Source: a virus. Taken from it: a stretch of DNA of 53,564 bases. Location of the stretch: positions 1 through 53,564 of the IMG/VR virus record IMGVR_UViG_3300032893_000063. The stretch is one strand, 5' to 3'. The stretch's first letter is position 1. Every line of letters begins with the position of its first letter. The notes under the pieces were generated by a model. It saw only the letters and a list, made by a program, of their open reading frames with translations. It was not told the DNA's origin and made no database searches. Positions 1-53,564 of this stretch are shown here, piece by piece. The translations under genes were made by a program, and so were the position numbers.

Positions 1-429
1 GCTAGGGGACTTGGAAGTACAACAGGAGGAGCTGCACTTAGTGGTGGTTTAGGCGGTTCTTATACTATTAATAGCCCCGCTTACGGAGTTGGATTTATAG
101 GGGGCCAGGGATCAGATAATGCTGCTAACGGCGGAACAACTAAAAATCCTGCTCCCGGCGGAAACTCTATGTTTGGTGGTGGGGGCGGGTGGCAGCAAGC
201 GACAGCCGCTGCAAGTGCAAATACAGGCGGAGGTGGGGCTGGATCGTACAACGGTAACACAACAGGCGGAAGCGGTGGTGGTGCCGGTGGGATTGACGCG
301 ATTGTCCCGTCTCCTAGTTCGTCTTATTCATACGCAGTGGGAACCGCAGGTCCTCATGGAACCGGAAACACATTCAACGGTCAAGATGGCGCAGCCGGGA
401 TTATTGTTATCGAGGAACACTATACTTAA
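1..429 (+). CDS. Glycine-rich tail fibre protein, C-terminal part (5' truncated)
   Basis: The frame is open from base 1 to the TAA at 427-429, giving at least 142 residues, so the start lies outside the window. The visible part is almost all Gly, Ser, Ala and Asn, with runs such as GGGGGW and GGGGAG. It ends in a hydrophobic strand (GIIVIEEHYT), a typical terminus for the glycine-rich distal domain of phage tail fibres. The next gene, another fibre-type protein, starts 2 bp downstream. The inferred role is receptor-binding or fibre-tip structure; the family is recognised by composition and terminus only. Confidence 0.7.
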   Translation, partial: ARGLGSTTGGAALSGGLGGSYTINSPAYGVGFIGGQGSDNAANGGTTKNPAPGGNSMFGGGGGWQQATAAASANTGGGGAGSYNGNTTGGSGGGAGGIDAIVPSPSSSYSYAVGTAGPHGTGNTFNGQDGAAGIIVIEEHYT

Positions 430-431
430 TT

Positions 432-1448
432 ATGAGTAATGCACCAAGAATCGATAGATTAGAAAAGAATTATCTGATCAACGGAGGACTCGACTTCTGG
501 CAAAGGGGCGGAGCCTCGTCCTCTGTGAACGTCAATGCGGGTTCGTCATATGTCGGACCTGACCGCTTTAGAACGTCCTATTCTGGCACTACTGCTGGTG
601 CTCCACAACTTTCTAGAGTAGCAACCGGTCTTTCATCTCCAGCCCGAGTTAAGTACGATGCGCAGTGGAACGTAACGCTAATTACGGGTCCGCTTACAAT
701 GAACATGGAGCAACGAATTGAGGGGATCGAGGCGAGAGAGATCGCCTACGCAGGTTCCGCATCGTTCTCAGTTTGGGTAAACTCCGGATCTGGCGGCACC
801 ACCTCAGTGTCTGTTACCCTCAACGTCCCTACAGTAGAAGACAACTACTCTTCGGTGACGCAAATCTTCACGCAATCCACAACCATCTCCTCTAATACGT
901 GGACAAAGATTACCGCTACCAACATTTCTATCCCCTCTTCGGCATCGAGGGGGATCTCTGTCGTTGTTAGCATGACTCCAGCCGCATCAATCTTCACGAG
1001 CGTCAATTTTCTTTTTTCAGAATTCGTTTTGAACATCGGTAGCTTTAACTCCGATTTCTCCCGATATGGGGGATCGATTGGAAGAGAATTACAAGCGTGC
1101 CAAAGATATTATGAAAAAAGCTTCGATATCGACACGGCTGCTACAACAAACAGTGGAACAATAAATGGAGCGTATGAGCCCCCCTCCAGCGTCTCTGGGG
1201 CTTCCCCGATTCGGCAAGGTTCCGGCGTTCGGTTTATGGCTCTAAAAAGAGCTGTTCCTACTATTACTTTCTATAACCCACAGGCAGCTAACAACCAGAT
1301 GAGGAATAGAAGCAAAACCAACGACGCTGCGACAACAGCAACGGAAGCGCTTGGTTCCACCGGGTTTTCCTGCACAATCGCAGGACAGGCCAACTGGGTG
1401 GTTGGGGATACCCTATCTGTTCATTGGTCAGCAGACGCGGAGCTTTAA
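432..1448 (+). CDS. Phage tail fibre / adhesin-type protein (INGGxDFWQRG family)
   Basis: This 338-aa protein opens with NYLINGGLDFWQRG near residues 14-27 and continues with YVGPDRFR. That is the usual beginning of a widespread class of phage fibre proteins with jelly-roll, carbohydrate-binding-like domains. The middle is rich in Ser, Thr and Val (beta-sandwich composition). The segment GRELQACQRYYEKS near residue 217 is a second signature of the same class. It lies between the glycine-rich fibre and the collar gene, so it probably belongs to the host-recognition apparatus. The ligand cannot be deduced. Confidence 0.75.
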   Translation: MSNAPRIDRLEKNYLINGGLDFWQRGGASSSVNVNAGSSYVGPDRFRTSYSGTTAGAPQLSRVATGLSSPARVKYDAQWNVTLITGPLTMNMEQRIEGIEAREIAYAGSASFSVWVNSGSGGTTSVSVTLNVPTVEDNYSSVTQIFTQSTTISSNTWTKITATNISIPSSASRGISVVVSMTPAASIFTSVNFLFSEFVLNIGSFNSDFSRYGGSIGRELQACQRYYEKSFDIDTAATTNSGTINGAYEPPSSVSGASPIRQGSGVRFMALKRAVPTITFYNPQAANNQMRNRSKTNDAATTATEALGSTGFSCTIAGQANWVVGDTLSVHWSADAEL

Positions 1449-1451
1449 TCT

Positions 1452-1991
1452 ATGGCGCAGACACCTTTACAGCCTGTAGGAGCACTCGGTTCAGTACAGT
1501 TTTCAATTCTAACCCAGACTCAGTTTCAAGCTGTGTATGGGACGGGCTGGGTTTTGTGCCAAGGACAGAGCATTTCTGGAAGTGCTTTAGCATCACTTAC
1601 TGGAATCACCACGCTTCCAGATTGCCGGGGAATGTCTCTTCGCGGGAAGAATAACGGCAGATCGGATGGTAGCCAGAATCCAGACGGAGATGTGGCTTTA
1701 GGAACTTATCAGGCTGATAATTTTGCTTCACATACCCATGTTCAAAATACTCACGGCCATACCGTTAATGACTCTGGACATGGACACGGATCGTGGGCTT
1801 CGGACGTGTCTGGGCCAGATGCTGACGCTTATCTTCGTGGCGAGGCGCAGGGTGCAAATTACCCAAACACCGTAATTAGCGGGACGTCAAATATATCCCT
1901 AAATAACACAACAGCAACCAACCAAAATACCGGCGGTAATGAAACCCGAATGAGAAATATCACTCTTAACGTATTTATCAGGATCAACTAA
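1452..1991 (+). CDS. Phage tail collar domain protein
   Basis: The 179-aa protein shows the tail-collar sequence pattern: GWVLCQGQSISGS near residue 32, LPDCRGMSLRG near residue 55, a DG/GTYQADN segment, then SHTHVQNTHGHT and HGHGS near residues 93-112. In this family paired histidines of the HxH type bind metal along the trimer axis of short fibres. The C-terminus (ETRMRNITLNVFIRIN) is also typical. It sits in the fibre cluster, with 3 bp to the gene on each side, and probably forms a trimeric fibre tip or collar component. Confidence 0.85.
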   Translation: MAQTPLQPVGALGSVQFSILTQTQFQAVYGTGWVLCQGQSISGSALASLTGITTLPDCRGMSLRGKNNGRSDGSQNPDGDVALGTYQADNFASHTHVQNTHGHTVNDSGHGHGSWASDVSGPDADAYLRGEAQGANYPNTVISGTSNISLNNTTATNQNTGGNETRMRNITLNVFIRIN

Positions 1992-1994
1992 TTT

Positions 1995-2711
1995 ATGGTC
2001 TACAAGATCATCCAAGTTTCCACACAAGCTATCGTCGCTACCTATACGGACATAAATCCTTATGGTGGAGACTGGTCTTGCAGTGCCAATCCGGATTTCA
2101 TTGCTCTTCAGGTTCCAGACGGGGCTGACCCCAATGGTCTTATCGTTCAAGACTCCCAGTTGATCTTTGACCAGCCCACCTTAGATGCGTGGCAGAGAGC
2201 CCAAAATAAAGCAGCCTTGGATGCTTATACTTCATCCAGAGAATCTCAGGCTGAATTAGACATACAAACTGCCTTACAGGTAGCCACTGGGCAAAACGAC
2301 GATTACACGACCCATCTGGCAATCGTAGCTTATGCGACGGACGTGGCTTTATTTACTAATGAGTGGAGCCAGACGCTAAACGGCGATGTTCTTAGCAATA
2401 GCGATCTTGTGCAGAATCTCTCTTCTACAGCGACACTGACTGTTGGAATGGCGGCAAGCGGTGGCGGGCTTCCTCTGGGTACCACTGTAGCGGAGGTGCA
2501 GACCTCTACGCGAGTTAAGCTTTCTGCTAAATCCACCCTTACGGCTAACCAAGAGCCGGTTACTTTTAGCCCTCTTCCGTCTGCTTTAAATATCTTGGCG
2601 CTTTACCGACCGATCTACGCACAGATCCAAGCCATCCGTTCTCAAAGAGATTTAGACATCGCCAACTTTATCCCGCCCTATCCCAGCGTAAACCCCGTTT
2701 ACCCGGCATAA
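1995..2711 (+). CDS. Fibre-cluster structural or fibre-assembly protein, unknown family
   Basis: 238 aa. The first ~70 residues resemble a small beta-rich N-terminal domain (YKIIQVSTQAIVATYTDI), then an alpha-helical Gln/Ala-rich stretch (residues 72-100). The middle is Ser/Thr-rich and the tail proline-rich (FIPPYPSVNPVYPA). The position directly after the collar gene, before the lysis-like cassette, is where fibre-assembly or minor tail proteins often lie. No diagnostic motif was recognised, so the function is inferred from context only. Confidence 0.55.
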   Translation: MVYKIIQVSTQAIVATYTDINPYGGDWSCSANPDFIALQVPDGADPNGLIVQDSQLIFDQPTLDAWQRAQNKAALDAYTSSRESQAELDIQTALQVATGQNDDYTTHLAIVAYATDVALFTNEWSQTLNGDVLSNSDLVQNLSSTATLTVGMAASGGGLPLGTTVAEVQTSTRVKLSAKSTLTANQEPVTFSPLPSALNILALYRPIYAQIQAIRSQRDLDIANFIPPYPSVNPVYPA

Positions 2712-2741
2712 TTGTAGCTAGCGAGTCGGGCATAGACTCCG

Positions 2742-2747
2742 TATAAT
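2742..2747 (+). promoter_or_regulatory. Candidate -10 element (TATAAT) before the lysis-like cassette
   Basis: A perfect TATAAT lies 6 bp before the ATG at 2754, preceded by the inverted repeat GAGTC-N7-GACTC. No convincing -35 box is visible. If used, the transcript would start at or near the ATG, almost leaderless. The call rests on the hexamer and on the break between gene blocks. Confidence 0.35.
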
Positions 2748-2753
2748 GGAGCT

Positions 2754-3008
2754 ATGGGTCGTGAAGATTTCTCCGTCGAAAACGAATTAGTTGAGGTTAA
2801 AGTCCAGATCGCTCGAATCGATGAGCGACTAAAGAGCATTAGCGAGAAGCAGGACTGTACTCACGAAAGATTAGACGTCATTCTCACAAAAATGGGCAGC
2901 CATGCTAAGGCCATCGAACGTTACAAGACTGACCGGAAATGGATTGCGGGGATCTTCGGAGCCCTCTATGCCCTCCTCATTGCGTGGGTAGAGTATCGAT
3001 CTAAATAA
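2754..3008 (+). CDS. Small membrane protein with coiled coil, holin/XhlA-like
   Basis: 84 aa. Residues 6-60 form a charged heptad-like coil (VENELVEVKVQIARIDERL...), followed by one C-terminal transmembrane helix (WIAGIFGALYALLIAWV) and a short basic tail. This coil-plus-TM layout matches XhlA/hemolysin-like accessory lysis proteins and some inner-membrane spanin-like proteins. It begins a group of three membrane-type genes and one lipoprotein gene, which supports a lysis role. Holin activity itself cannot be read from sequence. Confidence 0.6.
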   Translation: MGREDFSVENELVEVKVQIARIDERLKSISEKQDCTHERLDVILTKMGSHAKAIERYKTDRKWIAGIFGALYALLIAWVEYRSK

Positions 3009-3041
3009 GGTTTTTACCCGCAAGACTCCTCTTACTCCTTC

Positions 3042-3050
3042 TGCTAAAAT
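3042..3050 (+). promoter_or_regulatory. Candidate extended -10 promoter (TGCTAAAAT)
   Basis: TGCTAAAAT has the TGn extension plus a near-consensus -10, and lies 26 bp before the ATG at 3077. The intervening sequence contains the strong ribosome site AGGAGGG. The + strand has similar TGn-type elements at 4280, 11222 and 37302, so this looks like a shared + strand promoter class. Confidence 0.4.
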
Positions 3051-3076
3051 AAGGGCATTCCTATAGGAGGGATTTT

Positions 3077-3529
3077 ATGACTTCAGTAGTCAATGCAATT
3101 AATGACGTTCTGAATGCGGCAAGTGTCACCTGGGCTCAGCTCTTTGGTGATGTCATGGCTGCTTTTCAGGGATTTGGTGGCCTAGCCTGGTCGATGAAGA
3201 TTGCTGTCGTCGTGATGGTAATCATCGGGCTTATGAAGATCAGCTCGCTCAGCAGCTTCTGGGCTAAGCTCGGCTCAGCACAAGCCTGGCTTGCTCCGGC
3301 TTTGGGCCTGCTCTTAGGCGTCTTAACCCTTGGGGCAAGCGGTCAGCTTTCTTGGTCCGGAGTTTTTGCTTATATGGGATCTGGAGCAGGAGCTATCGCT
3401 CTTCACGAGCTTCTCGATGCGGTTAAGTCAATCCCGGGTCTAGGGTCTGCCTACGTTTCGATTATCAATATGATCGAAGGCATTCTTCCAGGACCCTTGG
3501 CCAAGAAAAAGCCGATGATTAAGGCGTAA
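3077..3529 (+). CDS. Multi-span small membrane protein, possible holin
   Basis: 150 aa, preceded by AGGAGGG at good spacing. It shows hydrophobic segments near residues 38-54 (IAVVVMVIIGLMKISSL), 71-90 (WLAPALGLLLGVLTLGASG) and a weaker one near 98-112. The C-terminus is basic (AKKKPMIKA), expected for a cytoplasmic tail. Together with the coil-plus-TM protein upstream and the lipoprotein downstream it suggests a lysis module. It could instead be a membrane protein unrelated to lysis. Confidence 0.6.
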   Translation: MTSVVNAINDVLNAASVTWAQLFGDVMAAFQGFGGLAWSMKIAVVVMVIIGLMKISSLSSFWAKLGSAQAWLAPALGLLLGVLTLGASGQLSWSGVFAYMGSGAGAIALHELLDAVKSIPGLGSAYVSIINMIEGILPGPLAKKKPMIKA

Positions 3530-3535
3530 CCACCC

Positions 3536-3967
3536 ATGGGCATCATTCCAACCCCGGTAAATAACGTCGCAAATGCGATCAATGATGCGATTCAGATCGC
3601 GATCTTTGACGTGGCTTTAAACGCTCTTAAAGCCTATGCAATTGCCAATTTACCGTGGTTGGGATGGCCCGTTATCAACCAAATCTTTAACCTTGTTACT
3701 AATCTTATTGGGAAGTACGTTTATACCTATCTTTCGCAGATCGCTACCTTTACGGTGATCGATATGCAGACAGATGCGGAGCGGGCTGCTTATAGCCAGG
3801 CTTTAGTTAACCTTCAGGCTGCCTACACGACAGGAGATCAGAATGCAATCGGACAGGCCACGTCCCAAGTCAAAACAGCTTTGGCTTCTCTCATTCACTT
3901 TGATGGGAGCTCTACTGTTCAGCTTAGGGCAATTTTCAGGCTGCGCCAGAGTCACTATCAAAGATAG
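3536..3967 (+). CDS. Hydrophobic protein of the lysis-like cassette
   Basis: 143 aa with long Ala/Ile/Val-rich hydrophobic stretches (residues ~20-75) and a helical Ala/Gln-rich C-terminal half. Its last 125 bp overlap the start of a lipoprotein gene in another frame. That is the arrangement of Rz/Rz1-type spanin pairs, although the long soluble coil expected of a classical Rz is not obvious. The start is the ATG at 3536, 6 bp after the previous stop. A membrane role is likely; an inner-membrane spanin role is only suggested by the overlap. Confidence 0.5.
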   Translation: MGIIPTPVNNVANAINDAIQIAIFDVALNALKAYAIANLPWLGWPVINQIFNLVTNLIGKYVYTYLSQIATFTVIDMQTDAERAAYSQALVNLQAAYTTGDQNAIGQATSQVKTALASLIHFDGSSTVQLRAIFRLRQSHYQR

Positions 3968-4274
3968 TGAGTGGTGCGGCGATCTCGGAAGCCAGGGTGC
4001 GGCGTGCTTTCACACACTGACGACTGCTGAAGAGGACCTCCCTAAAGCAATCTGGGATCTCAGACGATTTGGCCAAGTTTGCACAACTGCCGATACCTTT
4101 GCAGACTGGAAACAGGTGATCGAGGATCTTTGCTCTTACTCGAATGACTGTGACTATCAGACCCAGCAGAGCATCCAAGAGTTCTTTAAAAAGGTCGACA
4201 AATTTAAGGCTAAGAGAGACCAAGTTCTTAAAGAGATGGACGCCGATATGCGTTACCGGCTGACTCATCCATAA
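3843..4274 (+). CDS. Lipoprotein embedded in upstream gene, spanin-like
   Basis: 143 aa. With the ATG at 3843 the N-terminus has a basic n-region (RPRPKSK), a hydrophobic core (LWLLSFTLMGALLFSLG) and a lipobox-like FSGC near residue 34. An internal ATG at 3903 would leave a shorter signal. The mature part is acidic/helical with several Cys. It overlaps the preceding membrane gene by 125 bp in a different frame, reminiscent of outer-membrane Rz1-type spanins, although it is longer than typical Rz1. The lipoprotein call is fairly secure; spanin function is inferred. Confidence 0.6.
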   Translation: MQSDRPRPKSKQLWLLSFTLMGALLFSLGQFSGCARVTIKDSEWCGDLGSQGAACFHTLTTAEEDLPKAIWDLRRFGQVCTTADTFADWKQVIEDLCSYSNDCDYQTQQSIQEFFKKVDKFKAKRDQVLKEMDADMRYRLTHP

Positions 4275-4279
4275 GCGTA

Positions 4280-4288
4280 TGTTATTCT
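4280..4288 (+). promoter_or_regulatory. Candidate extended -10 promoter (TGTTATTCT)
   Basis: TGTTATTCT lies just after the lipoprotein gene stop and 17 bp before the ATG at 4306. A ribosome site (TAGGAGAT) sits between. It belongs with the other TGn-type elements on the + strand. Confidence 0.35.
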
Positions 4289-4305
4289 AGGCGTAGGAGA
4301 TCAAG

Positions 4306-4749
4306 ATGGCTAACCCGACAATCGTTTTCTTTGGGCAAATGCCCACCACGATCGTGATGCAGTCGACGAGTCAGTTTGACGGAACTACTCCGCAGACCAT
4401 CAGCTACCCTACGAATCCTGTGATGAGTCCAGCACTTTACGTCTTTGCTCCTCAGGCAGGAGGAGGTCTTTATAACTTTCATGATCTCGTGGGGACTCAG
4501 GAGTCCATTACTATCTTGAGCATTTCTTATAAGGGCGGTGGGAGCTTAGCAGTCAGCCGTTACTACTCCAACGTTGCCGGAACTCCATCAATCCCTGTAG
4601 GAACTATTACGACTGCGGGAGACCTTGTTTTTGAGACCGGAGATCTCACGCTTTCTCCTTACGAAGACCTTACTTTTATCAGCACAGGAGCAACCAACCC
4701 CATCGTAGCTGTCACTGCGATGCTCACCTCAAGCACTTGGGCGAGTTAA
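4306..4749 (+). CDS. Unknown virion-type beta-rich protein
   Basis: 147 aa, Ser/Thr/Gly-rich with alternating hydrophobic residues, no Cys and few charged residues, as in small decoration or fibre-associated proteins. It starts after a clear ribosome site (GGAGATCAAG-ATG). The following gene begins 1 bp after its stop, so the two are probably co-expressed. No family recognised. Confidence 0.5.
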   Translation: MANPTIVFFGQMPTTIVMQSTSQFDGTTPQTISYPTNPVMSPALYVFAPQAGGGLYNFHDLVGTQESITILSISYKGGGSLAVSRYYSNVAGTPSIPVGTITTAGDLVFETGDLTLSPYEDLTFISTGATNPIVAVTAMLTSSTWAS

Positions 4750-4750
4750 A

Positions 4751-5128
4751 ATGCCATATTACGCTGGAGTAAGCGCCGAACAGTTAGCCAATATTTCGAC
4801 GAACCTGGAACTCCAGCAGAACGGTTCTCCAGCAGACCCCGTTGTTATCGAACAGTCTATTGGGATCGAACCCCTCCCCGTAAAGAGACAAGTTTGGTGG
4901 ATTGTGAGCACGGGCGGTGGATTAATCGTTACCGCGACTCCACAGATTGCCCCGGGAACCTTGCCCAACCAGGAACTCTATCTTGTCGGAACGGACCCCG
5001 TAAACTTCATCACGCTTGAAGACGGAAACGGTCTGAGTCTAAACGGAGAAGTAAGCATTGACGACCAGGAGACTCTTTATCTCATCTGGGATGGCAATAA
5101 CTGGAACGAAATCTCAAGGAGGAGATGA
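4751..5128 (+). CDS. Small beta-rich protein sharing a domain with the next gene's C-terminus
   Basis: 125 aa. From about residue 55 the pattern IVTATPQIAPG, then LYLVGTDPVNFITLED, then GLSLNG and a final W.E.SRRR matches the last ~75 residues of the downstream fibre protein (VTVTATPSV, ELVIIGTDNTNTVTLQD, GLSLNG, WVEDSRR). The two are therefore homologous modules. The stop overlaps the next ATG by 4 bp, indicating coupling. It may be a free-standing copy of a fibre-terminal domain, for example a trimerisation or capping module. Confidence 0.6.
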   Translation: MPYYAGVSAEQLANISTNLELQQNGSPADPVVIEQSIGIEPLPVKRQVWWIVSTGGGLIVTATPQIAPGTLPNQELYLVGTDPVNFITLEDGNGLSLNGEVSIDDQETLYLIWDGNNWNEISRRR

Positions 5129-6564
5129 CCGTGAACAAAACAAAACTAACAGCATTTTTAGCAATGATGCTTTTGTCTTGGTCAGCCCAAGCAAGCAGTA
5201 ACCGAATTCTCGATGGGCAGGAGATCACCAATAACGGTGCTGTCCTCACTCTTCCGACAACTACAGATACAATCGTAGGTCGAGCAACGAATGATACTCT
5301 TACAAATAAGACGATGAGCGGGTTGTCTAACACCTTCTCAAACATCTCTGGGTCATCGCTTGCTTCCGGAGCTGTGGTTACCAACTTAGGTTATACCCCG
5401 CTTAATAAGGCAGGGGATACCATGTCAGGTAGCCTGAACATGGGCGGATTTGCGATTACCAACCTAAGCGCTACCCCCCAGGCTAATGGCGCTGCCGTTC
5501 TTGATGGAAGTGCTAAGATCCCGGTCTCCGAGCTCCCAAGCACGGTCATGGAGTACCAAGGAGCCTGGAACGCCAACACCAACACACCTACTCTCGCCAA
5601 TACTGGGTGCGTTACCGGGACTAACGGCAACGTTTACCGAGTCAGCGTAGCAGGTACCCAAGATCTGGGCGCTGGAAGCATCACCTTCCAAGTAGGAGAT
5701 TTCGTCATTTGTAGCTCAACGCTTGGAGAGTGGCAGGATTCACCGGCTGCTGATGGGGTGACCTCTGTTAACGGTATGCAAGGAGCAGTGACAATCACTG
5801 CTTCTGGAATCGGTGCCGCCGCAAGCGGGGCCAACAGCGATATCACTTCTCTTTCCGGTCTAACTACTCCGCTCTCGGTTCCACAGGGAGGCACTGGGGC
5901 AGGAACTTGGACGTCAAAGGGTATCCTCTACGGAAACGGGACTTCAGCTCTTAACGTAACCGCCGCTGGAACTCAATATCAGGTGCTTCAAGCGGGTAGC
6001 GGTGGAACCCCTGCCTTTGATGCAGTTCATCTGGATCAATCTGCAGCTGTAACCGGAACTCTTCCGGTCAGTAACGGCGGTACAGGGGCCAGCACTTTGG
6101 CGCTCCATAACGTTCTTTTGGGTAACGGAACTTCCCCCGTGGCTACAGTAGCTCCTGGGACTTCAGGAAATGTTCTTACGTCTAACGGAACAACCTGGGT
6201 GAGTTCAGCCCCCTCGGTTACCAGCCCCTCTATCAACGGTGGGTCTGGGTCGCCAGAATCGGTTACTGCCGCAGGAGGAGTCACTCTTACGAGTATTGGC
6301 TATACGAACTATGTTTGGGTAGCTGGAAACGGAGGCGCAGTCACTGTGACTGCTACGCCATCTGTTACTGCCTGCGCTTCCGATGGGCAGGAGCTCGTGA
6401 TTATTGGGACTGACAATACCAACACTGTAACATTGCAGGACCAAAGCAATTTAGCTAGCAGCGGCTTGAGCCTAAACGGTAACTGGGTTGGCGCTAAGGA
6501 CAGTGCCATTACCCTTCACTGCGACACCACTCAGGGGCTGTGGGTTGAGGATTCTAGACGTTAA
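5125..6564 (+). CDS. Fibre-like protein with N-terminal Sec signal peptide
   Basis: 479 aa. The N-terminus is a signal peptide: basic start (VNKTKL), hydrophobic core (AFLAMMLLSW) and an AQA cleavage site near residue 23. The rest has tail-fibre features: NKTMSG, YTPLNKAGDTMSGSLNMGG and repeated VSNGGTGAST / VPQGGTGAGT motifs, typical of phage fibre shafts. The last ~75 residues repeat the domain of the preceding small protein. A signal peptide on a fibre-like protein is unusual because tail fibres normally assemble in the cytoplasm. The start overlaps the upstream stop by 4 bp. Confidence 0.75.
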   Translation: MTVNKTKLTAFLAMMLLSWSAQASSNRILDGQEITNNGAVLTLPTTTDTIVGRATNDTLTNKTMSGLSNTFSNISGSSLASGAVVTNLGYTPLNKAGDTMSGSLNMGGFAITNLSATPQANGAAVLDGSAKIPVSELPSTVMEYQGAWNANTNTPTLANTGCVTGTNGNVYRVSVAGTQDLGAGSITFQVGDFVICSSTLGEWQDSPAADGVTSVNGMQGAVTITASGIGAAASGANSDITSLSGLTTPLSVPQGGTGAGTWTSKGILYGNGTSALNVTAAGTQYQVLQAGSGGTPAFDAVHLDQSAAVTGTLPVSNGGTGASTLALHNVLLGNGTSPVATVAPGTSGNVLTSNGTTWVSSAPSVTSPSINGGSGSPESVTAAGGVTLTSIGYTNYVWVAGNGGAVTVTATPSVTACASDGQELVIIGTDNTNTVTLQDQSNLASSGLSLNGNWVGAKDSAITLHCDTTQGLWVEDSRR

Positions 6565-6587
6565 TACTAGACCTAGAGAGGAAACTC

Positions 6588-9500
6588 ATGAAGCGGGTTC
6601 GCCATCTTATCTTGGGGTTAGCCCTAATCTGGTGCTCCGCTGCAAACGCAGCGGGCACCAGAACTCTTGATGCGGATAATTTTATCGACTCAAGTCACGC
6701 CTCGACGTGGTTACAATACAGTTCCGGAAATACGACCATTAATGGAACGTTCACGACCCTAGGAACCCAAGATACCACCACTTTTGTTTTATCTGCATTC
6801 AGCGGACAAACAAATAACCTTGTTGAGATGGACGACTCTCAGGGCAACGCTAATGTTACTTTTGGTCCTGATGGAAACCTTGCTATCGGGTTCAATGACT
6901 TCTTACCCAGCGATGTTCTCCAACTTTATTCTGATGGTACTGGGAACCTGATCAATGGATTTAATCAGAGTTCCCAGGTGTTCTGGGTAACTGGAACTGG
7001 TGATACCCACGTACATTCAATTACAGCCCCTGATGGCCTAATCCTACCTACATCTATTTCGCAACCCACTTGTAACTCGACTAACCGAGGGTGGGTGTGG
7101 ATTGTCCAAGGTGGTGCCGGTGTTGCTGATAGCTATCAAGTTTGCGAAAAGAATTCTTCCAACGCCTATGTATGGACTACTTTAGGCGGCGTTACCACCA
7201 TGGGCGCATTTGGATCATCTCCCAACGCTAATGGTGCAACGATATCGGGTTCTACCCTCACACTTCAACCAGCAAGCACAAGTTTCTCTGGCGGGGTAAC
7301 GACGGGAACTCAAAGTTTTGCTGGAGATAAAACGCTCACGGGTACGACAACTGCGCACAATACCGGGTCCGCAATCAGCCTCATCGTTCAATCTAATGGC
7401 AGCTCTGCTGGATTTTTAATGGAAGATTCCGGCGCAAATCAGGTCTTATATATTTCGAACGACGGAAAGATCGTGATGCAGCCGGTGACAGCCAACAACG
7501 GTAGCAACCCTTGGATTGGGTACGCACAACCTTCGGGGGATACTAGAAACTTTATTACCTTTGGGGATTCCGTCCAAGGGCTTGGTTGTTCCGGAGTTCA
7601 CTGTACTTGGCAAGTTACGTCTGACGGTACTGTCCAGGGGAATCACGTAGGATTGGGCACCGCGTACTACGCGAATGGTACGACTGGAAACATCTGGTCG
7701 GCTGGAAATATCACAGCTACGAGCGCTGGGTCGTCGTTTGACGGTCTTGATCTTCAGTCTCAGACTCTTTCTAGCGTAACGCTCGTTAATGGAACTGATG
7801 TTGGAAATTCTGGAAATCTAAGCCTCACCTTACGAGGAGGCAATACTCCTGGATTCACTGTCGGGGCAAGTCTCTTTCTTGATGCTGGTCAGGGCAATAC
7901 TGGCTTTGGCGGCAACGGAACTTTGTCTGGCGGAGACGGAAGTAGCCAAGGTGGTTCGCTTACTATTTCTGGGGGTCACTCCAACTCTGCAGCTGGGGAT
8001 ATTACTCTTCAAGCCGGTCAGCCGACAGGAAGCCCAGCTACTCATGGAGCTCAAATTGTTCTCAATCACGGTGATGGTGGCTCAGGAGCTGGTGGTAATC
8101 TCCAACTTAACGGCGGAGATGACAACGGTGCTGCTGGGGGAGACGTCACAATAACTGCTGGCGGCGGGACTCCAGGCGGAGCCATTTATTTTCAATCAAA
8201 CACCACATTCTCAGGATTCATTGATGAGGCTCAGCAGAGCACTCCAGCCAACCCTGCGTCTGGGCACGACCGTCTCTACTTCAAAAGCGACGACAATCTT
8301 TACAAACTTACAAGTGGTGGCACTGAAACAATGATTGGTGGCGGCGGTGGCAACACCGGCATTGATCAAGAGAGCGCCGTCAATGGTAATACACCCTATA
8401 CCATGACAAAAACTGCAGGATTAACGCTTGAAATGGGTATTGGCGCTGGCTACAACGACGATAGCCAAGTGGTGAGGTTGCCAGACGCAACAACTTTACA
8501 AATAGGGGATGCGGTTGTTATCACTACTATTGCCTCAACCTACCCGGGTCAAACATTTCAATCTCACTACATAACAGTAAAGAAAAACAGCGGAGCTAAC
8601 CTCAGTGGATTCGGTAGCCCCATTCTTTATTGGAACCAGAGTATTGCCCTAGTCTGCACAGATAATTCTTCAGCAAACGGAAGCTGGCAGGTTACAAGTA
8701 CGACATTTAGTCGCGATAATGGGGATGACTTATTTCTTCAGGGGAACCTTTCCCTTTGGAACGGCGGAACAGTAGAGACTGATTATCTAGCCAGTTACGC
8801 CGGTAGCGGAATCAATTTACAGGATAGTCTTTTTGTATCCCCCGGGACCGATGTTATCCCCCTTACTGTCAACGAGATCAGTGGGGCCACGTCTGATTTT
8901 ATTAATTTGAAAACGTCTACGCCGGTTACCGTATTCAAAGTAGACCACCAAGGAAATACATCGATTACTGGCACCGCAGACGCAGTAGAGTTAACAGTAA
9001 ATGGGGCTAGCGGACAGACAAATAATGCGATTAATGTGCTCGGAGCATTGAACGGAGTTATTTTCACCGTAGGTTTTAATTCCAACCAATGGGGATTAGT
9101 TGGGATAAACGGAGACATAAATATTCAGGGATCAGATGATTCAACTGAAGTTACTGCCTCTGGATTTGGGCTTTCCAATTTCTCTGCTGACGTTACCTCT
9201 GGAAGTACCTGTCTTGCCAATCCAGATAATTTAACTGGTGTTGCTAACGGGCAGTATGTTTTTGACGAGTCTAACCCCTCGTATATTAGACTCGGAACAA
9301 TCGTAACAGGACTGCCTGGTGGATGCCCTGCGGGACAAGTCGAAATCTCTCTTCCGGCTACTGGGACTGCGACGGGAGACCAGATCGCAACGGGGCAGGA
9401 AGCGGATGTCGCCGATTATAACAGCGCCGGGGGCGTTACCTCACTCGCTGTATTGGGAAGCGGGAAAGTAGCTCTTACTAATGGCCCGCCCTTTTCGGGA

Positions 9501-9854
9501 ACCCCTCCCACAACTCTTAGTGGAGCAAGTGGACATCTTACTTCCGCAACAGTCGGTACTTACGGGGCGGGTAAGCTCGACCAAGCAGTCAGCATAAATA
9601 ACTTTACGGTAACCCCCGGAGAATTCACCTGCACTGTGAACCCAACAGTAAAACTCCAAGATTGTGGAACAAGCGCAACTTGTGCCTCTCCCGTAGATGT
9701 AAATAATGCCACGATCACTGCGGCAGGGACAATTACAACCGGGACACAACAGCAATCTAGAATACCCGCAGGAGATTATTGGAGAATCCAACTAACTGCC
9801 GGGACATGCACATTGTTGAACTTCAATGCTTCAGCTTTAGTGTATGTTGAATAA
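6588..9854 (+). CDS. Large secreted-type fibre-like protein, glycine-rich
   Basis: 1088 aa after a GAGAGGAAACTC ribosome site. Residues 1-22 form a Sec signal peptide (basic KRVRH, then LILGLALIW, cleavage after ANA). The body is low in charge and rich in Gly, Ser, Thr and Asn. It has fibre-like segments (SFAGDKTLTGTT near residue 243) and a glycine-rich, beta-helix-like block near residues 430-540 with recurring GGDGS and GGDDNG turns. The C-terminal ~80 residues carry several Cys. The context is the secreted fibre cluster; host receptor or surface binding is inferred. Confidence 0.7.
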   Translation: MKRVRHLILGLALIWCSAANAAGTRTLDADNFIDSSHASTWLQYSSGNTTINGTFTTLGTQDTTTFVLSAFSGQTNNLVEMDDSQGNANVTFGPDGNLAIGFNDFLPSDVLQLYSDGTGNLINGFNQSSQVFWVTGTGDTHVHSITAPDGLILPTSISQPTCNSTNRGWVWIVQGGAGVADSYQVCEKNSSNAYVWTTLGGVTTMGAFGSSPNANGATISGSTLTLQPASTSFSGGVTTGTQSFAGDKTLTGTTTAHNTGSAISLIVQSNGSSAGFLMEDSGANQVLYISNDGKIVMQPVTANNGSNPWIGYAQPSGDTRNFITFGDSVQGLGCSGVHCTWQVTSDGTVQGNHVGLGTAYYANGTTGNIWSAGNITATSAGSSFDGLDLQSQTLSSVTLVNGTDVGNSGNLSLTLRGGNTPGFTVGASLFLDAGQGNTGFGGNGTLSGGDGSSQGGSLTISGGHSNSAAGDITLQAGQPTGSPATHGAQIVLNHGDGGSGAGGNLQLNGGDDNGAAGGDVTITAGGGTPGGAIYFQSNTTFSGFIDEAQQSTPANPASGHDRLYFKSDDNLYKLTSGGTETMIGGGGGNTGIDQESAVNGNTPYTMTKTAGLTLEMGIGAGYNDDSQVVRLPDATTLQIGDAVVITTIASTYPGQTFQSHYITVKKNSGANLSGFGSPILYWNQSIALVCTDNSSANGSWQVTSTTFSRDNGDDLFLQGNLSLWNGGTVETDYLASYAGSGINLQDSLFVSPGTDVIPLTVNEISGATSDFINLKTSTPVTVFKVDHQGNTSITGTADAVELTVNGASGQTNNAINVLGALNGVIFTVGFNSNQWGLVGINGDINIQGSDDSTEVTASGFGLSNFSADVTSGSTCLANPDNLTGVANGQYVFDESNPSYIRLGTIVTGLPGGCPAGQVEISLPATGTATGDQIATGQEADVADYNSAGGVTSLAVLGSGKVALTNGPPFSGTPPTTLSGASGHLTSATVGTYGAGKLDQAVSINNFTVTPGEFTCTVNPTVKLQDCGTSATCASPVDVNNATITAAGTITTGTQQQSRIPAGDYWRIQLTAGTCTLLNFNASALVYVE

Positions 9855-9868
9855 AAGGGGATAGAGTT

Positions 9869-10462
9869 ATGAGTGCCTTTCAAAACAAGCCCTGGGAAAC
9901 AGATATCTATCTCTCACTCTCAGGTATCCCCGCGCCCGGAATTATCTATAGTCAGGTGCTCGTCAAATACAAGAAGTTTGGTGCGGCAACCTTTACGACG
10001 AGAACTCTGGTTAACGGGGATCTCGTTGACTTGGGAGATGGGTTTTATACGCTTAAATGGCCCGATACTTTTACAGATACGCTTGGAACCTTCATGTACA
10101 TCATGACAAGCGTTCTTTTTGATAACTTCATCTACGACACCTTTGATGTAGAGCCACAGCCACTAGCTCTTTCTGTCCCTCCGGATATTTGCGTTGTTTC
10201 CGGAAACATCACTGATCTTGGAGGACATCCCTCTCAAAAGGTCCAAGTCAGTTTCAGGATTCCAGAATTCCCAGCTATCTCTGGGAACACCATTATCGAC
10301 GCTAATAAGATTTATACTACGCCAGATGCGGCGGGGAACTTTTCTATCAACTTGATCCAGGGCCAGACAGTCATTGTTGAGATTGAGCGGACGGGGATTT
10401 ACGCCCAAATTACAATCCCGATGGCCCCCTCGGCTGATCTTGTTAGTCTTCTCCCTCCCTAA
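9869..10462 (+). CDS. Tail-associated protein with Ig/CnaB-like C-terminal domain
   Basis: 197 aa after a weak GGGGATAG ribosome site. The N-terminal half is beta-rich. From residue ~107 the pattern CVVSGNITDLGG, then a DAAGNFSINLIQGQ turn and a final IEITIP-type strand looks like a carboxypeptidase-regulatory/CnaB-like Ig fold. A related domain ends the gene at 21244-22119 (CVVEGRVKTIQ, DSFGRWTIPVLQGT), so the module is used twice in this genome. Its stop codon abuts the reverse-strand terminator. A structural role is probable, but the exact part is unknown. Confidence 0.55.
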   Translation: MSAFQNKPWETDIYLSLSGIPAPGIIYSQVLVKYKKFGAATFTTRTLVNGDLVDLGDGFYTLKWPDTFTDTLGTFMYIMTSVLFDNFIYDTFDVEPQPLALSVPPDICVVSGNITDLGGHPSQKVQVSFRIPEFPAISGNTIIDANKIYTTPDAAGNFSINLIQGQTVIVEIERTGIYAQITIPMAPSADLVSLLPP

Positions 10463-10463
10463 T

Positions 10464-10501
10464 AGCTAAAAAATAAACCGGCTCCTCAGAAGAGGAGCCG
10501 G
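10464..10501 (-). terminator. Rho-independent terminator for the reverse gene at 10612
   Basis: A perfect 10-bp stem (CCGGCTCCTC / GAGGAGCCGG, tetraloop) is followed on the minus strand by TTTATTTTTTAGC. The T-run faces the reverse-strand gene, and the + strand has no T-run. The T6AGC tail recurs at other reverse-strand terminators. Confidence 0.85.
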
Positions 10502-10611
10502 TAGCAATCGCTTGCTTGTCGTTAACGTTAACTGCAATTGCGGATTACTTCTTGAGTCTCTTCCGCCGAGACTTACTCCATTACTGACTTCCTACAGCTT
10601 AATATGGTCGT

Positions 10612-11106
10612 CTAAGACGCCGTGCGATCGAAAGGAACGACGTTGTCGCGCCGTTTGCTGGGTCGAGGGGCCGCTGCCGCCGTGGGGTCCGCAAACGGGT
10701 TGGAGTCCGTCAACTCTCCCGTTCTCGGATCGGAACCTTCCAACATCTTGGGGATAACATGCATCCCCAGAGTGAAGAGCCCCACCCCCACCACAGTTTG
10801 AAGAACACCACTCAGGTTTGTCCTCCAATCCGTAGCAACTGCTCCTGCGACTTCTTCCGGCAGATGCTCAAGCCTTCTGCGATTGAGTTCGTGCCTTGCA
10901 GCTGCAAGGAGCTCGCACTCAATCTCGATGGCTGTCGCATCTTTGAAAACTTCCTTGTACTGCTCCAGAAAATCTGACTCGATTTCCCGAGCAATCTCGT
11001 AAATCTCCTTGGCTTCGACGAGCCTCTGCTCGCGCTGCCTTTGATTCTTTTCCAGACGTTCAGTCTCTTCTCTCAATGCTTTGGCGTCGTTTTTGTTGTT
11101 GCTCAT
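10612..11106 (-). CDS. Coiled-coil protein with one hydrophobic segment
   Basis: 164 aa using the ATG at 11106, preceded by ACGGAGGACCC; a longer reading lacks a ribosome site. Residues ~10-80 are a charged coiled coil (LREETERLEKNQRQREQRL). Residues ~105-125 are a hydrophobic, TM-like stretch (SGVLQTVVGVGLFTLGMHV). The C-terminus is Pro/Ala-rich and basic. It is the only gene of a reverse cassette bounded by a GGGTATAAG element and a strong terminator. The function is unknown; a membrane-anchored early protein is one possibility. Confidence 0.65.
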   Translation of the reverse strand: MSNNKNDAKALREETERLEKNQRQREQRLVEAKEIYEIAREIESDFLEQYKEVFKDATAIEIECELLAAARHELNRRRLEHLPEEVAGAVATDWRTNLSGVLQTVVGVGLFTLGMHVIPKMLEGSDPRTGELTDSNPFADPTAAAAPRPSKRRDNVVPFDRTAS

Positions 11107-11151
11107 ATTTGGGTCCTCCGTGAAAGCTGTAAGCAAACGACTGCCAAGAGA

Positions 11152-11160
11152 CTTATACCC
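11152..11160 (-). promoter_or_regulatory. Reverse-strand promoter motif GGGTATAAG
   Basis: GGGTATAAG on the minus strand lies ~45 bp before the start of the gene at 11106. It is one of six near-identical copies, five of which lie upstream of reverse-strand genes. No -35 box is apparent. Confidence 0.6.
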
Positions 11161-11221
11161 GAAACTCCTTTTATTTTGCTGTGCAGCATTAGAGATGCTT
11201 TTTGCGGGTGTGCGCGTAAAG

Positions 11222-11230
11222 TGGTATCCT
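11222..11230 (+). promoter_or_regulatory. Candidate extended -10 promoter (TGGTATCCT)
   Basis: TGGTATCCT lies 26 bp before the ATG at 11257, with a TTAGGAGAA ribosome site between. It starts a new + strand block opposite a divergent reverse cassette. A short hairpin (AGCAT-TAGAG-ATGCT) followed by TTTT lies just upstream. Confidence 0.35.
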
Positions 11231-11256
11231 TAAAGGGTAAATTAGGAGAATAGGAA

Positions 11257-12369
11257 ATGTCGCTCGTTCATCAGATCATTGATTTTGTTGACGATATTAA
11301 TCGGAGCATCCTCAAAGAAGCCGCCGCTTCTGTGCCGCCTCATCTTAAGGAAGGCAAAGTGCTCACTGCTGAAGAGCGAGAAAGACTTGAGCCCGAGCAG
11401 TTTGCTCTCGTTATGCGGACTAAGGAGGCGCAAGTCCTTAAAAAGTTTCCGGTAAACGACGAAGTTAATACCTGGCTTTCTTGCCAATATTTCAATAAAA
11501 CTGCCGAGCAACTGCCCTATGTAGCGCAGAAAGTGGCAGCAACGCACCTCAGACGAGCTTGTGCCGTCTATAATATCGAAGTGCCAGAAGTGATCGAAAA
11601 GCTTTCCTCTAACGAAGTGACAAGCAATCGCTATGATGAAGTAAAGAGCTGGGCAGAGGATCGGCTCCATTCCAAGGTGGCGAAAGTTGTCGAAATTGAG
11701 CCCGACGGAAGTTCTCACTTCTACGCCTTAGGTGATCGCTATGCGATGCCAAATCCTGAGTATGTGAAGAAGGCAGCCGCCTATTTTATTGACCATACCC
11801 GCGAGTTCTCAGACGCAGAGGACCGCGCTACATTTGCTTACCACGTAAGAGAGCGTGCCAAAGAACTGCAGGTGGCTCTCGAAAAGAAGGCAGAAGAATC
11901 TCTAAAGACTTACTCGGGGGATGCTTATGGAGATATGATCGGACCCCAACTCAAGATCCGAGAAGATCTGCTTTGGGCCAAACCAGAGATGGGGGTCGCG
12001 CTTTCTAAACTTGCTTCCCACCGAACAGGCACTGATCCAGCAACATTCTCTAAGGCTCTTTTTCTTTTTGATAAGAAAGCCGGACTGACCCGTTACTATG
12101 ACGGGCATATCGCAGATGCTTTTAAAGCCACTTTCGGAAATATGTTTAAGAAAGAGGCTTCCGGATATTCGTGGGAGGACGAATCCCTTGGACTCTCACT
12201 CAGCGAGAAAGACTTGGAAAAGGTTGCGGATCAAAAATATGAAAAGATTAAGGGCTATTTTGGGTCTTCTGTGGCGGATCAGCTTAAGAAGCATGCGGTT
12301 TCTATTTTTGAGTCCTTGCCTCGGGACGCCAAGGCAACCATCGCCAAGATTGCCAGGGGAGAAATTTAA
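11257..12369 (+). CDS. Unknown alpha-helical protein of the virion gene block
   Basis: 370 aa with a good ribosome site. It is helical, Lys/Glu/Ala-rich and has no signal peptide. The N-terminus (VHQIIDFVDDINRSILKEAAA) and central segments (YALGDRYAMPNPEYVKKAAAYF) show no family I recognise. The next gene starts immediately after its stop with TTG, so the pair is probably translated together. Possibly an internal virion or assembly protein, judging from neighbours only. Confidence 0.55.
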   Translation: MSLVHQIIDFVDDINRSILKEAAASVPPHLKEGKVLTAEERERLEPEQFALVMRTKEAQVLKKFPVNDEVNTWLSCQYFNKTAEQLPYVAQKVAATHLRRACAVYNIEVPEVIEKLSSNEVTSNRYDEVKSWAEDRLHSKVAKVVEIEPDGSSHFYALGDRYAMPNPEYVKKAAAYFIDHTREFSDAEDRATFAYHVRERAKELQVALEKKAEESLKTYSGDAYGDMIGPQLKIREDLLWAKPEMGVALSKLASHRTGTDPATFSKALFLFDKKAGLTRYYDGHIADAFKATFGNMFKKEASGYSWEDESLGLSLSEKDLEKVADQKYEKIKGYFGSSVADQLKKHAVSIFESLPRDAKATIAKIARGEI

Positions 12370-13233
12370 TTGAGCAATGGAAGATTCCAGCCTCCTCACG
12401 CCAAAAGAGAAGAGGGACTGCAACAAGTCAGGACTAGTTTAAAACTCCTGAAAACTACGGGTCAGGTGGTGGGGAGCCTCTCTGCCAAGAACCCTGAAAA
12501 AGCAGCTGCTCAGCTTGTAATGGCTGGGCTTAAGATGGCTGAGGTCAATGTTTTCTATAATCCCACAGCAAATCCTCTTAAACTTTTGGATGAGTTAAAA
12601 AAGCTTGGGATAGGGGCTTTAGCCTGGACTCCGGAAACCCTGATGTCCGCAATTGACAGAAAGTTTGGCGGGTGGAGTGAGGATCAAATCGCAGACGCTT
12701 TAGAGCATTTCCACAAGACTGGGACGCTAAAGACAGGAGTGCCGCAGCTTGTACGAGAAAAACTCTATGCTTTGCGAGTGATCTCAACGTCCAACTCAGC
12801 TCAAACTGAGTGGCATATTTTTGAGAAGATCGGCGGGGCATTTAACGACCGAATCGCACAGTTCGGAACGGTAGAGCCCCTGAATGCGGCGGAGTGCGCA
12901 AGAACGGTTGCAATTATTGAAGCAGTCCGACCCGACACCTATGAGAACGAGATCAAGGTGTACATTGCAGCGAGCTGCCATACCGATGGCCTATACACTG
13001 CTGATCCGGTAAAATGGATTCGAATGGCGGAACCCTACCTTCAGCAGATGAATTTCGAAGCGACAGGGGAACAGCTAGACCTCAACATCAGGACTCAGAT
13101 CGATTCGAGATTGACGAGCTATCGCCTGGAGAAGAAAAATCTGAGGGAAGTCCCAGATGATCTAATCTCGGTGCAAGCATCCAAGCTTTTGGCTATTGAT
13201 GAGTACGCCAAAGAAGTTCTTGAAGAGCCCTAA
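12370..13233 (+). CDS. Unknown helical protein, TTG start
   Basis: 287 aa starting with TTG directly after the upstream TAA; a GGGGAGAAAT ribosome site sits inside the end of the previous gene. The first ~100 residues are helical with Ala-rich amphipathic stretches (KNPEKAAAQLVMAGLKMAEV), followed by mixed alpha/beta sequence. No signal peptide or recognisable motif. It is probably a structural or assembly partner of the upstream protein. Confidence 0.5.
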   Translation: MSNGRFQPPHAKREEGLQQVRTSLKLLKTTGQVVGSLSAKNPEKAAAQLVMAGLKMAEVNVFYNPTANPLKLLDELKKLGIGALAWTPETLMSAIDRKFGGWSEDQIADALEHFHKTGTLKTGVPQLVREKLYALRVISTSNSAQTEWHIFEKIGGAFNDRIAQFGTVEPLNAAECARTVAIIEAVRPDTYENEIKVYIAASCHTDGLYTADPVKWIRMAEPYLQQMNFEATGEQLDLNIRTQIDSRLTSYRLEKKNLREVPDDLISVQASKLLAIDEYAKEVLEEP

Positions 13234-13242
13234 GGAGAACTC

Positions 13243-16200
13243 ATGCGAAAGTGGATTTCAATCGCAGCCTTGATCTTGAGCCTGAGCTCTGCCCAAGCCG
13301 ATACCCCGCCAGCACGCGCAATCAACGCAGAAACATACGATGCTGCCGGTAACGCTATTACGAGCACTGTGAATGGCGCGAAGCGCGGGCTAGACACCTA
13401 CAATGTTAATCCCGCCTCAGCGCCGGTAAATACCCAGATCATTTGGAGCGGCTCCCCTATTGATCCGAGACAGGTCAACGCGATACAGGCAGGAACCTGG
13501 ACCATCAACTCACACACTCAGGATAGTGGCGGGGCCAACATCACCTCCACCATTTCGGGGGGCCACACCGGGCTTGACGTGAATGTTATTACAACGTCTC
13601 CTGTTTCTGGAATAGTGACCGCCAACCAGGGAACTCCGAATGTCTATACTGCTCCTTGGTTTGTCGAGCTTTCCGATGGGGCTCGTGTAGCTAATATCAC
13701 TGCAGCGCACGCCCTGACCGTAGACGGAAGCGCCGTTGTCCAGCCCGTATCCCAATCGGGAACCTGGAATATCAACGCGCTACAGTCTGGTGTGTGGTCT
13801 GTTGGCAGAACATGGACACTTTCTAGTGGAACGGATTCAGTCAGTGCTGTGCAGTCTGGGGATTGGAGTACACGAACGCTGGATGGTACTGGGACTGGAA
13901 TCACGAGCACCCTCATCTCAGGGGGACATCAGGCGCTCGATGTAAACGCCGTAGGTATTGGTACGACAACTATTACCGACTTAACGTCAACTGGGTCAAT
14001 TACTACCACGTGCGCTACGCCAACTTCGGCGTGCCCTGCTGGTTCTTTCATTGCCCTACCTATTAGCGGTGTCTCTGCAGCCCAGGTCGAAGTGAGTGGT
14101 ACTTTCACGGGGGCTTCGTTAAATGTAGACGGAACTGTTGATGGAACAACCTGGGTTGCACTTTTGACAACTACAGGCCCGGCTGGGGCATATACTCAGA
14201 ACTCATTTTCGACAGTCGCAAAGTATCGCGTCTACCGCGTAGCAGCCTTAACCCAACTTCGCGTAAGAGCTTCGGCGCTTACGAGTGGAAGCGTGGCAAT
14301 CAAGATTAACGCATCTAACGGAACGTCAATTGCGGAGCCAGTTCAAACTAACCCGGCAAATTTGAATTCAACCTCGTGGACAGCTGATGGTTCTGGGAAC
14401 TACATTACTTCCCAAGTTTCTGGGGCACAAAGAGCGCTGGATGTTGGAATAGACGTTGCAGGTGTTCAAGTAGATCCAAGAACTCGCACATGGAATCTCT
14501 CTTCTGGCGCGGATTCGATTGCGTCTGTGCAGTCTGGAACTTGGACTGTGCAACAAGGCGGGACGTGGACAGTGCAGCAGGGATCTCCCCCGTGGTCAGT
14601 TTCTCAATCCGGCACTTGGAATATCAACAATGTCTCAGGAACAGTGAGTCTACCCACCAATGCTGCACAAGAAACGGGCGGACATCTTGCTTCGGTCGAC
14701 AGTAAGCTAGGAACCCTTGGACAAAAGACCATGGCTGGGTCCGCTCCAGTTGTAATCGCATCGGATCAGAGCGCAATCCCAGCTTCTCAGAGCGGGTCCT
14801 GGACTGTCGCTGCCACACAAAGTGGTGCTTGGGCTGTGGGACAATCAGGAAGTTGGACAGTCACAGCAAATGCCGGAACAGGAACTTTCACAACTTCTGA
14901 TTTAGCTGATGGTTCAGTTGGTGCCGGTACTGCCGGAACAAAATCGATTCTTGCAGGAGTTATCTTTAACACCGTCCTGCCCACACTCACGAACGGACAA
15001 CAAGCAGCTCTCCAAGCAGACTCTAGCGGAAGACTCCTCGTTGGCTCTATTGCTTCTGCTCTTCCGACGGGTTCAAATACTATTGGATCTGTGAACCAAG
15101 CGGGTGCTCCGTGGTCGGAGAACATCACCCAAATTGGTGGGTCGGCATTGGCACTCGGACAGGCCACCATGGCGAGTTCCGTCCCGGTCGTGATTGCATC
15201 CAACCAAAGCGCGGTGTCTGTTGCGCAAAACGGAACATGGACGACAGGTCGTACTTGGACTCTATCAAGCGGAACCGACTCCGTGGCGGCAACTCAAAGC
15301 GGTTCTTGGACGGTAGGACAAAGCGGAGCCTGGATCGTCAAGGCGCAACTTCAAGACAACGCTGGCACAGGTATTACGTTAGGCCAAAAGACAATGGCAA
15401 ACTCTGTTCCGGTGGTTATTTCGTCTGACCAGGCGGCAGTTCCAGCCTCCCAGTCTGGATCGTGGACCGTCACCGCTAATGCTGGAACGGGTACATTTAC
15501 CACATCCGATCTTGCTGATGGCTCAGTTGGTGCTGGCACTGCTGGAACTCGTTCTCTTCTTGGGGGTGCCGTGTTCAATACATCCCTTCCCACACTTACC
15601 AACGGTCAGCAAGCAGCCCTTCAATCGGATTCTAGCGGTCGGTTAATTATCCGCCCACTGCTTAGCGCAACGGATACAGTAAATGCGGTCCAAAGTGGTA
15701 CCTGGACAGTTGCTCAAGGGACGGCGGCATCTCTTTCCGGTTACTGGCCCGTTCGCGTAACAGATGGTACAAATACGATGCCCACTATGGATGTCGTGGG
15801 TCGAGCCGGATTTCAGAAGATTACAGACGGAACCAATACGGCTGCAGTAAAAGCCGCCTCTACAGCCGCCGTGGCCACCGATCCCGCACTTGTGGTTGCG
15901 ATTTCTCCAAATAACACAGTAGCGGTTACACAATCTGGAACCTGGACAACTGCCCGCTCTTGGACATTATCGAGTGGGACTGACTCCGTGACAGCCGTAC
16001 AGTCTGGAACCTGGGCGCAAAACCTCACTCAGGTCGGAGGATCTTCTGTGACGCTTGGGCAAAAGACCATGGCAAACTCTATTCCTACCGCTAAAGCGTC
16101 CGACCAGACTCAAGATGTAGGAAGAAATACGTTTGCTAACTTTAGAAACGTCAACTCCACGACTAACATCACAACCTCTGCTTTCGTCACGGCTGTCACC

Positions 16201-16434
16201 TCGACAAGTAAGCAGATCAACACTTTTGATTATTACGATACCTCTGGACAGGAAATGCTTGTCTGTTATGCCGCAACTTGCGGAGCTCTAGCAAGTGGCC
16301 AGACTTGTAAGTATCTGCCGGGCTACGGAAGTGGAAATACGGACTGGAACGTCCCGTCTGGTCAGTGCATAGGCGTTGAAGCAGTCAGTGCAAACGCAAC
16401 CGTGGGAGTAACGGTATTTAACTTCAACAATTAA
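13243..16434 (+). CDS. Large secreted fibre-like protein with QSGTW repeats
   Basis: 1063 aa after a TAAGGAGAACTC ribosome site. It begins with a Sec signal peptide (KWISIAALILSLSSAQA, cut near residue 19). The body is a long series of short beta repeats built around QSG[TSA]W[TNAS]V, alternating with TMANSVPVV.SSDQ.A segments. Two long stretches are internal duplicates (about residues 507-606 and 726-803, sharing GTFTTSDLADGSVGAGTAGT). Such repeats occur in phage fibre/adhesin proteins. The C-terminal ~100 residues carry four Cys (CYAATCGALASGQTCKYL). A periplasmic or surface-exposed fibre is inferred. Confidence 0.7.
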   Translation: MRKWISIAALILSLSSAQADTPPARAINAETYDAAGNAITSTVNGAKRGLDTYNVNPASAPVNTQIIWSGSPIDPRQVNAIQAGTWTINSHTQDSGGANITSTISGGHTGLDVNVITTSPVSGIVTANQGTPNVYTAPWFVELSDGARVANITAAHALTVDGSAVVQPVSQSGTWNINALQSGVWSVGRTWTLSSGTDSVSAVQSGDWSTRTLDGTGTGITSTLISGGHQALDVNAVGIGTTTITDLTSTGSITTTCATPTSACPAGSFIALPISGVSAAQVEVSGTFTGASLNVDGTVDGTTWVALLTTTGPAGAYTQNSFSTVAKYRVYRVAALTQLRVRASALTSGSVAIKINASNGTSIAEPVQTNPANLNSTSWTADGSGNYITSQVSGAQRALDVGIDVAGVQVDPRTRTWNLSSGADSIASVQSGTWTVQQGGTWTVQQGSPPWSVSQSGTWNINNVSGTVSLPTNAAQETGGHLASVDSKLGTLGQKTMAGSAPVVIASDQSAIPASQSGSWTVAATQSGAWAVGQSGSWTVTANAGTGTFTTSDLADGSVGAGTAGTKSILAGVIFNTVLPTLTNGQQAALQADSSGRLLVGSIASALPTGSNTIGSVNQAGAPWSENITQIGGSALALGQATMASSVPVVIASNQSAVSVAQNGTWTTGRTWTLSSGTDSVAATQSGSWTVGQSGAWIVKAQLQDNAGTGITLGQKTMANSVPVVISSDQAAVPASQSGSWTVTANAGTGTFTTSDLADGSVGAGTAGTRSLLGGAVFNTSLPTLTNGQQAALQSDSSGRLIIRPLLSATDTVNAVQSGTWTVAQGTAASLSGYWPVRVTDGTNTMPTMDVVGRAGFQKITDGTNTAAVKAASTAAVATDPALVVAISPNNTVAVTQSGTWTTARSWTLSSGTDSVTAVQSGTWAQNLTQVGGSSVTLGQKTMANSIPTAKASDQTQDVGRNTFANFRNVNSTTNITTSAFVTAVTSTSKQINTFDYYDTSGQEMLVCYAATCGALASGQTCKYLPGYGSGNTDWNVPSGQCIGVEAVSANATVGVTVFNFNN

Positions 16435-16435
16435 T

Positions 16436-16894
16436 ATGATGCTACTGCTGATGGCTTTTCTTATTAATGCAGCGTGGGCTAATCCGGGGGCGGAAGGTAT
16501 CTACACCTATGCCTTTGGCGCTTATAATGAAGCCACAGCTACTGGCGCAACCACCACAACCTCCGGTACCGACGGTGTGATGAACAGCATGACGATTACC
16601 CCTCCAGCAGGGACCTACATCGTCATTTTTTCGACGTGGTGTTCCCACAGCACAAATGGAGCTACAGTCACTATCAGCATCTACAATAATGGAACGCAAG
16701 ACACAGGCTCCTTAGTTACGATCTTGCCAAGGGTCACCTCTAGCGCTGGAACTCCCGCTACCTTTGATCTTCCTGTAGGAATCATAAGCGTAGAGGTAGC
16801 GACGGGTTCCGACGCAATTGCAATCGAATGGAGCACAAGTTCGGGTACCGCAACTTGCACTAACAGAACCTTAGATTTAGTGAGGCTACAGTGA
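16436..16894 (+). CDS. Small secreted beta-sandwich protein, paralogue of next gene
   Basis: 152 aa, ATG at 16436, one base after the upstream stop. The N-terminus is a signal peptide (MMLLLMAFLINAAWA, cut near residue 15). The mature domain is a compact beta-rich fold with markers TTTTSG, MTITPPAGTY, a WCSH turn and a terminal CTNRTLDLVRLQ. The next gene is a clear homologue, so this is a tandem duplication. A TNF/C1q-like or collar-like globular head is conceivable from the length and the TITP-AG-Y pattern, but this is not established. Confidence 0.6.
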   Translation: MMLLLMAFLINAAWANPGAEGIYTYAFGAYNEATATGATTTTSGTDGVMNSMTITPPAGTYIVIFSTWCSHSTNGATVTISIYNNGTQDTGSLVTILPRVTSSAGTPATFDLPVGIISVEVATGSDAIAIEWSTSSGTATCTNRTLDLVRLQ

Positions 16895-17340
16895 GGTTCT
16901 TCATTCTTACACTCCTACTGATAAGTCAATCCGCTGGGGCCGCCATTCGAGCCAATCCTCAGGGTATTTCTTACGAGGCTTCCGCGACTGCGGCGACCAC
17001 CACAACTTCCGGCACTAACTCAGTAATGAGCGGGATGACCATCACTCCAGCCGCAGGAAATTACCTCGTTTTGTTTTCTGGGTGGTGTACGCATAACAGT
17101 AACGGAGATACGATCACTATCAGCATTTTTAACAACGGGTCTCAGGTGACAGCCAGTATTCGAACTATACTTCCTAGGATCACCTCTAGTTTCGGAACCC
17201 CGGCGGCTTCAGACATGGCTGTAATGACTAACGGCGTAGTTACTGCAACAGGAAGCGGGGCTGTAACAATTGACTGGAGCACTACCGGTGCCACAGCCAC
17301 CTGTACCAATAGAACGCTAGACCTAATTCGGTTGAAGTGA
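16891..17340 (+). CDS. Small secreted beta-sandwich protein, second tandem copy
   Basis: 149 aa with a GTG start overlapping the upstream stop by 4 bp (GTGA). It has a signal peptide (FFILTLLLISQSAGA). The mature part aligns throughout with the preceding protein: TTTTSGTNSVMSGMTITPAA, GWCTHNSNGDTITISIFNNG, ILPRITSSFGTPA and CTNRTLDLIRLK. Tight overlap and strong similarity indicate recent tandem duplication and probably joint assembly. Confidence 0.6.
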   Translation: MRFFILTLLLISQSAGAAIRANPQGISYEASATAATTTTSGTNSVMSGMTITPAAGNYLVLFSGWCTHNSNGDTITISIFNNGSQVTASIRTILPRITSSFGTPAASDMAVMTNGVVTATGSGAVTIDWSTTGATATCTNRTLDLIRLK

Positions 17341-17346
17341 GGAAAT

Positions 17347-18117
17347 ATGCTAGTTAGCTGGACCACACTCAAATCTTTTGCCACAGATCGAAATATCGCC
17401 TCGCTCCAATATGTGCAGGCAAACGGCAAGTATGTCATCACCGCGATCGATAGTTCGTTCCAGGTGACTTGCAATATTCCCATCTCCACCCCGCCTGGCG
17501 CAGATCAGTCAGACTTTGAAGAAAATTATCTTCCAAATGCAAATCAGACACCGAAGATTGAGGTTGTTACCCAGTACGAACTCAATAACAAAACCTTGAG
17601 GTGCCTCTGTGCATTTAACACCACGAACTCAAATGGAACTGCCATTTTTGCGATCCCTATTCCTGGGGAAGGGCGGTGGGTCGCCTACGGAGATGCAGAA
17701 TTTGAGGTCAGGCACATGGGGGACTACGTTTCTAAAGTTGAGGTGAGAGACCTCGACCGAGAGATTGCCTGGGGGCTCGCTTTGGCGCAAGATCCCAATG
17801 CCCAAGCTCCGCTGGATGATTCGGTGGTCATTTCGCTAGGCGATCAAGTTCCCGGCGGTCCTTTTCCTCTTTATCCGATCGTTAATCACTACGATGAAAA
17901 AGAACTCCCAAACCCGCTTCCAGAGAATGCTATCGGAGATATTAAAGGTGGAATGTCCATGACTTTCCAATACGGAAACACAGAGGTGCAGCCCGTGGGA
18001 GGTTATGGCTTCATCCCAGGCGGATTATATCTTTACATTGAAGTCCAAAAAGCTGCCGGACATACGGCAGCAGGACAAATGTGCGCGGTGTCGGTTGATC
18101 TCGCGGAGAATGACTAA
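17347..18117 (+). CDS. Unknown structural protein of the tail cluster
   Basis: 256 aa after a TGAGGAAAT ribosome site, no signal peptide. The sequence is mixed beta, with acidic surface segments and a central block (GEGRWVAYGDAEFEVRHMGD). The C-terminal half contains GGYGFIPGGLYLYIEVQKA. The stop overlaps the next ATG (TAATG). The position, between secreted fibre-like proteins and a peptidase-like protein, suggests a tail or baseplate component; no family recognised. Confidence 0.5.
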   Translation: MLVSWTTLKSFATDRNIASLQYVQANGKYVITAIDSSFQVTCNIPISTPPGADQSDFEENYLPNANQTPKIEVVTQYELNNKTLRCLCAFNTTNSNGTAIFAIPIPGEGRWVAYGDAEFEVRHMGDYVSKVEVRDLDREIAWGLALAQDPNAQAPLDDSVVISLGDQVPGGPFPLYPIVNHYDEKELPNPLPENAIGDIKGGMSMTFQYGNTEVQPVGGYGFIPGGLYLYIEVQKAAGHTAAGQMCAVSVDLAEND

Positions 18118-18665
18118 TGGATTTCCTACCAGGCGATGTTGCTTTTGTCATGCACTGGGATAACTGGATGAGTAAAGCCATTTCGTGGTTTACTCAAATC
18201 CCGGGGCTGCCCAGGTTCTCTCATACAGTTCTTATCGTCGAGTCTGCGCCGGATCGGACGTACACTTCAGAAACTTCTGATTACGAGTCAACCATCGGAT
18301 GGATTGAGCGCTACACGACTGATCCCAATGTTTATATGGAAGTGTGGAGACTCCCAGACATGACGGACGGGGAAAGGGCTACTGCGGTTATGCGGGGGCT
18401 TTCCCAGCAGGAAACAGTCTACCCCTATTGGCAACTTCTATCCTTAGCTATCCGTGGAATTTTAAAGAAGATCGGGATTCATATTGGGAACATCCTTCCC
18501 TGGGGTTATGATTGTAATGAACATGTCCACTACTCCTTGTTAAAGACACATTACCCAGAACTAGCGAATACGGAACCCCATTCCCTAGACAATCTGGATT
18601 TTTATAAACTTTATACAGGGATTAGCGGAGCTCAAAAGATTTACACTAAACAGGTGGGTCAATGA
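18117..18665 (+). CDS. Permuted NlpC/P60-like (papain-like) amidase or peptidase
   Basis: 182 aa. The opening FLPGDVAFVMHWDNWMSK, then FSHTVLIVES near residue 37 and finally GYDCNEHVHYSL near residue 125 follow the order seen in circularly permuted papain-like enzymes (YiiX/YebB type). There the His of the SH motif precedes the catalytic Cys. The likely residues are His in FSHT and Cys in YDCNE. Such enzymes cut peptide or amide bonds, often in peptidoglycan. Flanked by tail genes with overlapping starts, it may be a tail-associated wall-degrading enzyme. The exact substrate is unknown. Confidence 0.65.
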   Translation: MDFLPGDVAFVMHWDNWMSKAISWFTQIPGLPRFSHTVLIVESAPDRTYTSETSDYESTIGWIERYTTDPNVYMEVWRLPDMTDGERATAVMRGLSQQETVYPYWQLLSLAIRGILKKIGIHIGNILPWGYDCNEHVHYSLLKTHYPELANTEPHSLDNLDFYKLYTGISGAQKIYTKQVGQ

Positions 18666-20890
18666 TTCCAGTTCTAGCGGGGACAAGCCTGGCTTTCGAA
18701 TATACCGCCTACGACGGAACGGCTACGTTGAGCGTCGCGATGAAAATCTACGACGTTACGACGGGTTCCCCATCTTTCGTGAACACGATTGCCATGACCC
18801 ACATGATTAATGGCACCTATGTGGGCTACTTCACCCCTCTTGCCGGTAAAATCTACGCCATCAACAAAATGGTCTATACGGACGGCACATTCGCTACACC
18901 ATCATCCCTGTACAGCCCGGGAAGCGAAACCATTCAGGCATCCACCGAGCAGACTCAAATTACGGCGATTCAGGGCACCCTGACCACAATGAGTGGGCAG
19001 CTCACCTCAGTACAGGGAGATACGAGCACTCTCGTTTCAAGACTTACTGCTGGGAGAGCTTCTAATCTGGATAATCTGGATGCAACAGTTAGCTCCAGAG
19101 CTACACAAGCTTCTGTGGACGCCATCCAGAATAATACAAACTTTGTGGGGATCGTTCCTGCCACCCTCCTCATTCCGGACACTGGAAGCACCCTTTATGT
19201 TTTCTATGCCAATCTCTATGACGAAGTGGGAAGCCCGGTTGATCCTGACGGGGGAATTCTACAGGTAACTATCACAACCGCAGGCGGAGGTATCGTTGTT
19301 CCTACCACGCCGATGACCCACGATGGACTTGGGCGCTATCATTTTAACTATTCCGTTACTTCCATCGATACACCACAACCGCTGACGGTTATCTTCACCT
19401 ACTCTTATTTGAGCGTTCCTTTTACACAACTGAGAGTAACGCAAACAAGCGAATACCAGAGCAGCCTCGATACTCTTCTTAGCCGACTCACTGCAACCAG
19501 GGCAGCGAATTTGGATAACCTAGATACGACAATCTCTTCTAGAGCAAGCGCTGCGGCGATCTCAGCCATCCAGGCAGTTCTTAATCAATTTCACTTTAAC
19601 GGGAATAATGTCCTTGCTGAGACCGTCATTAATGACGATAAATCAGGCTACTCACTCAGCCCAGGATTCGTTGCTACGATCGTAAGCGCCGTGTGGGACG
19701 AGCTTCTTTCCAGCCACACTCTTGCTGGAACAATGGGATACGCCCAGAATCTTCTTGGCGGTATCTCATCGAATGTTCTTTCTCTTCGCTCTGACTATAC
19801 GACTGTAAGAGCTGCTAAGCTCGACAACCTCGATGCGGCGGTATCGACTCGTGCGGATTTCGCCAGCGTTTCGGCTGTCGGTACCCAGGTATCTAACGTC
19901 CAGACGAGCGTTAACAACGTCAACAGCAAGCTTGGCACTCCCGTGGGTGCGTCGGTTTCAGCAGATATAGCCGCAGTCAAAGCAGACACGTCGGCAATCA
20001 ATGCCAAAACCACCAACCTACCAAGCGACCCCGCAAGCGAATCAGCAGTCGAAGCGGCCATCGCTGCGGCAACAGGTTCTCTGCCAACGATTGGTGTTGA
20101 AGTCGCTGCAATTAAGGCGAAGACAGATAATCTTCCTGTCGATCCGGCAAGTGAAAGCTCAGTGGTGGCAATCCCGACCAACCCGCTCCTTACCACCGAC
20201 ACAAGGCTTAACCACCTGGATGCCAATATCTCTAGTCGAGCAACTCCAGCCGATCTGTCCCCGCTCTCAACGGCTTCCCAGGTCTCTGCTTCGACCTCGG
20301 CAATTCTCACGGCTATTGCAGGGGTAGACGCAGATTTGGCCCCTCTGGCTACCACTGCTCAACTTACAGCGGCCACGGCTCCACTGGCTCAACAAAGCAC
20401 TCTCCTCAACGTCGAAAGCGAAGTGCTGGCGATCTCTGGATCTCAAATCACACCTGCTGATGTCTGGACATATACCCCAAGAAGTCTTGATGTGCCGGTC
20501 GATACAACAATTGACCTTACACCAATCGCCAAGACCACGGACGTCACTACAGCAGAAGCCAATATCATTTCCGCAATTCCACAATTCGACTGTCAGATGG
20601 CTACGGCAATTGATCCGGCTACCGACACGATCACATTCCAGGTTTGGCTGGAGCAGGCAAACAGCGTGGTTATCAGCCCACAGACTGCCGAAATCAACGT
20701 CTACAACAGCGCGGGCAACCCTGTAATTTCCGGATTGACGTCGTCTTCTCCTTCTTCAGTGGGCGTATTTACCCTAAGCCAAATCAATGCAAGCAACACT
20801 TTGGCAGCAAACCAAGCTTATACGGTAACAGTGACAATCACCCAGGGAGTTAACACTTACGAAACTACGAAGGCGTTTACGGTGTTCTAA
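18662..20890 (+). CDS. Long tail protein with LDNLD/SSRA helical repeats
   Basis: 742 aa, overlapping the upstream stop by 4 bp. An N-terminal beta domain (~100 residues) is followed by helical segments carrying the repeated signature RxxxLDNLDxxxSSRA near residues 131, 280, 381 and 514. NLPxDPASES units (residues ~455-500) occur between them. This pattern is familiar from long phage tail-fibre or tail-needle-like proteins that form trimeric coiled coils. The C-terminal ~100 residues are an Ig-like beta domain. Probable elongated tail or fibre stalk. Confidence 0.65.
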   Translation: MIPVLAGTSLAFEYTAYDGTATLSVAMKIYDVTTGSPSFVNTIAMTHMINGTYVGYFTPLAGKIYAINKMVYTDGTFATPSSLYSPGSETIQASTEQTQITAIQGTLTTMSGQLTSVQGDTSTLVSRLTAGRASNLDNLDATVSSRATQASVDAIQNNTNFVGIVPATLLIPDTGSTLYVFYANLYDEVGSPVDPDGGILQVTITTAGGGIVVPTTPMTHDGLGRYHFNYSVTSIDTPQPLTVIFTYSYLSVPFTQLRVTQTSEYQSSLDTLLSRLTATRAANLDNLDTTISSRASAAAISAIQAVLNQFHFNGNNVLAETVINDDKSGYSLSPGFVATIVSAVWDELLSSHTLAGTMGYAQNLLGGISSNVLSLRSDYTTVRAAKLDNLDAAVSTRADFASVSAVGTQVSNVQTSVNNVNSKLGTPVGASVSADIAAVKADTSAINAKTTNLPSDPASESAVEAAIAAATGSLPTIGVEVAAIKAKTDNLPVDPASESSVVAIPTNPLLTTDTRLNHLDANISSRATPADLSPLSTASQVSASTSAILTAIAGVDADLAPLATTAQLTAATAPLAQQSTLLNVESEVLAISGSQITPADVWTYTPRSLDVPVDTTIDLTPIAKTTDVTTAEANIISAIPQFDCQMATAIDPATDTITFQVWLEQANSVVISPQTAEINVYNSAGNPVISGLTSSSPSSVGVFTLSQINASNTLAANQAYTVTVTITQGVNTYETTKAFTVF

Positions 20891-21105
20891 TGTCGATCAG
20901 ATGTTTTGCTCAACAGACAATCATCGCCTTCCTGTTTGGATCGGAGGCTGCATTGGTACCACCGCCACCACCTGCTACCCCAGGGAATCAACCTGAGGAC
21001 GAGAAGGCGCTAAATTTTCCACAGCTTTTAGGATTTACAGCAAACTACAGCACCCAACCCATTACTCCGTCAACGGAGCCCGCAGATGAAAACACCCAGC
21101 CCTAA
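20890..21105 (+). CDS. Small proline-rich protein, unknown
   Basis: 71 aa. The ATG overlaps the upstream stop (TAATG), and the last 20 bp overlap the next small gene. An N-terminal hydrophobic stretch (QTIIAFLFGSEAALV) precedes a Pro-rich segment (PPPPPATPG). No homologue recognised; it could be a small tail or membrane-associated peptide. Confidence 0.45.
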   Translation: MSIRCFAQQTIIAFLFGSEAALVPPPPPATPGNQPEDEKALNFPQLLGFTANYSTQPITPSTEPADENTQP

Positions 21106-21247
21106 ATTCGCCGCCGGGTTCAGGAAGACTGCCATGCATGAAGTTAAGGATATGCAGGAGCGGGCTATTTTCGCGATGAATGCTAAACACCCCAACTACA
21201 GCAAAAAGGGAATCCTTGCTATGCTGAGGCGAAGAGGTGTGAAGTGA
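21086..21247 (+). CDS. 53-aa protein with FxxGFxKTA peptide
   Basis: The reading frame begins at ATG 21086, inside the end of the previous gene, and ends in TGA 21245-21247, overlapping the GTG start of the next gene by 4 bp. Residues 8-16 read FAAGFRKTA, the tag-like peptide shared by several small proteins in this window. The rest is basic and helical (MHEVKDMQERAIFAMNAKH...). The tight overlaps on both sides and the shared peptide support a real gene despite its size. Confidence 0.6.
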   Translation: MKTPSPKFAAGFRKTAMHEVKDMQERAIFAMNAKHPNYSKKGILAMLRRRGVK

Positions 21248-22119
21248 GTGTCACGATTAACTGGACGTCTTATGTCGACTCCACGGTAGATAGCTTTAAG
21301 ATCTATAGAGCTATCACAGGGATCAGTGTTCCGTTTCCTAATTCGCTGCAGACTGGGGACACCTTTTCGTTTTCAGCCACGAGCCAGACTGTTCAAAGAG
21401 TGACAATCGGGGCAACAGATATCGCGTCTGTGGCGGCGGCTATCAATAGCCAAGCACAAGGGCTCCAAGCCACTGCAAGCCAGTCGGGGCTTATTCTTTT
21501 CGTTCGTTGCACTGCAACAATTAACCCAAAGCTAAAACTCTATCCATGCCCTTTTTTGGCCCACACCGGAATCCCGGTCCAAATCGTTGTCCCCCAGCTT
21601 AATCCAACCCTGGTAACTACCGTGGCTTCGGTTACGCCACCCCACAATTACAGTTATGCCGATGCGGATGGCTCACCCTATGACTGGTACTACATTACCT
21701 CAGTTACCAGCTCAATAGAGAGCATTCCAAGTATCTGGCAACAGCCTTTAGTTACCCCGGGAACGCTCTGTGTGGTCGAAGGGCGAGTTAAAACGATTCA
21801 GAACAGCCCCATTGTGGGGGCGTTGGTCAAAGCCTCTCCAATTGGCGGTGTAGCGGTCTCAGATGATTCTGGGCTGACATTCCCGCCTATAACAGCCTAC
21901 TCTGATTCGTTTGGGCGTTGGACAATCCCAGTGCTGCAGGGCACCCAAATCCTGTTCCAGATCCCAGCAATCGGCTATAATCAAGTAGTTGAGATTCCGG
22001 CACAACCTTACATGCTCTTTAGTAATCTTGTGCCGGTGAATGATTATTACTTTAGCCCAGATGGGGACATTCTCGGGACCCCAACTGCAACTGCGGATTT
22101 TGAGAACCTAGATTTTTAA
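21244..22119 (+). CDS. Tail-associated protein with FN3-like and Ig/CnaB-like domains
   Basis: 291 aa with a GTG start overlapping the preceding stop by 4 bp. The first ~30 residues (INWTSYVDSTVDSFKIYR) and the later DADGSPYDWYYITSVT look like the two ends of a fibronectin-III domain. Residues ~40-120 form an insertion between them. From ~residue 177 a second beta domain (CVVEGRVKTIQ...DSFGRWTIPVLQGT) matches the C-terminal domain of the protein at 9869-10462. It sits directly before the portal gene. A structural or adhesive role is likely. Confidence 0.55.
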   Translation: MSVTINWTSYVDSTVDSFKIYRAITGISVPFPNSLQTGDTFSFSATSQTVQRVTIGATDIASVAAAINSQAQGLQATASQSGLILFVRCTATINPKLKLYPCPFLAHTGIPVQIVVPQLNPTLVTTVASVTPPHNYSYADADGSPYDWYYITSVTSSIESIPSIWQQPLVTPGTLCVVEGRVKTIQNSPIVGALVKASPIGGVAVSDDSGLTFPPITAYSDSFGRWTIPVLQGTQILFQIPAIGYNQVVEIPAQPYMLFSNLVPVNDYYFSPDGDILGTPTATADFENLDF

Positions 22120-22131
22120 CGAAGGAAGCGG

Positions 22132-24009
22132 ATGTTAAGCGCCAACGACGGCTCACCAGATGTCGCAAGTCTAGACCCGAACCTTCGCTTAGTAGGCGAT
22201 AGGAACAGGACTCGCTACCCATCACCCTTCTTCGACGTTTCGCAGCAGTATGTCCCGCCCACGATTAAAGAGCTCTTCAAGTGGGTCTATTACTACGCGA
22301 CAAACAACTCCTTCCTTGGCCCGGCTCTTTCCAAGATCGCACGCTACCCGGTCACCGACCTTATCTTAGAAGATAACAATCCCGAGCTTGTTGAGAATTG
22401 GAAAATGCTCCTCAACAACACTCTCCAGATTAAGACGTTTCTCATGGAAACGAATCTCGATCTTGTAACTTACGGGAACGCCTTTGTTACGATTCACTAT
22501 CCTGCGGCACGCTTCATCAAATGCGAAAAGTGTCGCGAAACTTACCCTTGGAAGATGATCCAAAAGAAGATCGATAATCTTAGGATCAAAATCAAATGTC
22601 CCAAGTGTGGGTATGACGGCGACGCCATTATTAAAGACGCGCCCTACAAGTCTGCCGAAAACATCAGACTTGTGCGAATCAACCCAGAATTTATCGATAT
22701 TAAATATAACGACGCAACTGGACGCCACACCTATCTCTATTCAATTCCAGATAAGCTTAAGCGCCAGATTATGAGCGGTGATCCAGACATCCTGGAAGAC
22801 ACACCACAGATTTATATCGACGCAATTAAACAGAGAAAGAAGATTAAGCTCAGTACCCAGAACCTGTTTCATCTAAAGCGCCCCACCCTTGCCGGTAAGG
22901 ACATGGGCTGGGGAATGCCGCTGATTGCGGTAGCGCTGAAGGATCTCTACTACTTCTACACCCTCCGTCGCGGGCAGGAGGCTATCATTAATGAACACAT
23001 CGTACCGTTTGATGTCCTTTTTCCGCAGGCTAACGGAAAGTTTGATCCTTATGTCCACTCCGATCTTTCTTCCTGGAAACGAGAAATCGAAAGACAACTC
23101 GCCCACAGAAGAAAAGACCCTAACTATAAGGCTGTGCTCCCCTTTCCGGTTGGCTTTGAGCGTATTGGCGGAGACGGCAAGGCTCTTCTTCTAACACCGG
23201 AGCTCGACTTCTTAGCTAAGACCATCATTGGCTCTGTTGGCATACCGCAAGAGTTCGTCTTCGGCGGAACCATGAGCTGGACAGGCTCCAGCATTAGCTT
23301 AAGAACCCTGGAGAACGACTTCCTTCACCATCGCTCCCAACTTCTTCAGCTAACAATCTGGCTTGTCGAAAGACTCAGAATCTATCTGAGCATACCGACG
23401 CCAAAGACAATCAAGTTCTCCGATTTTAAGATGGCTGATGACATGCAGAAGCTTCAGCTCTTGATGGGAATGGCGTCAAATGACAAGCTTGATTGGGATA
23501 GCCTCCAAAAAGAGCTCGGCTACGACCCAGAAGTTATCAGAAAGAAAATCGAAGAACAGAAGCTCTTTGAAGCCAAAATGCTTGAGATTCAAACTGTACG
23601 CGCTGCCGAAGCTCAGGCCAAGGCTCAGAAAGTTCAAATGCGCTACATGCAGCAAATGCAAGAAGATGCCGTTGCGCAAAATGCTCAGATGGCTGACCAG
23701 ATGGGCGACGGTCAGGTCCCTGTTCCCGGAGCAGACCCGGAAGGGGAAGCGGCTGACGCTCAGGATAAGACCATCCAAACCTGGGCTAAAAAGTTAGTAG
23801 GACAAGACCCCAATACCCAAGCTCAAGCTCTCGCTAGGTTACACCAGCAATCCCCAGAATTTGCGGCAAAACTCAAACTCGCCATCTCACAACTTTCACA
23901 ACCTCAGATGCCAGAGGTATCGCAAGGACCGGCACAACCCACTCCGCAAGGAGCGGATATGCGCCCGCTTCCAACTCAGAGACCTCCTCGTAGAAAAGGA
24001 GGCGTCTGA
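22132..24009 (+). CDS. Phage portal protein with inserted zinc ribbon
   Basis: 625 aa after GAAGGAAG. It has portal-family features: TIKELFKWVYYYATNNSFLG near residue 43, LVTYGNAF near residue 111, a long central region with LLLTPELDFLAKTIIGSVGIPQEFVFGG near residue 352, and a TGSSISLRTLENDFLHHR segment. The C-terminus is Gln/Ala-rich and helical. An unusual insertion at residues 131-159 carries CEKC and CPKC (Cys131, 134, 156, 159), a plausible zinc ribbon. The portal forms the dodecameric ring for DNA packaging and tail attachment. Its stop overlaps the next start. Confidence 0.85.
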   Translation: MLSANDGSPDVASLDPNLRLVGDRNRTRYPSPFFDVSQQYVPPTIKELFKWVYYYATNNSFLGPALSKIARYPVTDLILEDNNPELVENWKMLLNNTLQIKTFLMETNLDLVTYGNAFVTIHYPAARFIKCEKCRETYPWKMIQKKIDNLRIKIKCPKCGYDGDAIIKDAPYKSAENIRLVRINPEFIDIKYNDATGRHTYLYSIPDKLKRQIMSGDPDILEDTPQIYIDAIKQRKKIKLSTQNLFHLKRPTLAGKDMGWGMPLIAVALKDLYYFYTLRRGQEAIINEHIVPFDVLFPQANGKFDPYVHSDLSSWKREIERQLAHRRKDPNYKAVLPFPVGFERIGGDGKALLLTPELDFLAKTIIGSVGIPQEFVFGGTMSWTGSSISLRTLENDFLHHRSQLLQLTIWLVERLRIYLSIPTPKTIKFSDFKMADDMQKLQLLMGMASNDKLDWDSLQKELGYDPEVIRKKIEEQKLFEAKMLEIQTVRAAEAQAKAQKVQMRYMQQMQEDAVAQNAQMADQMGDGQVPVPGADPEGEAADAQDKTIQTWAKKLVGQDPNTQAQALARLHQQSPEFAAKLKLAISQLSQPQMPEVSQGPAQPTPQGADMRPLPTQRPPRRKGGV

Positions 24010-24392
24010 TGGACGAGCAAAGAGGACTTGTCCCTGGCTTAATGGGGGAGGCAGTTGCCTTTGAAAAAAGCCCATTCATTCAAGGTTTCCTGGCTGGTGT
24101 GAAAGGAGCTCTTCTGGGTGCTCCAGCGGGGGCGGCAGTCCAGCTTGCCCGAGGCAAGAGCCCGCTTCTAGGAGCGATTATCGGTGGATTGGGGACGGGC
24201 CTCATTAGCGGAGTTGCTAAAACTCTTGCCCAGAAAGTAGAAAATGTCGATGTTGAGGAAGCCATGAGATATCACGCCATGCAGCTTAAGGCGAGAGAGC
24301 CCATGATCTTCATGCCTCCCCCGGCTACGTTTGGAAGAATTTTCTCTCGAATGCACCAAAGAGAACACGCAGGATTCACACATGCTGATTGA
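24009..24392 (+). CDS. Small protein with glycine-rich hydrophobic region
   Basis: 127 aa. The ATG overlaps the portal stop (TGATG). Residues 21-29 read SPFIQGFLA, a degenerate form of the F-x-x-G-F tag. They precede Gly/Ala-rich hydrophobic stretches (residues ~30-75, e.g. LLGAIIGGLGTGLISGV) that could insert in a membrane or form glycine-zipper helices. It may be an ejected internal virion protein or an assembly factor, from context only. Confidence 0.5.
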   Translation: MDEQRGLVPGLMGEAVAFEKSPFIQGFLAGVKGALLGAPAGAAVQLARGKSPLLGAIIGGLGTGLISGVAKTLAQKVENVDVEEAMRYHAMQLKAREPMIFMPPPATFGRIFSRMHQREHAGFTHAD

Positions 24393-24594
24393 AAAAACAG
24401 TGAGATCGATCAGACGCTTTGATCTTAACAACGCTTCCGATTTAGAAGAGTACAATCGCCTTCTTCAAAATCCAGCCGTTAAGATCATTGATCGGCAAAT
24501 TCTAGAAGAAAAAGAAGCTCACTTTGAGAAGGACTTTAGCGAGACCTCAACCCACCACGTAGCTTACTTGGAGATTGAGGAATGCAGTTTGTAA
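24382..24594 (+). CDS. 70-aa acidic helical protein
   Basis: The start ATG 24382 lies 11 bp inside the upstream gene; a longer reading would overlap it further without a ribosome site. The protein is charged and helical (LEEYNRLLQNPAVKIIDRQ). Its end overlaps the next gene by 13 bp. Consecutive overlaps indicate one translationally coupled series with the portal gene. Function unknown. Confidence 0.5.
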   Translation: MLIEKTVRSIRRFDLNNASDLEEYNRLLQNPAVKIIDRQILEEKEAHFEKDFSETSTHHVAYLEIEECSL

Positions 24595-25031
24595 CGGGAT
24601 TTAAAAAAACAGCTGCCTATGGGGCTTCGACTCTCTCCGGGGACACTGGCCAGGGATTCAAGGTGGTCGATACCGAGCCTATGCCTTTTGTAGCTGGTGC
24701 GGGAGGAATGTCCCCCTCCGGGATTCCAAGCTATAAGCCCACCGAAACAAGTAAGGTCCCGTGGTCGCCCTACAAGAGTCGTAAGGCAGCCGAAAAGGCG
24801 AGAGCTCTTGAAATTGCCATGCTAAGCAAAATGGCTTCGCAAGGCGACCCCCGTGATCCTACAGCTTACGTGGGCAATCAGGGACAGGGGGCAGATACCC
24901 TAGTGTCCCAATTAAAGTACGAGACGGGGTACAATAACATCACGGAAGATATGGGTTATAATAAGGTGAAATACAAAGATAGCCCAACTCTCAAGCGACT
25001 AAAGAGATACCGAAAGGGAGCAGAAAGATGA
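24582..25031 (+). CDS. Small basic protein beginning with the tag MQFVTGFKKTA
   Basis: 149 aa. The first 11 residues match the peptide F-x-x-G-F-x-K-T-A found at the start of several neighbours. After it comes a Gly/Pro/Ser-rich, probably flexible region, then a basic C-terminus (LKRLKRYRKGAER). The start is preceded by TTGGAGATTGAGGA. The stop overlaps the next ATG (ATGA). Probably a small virion or internal head protein; this is inferred from the tag and position. Confidence 0.55.
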   Translation: MQFVTGFKKTAAYGASTLSGDTGQGFKVVDTEPMPFVAGAGGMSPSGIPSYKPTETSKVPWSPYKSRKAAEKARALEIAMLSKMASQGDPRDPTAYVGNQGQGADTLVSQLKYETGYNNITEDMGYNKVKYKDSPTLKRLKRYRKGAER

Positions 25032-25402
25032 ACTCATTTGTGAAGGGATTTGAGAAGACAGCGGCTGGTGCTGCCGCCGCTAAAGGATGGGGGGAAACCC
25101 TTAAGCGCGGGCTTGTTGGCGCAAAGCAAATGGGTGGGGGATTTATGAAGGGCCTTAAGGCAAGCGGAGACGTTGCTCTTAAGGAACATCTTTCCCCAGG
25201 CACGGCTCTCAAACACATCCAGGATGCGACCAAGGGAACGCTGAAGACACAAAGGGGACGACAACAAATTGGTGAAGCTCTTGGGAAAGCTGCCCCATCC
25301 GTAGCTGCAACCGGTGCGTACGCTTATGGAGCCAAGAAGCTTTACGATAAGACGCTAGGGAACAGTGATCAGAAAAGCTACGCTCCGGGAGGCTACTACT
25401 AA
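25028..25402 (+). CDS. Small basic protein with tag NSFVKGFEKTA
   Basis: 124 aa, coupled to both neighbours by overlapping stop/start codons. Residues 2-12 are NSFVKGFEKTA, the clearest copy of the shared peptide. The remainder is Ala/Gly/Lys-rich and helical (AAAAKGWGETLKRGLVGAKQMGG), resembling small DNA-associated or internal head proteins. No domain recognised. Confidence 0.55.
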   Translation: MNSFVKGFEKTAAGAAAAKGWGETLKRGLVGAKQMGGGFMKGLKASGDVALKEHLSPGTALKHIQDATKGTLKTQRGRQQIGEALGKAAPSVAATGAYAYGAKKLYDKTLGNSDQKSYAPGGYY

Positions 25403-25584
25403 TGGCATTTACGAAGGGATTTGTAAAAACAGCTCAAGGTCTTGGAGACATGATCAACGCCAACATTACCAAGGCAATGGGTAACGTAGGGAAAGCTGTA
25501 CCAAGACCTCCCACACCGCCTGCCACTACAAGCGTCATGGGACAAGCCTTTGGTAGCATCCGCAAAGCATTCGGCGGAGCCTGA
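25402..25584 (+). CDS. 60-aa protein with tag MAFTKGFVKTA
   Basis: The ATG overlaps the preceding stop (TAATG). Residues 1-11 carry the tag, and the remaining ~49 residues are Gly/Ala/Pro-rich (VPRPPTPPATTS). It is the last + strand gene before a reverse cassette, and its stop abuts the reverse terminator. Three consecutive genes begin with the same peptide while their remainders differ, so this is not simple gene duplication. Confidence 0.55.
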   Translation: MAFTKGFVKTAQGLGDMINANITKAMGNVGKAVPRPPTPPATTSVMGQAFGSIRKAFGGA

Positions 25585-25617
25585 TAGCTAAAAAAGAGGG
25601 GCCGTGACGCCCCTCTT
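25585..25617 (-). terminator. Rho-independent terminator of the 25620-27610 reverse cassette
   Basis: Stem AAGAGGGG / CCCCTCTT with an 8-base loop, followed on the minus strand by TTTTTTAGCTATC. It directly follows the stop of the reverse gene at 25620. The T6AGC tail matches the terminators at 10464, 35207 and 52103. Confidence 0.85.
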
Positions 25618-25619
25618 AA

Positions 25620-25850
25620 TCATGACAGAAGCCCTTCAAGCTCTGTCTTGATTATATTCTCTACCCCCATAATCGCCTTCACAGTGTCCGCACTGAATGG
25701 AACTTCCTTGGCAGAATAGCCATCGTTGAAGTCCTGTGAGGCGATCTCCCTGTCCCCCATCATAACTGCGTACTTACCAGCCACTTTGGGGAGCTTTGTT
25801 TTCTCGTCCTGCACGACCTTCCAGCTTTTCAGAACCAGCTGGCACTGCAT
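25620..25850 (-). CDS. Small hypothetical protein, end of reverse cassette
   Basis: 76 aa, mixed alpha/beta (QCQLVLKSWKVVQDEKT...KVAGKYAVMMGDREIAS), no Cys cluster or TM. The start overlaps the stop of the upstream reverse gene by 1 bp. The length and even composition are typical of small early phage proteins. No family recognised. Confidence 0.6.
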   Translation of the reverse strand: MQCQLVLKSWKVVQDEKTKLPKVAGKYAVMMGDREIASQDFNDGYSAKEVPFSADTVKAIMGVENIIKTELEGLLS

Positions 25851-26065
25851 CAGAGCTCCAGCTTCACAGGTTCGGGGAGTTCAAGCTTCTTCAGCTCAGC
25901 CTTGTCATCTGCGATCTTCTGTTGAAGATGCCTGATCTCGGCTTCGCTATTTACGATACGCTCAACAAGCTGGCGAACACGATCCTCACATTTTTTCTCG
26001 TTCCGCTCGTTAATTTCATCGACCACCTTATTCACAACGCCAGAGGCGCTACGATTATCACTCAC
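25850..26065 (-). CDS. Small coiled-coil protein
   Basis: 71 aa. From residue ~12 to 62 it is a continuous charged coil (VDEINERNEKKCEDRVRQL ... IRHLQQKIADDKAEL). It overlaps the upstream gene by 4 bp and the downstream gene by 1 bp, so it is translated within the cassette. It may be an oligomerisation or scaffold-like early protein; nothing more can be said. Confidence 0.6.
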   Translation of the reverse strand: MSDNRSASGVVNKVVDEINERNEKKCEDRVRQLVERIVNSEAEIRHLQQKIADDKAELKKLELPEPVKLEL

Positions 26066-26412
26066 GTTTTACCTACTCTTTCTATGGCTTCTAGAGCCGC
26101 TGCTGGGACACTTTCTGCGGGAACAATTGCGAGACGTTCCGGAAACTGAAGCGTAACAATTCTGGAGTTTGCCCTCCACGGCTGATCTGCAGTCCACCCA
26201 CGATAGACCCCCTTAACTTGAACAGTTGCCGGAGCTTCATCGGGGTTTTTGGGATCTTTCTCCCAGAAGTATACTGCGGATTTCTTTCGAGTAAGGCCAA
26301 CGACCTTACCCAGATGAAGAACCGCAGACCGACCAGCCAACGCAGCGTAGACGATGTAATCCCCCTCGATGATACTGCGGCCAGTAACATCCTTATGATC
26401 TACTGTTCTCAA
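26062..26412 (-). CDS. Hypothetical beta-rich protein
   Basis: 116 aa. Segments such as GRSIIEGDYIVYAALAGRSAVLHLGKV and SAVYFWEKDPKN suggest a small SH3-like or Tudor-like beta barrel with an interaction surface. This is judged by pattern only. It overlaps both neighbours by 4 bp. Function unknown. Confidence 0.55.
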   Translation of the reverse strand: MRTVDHKDVTGRSIIEGDYIVYAALAGRSAVLHLGKVVGLTRKKSAVYFWEKDPKNPDEAPATVQVKGVYRGWTADQPWRANSRIVTLQFPERLAIVPAESVPAAALEAIERVGKT

Positions 26413-26828
26413 TCAACCCTCTCAATCGTCCCATAATCGGTGATCTCTTCTACGACCCAGGTGCTTGTATCTTCAATGGTATGCCCGTACTCGGTTCCCA
26501 AAGATTGGGATACCGAGAGCGCAGCTGCAAGTTCCTTCGCCTCCTCTGGATTCCTTGCCTCCACCCCCACCGTGTTAACCCACACTTCTCTGATCCCTAC
26601 ATGGTATCTTTTGAGCTTTTTGGAAGAGCTGTCTTTTGTGTTTCCGCTCTCGATGTCCTTTGAGTCTTCCCTCTGTTTTGAAGGCTTTTCCGCAGAAGTC
26701 ACAGATGTTCCCTCCTTTTGGCATGACTGCCTCCAAGAGCGAAGCTTGGCTATCGATCTCTTTAGATTTACGGTAGCTTCGTATAGCGGATTCATGTTTA
26801 TTGAGGATTTCTTTGATTGTCTCTTCAT
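26409..26828 (-). CDS. Hypothetical protein with YHVGIREVWV domain, start uncertain
   Basis: The convincing part is the C-terminal ~70 residues (KRYHVGIREVWVNTVGVEA ... HTIEDTSTWVVEEI), which look like a compact conserved alpha/beta domain. The upstream half is low-complexity and lies in another frame of the zinc-finger gene. The overlap with that gene is 254 bp if the ATG at 26828 is used. No good ribosome site or internal start precedes the domain. Either a nested gene, or a domain reached by a +1 shift from the zinc-finger frame near 26600-26630. Confidence 0.45.
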   Translation of the reverse strand: MKRQSKKSSINMNPLYEATVNLKRSIAKLRSWRQSCQKEGTSVTSAEKPSKQREDSKDIESGNTKDSSSKKLKRYHVGIREVWVNTVGVEARNPEEAKELAAALSVSQSLGTEYGHTIEDTSTWVVEEITDYGTIERVD

Positions 26829-27012
26829 TTTTCATCGCCCATTCGAAAAAGTCTTTGCAGTTGACCTTACAAACCCCTTTCGCCCGCAAGGCGATGCACG
26901 CATGAGAGTGCTTCTGGTGCAAGAAAAGGGGGCAGTGGAGAATTTTATAGGGAAGGCTTGGGGCCTTTTCCTTGAAGGAAGTCTGTAGCGGCTTTCTTCT
27001 TGTCTTCATCAC
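26575..27012 (-). CDS. C2H2 zinc-finger protein
   Basis: 145 aa from the ATG at 27012; the true start may be further in, since the first ~23 residues overlap the upstream gene. Residues 104-125 form a classical C2H2 finger (CDFCGKAFKTEGRLKGHRE then KH), with Cys104, Cys107, His120 and His125. A second Cys/His-rich patch lies at residues 27-52 (HCPLF, HSHACIAL, VCKVNC). C2H2 fingers bind nucleic acid or protein. In phages they occur sporadically in small regulatory proteins. Reverse cassette, probably early expression. Confidence 0.65.
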   Translation of the reverse strand: MMKTRRKPLQTSFKEKAPSLPYKILHCPLFLHQKHSHACIALRAKGVCKVNCKDFFEWAMKNEETIKEILNKHESAIRSYRKSKEIDSQASLLEAVMPKGGNICDFCGKAFKTEGRLKGHRERKHKRQLFQKAQKIPCRDQRSVG

Positions 27013-27220
27013 GGATAGCCCTCCACAGTTTGATGAATCGAGTTCTCAGCCTCTGCTTTGGAAAAGAGAATACGTAACAGTATTCTTTCCCAAACATAGT
27101 ATTGAGAACGGAGTAATCAAGTGCCTTTCCGTCGCACTCCTGACAAGCCAGCAGCTCTACAAAAATTCTCCGAGCTTCCGGCACAGTGACGACATACTTA
27201 AACTGAGGTTTCTTTCTCAT
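26945..27220 (-). CDS. Hypothetical protein with CxxC
   Basis: 91 aa, basic and compact (RKKPQFKYVVTVPEARRIFVEL, LACQECDGKALDY). One CxxC pair near residue 26 could bind metal with a partner but is not a complete site. It lies 3 bp after the upstream gene stop. No family recognised. Confidence 0.6.
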   Translation of the reverse strand: MRKKPQFKYVVTVPEARRIFVELLACQECDGKALDYSVLNTMFGKEYCYVFSFPKQRLRTRFIKLWRAIRDEDKKKAATDFLQGKGPKPSL

Positions 27221-27223
27221 AGA

Positions 27224-27610
27224 TCACCAAGTCAAGCCACTGTTGTAGTGCCTTGAAAACGGATCGCCATAATTTTGATTTGAAGTCTGGGGAGCTGCGG
27301 TCTTGTGTTTAGAAAGACCCTCCGTTGCTGAACTGAGTACTTGATTGCAGATTTCTACGATGAAGTTGAATAGAGAGAGAAGAAGCGCCTTCTTGGTAAA
27401 ATCCCAAAGAACGCCCATGAGCCTCCAAGCCAAGCTTTTAATTTTTTCGAGCCAAGCCCAATTCCTGGTCTTCTTTGCCAGGAAGGCTTGGTTTTCTAAA
27501 CTTCGTGCTGTTCCTAAAAGATCCTTGGCTTCCGCTGCCAGAGTTGGTTTGGTCGCCACCGGTTCTTTGGTAGCCTCCTCAAAGGGGGGACTATCAAAGG
27601 GATTTGCCAT
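27224..27610 (-). CDS. Small protein with amphipathic/hydrophobic segment, first of reverse cassette
   Basis: 128 aa with the ATG at 27610 after AAGGAGGCTCG; an upstream in-frame ATG has no ribosome site. Residues ~65-95 are hydrophobic and tryptophan-rich (LAWRLMGVLWDFTKKALLLSLF), suggesting membrane association. The N- and C-termini are polar. It is the first gene after the GGTATAAG element at 27675. Function unknown. Confidence 0.6.
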   Translation of the reverse strand: MANPFDSPPFEEATKEPVATKPTLAAEAKDLLGTARSLENQAFLAKKTRNWAWLEKIKSLAWRLMGVLWDFTKKALLLSLFNFIVEICNQVLSSATEGLSKHKTAAPQTSNQNYGDPFSRHYNSGLTW

Positions 27611-27674
27611 CCGAGCCTCCTTGTTGTGCTGGGTAATCTCAGGTAAACTCAAGCTAATGTGTCTACCCAAAGTC

Positions 27675-27683
27675 CTTATACCA
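27675..27683 (-). promoter_or_regulatory. Reverse-strand promoter motif TGGTATAAG
   Basis: TGGTATAAG on the minus strand, ~65 bp before the first reverse gene of this cassette and divergent from the RNA polymerase gene. It has the TGn extension as well as the shared GGTATAAG core. Confidence 0.6.
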
Positions 27684-27720
27684 ACAATGCCTTCTTTTTT
27701 TACTAACTAATTGAAATCAA

Positions 27721-30700
27721 ATGAGAACTTTCTCTGGTCCAGAACAGTTTGATGCGCTCAAGAAAACGGTCGTCGAGTCGTATCAGAAGCTTTTCCCGGT
27801 ACAGAAAGATCCTAACGGAGCAAGTCTCCACCTCAATAAAATCTGGGTGGACGATCAAGCGCTTGACCCACACGACTATGTAGACCAGAAGAAAACCCGT
27901 CTAGCGGGCAATACCTGGGGAGCTCCAGTCTACGCTTCTCTTGAACTTAGAGACGGCACCGGTAAGGTCGTCGATCGCATGGAGAAAGTTCGTCTAGCGA
28001 CTATCCCAAGACTGACCCCACGTGGCTCCTACATCGTAGGTGGAAACGAATACCAGGTTGCTAACCAGCTCCGAATGAAAATGGGTCCTTATGTTGTTCG
28101 TACTCAAAAGGGTGACCAATATAAGGCTGTCTTGAGTCTGGGCGGTGAATTTAATAAGCGTCCCGAAATCCACTTTGACCCTATATCCAATAAATACACC
28201 GCTGTGATCGATCAAAGCAGGATGCCTTTGTACCCCCTCATGCACGCCATGGGAGTAAGTGACGAGGAGATGAGAAAAAACTGGGGTCCGGAGATTTTTG
28301 CAGCTAACCGTGTAGATCCCGATAAATATGTTCTCCGTTTTGCCGAGAAACTGACCAGAACGAAAACAGACAATCCCCAGACCGCTTCTGAAGCAATCAA
28401 GGCTTACGCCAAGACTGCGGTGACCGACCCCAAGGTTTCAGAAGTAACGCTTGGGAAAGCCTACCCGCACCTTCACCCAGGAATGCTTCTTGATACGAGC
28501 AAAAAGCTTTTAAACGTTTATCAGGAAAAGGCAGAACCAGACGATCCGGAAAACCTTCTTTTTAAAGAAGTCCTCTCCGCAGATGATATGTTGAGAGACT
28601 CCCTCTCTCAAAAGCAAAAGGTTAATAACCTTAAATTCATGTTGGCAAGGCACCTCGGTAAGAGGACTGCAATTAAAGACATGATTAACTTTAAGAAGCT
28701 CTCCGCCCCAGTGGAGTACTTCTTTACGCACGATGATCGTGTTTCTACCCCGGAACAGTACAACCCTGTTCACATGCTCTCAGAGACGCACAAGCTTACT
28801 ATGACCGGTACCGGGGGTATTAAAGATCCTCACACGATCATGCCAGAGATTCGTGAGGTTCATCCCTCTCACGTAGGATTTGTTGATCCCGTCCATACGC
28901 CTGAATCCGAAAAGATCGGCGTCATGCTTCATCTTACGACTGGAGCAATGAAAGAAGGGCGGGATGTCAAAACCCCAGTTATCAACACAAGAACTGGAAA
29001 GACAGAGTATCTTACGCCCCTAGAGCTTTATCGAAAGAATGTGGCTTTTCCTGACGAAGCCAAGCTCTCAGACGGGAAAGTCCAGTGGCGCTCTAGTCAG
29101 GTTAAAACACAAAAACTGGGGAAGCTAGGAGTCGTCAAACCATCCGAAGTAGAGTATGTGCTCCCCTCTCAGGCGACTCTTTTTAGCCACTCTACGAACC
29201 TGATCCCCTTTTTACAGAACGATCAGGGAAACCGCGCCATGATGGGCACCAAACATCTTGGGCAGGCAATCCCGCTCGTTGCCAGGGAAGCTCCTCTTGT
29301 TCAAACTGATATTGGGAATGGAACTACATTCCATAAGGCAATCGGAGAGCAATTCTCAGTTCATGCCCCAGTCGATGGTAAAGTAACCAAAGTCACACCA
29401 GATCATATTGAAATCGGAAAGACTAGAATCCCCCTTTACAACGATTTCCCGCTGAACCAGAAGACTTACCTTCACCACGAACCGGTAGTAAAAGTGGGAG
29501 ACACCGTTAGGAAAGGACAGCTTCTTGCTGATTCCAATTTCACTAAGAACGGGACTCTGGCTCTGGGGAAAAATCTTACTGTTGCTTACGTCCCTTATCC
29601 CGGACTTACATTTGAAGACGGCATCGTAATCACCGAAAGCGCTGCCAAGAAGCTCGCTTCTCAGAACATCTATAAGCATACTTTTGAAGTCGAATCCGGA
29701 ACGAGAATGGCTGACTTCAAAAAGTACACTGCTTATTACCCGAATACAGTAAGCAAAGAACTAAAATCCAAGTTCGACGAAGATGGGGTCATCCGCAAAG
29801 GATCGCTTGTTAACCCAAATGATCTTCTGATCATGGGGCTTAAATACGATCTCGCTAGCCCAGAGAATGCCACCCTTCGCAGGATCAACAAAGCTCTCCA
29901 AAAGCCTTGGTCCAATGCTGGGGTGAAATATAAGGGAGAGTTCCAAGGCGTTGTCACCGACGTAGTGAAAAGAGCCGGACAGATCGATGTCTTCGTAAAG
30001 GCAGTCGAGCCTGCAAAAGAATCAGACAAATTATCCGGGGTACACGGTAACAAGGGTGTAATCACTAAAATCCTCCCCGACAATGAGGCCCCAAGATTAG
30101 CCAATGGAACTATTCCAGACGTGCTGCTAAACCCTCATGGCATTATCGGTCGTATTAACCTAGGCCAAATCTACGAAAGTGCCGCATCTAAGATCGCAGA
30201 AAAAACCGGTAAGCCTTATGTAGTAAAGAACTTTTCTGGGGAAAACATAAACGACAAGATCCAAGAAGAGCTTAAAAAGCACGGAATTTCCGACATGGAA
30301 GAGATGATTCTTCCTAACGGGAAATCTATCGGAAAAGTAAGTGTAGGTAAGCCTTATATTCTTAGACTCGCTAAAACAGGCAAGTCCGGATTCTCAGCTC
30401 GCATGCCGATGACAAGCTACGACTTAAACCGACAACCTGTGAAGGGCGGGGAAGAGGGCACTAAGGCTCTGGACCTGATGACTTTCTATTCGATGCTTTC
30501 CCACGGGGCTAAAAAGAACCTGATTGATGCTCACCAGAAGAGCGAACAAAACGACGAGTATTGGCATGCCATCGAAATGGGTAAACCGCTTCCGGCCCCA
30601 AAGCCCACTTTCGCATTTAATAAATTCATTTCGCTTCTGCATGGGGCTGGAATAAATACGGTTAAGCAAGGCCAAGATGTGGTGCTAGCCCCTCTTACGG

Positions 30701-33700
30701 ATGGGGCAGTTAAAAGACTCAGCAATGGGGCTGTTACTGAGCCTGAGTTTCTTTACGGAAAGGATCTCAAAGAAAAGCGTGGGGGATTGTTTGATCCCAT
30801 TACAACAGGCGGAAAGTTTGGAGCCCATTACGCCCATATCGAACTTCCCGCAGCAATGCCTAACCCTGTCTTTGAGAAGGCGATCCGAACGCTCACAAAT
30901 CTTAAGCCAGGCGACTATAACGACATCATTGCCGGACTTAAGCATGTCAACGTGGACGGGGCTGTCTTAAGCGAGCCTGCCAAAAATACTCTTACGGGCG
31001 GTCCTGGTATCTCTAGACTCCTAGGCAGAATTGATATCGATCGCGATCTCAAGACGTTTAAAGATAATCTAGCAAAAGCTAAAAATGAGACTGAGGTAGA
31101 CATCCTCAATCGAAAGATGCGCTATCTTTCTGCGCTTAAGGAACTTAACCTTAAGCCCGAAGAAGCCTACATGAGAAAACTCGTCCCCGTAGTGCCACCC
31201 CAATACAGACCCGTTTACGAAACCCCAAAACAGGGTTTAAGGGTATCTCCGGTCAACTACCTCTACCAGAGCGTGGGACTCCTTTCCAAGTCACACGATT
31301 ACCCAGTCATGAAACTTCTCCCTGAGAGTGAGAAGGCAGAGCTCAACACGGATACGTATAAATCCACAAGAGCTCTTGCTGGACTTGAGCCTGTTCTTAC
31401 AAGAAGTAAGGATCATCCGATTGAGGGCTTCATTTCTCAGATCACCGGATCAAAGCCTAAAAAGGGCTTTTTTATCAGCAAGATCTTGGACCGAAGACAA
31501 GACCTAGTGGGTCGCGGTGTTATTACCGCCGCCCCAGATCTTGACGTGGATGAACTTGGAATTCCTGAAAAGATGGCTTGGAATATCTTCCGCCCATTTA
31601 TCGTAAGAGAATACACTGCGGCAGGAATCGGAGCCGACGTAGCTAGAAAAGAAATCGAGGCTCGTGATTCCAGGGCCAAGCAGATGCTTGAAGCTGCGAT
31701 GAACAAGAGAACCGTCTTGATGAATCGAGCCCCCTCTCTGCACAAATTCTCCATCATGTCCTTTAAGCCCAAGCTGACTGACGGTCTTGCCGTGAGGGTG
31801 CCGCCTCTTGTTTTGAAAGGGTTCGGAGGAGACTTCGACGGAGATGCAGTAACGATCCACGTTCCTACAAGCGACGAAGCTATCAATGAGTCTCGAAAGA
31901 TGTTCCCCTCAAATAACCTTTTTAAGCCGGGGACTGGCGAACTTATGATCATGCCATCTCAGGAAAGCGCTATTGGACTTTATTTCTTATCCCAAAGTGC
32001 TGAGGGTAGGAAAAAGATCAACTCTCTCCTTCCTGATAAGTTTAAGATAGACTCTGAGCTCAGCGCTAAGGCTGCCAGGCAGCTTTATAACAAGATCGCT
32101 AAAGAAGCCCCCAAGGATTACCACAACATTGTTTTTGATCTTAAAATGCTGGGGGATAAGACTGCCTATGAAAAGGGATTCTCAGTTGGCTTAAAAGACC
32201 TCGTCGTAGATACGGGGGTCAAGCAAAAGATCTTCTCAGCCGCAGATAAGAAAGCGGACGAAATTAAAAGAACAACTAAGCCTGGAATCGAACAAGATCG
32301 AAAGGTCTCGGATGTCTATAGCGCGGCTTCAAAAGAGGCTTACGAAACTATCAAGCGGGATTTGAAGGGTAAAAACAATAGCTTTTACCACATGGTTACA
32401 AGTGGTGCTCGCGGTAAGGACAGCCAACTCATGCAGCTACTCTCTGCGCCAGGAGTGGTTGCTGGGGCTAAAGATCGCCCAATTCCCATCCCGATTAAAA
32501 AGTCCTACGCAGAGGGGCTTAACACGAGTGATTACTTTGTTTCTTCTTACGGTGTTCGTAAGGGTATGACCGACCGGGTTCTTCAGACCTCTGCTCCAGG
32601 GGCGCTCAATAAAGAAATCATGGCAAGCACCCTAGATAACATTGTTACGGCTAGCGATTGCGGAACAGAAAGGGGAATCGATCTCCCTACCTCAAGTTCT
32701 GACGTCTACGATCGCTACCTCTCAAAAAGCCAAGCGGGGTTCCCAAGAAATACTCTTGTCACACCACAGCTCATCTCCGCATTGACTAAAAAGGGCGTCA
32801 AAACAATCCACGTCCGGTCCCCTTTAAAGTGCCTTGCGACCAAGGGAACCTGTGCGCATTGTTACGGAATTGACGAGCACGGACAACTTCCTCCAATTGG
32901 AGAAAATATCGGGGCCAAGTCTGGTCAGGCAATCTCTGAGCCGATGACCCAAATGACCATGAAGACTTTCCACACGGGTGGCGTGGCTGGAGAAGCCCCT
33001 GTTGCTAAGGGTTTCGAACGCATCAAACAGCTTCTTGAGATGCCTAAGCACACTGCCGGGGAAGCAACCCTTTCAAGAATCGATGGCCCAGTTACCAAGA
33101 TCGCGCCTGTGGCCACAGGAGGGTACGAAGTTCACGTGGGCACCGAGATTCACAAGGTACCCCCGCAGCGCGAGTTAAAAGTAAAGAAGGGAGACCATGT
33201 CTTGGCCGGAGATGTTCTTTCTTCGGGAGTGATCAAGCCCCAAGAGCTTCTCAAGTATAAGGGAATGCCCGCAGCCCAAAATTACATTGTCGACGAGCTT
33301 CATAAGGCTTATCAGGGGCAGGACATCCCTATGCAACGTAAAATCTTTGAAACCGTTGTGCGCTCCGTTGGGAATCTAACTCGCGTCGTTCATGCCCCAA
33401 AGCACGCTGAATTCAATGTGGGAGATATCATCCCCTACACCACCGCTGTTCACTATAACGAGACCCGGGCAGAAAAACTCCCTGCCTCCGAAGCTACTGG
33501 ATATCATTTACAATTCCCTGTTGGTAACCTCCCGCAATTCCACGTGATTACGGACAAGGACGTTTCTTATCTGAAGGGGATGGGATACAATCAAATAGAT
33601 GTGCTAAAGGAACCGCTCAAGCACGCACCTATTTTGACAGGTATTGATCGACTCCCGATCAATAAGAAAAATTGGATGGCGCAGCTAGGCTATCGCTACA

Positions 33701-33819
33701 TCAAAAACACGCTAACAGACGGAGCTGCTGAAGCGTGGAAAACAAAGTTGCAGGACACCCACCCCGTTCCTGCCTTTGCTTACGGTGCAACGTTTGGGCA
33801 GAAAAAGGAGCACTACTAA
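27721..33819 (+). CDS. Single-chain fused beta-beta' DNA-directed RNA polymerase
   Basis: 2032 aa. The N-terminal ~980 residues follow RNAP beta: VDPVHTPESEKIGVMLHL (cf. the IETPEG region), LGKNLTVAYVPYPGLTFEDG, and SDKLSGVHGNKG with both catalytic-site lysines (Lys770, Lys778), ending with a KGGEEGTKALDL region like GGQRFGEME. From ~985 onward it follows beta': GLFDPIT...HIELPAAM, VLMNRAPSLHKFS, the catalytic loop GGDFDGDAV (Asp1371, 1373, 1375), the bridge-helix region near 1600-1625, Zn2 cysteines (Cys1647, 1704, 1711, 1714) and trigger loop MTMKTFHTGG with His1751. The N-terminal beta' zinc site is missing. The length is below the summed bacterial subunits. No alpha, omega or sigma is visible here. 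No clear ribosome site precedes the ATG. Confidence 0.93.
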   Translation: MRTFSGPEQFDALKKTVVESYQKLFPVQKDPNGASLHLNKIWVDDQALDPHDYVDQKKTRLAGNTWGAPVYASLELRDGTGKVVDRMEKVRLATIPRLTPRGSYIVGGNEYQVANQLRMKMGPYVVRTQKGDQYKAVLSLGGEFNKRPEIHFDPISNKYTAVIDQSRMPLYPLMHAMGVSDEEMRKNWGPEIFAANRVDPDKYVLRFAEKLTRTKTDNPQTASEAIKAYAKTAVTDPKVSEVTLGKAYPHLHPGMLLDTSKKLLNVYQEKAEPDDPENLLFKEVLSADDMLRDSLSQKQKVNNLKFMLARHLGKRTAIKDMINFKKLSAPVEYFFTHDDRVSTPEQYNPVHMLSETHKLTMTGTGGIKDPHTIMPEIREVHPSHVGFVDPVHTPESEKIGVMLHLTTGAMKEGRDVKTPVINTRTGKTEYLTPLELYRKNVAFPDEAKLSDGKVQWRSSQVKTQKLGKLGVVKPSEVEYVLPSQATLFSHSTNLIPFLQNDQGNRAMMGTKHLGQAIPLVAREAPLVQTDIGNGTTFHKAIGEQFSVHAPVDGKVTKVTPDHIEIGKTRIPLYNDFPLNQKTYLHHEPVVKVGDTVRKGQLLADSNFTKNGTLALGKNLTVAYVPYPGLTFEDGIVITESAAKKLASQNIYKHTFEVESGTRMADFKKYTAYYPNTVSKELKSKFDEDGVIRKGSLVNPNDLLIMGLKYDLASPENATLRRINKALQKPWSNAGVKYKGEFQGVVTDVVKRAGQIDVFVKAVEPAKESDKLSGVHGNKGVITKILPDNEAPRLANGTIPDVLLNPHGIIGRINLGQIYESAASKIAEKTGKPYVVKNFSGENINDKIQEELKKHGISDMEEMILPNGKSIGKVSVGKPYILRLAKTGKSGFSARMPMTSYDLNRQPVKGGEEGTKALDLMTFYSMLSHGAKKNLIDAHQKSEQNDEYWHAIEMGKPLPAPKPTFAFNKFISLLHGAGINTVKQGQDVVLAPLTDGAVKRLSNGAVTEPEFLYGKDLKEKRGGLFDPITTGGKFGAHYAHIELPAAMPNPVFEKAIRTLTNLKPGDYNDIIAGLKHVNVDGAVLSEPAKNTLTGGPGISRLLGRIDIDRDLKTFKDNLAKAKNETEVDILNRKMRYLSALKELNLKPEEAYMRKLVPVVPPQYRPVYETPKQGLRVSPVNYLYQSVGLLSKSHDYPVMKLLPESEKAELNTDTYKSTRALAGLEPVLTRSKDHPIEGFISQITGSKPKKGFFISKILDRRQDLVGRGVITAAPDLDVDELGIPEKMAWNIFRPFIVREYTAAGIGADVARKEIEARDSRAKQMLEAAMNKRTVLMNRAPSLHKFSIMSFKPKLTDGLAVRVPPLVLKGFGGDFDGDAVTIHVPTSDEAINESRKMFPSNNLFKPGTGELMIMPSQESAIGLYFLSQSAEGRKKINSLLPDKFKIDSELSAKAARQLYNKIAKEAPKDYHNIVFDLKMLGDKTAYEKGFSVGLKDLVVDTGVKQKIFSAADKKADEIKRTTKPGIEQDRKVSDVYSAASKEAYETIKRDLKGKNNSFYHMVTSGARGKDSQLMQLLSAPGVVAGAKDRPIPIPIKKSYAEGLNTSDYFVSSYGVRKGMTDRVLQTSAPGALNKEIMASTLDNIVTASDCGTERGIDLPTSSSDVYDRYLSKSQAGFPRNTLVTPQLISALTKKGVKTIHVRSPLKCLATKGTCAHCYGIDEHGQLPPIGENIGAKSGQAISEPMTQMTMKTFHTGGVAGEAPVAKGFERIKQLLEMPKHTAGEATLSRIDGPVTKIAPVATGGYEVHVGTEIHKVPPQRELKVKKGDHVLAGDVLSSGVIKPQELLKYKGMPAAQNYIVDELHKAYQGQDIPMQRKIFETVVRSVGNLTRVVHAPKHAEFNVGDIIPYTTAVHYNETRAEKLPASEATGYHLQFPVGNLPQFHVITDKDVSYLKGMGYNQIDVLKEPLKHAPILTGIDRLPINKKNWMAQLGYRYIKNTLTDGAAEAWKTKLQDTHPVPAFAYGATFGQKKEHY

Positions 33820-34295
33820 TGTTTTCGGAAGGCTTCGAAAAATCAGCAGCGGTAAGGGAAGTGGGAAGAGCCGCAGGTAAATTTGTTTCTGCCCCATTCA
33901 AAGCTTTGGGGGCCGCAGGATTAGAAGCAGCACGGGGAGCTCGTCGGGGTGCCAAGGGTTTCGCCGAAGGTTTGGCTTCTGGATTGCCCATGAAAAGACT
34001 CTCACCCTCTATGAAAGTAAAGCCAGAGCGCGGGGCTGGATTGGCTTATAAGCACGTTTCTAGAGAAGCACGCCAGGGTAAACTGCCTGTCTCAATGCCA
34101 ACTGCTTATAAGTTCGAAAAGGAAAAAGTTCAGCAGAAGATGAAGGAGAGACTGAAGAAAATCAAAGAAGGCCCATCCTTCGTTTCCAAGCATCCCCTTC
34201 TTTCTGCTGTTGGAGCCTACGCAGGCTATAAGTACCTTACGTCACCTTCTGATGATAAGACTCCTGAGCCACAGGTTTATAGGCCATCTTACTAA
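33819..34295 (+). CDS. Basic protein with tag MFSEGFEKSA
   Basis: 158 aa using ATG 33819, which overlaps the RNAP stop (TAATG); a longer in-frame reading would lie inside the RNAP gene. Residues 2-10 (FSEGFEKSA) are a copy of the shared F-x-x-G-F-x-K-T/S-A peptide. The remainder is strongly basic, Ala/Gly/Lys-rich (GAAGLEAARGARRGAKGFAE), then a short hydrophobic segment (HPLLSAVGAYAGYKYL). Direct coupling to the RNAP gene is notable. Confidence 0.6.
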   Translation: MFSEGFEKSAAVREVGRAAGKFVSAPFKALGAAGLEAARGARRGAKGFAEGLASGLPMKRLSPSMKVKPERGAGLAYKHVSREARQGKLPVSMPTAYKFEKEKVQQKMKERLKKIKEGPSFVSKHPLLSAVGAYAGYKYLTSPSDDKTPEPQVYRPSY

Positions 34296-34297
34296 TC

Positions 34298-35035
34298 ATG
34301 TTTACTGACGGCTATGAGAAGACCGCAGCCAAAGTAAAAAAGAAATCTGAGCAAAGGCCAGATCCTAACGCTCGTCCCCATCTTCTCTATCCTGCTGTCC
34401 CAGAGAATTTCGATGGGTGGCCAGATAAGACTGCTCAGCCTGTAAATTTCAAAGGAATCCGTATCCCCGGAACTACGTCAGTTCCAAAGGTACCCTCACT
34501 TCAGCCCGCTATGAGAACAGCCCCGCCCAGACAACCCCACATGGCGGCAACAAAAGTGGGACTACCTCAAGCACAAACGCAACCCTCAATGAAGCCTTTG
34601 CCTACCGCGCCTCACGCGAGCGCTATTGGCAAACCACCGGGAGCACTTCCTCCAGGTGTATCTGTAAAAGACCAATTCGGAAGAATGAAAACGGGTGCTG
34701 TCGGATCTCAGTTTGCAAAGCCCCCGCAGTTGGGGTTGCCTAAGGCGTGGCCTATTGGTAAACCAATTACGCCCAAACCACGAAACCCAATCTATACTCC
34801 AGCGGCACATTTGAAAGACGAATTTGGAAAGGTAAAAGATCTCCCCGCCAATATCCCCATGCCAACTAAGGTTGCGGCAGCAAAACCAGTGTTTGGAAAG
34901 ATGAAGGCAAAGCCGCTTCTCTCCACTTTAAGAGAAGCGTTTGTTGGACCCCAATTGCAGACTGAACCATTGGGAGCGACAATGCCAAACCAAGGTACGG
35001 GTGGCGGCATCACCGGAGGATATGGATCAAACTGA
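34298..35035 (+). CDS. Proline-rich protein with tag MFTDGYEKTA
   Basis: 245 aa, 2 bp after the upstream stop. Residues 2-10 (FTDGYEKTA) carry the tag with Tyr for Phe. The rest is an extended Pro/Lys/Ala-rich chain with recurring units such as KDQFGRMKTGAVG and KDEFGKVKDLPAN, probably unstructured. Two such internal repeats near residues 127 and 172 are visible. A packaged, DNA-associated or linker protein is conceivable. No catalytic motif. Confidence 0.55.
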   Translation: MFTDGYEKTAAKVKKKSEQRPDPNARPHLLYPAVPENFDGWPDKTAQPVNFKGIRIPGTTSVPKVPSLQPAMRTAPPRQPHMAATKVGLPQAQTQPSMKPLPTAPHASAIGKPPGALPPGVSVKDQFGRMKTGAVGSQFAKPPQLGLPKAWPIGKPITPKPRNPIYTPAAHLKDEFGKVKDLPANIPMPTKVAAAKPVFGKMKAKPLLSTLREAFVGPQLQTEPLGATMPNQGTGGGITGGYGSN

Positions 35036-35243
35036 ATTTCAGAAATGGGTAAGATTAGCGATGGACGAAGGAATACGGCTTACCCAAGAATTCGAGGTCC
35101 ATAAGTCAACAGTCAAGAAATGGGCTTCCGGGGTGGCGATTCCGCTGCCGCTCATGCAGTGCCTCATTGTGCGATACATTCAAAAGCGACTGGAAAAGAA
35201 AAAGCTAAAAAATTGCCCCAAAGGGGCGAGTGGGGCAGGCTAA
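35022..35243 (+). CDS. Small helix-turn-helix protein
   Basis: 73 aa starting at ATG 35022 after CCGGAGGAT, overlapping the upstream gene by 14 bp. Residues ~10-42 fit a Cro/XRE-like helix-turn-helix (VRLAMDEGIRLTQEFEVHKS then TVKKWASG). The C-terminus is basic (KRLEKKKLKN). Its last ~37 bp are antisense to the terminator end of the ncRNA candidate, so the two convergent units could affect each other. Probable DNA-binding regulator. Confidence 0.6.
   Translation: MDQTEFQKWVRLAMDEGIRLTQEFEVHKSTVKKWASGVAIPLPLMQCLIVRYIQKRLEKKKLKNCPKGASGAG
35207..35227 (-). terminator. Terminator of the ncRNA candidate
   Basis: GCCCC-TTT-GGGGC followed by AATTTTTTAGC on the minus strand. It also would stop read-through from the SLOG/SSB cassette. 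It overlaps the 3' end of the convergent HTH gene. Confidence 0.75.
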
Positions 35244-35385
35244 CCCCAATGCCTCAAACCTTCGTGAGCAGCACCCCTTTCGGGGCCAGACTCGCTAGGG
35301 TTTGAGGTAGGGCCTTAGCCTAAGACCCCGCATTATCCACTCCATCGGACGCTGGCGGGTAAAGAGATAAACATATCTCTTCCTC
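35207..35385 (-). ncRNA. Candidate structured non-coding RNA (~180 nt)
   Basis: On the minus strand a GGGTATAAG element (35392-35400) precedes a region without a convincing reading frame, which ends in a T-run terminator. The predicted RNA has an 8-bp hairpin (AAGAGATA-TGTT-TATCTCTT, 35381-35362). A second stem is closed by CCCGC/GCGGG. A long arm combines GGCTAA/TTAGCC (6 bp), CCTCAAACC/GGTTTGAGG (9 bp), GAG/CTC and a CCCC-GAAA-GGGG tetraloop tip, then the terminator. Extensive pairing, its own promoter motif and its own terminator argue for a functional RNA. No known family was recognised; the length resembles 6S RNA but the fold does not clearly match. Confidence 0.6.
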
Positions 35386-35391
35386 ACTTAT

Positions 35392-35400
35392 CTTATACCC
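35392..35400 (-). promoter_or_regulatory. Reverse-strand promoter motif GGGTATAAG before the ncRNA
   Basis: GGGTATAAG on the minus strand, with no reverse coding gene downstream before the terminator at 35207. It is therefore the main argument for a free-standing RNA transcript. Confidence 0.55.
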
Positions 35401-35402
35401 GA

Positions 35403-35861
35403 TTATAGGGTATTCAGGAATGTCTCTAGTTGAGGAAGGATTTCTGGTTTTGCGAGATTGAAAACTGGGATTCCATTCTCTGCTGCTACCATAATCGCAG
35501 TTCTTGTCCCGCCCACCGCCTTGCCTTCTTTAGTCCAGCAGACAACGAATTCAGACGGGGTATGAAGATCTCGTCCAAGAACCTGTAATACATTCCGACC
35601 ATGATACCCACGTGATAAACGATCACAAGCACCCCAATTCGGATGAATCTTGCTAGCGATTTGTTCAGCTGCCTCGGTAGTATCGGTAGCATAATAAATC
35701 TCCTTTTCTTTAGCCCCTCTTTCAAAAGCTTGATCAGCGCCGATAGCTCCGCCTGATCTCAGAGTAAACCTCAAGTTAACTAAATGCTCGGCGATTGATG
35801 TCATCATTTTTTGAACGGCTATTGGAGTTTGTCTCGACCCAACTCCGGTGTAATAACGCAT
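35403..35861 (-). CDS. SLOG-domain protein (DprA/LOG-like nucleotide-binding fold)
   Basis: 152 aa. It opens RYYTGVGSRQTP, followed by LRSGGAIGADQAFERGA near residue 34, HGRNVLQVLGRDL near residue 86 and a C-terminal VGGTRTAIMVAAENGIPVFNL. This order (GSR, SGGA-GAD, GGT-A) is the signature of SLOG Rossmann-like proteins, which bind nucleotides or nucleotide-derived signals. Phage members are mostly uncharacterised. It overlaps the upstream reverse gene by 43 bp. Confidence 0.75.
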   Translation of the reverse strand: MRYYTGVGSRQTPIAVQKMMTSIAEHLVNLRFTLRSGGAIGADQAFERGAKEKEIYYATDTTEAAEQIASKIHPNWGACDRLSRGYHGRNVLQVLGRDLHTPSEFVVCWTKEGKAVGGTRTAIMVAAENGIPVFNLAKPEILPQLETFLNTL

Positions 35862-36169
35862 TCTTGGATCTCCTCGGGGTCAGCCTCTAGCCTCTCGAAA
35901 TGCTCTTTTGTTTCTTCGGAGAGTGTGATGAGCCCTTTATCTAGACAATAGCGCATGGACTCAATGTAGAGAGGGCCTAAATGAAAGGTGTGCGCCTTGT
36001 AGACGTGAATCAGATCGAAAAGATAATTATCATCCGCAATAGATTCTTCTGAGAGTTGTTCGAAGTAAGGGGCGTTCTCTTTAATAAAGTCTCGCATTCC
36101 GCCTACATCATGCTCTCGCATAATCCGTAGTAGTTCATATTTCTGGTCTCGGAGAGGCATCTTCTTCAT
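35819..36169 (-). CDS. Hypothetical helical protein
   Basis: 116 aa, acidic, His-containing and helical (MRDFIKENAPYFEQLSEESIADDNYLF in two parts). It overlaps the upstream gene by 1 bp and the SLOG gene by 43 bp. No motif recognised. Confidence 0.55.
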   Translation of the reverse strand: MKKMPLRDQKYELLRIMREHDVGGMRDFIKENAPYFEQLSEESIADDNYLFDLIHVYKAHTFHLGPLYIESMRYCLDKGLITLSEETKEHFERLEADPEEIQECVITPELGRDKLQ

Positions 36170-36534
36170 TAGTCCTCCGAAATCATTTTAAGGAACACAA
36201 GATCAGAATCGTTACACCAACGATCCCAATTGTGAAACTTATCGCAGCTTGGGCTCTTATAGCCAAGTCTAGCGATCTGCTGAGTCCCCACGTGGATGTA
36301 CTTGGCGATATATTCCTTGTCCCACTTTTCCCAATCCTTGTACTTCTGATCCAGGTCATTACAGCGAAGCCAGCTTTCCTGAATGGGCTCGTAGGTCCTG
36401 GGGTTAATCCTTCTACCAGAATATTCCGCCTCATCGTCGTCAGCAGACAGGACGCAGTTGTGAAGCTTGATTTCAACTAGCTGATCCGAACGTACTTGGC
36501 AGTCGTTCTTGCGATCATAAAAGAGTGCAATCAT
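36169..36534 (-). CDS. Hypothetical acidic protein with scattered Cys
   Basis: 121 aa, rich in Asp, Trp and Lys (SWLRCNDLDQKYKDWEKWDK). It contains CNDLD and CDKFHNWDRWC segments. The four Cys plus His could hold a metal, but the spacing fits no known finger. It lies downstream of SSB and its terminator-like hairpin. Unknown. Confidence 0.55.
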   Translation of the reverse strand: MIALFYDRKNDCQVRSDQLVEIKLHNCVLSADDDEAEYSGRRINPRTYEPIQESWLRCNDLDQKYKDWEKWDKEYIAKYIHVGTQQIARLGYKSPSCDKFHNWDRWCNDSDLVFLKMISED

Positions 36535-36547
36535 AAATTCCTAATTT

Positions 36548-36583
36548 CCTAAAAGAAATGGGGGCGAGATTTCTCCCGCCCCC
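36548..36583 (-). terminator. Terminator-like hairpin after ssb
   Basis: Stem GGGGGCG / CGCCCCC with a short loop, followed on the minus strand by ATTTCTTTTAGG. It lies directly after the ssb stop. The T-run is interrupted, so partial read-through to the next reverse gene is plausible. Confidence 0.6.
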
Positions 36584-36592
36584 AGAGACTAC

Positions 36593-37009
36593 TCAGAACG
36601 GAATGTCGTCATTTGCGGCAGCTCCGCCTGCAGCCGGAGCCGCAGAAGCAGCAGCGCCTGCAGCCGCAGGCTTCCCGGCACCCGCTCCGCCCAGGAACTG
36701 AACCCGATCAGCGACGATCTCGGTGGTGTAATTCTTCTTCCCTTCCTTGTCGTCCCACTGGCGAGTCTGAAGGCGACCCTCGATATAGACCTCGCGACCT
36801 TTCGAGAGATACTGCTGGCAGAGTTCCGCAGTCTTATTCCAGACCACGATCTTGTGCCATTCCGTCTTCTCCTGCTTGTTTCCAGATTTGTCCGTCCAGT
36901 TCTCATTGGTTGCAATACTGAAGTTCGCTACAGCAGCCCCAGCCGGTGTATAACGCACCTCCGGGTTCTGCCCCAGCCGACCAATAAGAATCACCTTATT
37001 TACACTCAT
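36593..37009 (-). CDS. ssb: Single-stranded DNA-binding protein
   Basis: 138 aa after an AAGGAGAATGAG ribosome site. It has the canonical SSB OB-fold: [19 protein letters not shown] at the start, [12 protein letters not shown] near 28, [20 protein letters not shown] near 48, [11 protein letters not shown] near 74. It has a short Ala/Gly-rich linker and an acidic tip (NDDIPF), which recruits repair and replication partners in bacterial SSBs. It protects ssDNA during phage replication. The Ala-rich linker is shorter than in E. coli SSB. Confidence 0.97.
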
Positions 37010-37025
37010 CTCATTCTCCTTAAAA

Positions 37026-37060
37026 GGCTCGTGGGAAGGGATAGAGGCTCCCCACGAGCC
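37026..37060 (-). terminator. Hairpin between the 53-aa gene and ssb
   Basis: Stem GGCTCGTGGG / CCCACGAGCC, followed on the minus strand by TTTTAAGGAGAATGAG. The short T-run merges into the ssb ribosome site, so it may attenuate or process rather than fully terminate. Confidence 0.5.
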
Positions 37061-37075
37061 CGGTTGTGTTTTCTG

Positions 37076-37237
37076 CTACGGATCAACGATCAACACCATA
37101 GCAGCGCCTAGGATCATTGCCGCAAGAATATCGAAGGGAATCCCAACGCCTCCTGCAACAACCAGGATTAAAGCGCCTGACCCAACTACTTGAGCCATCT
37201 TCTTTTTTCCTGTTTTGGAGGGCCTACTTCCGTTCAT
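37076..37237 (-). CDS. 53-aa membrane protein
   Basis: Start ATG at 37237 with a strong GGAAGGAGGAC ribosome site; stop TAG at 37076. A basic N-terminus (NGSRPSKTGKKK) is followed by a hydrophobic region with two stretches (VVGSGALILVVAGGVGIPF and ILAAMILGAAMVLIV). It is the first gene behind the GGTATAAG element at 37261. A small inner-membrane protein, possibly acting on the host early; function unknown. Confidence 0.65.
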   Translation of the reverse strand: MNGSRPSKTGKKKMAQVVGSGALILVVAGGVGIPFDILAAMILGAAMVLIVDP

Positions 37238-37260
37238 GGATAAGTCCTCCTTCCAGAGAG

Positions 37261-37269
37261 CTTATACCA
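37261..37269 (-). promoter_or_regulatory. Reverse-strand promoter motif TGGTATAAG
   Basis: TGGTATAAG on the minus strand, 24 bp before the 53-aa membrane protein and its ribosome site. It should drive the ssb cassette. Confidence 0.6.
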
Positions 37270-37301
37270 AAGAGAGGGAACTTTGTTCCTTTTAGTTTTG
37301 C

Positions 37302-37310
37302 TGTTATGAT
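37302..37310 (+). promoter_or_regulatory. Candidate + strand promoter (TTGTTC - 16 bp - TATGAT, TGn extended)
   Basis: TGTTATGAT gives an extended -10, with TTGTTC at 37283-37288 as -35 at 16-bp spacing. The -10 ends 7 bp before the ATG at 37318, so the transcript would begin at about the start codon. It is divergent from the reverse promoter motif at 37261. Confidence 0.4.
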
Positions 37311-37317
37311 TGGGAAT

Positions 37318-38451
37318 ATGGCAATAGAAAAGAGCCCTTACGAGGGGACTTTCGATTCCCTAAATGGCCGCGCAGCTCTAGGTCGCGTAGTTGACGTAGA
37401 CGTAACTAATCGACGTTGCCGAGTAAAAACGCTAGGGATGCAATCCCCAAAACTAATGTCGGGCAAGGGAACGGGAACCGGTACCGATGACCACGACATC
37501 CCAGATGTACAATGGATCACCACTTCCGCAAGCGACGCAGGTGCCGAAGATACTTCTATTCCCCAAGTAGGGCAGCTTGGAGTTTTACTCTACATCAATC
37601 ATGAGCCGTATCTTATCGGCTTCTTCAGAGCACTTCAGCCGCAAGGAACAGGAGAAGAATCTGGTCCGCTAGAGGACCTGGTCACTCAAGGTGATCGCAT
37701 TCTTACAACGATCGGCGGAAATAGTGTCATTCTAAGATCTGGTGGGTCCGTTGAAGTTAAAAGCACGGCTCTATGTCGCACTTACTGGCTACCCTCTAAC
37801 ATCCTCTCATCTGTTTGCCAGGAGTGGGAGCTTTCCACCGACGGAGGTTTTACTCAGTGGGTGAGAGATAAGACCAATAACGACACGCTTCTTGAATTCT
37901 TTATCCAAGATAATCAGCAACCCACAAATTGTATTGATCTTCAGCTAGGAAATTCTGATAACGGGAACACCCTAGATTTCGTTATGGGTGAGGTGGACGG
38001 AGATACGTTTGATTTCGTATCTCAGAAGATCTCGCTTTCCATTGATCCTGACGGAACCCTGACTGTGAATGTAGGGATCGGGAATAAAGCGACGCTGGTA
38101 ATTGATGCAAATACTGGCGATACGACATTTACCACTCAAGGTAATCTTACTCAAACCGTCCAGGGGAATGTCAGCCAAACTGTGCAAGGAAACGTCACGC
38201 AGAATGTGACCGGGGATGTGTCAGCCACGATCAGCGGCAAAATGTCTTCAACCGTAACCGGAGAAGTGGACATCACTACAAGTGCAGATGCGACCATCAA
38301 AGCAAGTGGGACCGTAGACGTTGAGGCTCCAAAAATAAAATTAAACGGAGAAGCTTCCGGGGTAACAACCGCCAACTCACACCAGGGAGTTATCGACTTT
38401 ATTACCGGAGTCCCTGTTTTGCCTAGCGAAACCACTTATTCCGATATCTAA
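37318..38451 (+). CDS. Baseplate/tail spike protein, gpV-gp5-like
   Basis: 377 aa from ATG 37318; the ATG at 37306 is an alternative. The N-terminal region (ALGRVVDVDVTNRRCRVKTLG) is the OB-fold of phage baseplate hub/spike proteins, followed by VGQLGVLLYINHEPYLIGFF. Residues ~270-340 form a repetitive beta-helix (QGNLTQTVQGNVSQTVQGNV...), as in the needle of gp5/gpV/VgrG. Such spikes pierce the outer membrane. Its presence suggests a contractile tail or a hub of similar kind. The next gene follows after 9 bp. Confidence 0.8.
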   Translation: MAIEKSPYEGTFDSLNGRAALGRVVDVDVTNRRCRVKTLGMQSPKLMSGKGTGTGTDDHDIPDVQWITTSASDAGAEDTSIPQVGQLGVLLYINHEPYLIGFFRALQPQGTGEESGPLEDLVTQGDRILTTIGGNSVILRSGGSVEVKSTALCRTYWLPSNILSSVCQEWELSTDGGFTQWVRDKTNNDTLLEFFIQDNQQPTNCIDLQLGNSDNGNTLDFVMGEVDGDTFDFVSQKISLSIDPDGTLTVNVGIGNKATLVIDANTGDTTFTTQGNLTQTVQGNVSQTVQGNVTQNVTGDVSATISGKMSSTVTGEVDITTSADATIKASGTVDVEAPKIKLNGEASGVTTANSHQGVIDFITGVPVLPSETTYSDI

Positions 38452-38460
38452 GAGGATATA

Positions 38461-39168
38461 ATGCCGGTTGTTGGCCCAGTCCTATCCGGACTCATAGAAA
38501 CCAACGTAGATTCTTTCATGGGGGCGCTTCACGGAGTTCATCCGCTGTCCCAAGAAAATCCAGCATATTTCATCGCTCTATGTACAGCAGTGGGAACCGG
38601 AATCGCTCTGGGAAGTCCCCTCATTACATTTACGACCAGCGATAGCGGACTAACGGCTGTGCCGCCCGTTCCTGGTGTCGGGTCTGGGATTGGCATTGTG
38701 ATTGACGATTCCTACTTTAGAGAACAGATTTATATCAACGCACGAAACGCCATCCTCGCTCGTTTTGGCGAAACAAATCATGATCCTTATCCCCCTTCCG
38801 CAGGGAATAGCGGGGAGTATCTCGACGCTCTTGCTCATGGTATTGCCGTCTCCGTAAAAACCCACTTTTCTACAGCATGGATTCTTACCTCGGCCCATCC
38901 CCAGGTTTATCAGGGCACTGGCACAATCAGTGATGGAAACTTTAGCGGACTTTCGAGCTCTCTAGTAAAATCCTCTATTGTAGCCTCAGGGCCAACCCTG
39001 CTAGGCATATACTTTCCAGACCTGGCTCAAGCTATAGCAGATGCCTATGTATCGACGATTGAGACCATGTCGACAGGAACCGTTACTATTACAGGGGTTT
39101 GCGTGCCCTCGATTAGTCAGGTCTGCGCCGTTCCCGGTTCGGGATCTGGAACAGGGACTGCTACCTAA
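38461..39168 (+). CDS. Unknown structural protein next to the spike
   Basis: 235 aa after GAGGATATA. It contains small hydrophobic and Gly/Ser/Thr-rich segments, with VIDDSYFREQIYINARNAIL near residue 81 and a GSGSGTGTAT tail. No motif was recognised. The position between the spike and the 905-aa protein suggests a baseplate or tail component. Confidence 0.5.
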   Translation: MPVVGPVLSGLIETNVDSFMGALHGVHPLSQENPAYFIALCTAVGTGIALGSPLITFTTSDSGLTAVPPVPGVGSGIGIVIDDSYFREQIYINARNAILARFGETNHDPYPPSAGNSGEYLDALAHGIAVSVKTHFSTAWILTSAHPQVYQGTGTISDGNFSGLSSSLVKSSIVASGPTLLGIYFPDLAQAIADAYVSTIETMSTGTVTITGVCVPSISQVCAVPGSGSGTGTAT

Positions 39169-39221
39169 ACCCTAGGAACTATTGTAAGATAGAGGAAGTA
39201 TCTACCCAAGGAGACTTTGAC

Positions 39222-41939
39222 ATGGCGGGTCTAGAAAACTTATTCGCTGCGGAACCTACACTTCCTAATGTCCAAACGACAAAACTGCCCGATGATCCGC
39301 AGCAATGGGCTGAAGTAATCACCACCCGGCTAAGAGAGCAGTATCCTGAAGTAACCCGGTTGCCACTCACCGTAGAATATCGCAAGAAAGACCCACAAAG
39401 CGGGACAGCGATCGGTGCAGTTCAGGTTTCTGACCCCGGGACAGGGCGCAGTCTTTTTGTTCCTATTATCGTAAAGAAGTTTGAACTCTATCCTCTCGAC
39501 ATCTGGATGGAGGCTAAGACGCAGGAAGTTCACCCGCTCACGAATGATACTTTTAAAGAAGAGTTCTTTGCTACCTCGATGTCAGATGGCCTTGACCAGC
39601 GCCCATTCGATGCCGCAGGCCAGTACTTCAACGATCCTTCTCTTTGGACCACCAACTACCCGCCTCTTCAGGGCCGTTACAGCTATGCCTCAGCAGGGTT
39701 TGAAATCCTCGATCAGATCTCAGACACCATTACTCCTGAACAAGTAGAAGCTTTCCGTAAGATCCTAGAAAAGCATGCCTACGTCATCCCCAAGTTTAAG
39801 GCGATGAAGAAGGCTGCCAACGCTCTTGAAGCGGTCACTAAGATCGCTCAGATGCAGAGGTCCAAAGTTCATACTAATGATTTTGGAATCTCTGCTTCTA
39901 AGCTCATCCCGGTTGGAGCTGCCTACGTCAAGCGTGAGGGCTACGACAAGTACTCTGTTATTTCTATGGCAGACCAGCTTTTCGATATCTCTGCCAGCGA
40001 GTACATGAACCGTGAGGACTGCGCTAAGTTTCTCTCCAAGATCTATCCTAAGCCTTGGGACTTCCTCCATGAAGTTGATCAAGAAGGCGAAAAGATGATC
40101 ATCATGAAGAAGGCTCCTGAAAAGGGAGTTTTCCTCTATGATGACATTCGCCCCAATGCGGAGGCAGCTAATGAGTTTGCTGTTTACGACGTTCGTAATA
40201 AGGCTGGCATGCACGTACTTGGCGTTGTTATTCCTTATGTTGTTGATTTTAGTGGTAAGAAGGTAAATCAAAAACTCTTCCTAAGCGAACAGCACTCCTG
40301 CATGCAATCCGGAATTGCTGGAGTAAAGCGCGAGAATAGCGATCATTTTCTTAAGATGTTCCGCCACCCCAGAGCTGCTCGCGTGGGCCAAACAGGAACG
40401 TTCATCTTTATTGATGACGGGAAAGCGGTAGCCACGGTACCCGTGACCATCAAGGCTATCGAAGAACACGGCCCTATTACCGCTATTACTCTTGATGGAC
40501 AAAAGATTAAGATCAAGAGGAGCTATTCTGACGATGCCATGTCTGAGCCCGTAGGCCCAGCCATGAAAAAGAAGCCTAATTTTCTTGATGCCCACGGAAT
40601 GGTCGAGGTTCGTCCGAAAGAGTACATCATTCCTCGCAGAATGACTTGGTATCCGATGGAAGGGTTTCAGGATGTCACTGCGACCCCCGACGAATACATT
40701 AAAGAAGCTTCGGCTGAAAAGCTTGAGCTTGACCCGCTGGTGATCCGCTGGACTGGGATTGTCTACGATGTCTCTGGGGCAGGAATGGAGAAGGTCTCTC
40801 TTGATGAAAGAAGGACTAAGCTTCTTCTAGCTACTCGCGGAGCAACGCTCGATAAGATCGCACAGATCATCAAAAAAGCCAGAGAACACGGAAAAGCCAA
40901 GGTCCACGGAACCCTTCCTCTTCGAAAGAAGGCAGATATCATCAAGTACGCGCAGGAAATTTATGCTGACCTTGAGAAGATCTGCTCTGGCTTAAGATCG
41001 GATCTTGTGAAGGAAGCTGCTGAGATCGACGATGCCATGACTGTCGATGCTCTTCTCTCGCTTGGATTTATCAACCCAGAGAACCTGGCGAAGTTCGTCT
41101 CTTACCGCCCAGTTCTAGTTAAGGTTCTTGATTACCTGGCAGAGCTCACCTTGGCTGCCCGACTAGGTCTTAAGGATCTAACAGAGTCAGCTCTTGTTAC
41201 GGCAATGGGAAGACTCCAGGAAGTGGTTGAGGGCTTAAAGAAGGTTGAGAACGGTCTTAAGAAGCCTAGTATTAAGACCGCTGCAGCAAAGGCAGCGCCT
41301 GGAATTATGCAGACCCTCAGTAAAGAACTTACTCCGCGCACACCAGAGGGCAGAAAGTTTGTGGCTGGGGCTGGACGGTTTGCAAGAAGAGCTGCTCCCA
41401 TCGCCGTCGGAGGATACATTGCCGGTAAGGCTCTTGGACATGACAAGCAAGGTGCAGCAACATGCCCAGCCTGCAAAAAGAAAGGTTGCGAATGCGGAGG
41501 CAAGTGCTCCTGCTGCAAAGAACACGCAAAAAAGCTTTCTGGAAAAGGAGTTGCTGAGGGCATCTATACCGCAGAGAAAAAGGCAGCCGCAGCCAAAGAG
41601 AAACCAAACGCTATGGTTCAGGCTGAACAAGCGCAAGGACCAGGAGCTCCCATGGGAGCCCTTCCCCCGGGTATGCCGGGAGTATCTGCCCACAGCAAAG
41701 CCCACTCTGGTAATCCTAAGGGAGAAAATCCCTTTGCCGACGGAATGGCTGATGGTGAGATGGGCACCCACATGTACATTGATAAGTGGAGAAGAGATGC
41801 TAAGGCCATGCTTCAGTACATGAACGGCAAGCGTATCTCTGAGCAAAATAAAGCCACCTCAGGAATGGCTCTTGGAATCCCGCCAAAGGGTGCGCCGAAG
41901 CCTAAGCAGCCGGGAGCAGCTGGCGGAACGAAAAAGTGA
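39222..41939 (+). CDS. Large unknown protein with Cys-rich zinc-type cluster, probable virion component
   Basis: 905 aa after CCAAGGAGACTTTGAC, with a TAAGAT -10-like hexamer at 39185. Residues 1-~530 are a mixed alpha/beta domain (YPEVTRLPLTVEYRKKD, EHSCMQSGIAGVKR). The following part is helical. Near residues 748-765 lies CPACKKKGCECGGKCSCC, a dense Cys cluster suited to zinc binding. The C-terminal ~120 residues are Pro/Gly/Lys-rich. No family recognised. It sits between the spike and terminase and could be a large head, internal or baseplate protein. Its stop overlaps the start of a tagged 57-aa protein. Confidence 0.6.
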   Translation: MAGLENLFAAEPTLPNVQTTKLPDDPQQWAEVITTRLREQYPEVTRLPLTVEYRKKDPQSGTAIGAVQVSDPGTGRSLFVPIIVKKFELYPLDIWMEAKTQEVHPLTNDTFKEEFFATSMSDGLDQRPFDAAGQYFNDPSLWTTNYPPLQGRYSYASAGFEILDQISDTITPEQVEAFRKILEKHAYVIPKFKAMKKAANALEAVTKIAQMQRSKVHTNDFGISASKLIPVGAAYVKREGYDKYSVISMADQLFDISASEYMNREDCAKFLSKIYPKPWDFLHEVDQEGEKMIIMKKAPEKGVFLYDDIRPNAEAANEFAVYDVRNKAGMHVLGVVIPYVVDFSGKKVNQKLFLSEQHSCMQSGIAGVKRENSDHFLKMFRHPRAARVGQTGTFIFIDDGKAVATVPVTIKAIEEHGPITAITLDGQKIKIKRSYSDDAMSEPVGPAMKKKPNFLDAHGMVEVRPKEYIIPRRMTWYPMEGFQDVTATPDEYIKEASAEKLELDPLVIRWTGIVYDVSGAGMEKVSLDERRTKLLLATRGATLDKIAQIIKKAREHGKAKVHGTLPLRKKADIIKYAQEIYADLEKICSGLRSDLVKEAAEIDDAMTVDALLSLGFINPENLAKFVSYRPVLVKVLDYLAELTLAARLGLKDLTESALVTAMGRLQEVVEGLKKVENGLKKPSIKTAAAKAAPGIMQTLSKELTPRTPEGRKFVAGAGRFARRAAPIAVGGYIAGKALGHDKQGAATCPACKKKGCECGGKCSCCKEHAKKLSGKGVAEGIYTAEKKAAAAKEKPNAMVQAEQAQGPGAPMGALPPGMPGVSAHSKAHSGNPKGENPFADGMADGEMGTHMYIDKWRRDAKAMLQYMNGKRISEQNKATSGMALGIPPKGAPKPKQPGAAGGTKK

Positions 41940-42109
41940 GTTTCACAAAGGGACTAAAGAAGCTCGCTCTTAGTAAATCCACCATTCAAAGAGCTGCACA
42001 AGCCGCCGAGAAGAAGGTTGGGCGTATGCCTCCAGGCATGCGTAATTACGCTCATATGAAGCCTGTGGAGCAGTTTAATCGGTTCCAAAAGGCATTGGCG
42101 AAGAAATAG
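41936..42109 (+). CDS. 57-aa basic protein with tag-like MSFTKGLKKLA
   Basis: A GTG start overlaps the stop of the 905-aa gene by 4 bp (GTGA); the TAG is at 42107-42109. Residues 3-11 (FTKGLKKLA) are a variant of the shared F-x-x-G-F-x-K-T-A peptide. The remainder is basic and helical (KSTIQRAAQAAEKKVGRM). The coupled start and shared peptide support a real gene. Confidence 0.55.
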   Translation: MSFTKGLKKLALSKSTIQRAAQAAEKKVGRMPPGMRNYAHMKPVEQFNRFQKALAKK

Positions 42110-42126
42110 CGCCGCGTCAAGATCAT

Positions 42127-42160
42127 TTGACATTTCGCCACGCACCCCTCAATACTAAAG
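42127..42160 (+). promoter_or_regulatory. Candidate promoter with perfect TTGACA
   Basis: TTGACA at 42127-42132 and AATACT at 42151-42156 (18-bp spacing) lie just before the ATG at 42165. The -10 is weak (4 of 6) and the resulting leader would be very short. Confidence 0.35.
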
Positions 42161-42164
42161 AGGT

Positions 42165-43073
42165 ATGAACCTACCCTACCATCGTGCTCTTCTATGGCTT
42201 TATGTGGAGAATCACGATGAGCATCACATCAAGCAGCAGTTCGATGAGGTAACGCTGCCTCTTCCGGATAAAGACGTTTTACAAGATCACCAGGAGCTCG
42301 CAACCAAGCTCCCGCTCTCTCCTTTGACACAAAAAAGAGTTCAACAAAAGAAGTATGACGAGAACGACCACAAGATCCTTCAGAAACTAGGATTTGAGGA
42401 GATCTACCTCAAATCAGTGGAACGGGCTCCTGAAGAGTGGGAGGAAGTTTCAAGGCTTCTTAGAAATCCAGTCTGTCGCGTGGCTATAGATGTAGGGATT
42501 CTCTGCCGCTATAGCGTGGAGGATTTGGCCCAGATTATCCCCGTGACTTTCCAGGAGAAAGTCACCGAGACGGGACTTAAGCTCTACCATAAATACTTTT
42601 TTGACCACACAAGGATGACTAAGGCAGATTGGAGAGCCTATCTTCGGATCTGTGCAGAGATTCCTTATCTCTATATCAGGCTTCACACCGCATTGACCAA
42701 ACCCAAGAAAGAGGCGATGTATTTAGCCGGGCTCCCATCGAAACCCGCTTTTACTGAATTCTTGAAGAATGTTCTTGCGACGGCTGAATACAAGTTTGAT
42801 TTCTACTCCCGCCACAACAACAAGGAATCAGATTCCCAAGCTCGCTCCTGGGCCAAAGTTGGATTTGATGCCGGAGTTCGCTACGAGCGCTTCTCTTCAA
42901 GTGATGTCACTGACTTCTCTAAAGCAGTCCAAACTGAGTTTGAATCTTTAAGAAACGACATGCCTACGATTTCCACTGAGATGCTAAGTGAAGTAAAGCC
43001 TACCGGAAACGAGGGAGAAGAAAAGGTTCAAGCCCCTGTCGAGCCCACTTTGTTCCCTGACTCAGAGCCCTAA
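42165..43073 (+). CDS. Unknown helical protein upstream of TerL, possible small terminase
   Basis: 302 aa, largely alpha-helical and charged. The N-terminal ~40 residues (ALLWLYVENHDEHHIKQQ) could form a small helical domain, and the C-terminus is acidic (EPTLFPDSEP). It is the gene before the large terminase, the usual place of a small terminase subunit. However, a 431-bp gap separates them and no HTH signature is clear. Treat small-terminase function as a positional guess. Confidence 0.45.
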   Translation: MNLPYHRALLWLYVENHDEHHIKQQFDEVTLPLPDKDVLQDHQELATKLPLSPLTQKRVQQKKYDENDHKILQKLGFEEIYLKSVERAPEEWEEVSRLLRNPVCRVAIDVGILCRYSVEDLAQIIPVTFQEKVTETGLKLYHKYFFDHTRMTKADWRAYLRICAEIPYLYIRLHTALTKPKKEAMYLAGLPSKPAFTEFLKNVLATAEYKFDFYSRHNNKESDSQARSWAKVGFDAGVRYERFSSSDVTDFSKAVQTEFESLRNDMPTISTEMLSEVKPTGNEGEEKVQAPVEPTLFPDSEP

Positions 43074-43504
43074 TAGTCAACTATTTTATGCTTAGAACGT
43101 TTATCGAGGGGGCCTCTATGTTTAGAGGAACGCTGAGCTCTGTTGCCAATGCTGATGAACATGTGCCACTTTTATGCCCCGCATCTAAACGTTGACGACC
43201 CATGTAAGGCTTCAGTACCCTTAAAAAAAGGACATCGAAGGGATCTATGAGGGCTATGTGCATCCATAGAAATAGATGTATACCATAGAGAAATTTTTTA
43301 TATAGAACCCCCATTTTTTAGATTTTTTATTACCGTATGGCTCTCTATGATTTTTAGGGGCACATGGCCCACGCGTACACCCGTGCAGAGCGTTACGAAA
43401 ATAGACCGACAAAAAGAGTTCAATTTGTCGTAGGGGAACACTAGCAACTATAGCGTTGTATATATTAACCGGCGAAGCCCTCTAAGATCGTGTAACTTAA
43501 AACC
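43074..43504 (+). other. Non-coding AT-rich region before TerL with inverted repeats
   Basis: No credible gene in 431 bp. It holds CCTCTA-TGTT-TAGAGG near 43113, nested TCTATG/CATAGA repeats around 43245-43305, the T-rich stretch ATTTTTTAGATTTTTTATT near 43313 (a likely + strand terminator tail for the gene ending at 43073), and CGACAAA-N10-TTTGTCG at 43407-43430. The last ~60 bp contain TATATATTAA and CTAAGAT, possible promoter elements for terL. A packaging or replication site is possible but not shown. Confidence 0.4.
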
Positions 43505-45127
43505 ATGAGCGGACTAAGTATCGAAAAAGAGTTCCTAAAGAACGGGGACGTTAAGACTAAACTCAAAGCTCTGAAGACAGATTGGATCTCTAGGCTTGTC
43601 TACCTCGACGGGAAACCCTTTAGCTTTAGCGGTCGCAACTATCTTCTTCCAATCTATAACAATCCCTCATCTCGTAAGCTTTTAATGTGTGGTCGTCAGG
43701 TTGAAAAGACGACTATGCTTGCCAACGAAATCATTATCAGTTCGGTCATTCAGCCCTACTATAAAACCCTCTATGTTAGTCCGAGCCATAGCCAGACCAG
43801 AGCTTTTTCAAACCAGAAGCTCAAGCCATGGATTACGGACTCTCCTATTATTTCGAAATACTTCCAGTCATCCAAGATTTCTCAGCAGGTTTTTGAGCGT
43901 GGATTTACAAACGGGAGTTTGTGTTTTTTAAGATCAGCCTTCCTTACCGCCGACCGTGTTCGTGGTCTTTCCTCCTACATGCTTTGCTTAGATGAGCTCC
44001 AGGACTTACTCACTTCTAATATCCCGGTCATTGAAGAGTGCCTCTCCCACGCACCCAACCCGATTGAAATCATGTCAGGCACCCCTAAGAGCCTAGAGAA
44101 TCCCATCCAGCTTTACTGGGAGGGTTCTAGCCAATGTGAATGGCTTGTTCCGTGTGATCACCACACGCCCGTTTACTACAACTACCTCGATGAGCAGAAT
44201 ATAGGACTTGATGGACCCATATGTAAAAAATGCGGGAATCCCATCGATCCGGCAAGGGGACAGTGGGTTGCCTTTAGCAGTGAAAGAGAAATCATGGGCT
44301 ATAGAATCAGCCAGCTCATGGTTCCCTGGTATCAGGACCCCAGAAAGTGGAAGGAACTCGTCTGGAAAAAAGAGAATCTTTCTAAGGGAAGCCTTTATAA
44401 CGAATGCTTGGGAATCAGCTACGACTCCGCAAGTAAGCCCATTACTCGGGCGGAACTCATCTCCTGTTGCTCAACCAAACATCAGTTCTGCCACCGCCCA
44501 ACTCAGTTTACTAATCGTGTTGAGCTTTTTGCTGGAGTAGATTGGGGTGAAGGAACAGACGGGACCGAGCGAGGGGCCAAGGGAAAGATCAGAAACGCGT
44601 CTTACACAGTTCTCGCCATTGGGCTTTATCTTGATCAAAAGCACTTTCATTATCTCTACTATAGACGCTTTGAAGGCAAGGATGCTCTCCCAGGTAACTG
44701 TGTGAATGAGATTATTCGAATCTGCAAGGACTTCCGCGTGAAGTGTATCGGAGCTGACTGGGGTCATGGGTGGGGAGTAAACGAAAGACTTGAAGAGGCT
44801 TTTGGTACCACGAGAGTGATTAAGTTTCAGCACGTGGGAAACCAGAGACAGCGCAAGAAATACGACGAAATCGGGCACAAGTTTCAGCTAGCTCGAAACG
44901 AAGTCATCACCGATTTCATCATGGATATCAAAGACCACAAGATCGTTTGGCCCGATTGGGAACACGTAAAAAATTATCTTTGCGATCTGGAACATATTTA
45001 CTGCGAATATAAAGAGGCTACTCGACAGATGGTCTATGACCACAAGCCCAGCGAACCCGACGATGCACTTCATGCTTCGATCTACTGCAAAGAAGCGGCG
45101 GATAACTATTACGGGAAGCAGCGATAA
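43505..45127 (+). CDS. terL: Terminase large subunit (DNA-packaging ATPase-nuclease)
   Basis: 540 aa. ATPase domain: a Walker A-like GRQVEKTT at residues 63-70 (the usual GK glycine is Glu67), LYVSPSHSQTR near 90, Walker B LCLDE with Asp163-Glu164, and a coupling segment SGTPKS near 194. A zinc-type insertion follows (CEWLVPCDHH ... CKKCG, about residues 210-245). The RNase H-like nuclease has Asp346 (GVDWGEG), Asp418 (GADWGHG) and Asp519/520 (PDDALHA). It translocates and cuts DNA at the portal. No strong ribosome site is seen before the ATG. The gene ends against a reverse terminator. Confidence 0.93.
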   Translation: MSGLSIEKEFLKNGDVKTKLKALKTDWISRLVYLDGKPFSFSGRNYLLPIYNNPSSRKLLMCGRQVEKTTMLANEIIISSVIQPYYKTLYVSPSHSQTRAFSNQKLKPWITDSPIISKYFQSSKISQQVFERGFTNGSLCFLRSAFLTADRVRGLSSYMLCLDELQDLLTSNIPVIEECLSHAPNPIEIMSGTPKSLENPIQLYWEGSSQCEWLVPCDHHTPVYYNYLDEQNIGLDGPICKKCGNPIDPARGQWVAFSSEREIMGYRISQLMVPWYQDPRKWKELVWKKENLSKGSLYNECLGISYDSASKPITRAELISCCSTKHQFCHRPTQFTNRVELFAGVDWGEGTDGTERGAKGKIRNASYTVLAIGLYLDQKHFHYLYYRRFEGKDALPGNCVNEIIRICKDFRVKCIGADWGHGWGVNERLEEAFGTTRVIKFQHVGNQRQRKKYDEIGHKFQLARNEVITDFIMDIKDHKIVWPDWEHVKNYLCDLEHIYCEYKEATRQMVYDHKPSEPDDALHASIYCKEAADNYYGKQR

Positions 45128-45167
45128 CTAAAAAATTAAAGTGGTGGGGGATCGAGTCCCCCACCAC
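45128..45167 (-). terminator. Terminator of the long reverse cassette ending after terL
   Basis: Stem AGTGGTGGGG / CCCCACCACT, followed on the minus strand by TTTAATTTTTTAGTTATC. The T-run faces reverse transcription arriving from 45676 and beyond. Tail sequence matches the other T6AG terminators. Confidence 0.85.
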
Positions 45168-45227
45168 TAGGCATTTCAAGAGGTGCATGCCTGCCCCTCC
45201 AGTCCCGTCGTCTACAGACCTTTCCCA

Positions 45228-45625
45228 TCTACTGCTGCCTCTCTCCGCCATTCCACTCCAGTACTTGCTTGTGACCGCGTATCCGCTCTCCGCGCTTCCA
45301 ATATCCTCCATTACTGCCTTTCCCGTAATGTCCAACCCTCTCAAGTCATCTGGCGGCCACTCCGCTCCTTTACTGCCCTTCCCTTCCACTTAATTCGCTA
45401 CCGGTACGATGACGTCCGGGCGCTTACGATCCGGTTCTGCCATTCAGGTCCTATCTGATCGGTGCGCTTCCGTTACATTGCGATCCTCTACTGCCGATCC
45501 TGTGACCTCCAAGGGCGTCGTTACCGCTCCGCTCTAAGCGACTCGTCTCCCCTGCTGCCACTCCGGTGGAAGTCCATGCTGGTCCAGTCATGCGCAAACG
45601 TAGCCTATCCTTTTCTGCCATTTCA
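45228..45625. repeat. Iteron-like array, seven degenerate copies of TCCnnTACTGCCnTTCC
   Basis: In the 548-bp gap between terL and the next reverse gene, the + strand carries seven related elements with CTGCC cores at 45235, 45314, 45373, 45437, 45491, 45555 and 45615, about 54-79 bp apart. Flanks follow TCC before and TCC/TTC after the core. The spacing does not keep a reading frame, and no plausible gene covers the region. The copies are too degenerate and irregular for CRISPR. A similar element (TCCATTACTGACTTCC) lies near 10577. Repeated binding sites or repeated RNA motifs on the reverse transcript are possible. Confidence 0.55.
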
Positions 45626-45675
45626 TTAATTTTGGTGGAGACCCGAGCGAGTCAGGCCCCCACCAAATTCAATGA

Positions 45676-46305
45676 CTACCGGCGCTTTACTTCAAACATC
45701 CCGAGATTGCCACTCTTCTCAGGTCTGTACTCGCACAGACCAATCGAGAATCCGGCATTCTCATAGAGGTTCAGAAGTTGCTCCGCTGTGATGATATCGG
45801 GGCGATATTGGACGACAAATGTAATTTCCCACTTATCGAATCGCCCACGGGTTCGGGTAGCGGGCTTCTTGTTTCCAAAAGTCCCCACCCGAACCGTTCT
45901 TCGATCAACCTCTGGACGAGGCCCTCTGATTTCACAAAGACCTCCAGCCTCTTCAATAATGTGAAATGCTCCTTTTGCTTCAGTCATTGAGATCCCCTCA
46001 ATGAATCGGCAAGCAGACACCGCACAGTTCTTGATACCTGAAGCAGGAACTCCATATGAGTTTCTCTTCCCCGGCATTCGGTAAAGAGAGTCTTCAAATT
46101 CCTGTTCGACGGTCTTTGGGATTTTCTTTCCCTTGGCCACCTTTCGGTAACTGTCCTCGATCTCCTGCCTTGATTTCTCATCAAAGCGGTTAACGAGAAG
46201 AGGAGTGACCCCTCGAATGGTTATTTTTGCCAACTTTTTGTTGATTGGCGGAATAACGATTGTTTTTGACTCTTCCTTTTTGCTTTCCTGCTTTTTTCCT
46301 TTCAT
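45676..46305 (-). CDS. Conserved-type phage protein, RAMP-like pattern uncertain
   Basis: 209 aa. A basic N-terminus is followed by AKITIRGVTPLLVNRFDEK near residue 26, YGVPASGIKNCAVSAC near 85, GAFHIIEEAGGLCEIRGPRP near 112, WEITFVVQYRPDIITAEQLL near 155 and a C-terminal GLCEYRPEKSGNLGMFEVKR. It looks like a well-conserved phage family. The ITIRG-PLL opening recalls ferredoxin-like RAMP folds, but I cannot confirm this. The first 116 bp overlap the upstream gene. Possibly a DNA- or RNA-handling protein. Confidence 0.6.
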   Translation of the reverse strand: MKGKKQESKKEESKTIVIPPINKKLAKITIRGVTPLLVNRFDEKSRQEIEDSYRKVAKGKKIPKTVEQEFEDSLYRMPGKRNSYGVPASGIKNCAVSACRFIEGISMTEAKGAFHIIEEAGGLCEIRGPRPEVDRRTVRVGTFGNKKPATRTRGRFDKWEITFVVQYRPDIITAEQLLNLYENAGFSIGLCEYRPEKSGNLGMFEVKRR

Positions 46306-46771
46306 ACCGTTTTTGCACCTCTTGTATTGCTTTGAAAACCGGTCTTAATTCCTTGACCTGCTCAAAGCGTTCATATCGAAGCTTCCAGCTTCGAAGACCT
46401 TGAATTGCTTCCTCAAGAACCTGGCTCCACAAATCTTTATCTTTGTAAGCTATGCTCGTATCTACATAAGTCCTTGTTTTACTAGTTCCCACGTAGACGC
46501 TTACAGACTTAGGAACATCCCTGACCCCGTTGACTTCGACAAATAGACACTGGATCAGTTTCCTTGCTTGTTGGAGCCTATAGAGTTCTGCAGCCCTGGA
46601 ATCGTCCCATTCAAAGTATTTGTGGATAGGTGAGTTTCCAGGTCTTGCTGCATCAACAATTTCTTTAGGAGTATAAACGCCGTCTGGAAATCGCCGATCT
46701 AAAAAGGCTCCGATGATTTTAGCGTCCCGGTTATTGAACGTAGTACCAGGACGTGCTGTATAATGTTTCAC
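46190..46771 (-). CDS. Conserved-type helical phage protein with basic tail
   Basis: 193 aa. The N-terminal ~75 residues (TFNNRDAKIIGAFLDRRFPD then EIVDAARPGNSPIHKYFEWD) form a probable winged-helix or helical DNA-binding-like domain. The middle is helical, and the last ~45 residues are very basic (KKAGKQKGRVKNNRYSANQQ). That tail is read in a different frame from the start of the next gene, with a 116-bp overlap. The first gene after the hairpin at 46790. Function unknown. Confidence 0.6.
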   Translation of the reverse strand: MKHYTARPGTTFNNRDAKIIGAFLDRRFPDGVYTPKEIVDAARPGNSPIHKYFEWDDSRAAELYRLQQARKLIQCLFVEVNGVRDVPKSVSVYVGTSKTRTYVDTSIAYKDKDLWSQVLEEAIQGLRSWKLRYERFEQVKELRPVFKAIQEVQKRYERKKAGKQKGRVKNNRYSANQQKVGKNNHSRGHSSSR

Positions 46772-46789
46772 GTTTTACTCCTTAATTAA

Positions 46790-46818
46790 GTGAGGGGAGC
46801 TCAGATGGCTCCCCTCAC
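46790..46818 (-). terminator. Hairpin after the collagen-like lipoprotein gene
   Basis: Stem GTGAGGGGAGC / GCTCCCCTCAC with a 7-base loop, just after the lipoprotein stop; the following TTAATTAAGG is only a weak T-tract on the minus strand. It may act as partial terminator or RNA-processing site. Confidence 0.5.
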
Positions 46819-46825
46819 GTACTGA

Positions 46826-47689
46826 TTAGTTCACCACAATCGACACAGGCGCAGTAAGCGTCGTGGGGATTGAGGCTGGCGCAGTATACGCCGATATCGA
46901 AAGGTACTGGGCCGGAGCCTGGTTACCTACCGGTATCGAAGTACAGGTGCCATTCATAGCGCGATAGGATGCCGCAGTCAGGGTCTGGATCGTATTCGTC
47001 GTACGATACACACCACCAGCCGTGAACTGGAAAGTCACATTTGCTGGCGCTTGCATCGCAGAAACGTAAGCCGATCCTGTGCAGGTGGACGAGGTGAAAT
47101 AAGTTTGCACCAGATTCCCACCCAGAGTCATGTTCGTATAAGTCACCGCAACTTGATTGGTCGTGTCCCATACCACATAAGTATAGGTTCCAACGTTTTG
47201 GTTATTATACGTACCGTTCCCGTTCCAAGCGCTTTGCAGCAAGCCATTACCCACCTCTACGCCGTTCGCATAGAGCGAGATTGAGCTTGTTGCAGGAGTT
47301 CCTGGGTTACCCTGAGGACCTTGCGGACCTTGTGGGCCTTGGGAACCTTGAGCACCTGCGACGCCTTGAGATCCTTGAGGACCTTGAGCGCCTGTTGCTC
47401 CGACAGCACCGGTAGCGCCCACAGCACCATTGACACCATTTGTGCCGTTGGTTCCGTTTGCGCCGTTGGCAATAAACGCACCACTCCCGTCGCCGCAGGA
47501 AATTTGAGCACCTCCTGTAGCGGCAGCAGCAGCAGAGCATCCATTGGTTTGCACAAGCATCTTAGTGGGCGAACTCACAGTAGAAGTGCTCACCGAACTC
47601 GTGCTTTGGATATCGGACGAACTATTGCAGCCAGTCGCAGCAACGAACATCAGCGTAAGGGCAGACACCATCAACATAGCGTTCTTCAT
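46826..47689 (-). CDS. Phage-encoded lipoprotein with collagen-like Gly-X-Y repeats
   Basis: 287 aa after a strong AAAGGAGGCCC site. Residues 1-21 are a lipoprotein signal (KNAMLMVSALTLMFVAATGC, lipobox Cys21). After a Ser/Thr linker with two further Cys, residues ~75-132 form about 19 Gly-X-Y triplets (GANGTNGTNG ... GPQGPQGPQGNPG), likely a collagen-like triple helix. The C-terminal ~150 residues are a beta-rich head with two Cys. The protein should be anchored to a host membrane surface as a trimer. A role in superinfection exclusion or surface change is an inference. Collagen repeats are known from phage fibres, but the lipid anchor is unusual. Confidence 0.8.
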   Translation of the reverse strand: MKNAMLMVSALTLMFVAATGCNSSSDIQSTSSVSTSTVSSPTKMLVQTNGCSAAAAATGGAQISCGDGSGAFIANGANGTNGTNGVNGAVGATGAVGATGAQGPQGSQGVAGAQGSQGPQGPQGPQGNPGTPATSSISLYANGVEVGNGLLQSAWNGNGTYNNQNVGTYTYVVWDTTNQVAVTYTNMTLGGNLVQTYFTSSTCTGSAYVSAMQAPANVTFQFTAGGVYRTTNTIQTLTAASYRAMNGTCTSIPVGNQAPAQYLSISAYTAPASIPTTLTAPVSIVVN

Positions 47690-47711
47690 TTGGGCCTCCT
47701 TTGGTTATGAG

Positions 47712-48059
47712 CTATTTCCAGCCCACTGCTTTTTTCTCTTCGCTCGTGAGAGTGATCCATTTTTGTTTTTGGTAAGCCTCCTTTTCATAAGGATTTTCTC
47801 GGTAAGCTTTGTCCAAATTTCGAAAACGGATCAGATCGCGAACGAAGTAGAATTGATAGAGAAGGTTGAATTTCCAGAACCCAACCTCTTTAGTTTGTCT
47901 GACATGAACTATTTCATGTCGTATCGTTGTCTTAGGAACGTGCCCCCTATCCTTTTCAAAAAGCACGAAAGGATAGAGGACACAGGCGTCACATCTGAGA
48001 AACTCCGGAAGCCACCGGGCTTGGAGCCATTTCTGTCCGTAAAGAACTCTGAGTCGCAT
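47712..48059 (-). CDS. Small HExxH metalloprotease-like protein
   Basis: 115 aa after AGGAGGTCAG. The motif IRHEIVHVRQ (His-Glu-x-x-His at residues ~48-52), a downstream hydrophobic helix (FWKFNLLYQFYFV) and AYRENPYEKEAY with Glu as likely third zinc ligand fit a gluzincin-like minimal peptidase domain. An N-terminal region contains CDACVLYPFVLF. It may cleave host or phage proteins; it could also be an inactive relative. It overlaps the zinc-ribbon gene by 71 bp. Confidence 0.65.
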   Translation of the reverse strand: MRLRVLYGQKWLQARWLPEFLRCDACVLYPFVLFEKDRGHVPKTTIRHEIVHVRQTKEVGFWKFNLLYQFYFVRDLIRFRNLDKAYRENPYEKEAYQKQKWITLTSEEKKAVGWK

Positions 48060-48234
48060 CTGACCTCCTGTTCTTTATCTTTCGTAGGATAATCGTCTTT
48101 TGGGCTCCCCACACAAACTTGCGAATAATGGGGCCGTCCACGTCGATTGTCCCTCGACAAAGACTGCAATCGTATTTCTTCTCTCCGGTTCCAACAAAAA
48201 CTTGTTGTCCACATCCATGGCATTTCATGTACAT
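47989..48234 (-). CDS. Small zinc-ribbon protein
   Basis: 81 aa from ATG 48234 after a GGGGGGAATAAA site. The N-terminus has two CxxC knuckles (CHGC near residue 5 and CSLC near residue 22), a typical zinc ribbon. A basic tail follows (IILRKIKNRRSD). The last 71 bp overlap the downstream gene. Such small ribbons often bind nucleic acids or host polymerase; not established here. Confidence 0.6.
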   Translation of the reverse strand: MYMKCHGCGQQVFVGTGEKKYDCSLCRGTIDVDGPIIRKFVWGAQKTIILRKIKNRRSDATQSSLRTEMAPSPVASGVSQM

Positions 48235-48257
48235 TTTATTCCCCCCTATAAAATAAA

Positions 48258-48294
48258 AAGCCAAGCCCACTAGGTATGGCGGTGGGCTTGGCTT
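48258..48294 (-). terminator. Strong hairpin terminator, bidirectional in form
   Basis: Stem AAGCCAAGCCCAC / GTGGGCTTGGCTT, followed on the minus strand by TTTATTTTATAGG and on the + strand by TTCT. It lies between the 43-aa gene and the zinc-ribbon gene, so it may end the upper part of the reverse cassette. Confidence 0.75.
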
Positions 48295-48323
48295 TTCTAA
48301 CCAACAGCATGTTGGCTAGCTTG

Positions 48324-48455
48324 TTAAGTCCTCATCAGATAAAGCGCAGCTACAATAATGAGCACGCCAACTATGAAGATAATTCTTGAAATTCTTGGCG
48401 CAGGATCTGTACCTTGCTTTTGAAGCAATCCCGCGAAAATCGGATAGTAGCTCAA
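48324..48455 (-). CDS. 43-aa single-span membrane protein, TTG start
   Basis: A TTG at 48455 follows AGAGGGGGGAAT, a strong ribosome site; the stop TAA is at 48324. A short polar N-terminus (SYYPIFAGLLQKQGTDPAPR) is followed by one hydrophobic helix (IIFIVGVLIIVAALYL) and RT. The coding evidence is the ribosome site, the TM helix and the flanking hairpins. It resembles other tiny membrane proteins in the reverse cassettes. Confidence 0.45.
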   Translation of the reverse strand: MSYYPIFAGLLQKQGTDPAPRISRIIFIVGVLIIVAALYLMRT

Positions 48456-48478
48456 ATTCCCCCCTCTTTGAGTAAGAT

Positions 48479-48506
48479 GGGGGCGACGATACTGCTAATC
48501 GCCCCC
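48479..48506 (-). terminator. Intergenic hairpin without T-run
   Basis: Stem GGGGGCGA / TCGCCCCC with a 12-base loop lies just after the stop of the gene at 48514 and before the 43-aa gene. No T-run follows on the minus strand, so it may be an RNA-stability or processing element rather than a terminator. Confidence 0.4.
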
Positions 48507-48513
48507 ACGTAGG

Positions 48514-49074
48514 TTAGTTCGCGTGAACTGAAGTCTCGTGAGTGAAACCGTTGGAAAGAGGAGCGTGTGCTTCCTCGTCCGTAACGTTTCCGTACTTCTC
48601 GTTGAGAGTCCTCAGCTCGGTAGCGATATACCTCTTAGCGACACCGATTTTGTCCCGAATCACATCAGCTTGCTGATCGAGATTTGAAAGGATCTCGTCC
48701 TGCTTATTGATGTATTCTTCGGCTTCGGTGAGCGACGTAAAGCTCAGCTCCCGCTCCACACGAACCTTGCGGATAGCCGTCTTTCTAGCTGCAACCCGAA
48801 AGCTACGCCTGGTGGGCGTAGTCGTGGTTCCGCTATTCCTGGCCTTCAGGGTTTCCCCTGCCCGTTGATGGCGCTCAAATTCAGCGCGTTCCTCGTCGGT
48901 GGGGTCAGGAAGTTCACGGAGCCTTTCGATTCCGGCTGCGAATTTCTCCGGAAGCTCATAGCTTGACGGCTTTTTCTTGTAATACGAAACCGCCGTCATT
49001 TTAAGCAACCGAGAGACCTTCTTGTCCGTTGCGGCTTTCTCCCTAGCTAGACGCCAGAGTTCTCCTACTGTCAT
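48514..49074 (-). CDS. Coiled-coil protein, unknown
   Basis: 186 aa with ATG 49074 after AAAGGAGATGAT; a longer reading has no ribosome site. The N-terminal ~60 residues are helical and basic (TVGELWRLAREKAATDKKVS), reminiscent of a small DNA-binding domain. A Thr/Arg-rich linker follows, then a coiled coil (residues ~105-165). Function unknown; it is the largest gene in the upper reverse cassette. Confidence 0.6.
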   Translation of the reverse strand: MTVGELWRLAREKAATDKKVSRLLKMTAVSYYKKKPSSYELPEKFAAGIERLRELPDPTDEERAEFERHQRAGETLKARNSGTTTTPTRRSFRVAARKTAIRKVRVERELSFTSLTEAEEYINKQDEILSNLDQQADVIRDKIGVAKRYIATELRTLNEKYGNVTDEEAHAPLSNGFTHETSVHAN

Positions 49075-49173
49075 ATCATCTCCTTTACACGTGTTTTTTG
49101 TTGATGATGATGACTGGCTCACGCCAGTCAAACTACCCACCGATGAAGATGGGCAGTTTGCCAGGCGCGAACA

Positions 49174-49374
49174 TCAGTAGTCCCTATTTGACCAGAACTT
49201 CCAGTTTCGGATGGCCCATTGTCTGGCCTCCCGTTCTGTGATTTCGTTCATTAAGAACGAGCAAAGTCCCGCGCCAATAGCACAAATCCAGCCACTCTCT
49301 CCGTCTTCCGTAATGAAGAAGTAGAAAGCAGCGAGGATAAAAACCGCCATGAAAAAGATAGCAAAGTTTTTCAT
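49174..49374 (-). CDS. 66-aa membrane protein
   Basis: An N-terminal transmembrane segment (FAIFFMAVFILAAFYFF), a second weaker hydrophobic stretch (WICAIGAGLCSFLM), then a charged, Trp-rich tail (REARQWAIRNWKFWSNRDY). The start follows AAAGGAGACCCA. A small inner-membrane protein of unknown role. Confidence 0.6.
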   Translation of the reverse strand: MKNFAIFFMAVFILAAFYFFITEDGESGWICAIGAGLCSFLMNEITEREARQWAIRNWKFWSNRDY

Positions 49375-49393
49375 TGGGTCTCCTTTCTATGGT

Positions 49394-49423
49394 AGAGGGA
49401 CCGCAGTTTTCCGCGATCCCTCT
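49394..49423 (-). terminator. Intergenic hairpin after the 63-aa membrane protein
   Basis: Stem AGAGGGA / TCCCTCT with a 16-base loop, between two small membrane-protein genes and ahead of the next ribosome site. No T-run; probable processing or attenuation element. Confidence 0.35.
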
Positions 49424-49435
49424 GTCCCCAAAGAG

Positions 49436-49627
49436 TCAGTGCTTCGTAGCTTGGGGCTTCGAGGCAGCCGACTTCTTTTTCTTGTGACTCCTCTTCGGAG
49501 CCTGCTTTTCTGTTCCTCCGAGAACTCCGAGCTGACGGAGGACGAAGTATCCGCCGGTTGCCGCACCAGCAGTAACTCCGATAGTGACCGCGTTTCTCTT
49601 CACAAACTCCCACGTATCAGTGAACAT
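49436..49627 (-). CDS. 63-aa membrane protein with basic tail
   Basis: One hydrophobic segment (AVTIGVTAGAATGGYFVLRQL) is followed by a strongly basic tail (KQAPKRSHKKKKSAASKPQ). It is the first gene after the GGGTATAAG element at 49693, with an AAAGGAGAAATCG ribosome site. The layout, a short TM helix with a cytoplasmic basic tail, fits small phage membrane effectors or antiholin-like proteins. Confidence 0.6.
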   Translation of the reverse strand: MFTDTWEFVKRNAVTIGVTAGAATGGYFVLRQLGVLGGTEKQAPKRSHKKKKSAASKPQATKH

Positions 49628-49692
49628 CGATTTCTCCTTTTGTTCTTGGTTTTGGGGACGAAGTAAAAATTTATATTCTTACTTCTACATAG

Positions 49693-49701
49693 CTTATACC
49701 C
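49693..49701 (-). promoter_or_regulatory. Reverse-strand promoter motif GGGTATAAG
   Basis: GGGTATAAG on the minus strand ~65 bp before the gene at 49627. It shares GTCAAAA a few bases upstream with the copy at 51839. Confidence 0.6.
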
Positions 49702-49715
49702 TGTTTTTGACGCTT

Positions 49716-50063
49716 TTAGTCAGGAAGGTATAGGCCATTAGTTCGGATCACGTTAACGATAGTTTCTCTCGTTTTCGTAGACGGTTTTAAGATCTTGGTA
49801 GCGTAGCTTGAGGTAGCCTCCGTATCTGCCGTGTGCAAAATAAGAGGAATTTTCAAGTTTTTGCAGATCTCTTCTGTGACATCAAATTCCATCCCGTTAT
49901 AGTCACTGACTACAAGCTGGCTTCCGCGAATCTGTGGCACAGCCTCCCTGGGGTTAATCGCTGTTCGCACTTCCCACCCGAGTTCCTTAAAAACGCGGAC
50001 AATGCAGGCCATGATCATGTCATCGTCTTCGATAACAAGAGCTGTCTTCTTTTTTTCTTCCAT
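49716..50063 (-). CDS. Stand-alone CheY-like receiver domain
   Basis: 115 aa. All receiver-domain hallmarks are present: ALVIEDDDMI with acidic Asp13-Asp15, the phospho-acceptor Asp54 in VVSDYNG, Thr78 in LILHTAD, and Lys93 in ILKPS. No output domain follows. Receivers are switched by phosphate from host histidine kinases. A phage version could sense or divert host signalling. The start follows AGAGAGGGACTT. It lies behind a long hairpin. Confidence 0.75.
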   Translation of the reverse strand: MEEKKKTALVIEDDDMIMACIVRVFKELGWEVRTAINPREAVPQIRGSQLVVSDYNGMEFDVTEEICKNLKIPLILHTADTEATSSYATKILKPSTKTRETIVNVIRTNGLYLPD

Positions 50064-50079
50064 AAGTCCCTCTCTTGAG

Positions 50080-50130
50080 TTGGAGAAAGACCTAGAGCTC
50101 TCGAAACGAGGGACCTAGGTCTTTCTCCAA
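50080..50130 (-). terminator. Long intergenic hairpin (16-bp stem)
   Basis: TTGGAGAAAGACCTAG pairs with CTAGGTCTTTCTCCAA across a 19-base loop. No T-run follows on the minus strand, and the downstream arm is next to the receiver gene ribosome site. It could be an RNase processing site or translational control element. Confidence 0.5.
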
Positions 50131-50134
50131 TTCC

Positions 50135-50416
50135 TTATTCTGAAAAGAGTCTCCATCTTCTCTTCCTAATCACGATCGTTTCAGGAAGACGCCTCTTTTC
50201 TCTCTCGAAACTCCTCTCCGCCTCTTGGTGTTCCCGGAGCCTATTCTTAGCGTCCCACCGGTACTGGATATAAATCCCCCCAATAACAAAGAGGATCGTC
50301 ATCCAGAGAAATGGGAGCTCATGCTTCTTGTAATAGATGAACCCGGTAAACCAAGGAAACAGAGGAAGAATATCCGTGACTGTTTCTGATTCGGTCATTC
50401 TCTGAATGAACGTCAT
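50135..50416 (-). CDS. Membrane protein with basic C-terminal tail
   Basis: 93 aa from ATG 50416 after AAGAAGAGGTGACT; a GTG 6 bp upstream overlaps the previous stop and is an alternative. Two hydrophobic stretches (ILPLFPWFTGFIYY and LWMTILFVIGGIYI) are followed by a charged helix and a basic end (RKRRWRLFSE). Unknown function. Confidence 0.6.
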   Translation of the reverse strand: MTFIQRMTESETVTDILPLFPWFTGFIYYKKHELPFLWMTILFVIGGIYIQYRWDAKNRLREHQEAERSFEREKRRLPETIVIRKRRWRLFSE

Positions 50417-50418
50417 AG

Positions 50419-50592
50419 TCACCTCTTCTTGGGTTTGCTCTTCCTGTTCCTTTTCTTAGAACTGTCACTTCGGGAAGGCACCATTCCTCTCTGGTATCCA
50501 GTGAAAGAGTCCACCACGTTAGTGATGACTCCTCCTACCAGCATACCGAAGACAACAGTCTTAATTGGATTTTCGTAGATTGTCTTAATCAT
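50419..50592 (-). CDS. 57-aa membrane protein with basic tail
   Basis: ATG 50592 follows AAAGGAGAAAGCACG. A hydrophobic segment (TVVFGMLVGGVITNVVDSF) precedes a Lys/Arg-rich end (SKKRNRKSKPKKR). Similar in design to the 63-aa protein at 49436, suggesting a set of small basic-tailed membrane proteins. Confidence 0.6.
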   Translation of the reverse strand: MIKTIYENPIKTVVFGMLVGGVITNVVDSFTGYQRGMVPSRSDSSKKRNRKSKPKKR

Positions 50593-50773
50593 CGTGCTTT
50601 CTCCTTTGGGTTTTGACGTTATTTCCCGCAGGCTGTCTCGAAGGCGTAGGTGCGGGTTGCACCTGCGCTTGCGAGGCGGTCTCCGGAAGATCGGTTGCGC
50701 CGACAGGTGGTCCATTACGGATCATCTCTTCGGCAGTGAATGCTCCCATAAACAACAGAACTGCGACCCACAT
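50585..50773 (-). CDS. 62-aa small membrane or secreted protein
   Basis: Starts WVAVLLFMGAFTAEEMI, a short N-terminal hydrophobic segment, then a Pro/Gln-rich polar tail ending KTQRRKHDD. It overlaps the downstream gene by 8 bp. The ribosome site is weak. Unknown. Confidence 0.5.
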   Translation of the reverse strand: MWVAVLLFMGAFTAEEMIRNGPPVGATDLPETASQAQVQPAPTPSRQPAGNNVKTQRRKHDD

Positions 50774-50774
50774 A

Positions 50775-51050
50775 TCAGGCTGCTTTCCTTCTTCGGTCGA
50801 GTCCTATCCTGTTGGTAGGAACCGTCTTTTCTTTCAAATCCGCCATGAATTCCTCAAGGCTACGGATCTGATCTTTGTAGACGCTTCCATACCGTTTCAG
50901 CGTTGCCAATGGAAACCGAAGTTGGTCCAAAGCGATCTGTCTCGCCTGTTCAACTCCGTTTGGATCTCTACGGTCTGAACCAGACCGTCGCTCCCTATTG
51001 AATGGCGGGGGCGGAACCAGTGGCCTTCTAAAAGGCGGGGGCTGTTTCAT
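50775..51050 (-). CDS. Small Pro/Arg-rich hypothetical protein
   Basis: 91 aa with a Pro/Arg-rich start (KQPPPFRRPLVPPPPFNRER), then helical sequence (RQIALDQLRFPLATLKRY) and a basic end. It follows GAGAGAAGC. No motif recognised; it is followed 1 bp later by the 62-aa membrane protein. Confidence 0.55.
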   Translation of the reverse strand: MKQPPPFRRPLVPPPPFNRERRSGSDRRDPNGVEQARQIALDQLRFPLATLKRYGSVYKDQIRSLEEFMADLKEKTVPTNRIGLDRRRKAA

Positions 51051-51071
51051 GCTTCTCTCCTCTCGGTTAAG

Positions 51072-51105
51072 GTAGTGGGCCTACCCCATGTGATAAGCCC
51101 ACTAC
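51072..51105 (-). terminator. Hairpin overlapping the stop of the gene at 51102
   Basis: Stem GTAGTGGGC / GCCCACTAC with a 16-base loop; the stop codon TAG of the upstream gene lies inside the stem. No T-run. Similar stop-in-stem hairpins occur at 52113-52142. Confidence 0.45.
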
Positions 51106-51407
51106 AAAGTGACAAGGACTTGTTTCAACCCGCGATATGCCGGATCGATGCTCATATACCACCTGAACTGTTCAAGATAGAACTTCCAGACGTAAAGAGC
51201 TCCCTGGTGAACGTCTCTGAAATCTGGAGTAAAGTCACCACTCTCTCCTCCAAATTGATGAGCAAGTTTAGTTGCAAGACGAATGATTTCTCCGTTGGTG
51301 GTTTTCTTACTTACGAGTTGAATCATTCTTTCTCGAACTTCTTGTGCCCACCTCTTCCTTGCCAGCTCCATAACTTGCTGGCCTGTGTGCTCTTTTGCTT
51401 GATTCAT
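51102..51407 (-). CDS. Hypothetical helical protein
   Basis: 101 aa, helical and basic in the first half (QQVMELARKRWAQEVRERM), mixed later (YVWKFYLEQFRWYMSID). The start follows GAGGAAGAGC and lies 101 bp inside the upstream gene. The total composition is even and protein-like. No family recognised. Confidence 0.55.
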   Translation of the reverse strand: MNQAKEHTGQQVMELARKRWAQEVRERMIQLVSKKTTNGEIIRLATKLAHQFGGESGDFTPDFRDVHQGALYVWKFYLEQFRWYMSIDPAYRGLKQVLVTL

Positions 51408-51696
51408 GCTCTTCCTCCAACAATTCGTTCCTGATAGTGCCGATTCTAGTTGCTACGTCTGACATTACTTTCTTGGTCTTTTCCATGGCGATGATGCCTT
51501 CTGCTAATTGAAGCGCATCCTCAGCTGTGAGCCCTAATCTCTTTACTCCGATCGAGTTAATAAGATTGACGAGCTTGTGGTTGTACTTACCCAAAAACAT
51601 GGTTTCGACTTCAAGAACTTTGTTAATGTCACCCAGCATCTCTTTAGTATCGAGCGCCATCAGGCGGCTTTCTAGGACACTAGTTCTCTTAGACAT
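51307..51696 (-). CDS. Hypothetical helical protein
   Basis: 129 aa starting after GGAAGGAAAAGCA. Residues 1-95 are helical (ALDTKEMLGDINKVLEVE, GLTAEDALQLAEGIIAME), and the last ~35 are basic and polar. That tail overlaps the next gene. A two-hairpin leader precedes it (51697-51832). Unknown. Confidence 0.55.
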   Translation of the reverse strand: MSKRTSVLESRLMALDTKEMLGDINKVLEVETMFLGKYNHKLVNLINSIGVKRLGLTAEDALQLAEGIIAMEKTKKVMSDVATRIGTIRNELLEEEHESSKRAHRPASYGAGKEEVGTRSSRKNDSTRK

Positions 51697-51736
51697 TGCT
51701 TTTCCTTCCCATACCTAAAGAACCCACAAACACAAA

Positions 51737-51768
51737 AGCCCCACCGCATAGACTTCAGCAGCAGGGCT
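51737..51768 (-). terminator. Hairpin in the leader of the gene at 51696
   Basis: AGCCC / GGGCT closes a 22-base loop, followed on the minus strand by TTTGTGTTTG. Together with TAGAGGT/ACCTCTA at 51804-51828 it makes a two-hairpin leader. It may be a leaky terminator or attenuator. Confidence 0.4.
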
Positions 51769-51838
51769 CTCGCTTGTGATTCGGGAATTGGATACTGCAA
51801 AATAGAGGTGTCTAAAATGATACCTCTATCTCAAACAT

Positions 51839-51847
51839 CTTATACCC
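51839..51847 (-). promoter_or_regulatory. Reverse-strand promoter motif GGGTATAAG
   Basis: GGGTATAAG on the minus strand, ~140 bp before the gene at 51696. It is embedded in the AAAAGGGGTCAAAATTACCC region that also forms the terminator of the gene ending at 51886. Confidence 0.6.
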
Positions 51848-51885
51848 TGAAAAAGGGTAATTTTGACCCCTTTTAGGGGGGTAAT

Positions 51886-52083
51886 TTAGGGGGTCTTTTT
51901 GGGCATTTGGGTGCCCTTGAGAAAGCCGCTTACGTTAAAGGCTTGAGGAACCTTTTCAGGCTCCAAGGCAGCGTACGGTACGCCACTTCTAACTTGAGAC
52001 CGCAAAGCACGCATCTTTGAGGCTTCGCCTGCTGCGGCAGAAACGGAGGGGGCTTTGAGCTTGAAACCTTTCCAGAAGGGCAT
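51886..52083 (-). CDS. 65-aa protein with degenerate tag MPFWKGFKLKA
   Basis: Residues 3-11 (FWKGFKLKA) resemble the shared F-x-x-G-F-x-K-T-A peptide, though on the reverse strand and with Lys in place of Thr. The rest is Ala/Lys/Val-rich without a fold signature. It ends PKKTP inside a G/C-rich hairpin (GACCCC/GGGGTC). The ribosome site is weak, so the start is moderately sure. Confidence 0.5.
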   Translation of the reverse strand: MPFWKGFKLKAPSVSAAAGEASKMRALRSQVRSGVPYAALEPEKVPQAFNVSGFLKGTQMPKKTP

Positions 52084-52102
52084 AGGGTCATTCTATCCTA
52101 AT

Positions 52103-52142
52103 AGCTAAAAAAACTGAATAGGGGCGTTAACCCCTATTCAGT
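52103..52142 (-). terminator. Terminator after the gene at 52138
   Basis: Stem ACTGAATAGGGG / CCCCTATTCAGT with a 6-base loop; the TGA stop of the upstream reverse gene lies in the stem. The minus strand continues TTTTTTAGCTATTAG, the same tail as at 10464 and 25585. Confidence 0.85.
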
Positions 52143-52413
52143 TGAGCCAAGGCTTTCTTCGAATGTCGGAGGGCGGTGGGACCTCCGGCGCAGTTGGCTC
52201 GTTTACTGCCCCCGAGAGGATTTTCCTGGCGACTTGCTTTAACCGGATCTGTTCAACCACCATCTCATTCTTAATGGTTTCAATTTCCTTCAAGGTGCTA
52301 GTCAGGTTGTCGTTGATTTTAAGCTGTGCCTTATAAGAAACCCGCTCCCGGTGAAGATAGTAAAGACTCACGATTGAAGAAAGCCCCAAAAGTAGGGTGA
52401 GTAAGGTCTGCAT
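52138..52413 (-). CDS. Membrane-anchored coiled-coil protein
   Basis: 91 aa. An N-terminal hydrophobic helix (TLLTLLLGLSSIVSLYYL) is followed by a coiled coil (residues ~28-65) and a Pro-rich end. The layout, anchor plus periplasmic or cytoplasmic coil, is compatible with an inner-membrane spanin or accessory protein, but it lies away from the lysis-like cassette. The stop lies in the terminator stem. Confidence 0.55.
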   Translation of the reverse strand: MQTLLTLLLGLSSIVSLYYLHRERVSYKAQLKINDNLTSTLKEIETIKNEMVVEQIRLKQVARKILSGAVNEPTAPEVPPPSDIRRKPWLN

Positions 52414-52417
52414 GCCC

Positions 52418-52678
52418 CTAGTTTAGCATAGGACGGTTTGACTCGGCACGAAATGCCTCAGTCACCCTGGCATGCCTTTCCTGGTCTTCTGAAGTGACCG
52501 CGTGGGCAGAGTAGCCGGTAGGCTCCTTCCCAGAATATAAAACGATTTCTGAGGCAAAATCGACTTCCGCTTCCTGCCCTCGGATAACGACATTTTTCAA
52601 TTCTGCCTCTAACCGGTTAGCAGCATCTCGCAACTCTTTGGGTGTTGTTTTGATCCTAAGTCTTGTTCGTGAATGCAT
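52418..52678 (-). CDS. Small hypothetical protein downstream of DNA polymerase
   Basis: 86 aa, helical at first (TPKELRDAANRLEAELKN), then beta-type sequence (VIRGQEAEVDFASEIVLY). It starts 9 bp after the polymerase stop, so it is probably co-transcribed. No family recognised. Confidence 0.55.
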   Translation of the reverse strand: MHSRTRLRIKTTPKELRDAANRLEAELKNVVIRGQEAEVDFASEIVLYSGKEPTGYSAHAVTSEDQERHARVTEAFRAESNRPMLN

Positions 52679-52687
52679 TGAGTCTCC

Positions 52688-53564
52688 TTATTTTGTCCAA
52701 TACGGTTCTAGGTGTCCCTCCACTTCGACAGGCACCCTCTTACAATACCTTTGTCCACACTCGATCATAATCTTCTTCTGAAGCTCGTGAACCTCTTCGG
52801 CGTCCCTCTTAGCAATATCTAAGACGGTTTCGTCGTAAACTGAGTTGTAGAATCTGGCATCGTATTTACGTTCTTTGCACTTTTTTCTGATCTCGTACAT
52901 CGACTCCTTGGTCCACTCCACATTTGTAGATTGAACCGGGTGGTTTCCGCCTTCTCGTTCGATCGCTGCCCACTGTCCCTGGATTTTGTCCTCAGCAATT
53001 TTGTAGCACTGGTCGATTTGCTCTTCGGAAAGCTCAAGCTTTTTGCTCTTTTTCAGGACCTCCGCTTTGATCTGCCCGAGAACCTTATGATAGTTCGGGG
53101 CGTGCCAGCGTCGCTTTCTTCCAGCGATATTGGCAATGACGAGGTCCCTACGAGCCGCTCTTCGGTTTTTATCGAGCCAAGCGATAGCAACAGTGAACGT
53201 GGACTTATATTTCCTAAAGAGGTCCTTACACTCCTCCAGTGAAATCTTATGTCCCATTCCGTTGAGCTTGTCATAGAGTTTTTGTGGACCCATTCCATAA
53301 GCCAGTCCGAAATTCAAGTTTTTGACTGGCGTTCGAATCGGGTCTTTTTTATCGACTTTCTCCCTGTTAAAAAGCATTGCAGCCACATAGCAGTGGAAAT
53401 CCACTCCTGAGTTGAATCCGGCAACCATAAGAGGGTCGCCAGACTGGTCTGCAATAATTCTTAATTCCGCCCCAGAAAAGTCCACTGTGGAAATGAGTCT
53501 TCCATCGTCCGTAATGAAAGCATTTCGGAAATACTTCTCTTGCGGAATGTTGAGCACATTCGGT
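52688..53564 (-). CDS. Family-A DNA polymerase, C-terminal palm/fingers (5' truncated)
   Basis: At least 292 residues, open to the window edge. Motif A is DFSGAELRIIAD (Asp for metal binding). Motif B is RTPVKNLNFGLAYGMG (Arg, Lys and the YG pair of the O-helix). Motif C is NSVYDETVLD, with Tyr in place of the usual His of VHDE. The upstream PNVLNIPQ corresponds to the LQNIP segment of Pol I. The enzyme copies phage DNA. The exonuclease region lies outside the window. It heads the reverse transcript seen at the right end. Confidence 0.93.
   Translation of the reverse strand, partial: PNVLNIPQEKYFRNAFITDDGRLISTVDFSGAELRIIADQSGDPLMVAGFNSGVDFHCYVAAMLFNREKVDKKDPIRTPVKNLNFGLAYGMGPQKLYDKLNGMGHKISLEECKDLFRKYKSTFTVAIAWLDKNRRAARRDLVIANIAGRKRRWHAPNYHKVLGQIKAEVLKKSKKLELSEEQIDQCYKIAEDKIQGQWAAIEREGGNHPVQSTNVEWTKESMYEIRKKCKERKYDARFYNSVYDETVLDIAKRDAEEVHELQKKIMIECGQRYCKRVPVEVEGHLEPYWTK

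Follow-up and report, generated by a model that had tools for sequence, protein, structure and literature searches.

A bacterial-type RNA polymerase with beta and beta' in one polypeptide in a large group of mostly uncultured phages

We describe here a phage gene that encodes a DNA-directed RNA polymerase (RNAP) of bacterial type in a single frame of 2032 codons, with zero internal stops and with the order beta to beta'. The gene lies in what we call the window, that is, the whole stretch of 53,564 nucleotides of the virus record IMGVR_UViG_3300032893_000063 that was analysed (Table 1). As judged from sequence comparison, a large and mostly uncultured phage group carries such a single-polypeptide core RNAP, and this fused one-chain family appears distinct from the phiKZ-type, the crAss-like and the separate-gene T4-capsid RNAP phages. 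We consider it very probable that the chain constitutes a catalytically complete core of bacterial type, free of alpha and with a promoter specificity of its own. A first-pass annotation of the DNA had pointed to beta and beta' motifs in one stop-free frame, and the open reading frame, the Pfam profiles and phmmer agree with that description.

The polymerase gene and the junction of its two halves

Pfam profiles match Rpb2_3 (residues 345-409) and Rpb2_6 (578-909) on the beta side of the window chain, and Rpb1_2 (1321-1394), Rpb1_4 (1525-1583) and Rpb1_5 (from 1599) on the beta' side. Searched against PDB chains with phmmer, the chain found B. subtilis beta' as its best match (E = 2.4e-106). 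We aligned 22 complete phage chains with rpoB + rpoC of E. coli, a phytoplasma, WWE3 and two further bacteria. On the beta side of this alignment, E. coli K1065/K1073 correspond to K770/K778 of the window, E813 to E632 and R1106 to R811; on the beta' side, R425 corresponds to R1336, D460/462/464 to D1371/1373/1375, the trigger-loop residues M932/H936 to M1747/H1751, and the Zn2 cysteines C814/888/895/898 to C1647/1704/1711/1714. The residue numbers that the first-pass annotation had given for the two lysines, the DFDGD triad, His1751 and the Zn2 cysteines were thus correct. The catalytic positions are kept across the 22 complete phage chains with few exceptions: L036, which sits on a long branch and carries an insertion at the metal motif, has N for the third aspartate, and the position of E632 is occupied by D in two rows. 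The metal motif itself reads GGDFDGD in the window and NADFDGD, the usual form, in most relatives, while the rifampicin-pocket positions of the complete phage chains differ from E. coli.

In the window chain one barrel bears the DxDxD metal site and the other the two catalytic lysines, as in two-barrel (DPBB) RNAPs, and its recognisable similarity to cellular beta and beta' is that of the cellular clade of these enzymes. In the mechanism that we propose, the beta half would contribute the catalytic lysines, and the beta' half the Mg-binding aspartates, the bridge helix and the trigger loop; we are highly confident that the 2032-aa chain would be enzymatically active. Structure prediction against bacterial RNAP, a check proposed at first pass, was done with AlphaFold on two partial segments, the 2032-residue whole exceeding the folding limit. 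Both models, of residues 480-1660 (mean pLDDT 86, pTM 0.76) and 850-2032 (mean pLDDT 77, pTM 0.70), resemble bacterial beta' chains in PDB, with E 1.7e-42 for the former and E 1.9e-64 and TM ~0.75 for the latter.

The absence of the N-terminal zinc site of beta', already noticed at first pass, holds for the whole alignment, where none of the 22 complete phage chains has a counterpart of the Zn1 cysteines C70/72/85/88. Every aligned phage chain shows instead a clean deletion, a 32-residue gap near residue 1032, and the N-terminal extension of the bacterial beta' is also deleted.

At the junction, a GIN motif at residues 976-978, the counterpart of the E. coli beta C-terminus, closes the beta half, and recognisable beta' starts ~10 residues on; the position near residues 980-1000 given by the first-pass annotation is therefore right. 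The segment comprising residues 957-1012 measures 56 aa in 53 of 70 phage chains, compared with at least 74 aa in bacterial pairs joined artificially. Purifying selection is seen along the whole chain including the junction, and over 101 residues of the junction and its surroundings the comparison of the window with L003 gave a pN of 0.07 and a pS of 0.91. Full-length homologous chains are present in two other contigs (81% and 58% identity), and the chain is uninterrupted in 79 of the 80 nearest IMG/VR contigs (the best 80 of 567 in a second scan), the last one ending at the contig edge. At least some 80 contigs of uncultured phages thus share the one-chain form. Other positions of the chain do get split among relatives, but the beta-beta' junction is split in none of 70 phage chains. 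A misassembly or a lost stop codon that produced a recent fusion, which the first-pass annotation had named, as frameshift or assembly error, among the findings that would overturn it, cannot explain the same layout in independent contigs together with a fixed junction length and selection across the junction. We regard this artefact as ruled out for practical purposes.

Table 1. Features of the window, with positions, strand and the basis of each assignment
Position	Strand	Feature	Basis
22132..24009	+	Portal protein, 625 aa, homologue of Arash gp204 (29%)	In 19/23 loci compared; upstream of RNAP
27721..33819	+	Single-chain DNA-directed RNA polymerase, beta + beta' (2032 aa)	ORF, Pfam, phmmer, alignment
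27721..30657	+	Beta half, residues 1-979 (lobe/protrusion, fork, flap, DPBB with K770 + K778)	E. coli rpoB alignment
30028..30054	+	Beta catalytic lysines K770/K778, DKLSGVHGNKG, residues 770-778	Invariant in all alignment rows
30658..30702	+	Beta/beta' junction, residues ~980-994, nearly linkerless	Length conservation, selection
30703..33816	+	Beta' half, residues 995-2032	Alignment; predicted model resembles bacterial beta', TM ~0.75
30817..30819	+	Site (~residue 1033) lacking the 32-aa N-terminal zinc domain of bacterial beta'	Alignment
31831..31845	+	Catalytic metal motif DFDGD, residues 1371-1375	Alignment
31981..32007	+	Split position of the sister clade (residues ~1421-1429), where the beta' C-terminal part is a separate gene	Relatives' layouts
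32527..32637	+	Bridge helix, residues ~1603-1639	Aligned to E. coli beta' 765-805
32659..32862	+	Zn2 site C1647, C1704, C1711, C1714	Alignment
32950..32982	+	Trigger loop core QMTMKTFHTGG, residues 1744-1754, His1751	Alignment
33819..34295	+	Basic protein of 158 aa beginning with MFSEGFEKSAA; its start codon overlaps the stop codon of the RNAP	Sequence
43505..45127	+	Terminase large subunit, GpA type	Sequence

A family with several gene layouts

The fusion had seemed unusual at first pass. It does not stand alone and belongs to a large family, with relatives in 187 IMG/VR contigs in a profile scan and in 567 in the second, beta'-based scan. We found three layouts among the phage relatives: one chain; beta joined to the N-terminal part of beta' with a separate C-terminal gene; and further splits. 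In the second layout the separate gene encodes the last ~600 residues (C-terminal third) of beta', and the split falls just after the DPBB that bears the catalytic aspartates; the further splits, in some relatives, fall at residue ~1072-1094 or 500. Cultured members of the split clade are Salmonella phage Arash (gp206 + gp216) and the Vibrio phages D69, D148 and D181, all of them homologous to the window chain and with the same beta-beta' junction, the beta' C-terminal third being separate. In D181 there is an extra break near residue 500, with a homing endonuclease gene inside.

In a tree of 76 rows the phage family was separated from bacteria with a support of 100, and the split-beta' chains formed one clade with a support of 99; the one-chain members lay outside that clade, the long-branched L036 not being firmly placed. 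Phylogeny of the two halves separately, which the first-pass annotation had recommended, led to the same picture, as both half-trees place the family apart from bacteria and recover the split-beta' clade. Since these trees come from quick searches with few bacterial rows, Helicobacter and Wolbachia being left out, we make no claim on absolute branch depth.

The natural fusions of Helicobacter and Wolbachia have the same beta to beta' order and are joined near the same place, as would be expected if the phages had captured a host rpoBC fusion of this kind. We consider such a capture very improbable: the phage chains are one clade apart from the sampled bacteria in full and half trees (which were built without Helicobacter and Wolbachia), the N-terminal zinc domain and the sigma contacts are lost, and a search of genome contigs returned only separate-gene bacteria, at 26-27%. 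Both phage clades have an intact junction, which is most simply explained by a fusion that preceded the split of beta' in the sister clade; the fused state would then be ancestral.

Other searches addressed further homologues. A scan of viral contigs with the beta' of Rhizobium phage Y65 gave zero relatives, a Carin-5/Y65 profile drew fused-family contigs and short beta' C-terminal matches with no clear separate-gene clade, and a BFVD fold search had no one-chain homologue among its best 50. Records L007 and L008 (OR846602.1 and OR844998.1, from wastewater), filed as 'Enterococcus phage' and 'Staphylococcus phage', contain separate rpoB and rpoC of bacterial type; they were considered as relatives of the mReC phages and rejected, since they fall among bacteria in the tree, and we treat them as what they probably are, bacterial contigs filed as phage.

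Some relatives show additional peculiarities. Intein-like insertions of ~320-510 aa interrupt the RNAP chain at several different places, each lying in a catalytic or highly conserved motif: after DFDGD (L024, L026, L036, L038, L043, L049, L081, L180 and L181), within or beside the DKL-GRHGNKG motif of beta (L186, L202 and L207), before the SRIN motif (L196) and near residue 395 (L172). The insertions of L024, L026 and L049 have LAGLIDADG Pfam matches, and those of L024 and L049 intein-splicing matches. The fused RNAP frame of L117 (IMGVR_UViG_3300022227_000020, 2587-8661) is broken by 11 in-frame TGA codons. At least several of these fall where relatives have tryptophan, and this phage apparently reads TGA as Trp. 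Long extra in-frame regions were found in the beta' C-terminal pieces of L054 (18498-22688), L053 (15942-19667) and L063 (15011-18343), that of L054 with AAA/kinase-like and acylphosphatase Pfam matches.

Comparison with known polymerases

The bacterial core (rpoB + rpoC) is like the window chain in its domains and their order, catalytic residues, bridge helix, trigger loop and Zn2 site. It differs from the phage family in its separate chains, its alpha, the N-terminal zinc domain and extension of beta', and the residues of the sigma clamp and the rifampicin pocket; separate beta and beta' with alpha in the genome, and the beta' N-terminal zinc domain, are found neither in the window nor in the family.

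Bacterial-type RNAPs apart from the bacterial rows are also borne by phages with separate genes (Rhizobium RHph_Y65, Yersinia YerA41, Cobetia Carin-5) and by the mReC phages. The T4-type capsid PF07068 is present in 4/4 separate-gene phages vs 0/55 family genomes; this capsid is also the one expected of mReC phages. The terminase did not serve as a marker between family and mReC: PF05876 is found in 25 of 27 family genomes, but PF03237 also matches some of them, weakly. Weinheimer and Aylward (2020) drew mReC phages from IMG/VR contigs and required NADxDGD (PMC7481178), a motif that the window, with its GGDFDGD, does not have; family members with NADxDGD may therefore have been met in that study. 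In its text beta and beta' are treated as subunits, and crAssphage is the sole case for which a fusion is mentioned (PMC7481178). An mReC RNAP is expected to be monophyletic and to lie outside the cellular RNAPs; our tree, built with few bacterial rows and without the published mReC sequences, groups the phage chains in a clade separate from those bacteria.

The RNAPs of phiKZ/AR9-type jumbo phages are, like the phage family, without alpha, and the split after the catalytic DPBB, common to phiKZ-type and cyanobacterial enzymes (PMC7598289), matches the split position of our sister clade. However, phiKZ types have 4-5 separate polypeptides and two sets per phage, whereas the family has one chain or a chain plus a C-terminal piece, and in the window and the nearest contigs beta and beta' are not each split into two or more polypeptides. 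Both catalytic barrels lie in one polypeptide in crAss-like gp66 and in Thermus phage P23-45 gp64/gp96, as in the window; these proteins are extremely divergent from cellular RNAPs (PMC10770324), while the window chain is recognisable at E ~1e-106. The crAss-like/YonO type has no readily detectable cellular similarity beyond DxDxD, which is not the case here. The first-pass view of a bacterial-like fusion, neither of phiKZ nor of crAss type, is thus upheld by an unsplit chain close to cellular RNAP. The accessible part of one paper mentions, without detail, RNAPs derived from multisubunit enzymes in which DPBB domains are fused (PMC10770324). In the open-licence literature, supplements excluded, we found no account of phages with a bacterial-like fusion of beta to beta'.

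Assembly, promoter recognition and gene neighbourhood

An alpha gene (PF01193) was found in none of 27 family genomes, which are incomplete, with 13 of 14 controls positive, and this supports the earlier suggestion that the enzyme may act without alpha. From this result, the joining of beta to beta' may replace alpha-dependent assembly: with a near-zero linker, covalent joining would substitute for the step that alpha drives, and the phage would then need no alpha gene. Assembly independent of host alpha seems probable to us, and host alpha or omega could still bind to the phage chain.

Positions R275, E295 and R297 of E. coli beta', which we take to be the clamp-helix sigma contacts, are lost, most or all of them, in the complete phage chains of the alignment. 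A sigma70 region-2 gene (Sigma70_r2) is present in 14/17 split-clade vs 3/28 one-chain genomes, incomplete as these are, and annotated sigma genes lie ~9 kb upstream of RNAP in Arash and D69. The sigma genes of the split clade would suit a non-virion enzyme for middle or late genes, recruited by a phage-encoded sigma factor. This is possible though rather doubtful, as sigma is found in just 3 of the one-chain genomes and the contacts on the clamp helices are lost, so that the phage sigma may act on host RNAP instead. For the one-chain enzyme we favour a sigma70-independent promoter route, and we give promoter recognition without host sigma70 somewhat better than an even chance. The enzyme would transcribe phage genes with a promoter specificity of its own, since its beta' half has lost both the N-terminal zinc domain and the clamp-helix residues that contact the host sigma. 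A search for T7-type RNAP gave no match, the control being equally silent.

The window also has tail, baseplate and terminase genes, and on the reverse strand (46826-47689) a collagen-repeat, tail-fibre-like protein. Upstream of the RNAP there is a portal gene in both clades, and in Arash and D69 the portal (annotated in Arash, as gp204, and recognised by homology in D69), one small gene and the RNAP adjoin on one strand. In the window, several small genes, some of them on the reverse strand, separate the RNAP from the portal cluster, which makes it uncertain whether RNAP and portal are co-expressed there. The coupled, tagged protein that the first-pass annotation had placed after the RNAP is indeed encoded from position 33819, and its MFSEGFEKSAA-type peptide is common to three other small window proteins. 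An N-terminal motif of MFxxGFxKTA type is seen on small RNAP-flanking proteins at 24582, 25028, 25402 and 33819 of the window and in L002, L012 and L015; in the form M-x(0-5)-GFx(K/R)(T/S)(A/S), it occurs in 12 genes of the window and three close relatives, vs 0.2 expected (shuffled DNA, 22 loci). The peptide is reminiscent of the capsid-targeting peptides of T4 and is possibly a targeting or packaging peptide; the RNAP chain itself is without it.

These observations bear on a virion RNAP, which would be synthesised late, packaged and then injected along with the DNA to transcribe early genes, like crAss-like gp66, N4 and P23-45 gp96. In its favour are the place of the RNAP in Arash and D69, right after the portal and one small gene, the nearness of genes for portal, baseplate and terminase in the window, and the peptide shared by the flanking proteins; the lack of this peptide in the RNAP and the reverse-strand genes before the window RNAP speak against it. 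We hold this role to be a serious possibility that falls short of an even chance. Virion packaging, raised at first pass, is no more than suggested: in the cultured relatives the gene follows the portal closely, but in the window small genes of both strands come between the two. The most complete picture, of a one-polypeptide RNAP that is self-sufficient without alpha, omega and sigma70 and carried in the virions of a large uncultured group, with an ancestral fusion and a later sister-clade split where cyanobacteria and phiKZ also split, is in our opinion unlikely to hold in all its parts.

If our reading of a one-chain core is true, these phages would have a natural minimal RNAP of cellular type in one gene, which would allow a direct test of whether such an enzyme can do without alpha, omega, sigma contacts and the zinc domain of beta'. 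The deposited relatives in Arash, D69, D148 and D181, now annotated as 'subunit beta' or hypothetical, would need a corrected annotation. Furthermore, the family would offer a recognisable, not hyper-divergent branch in which to study how phages acquired cellular RNAP.
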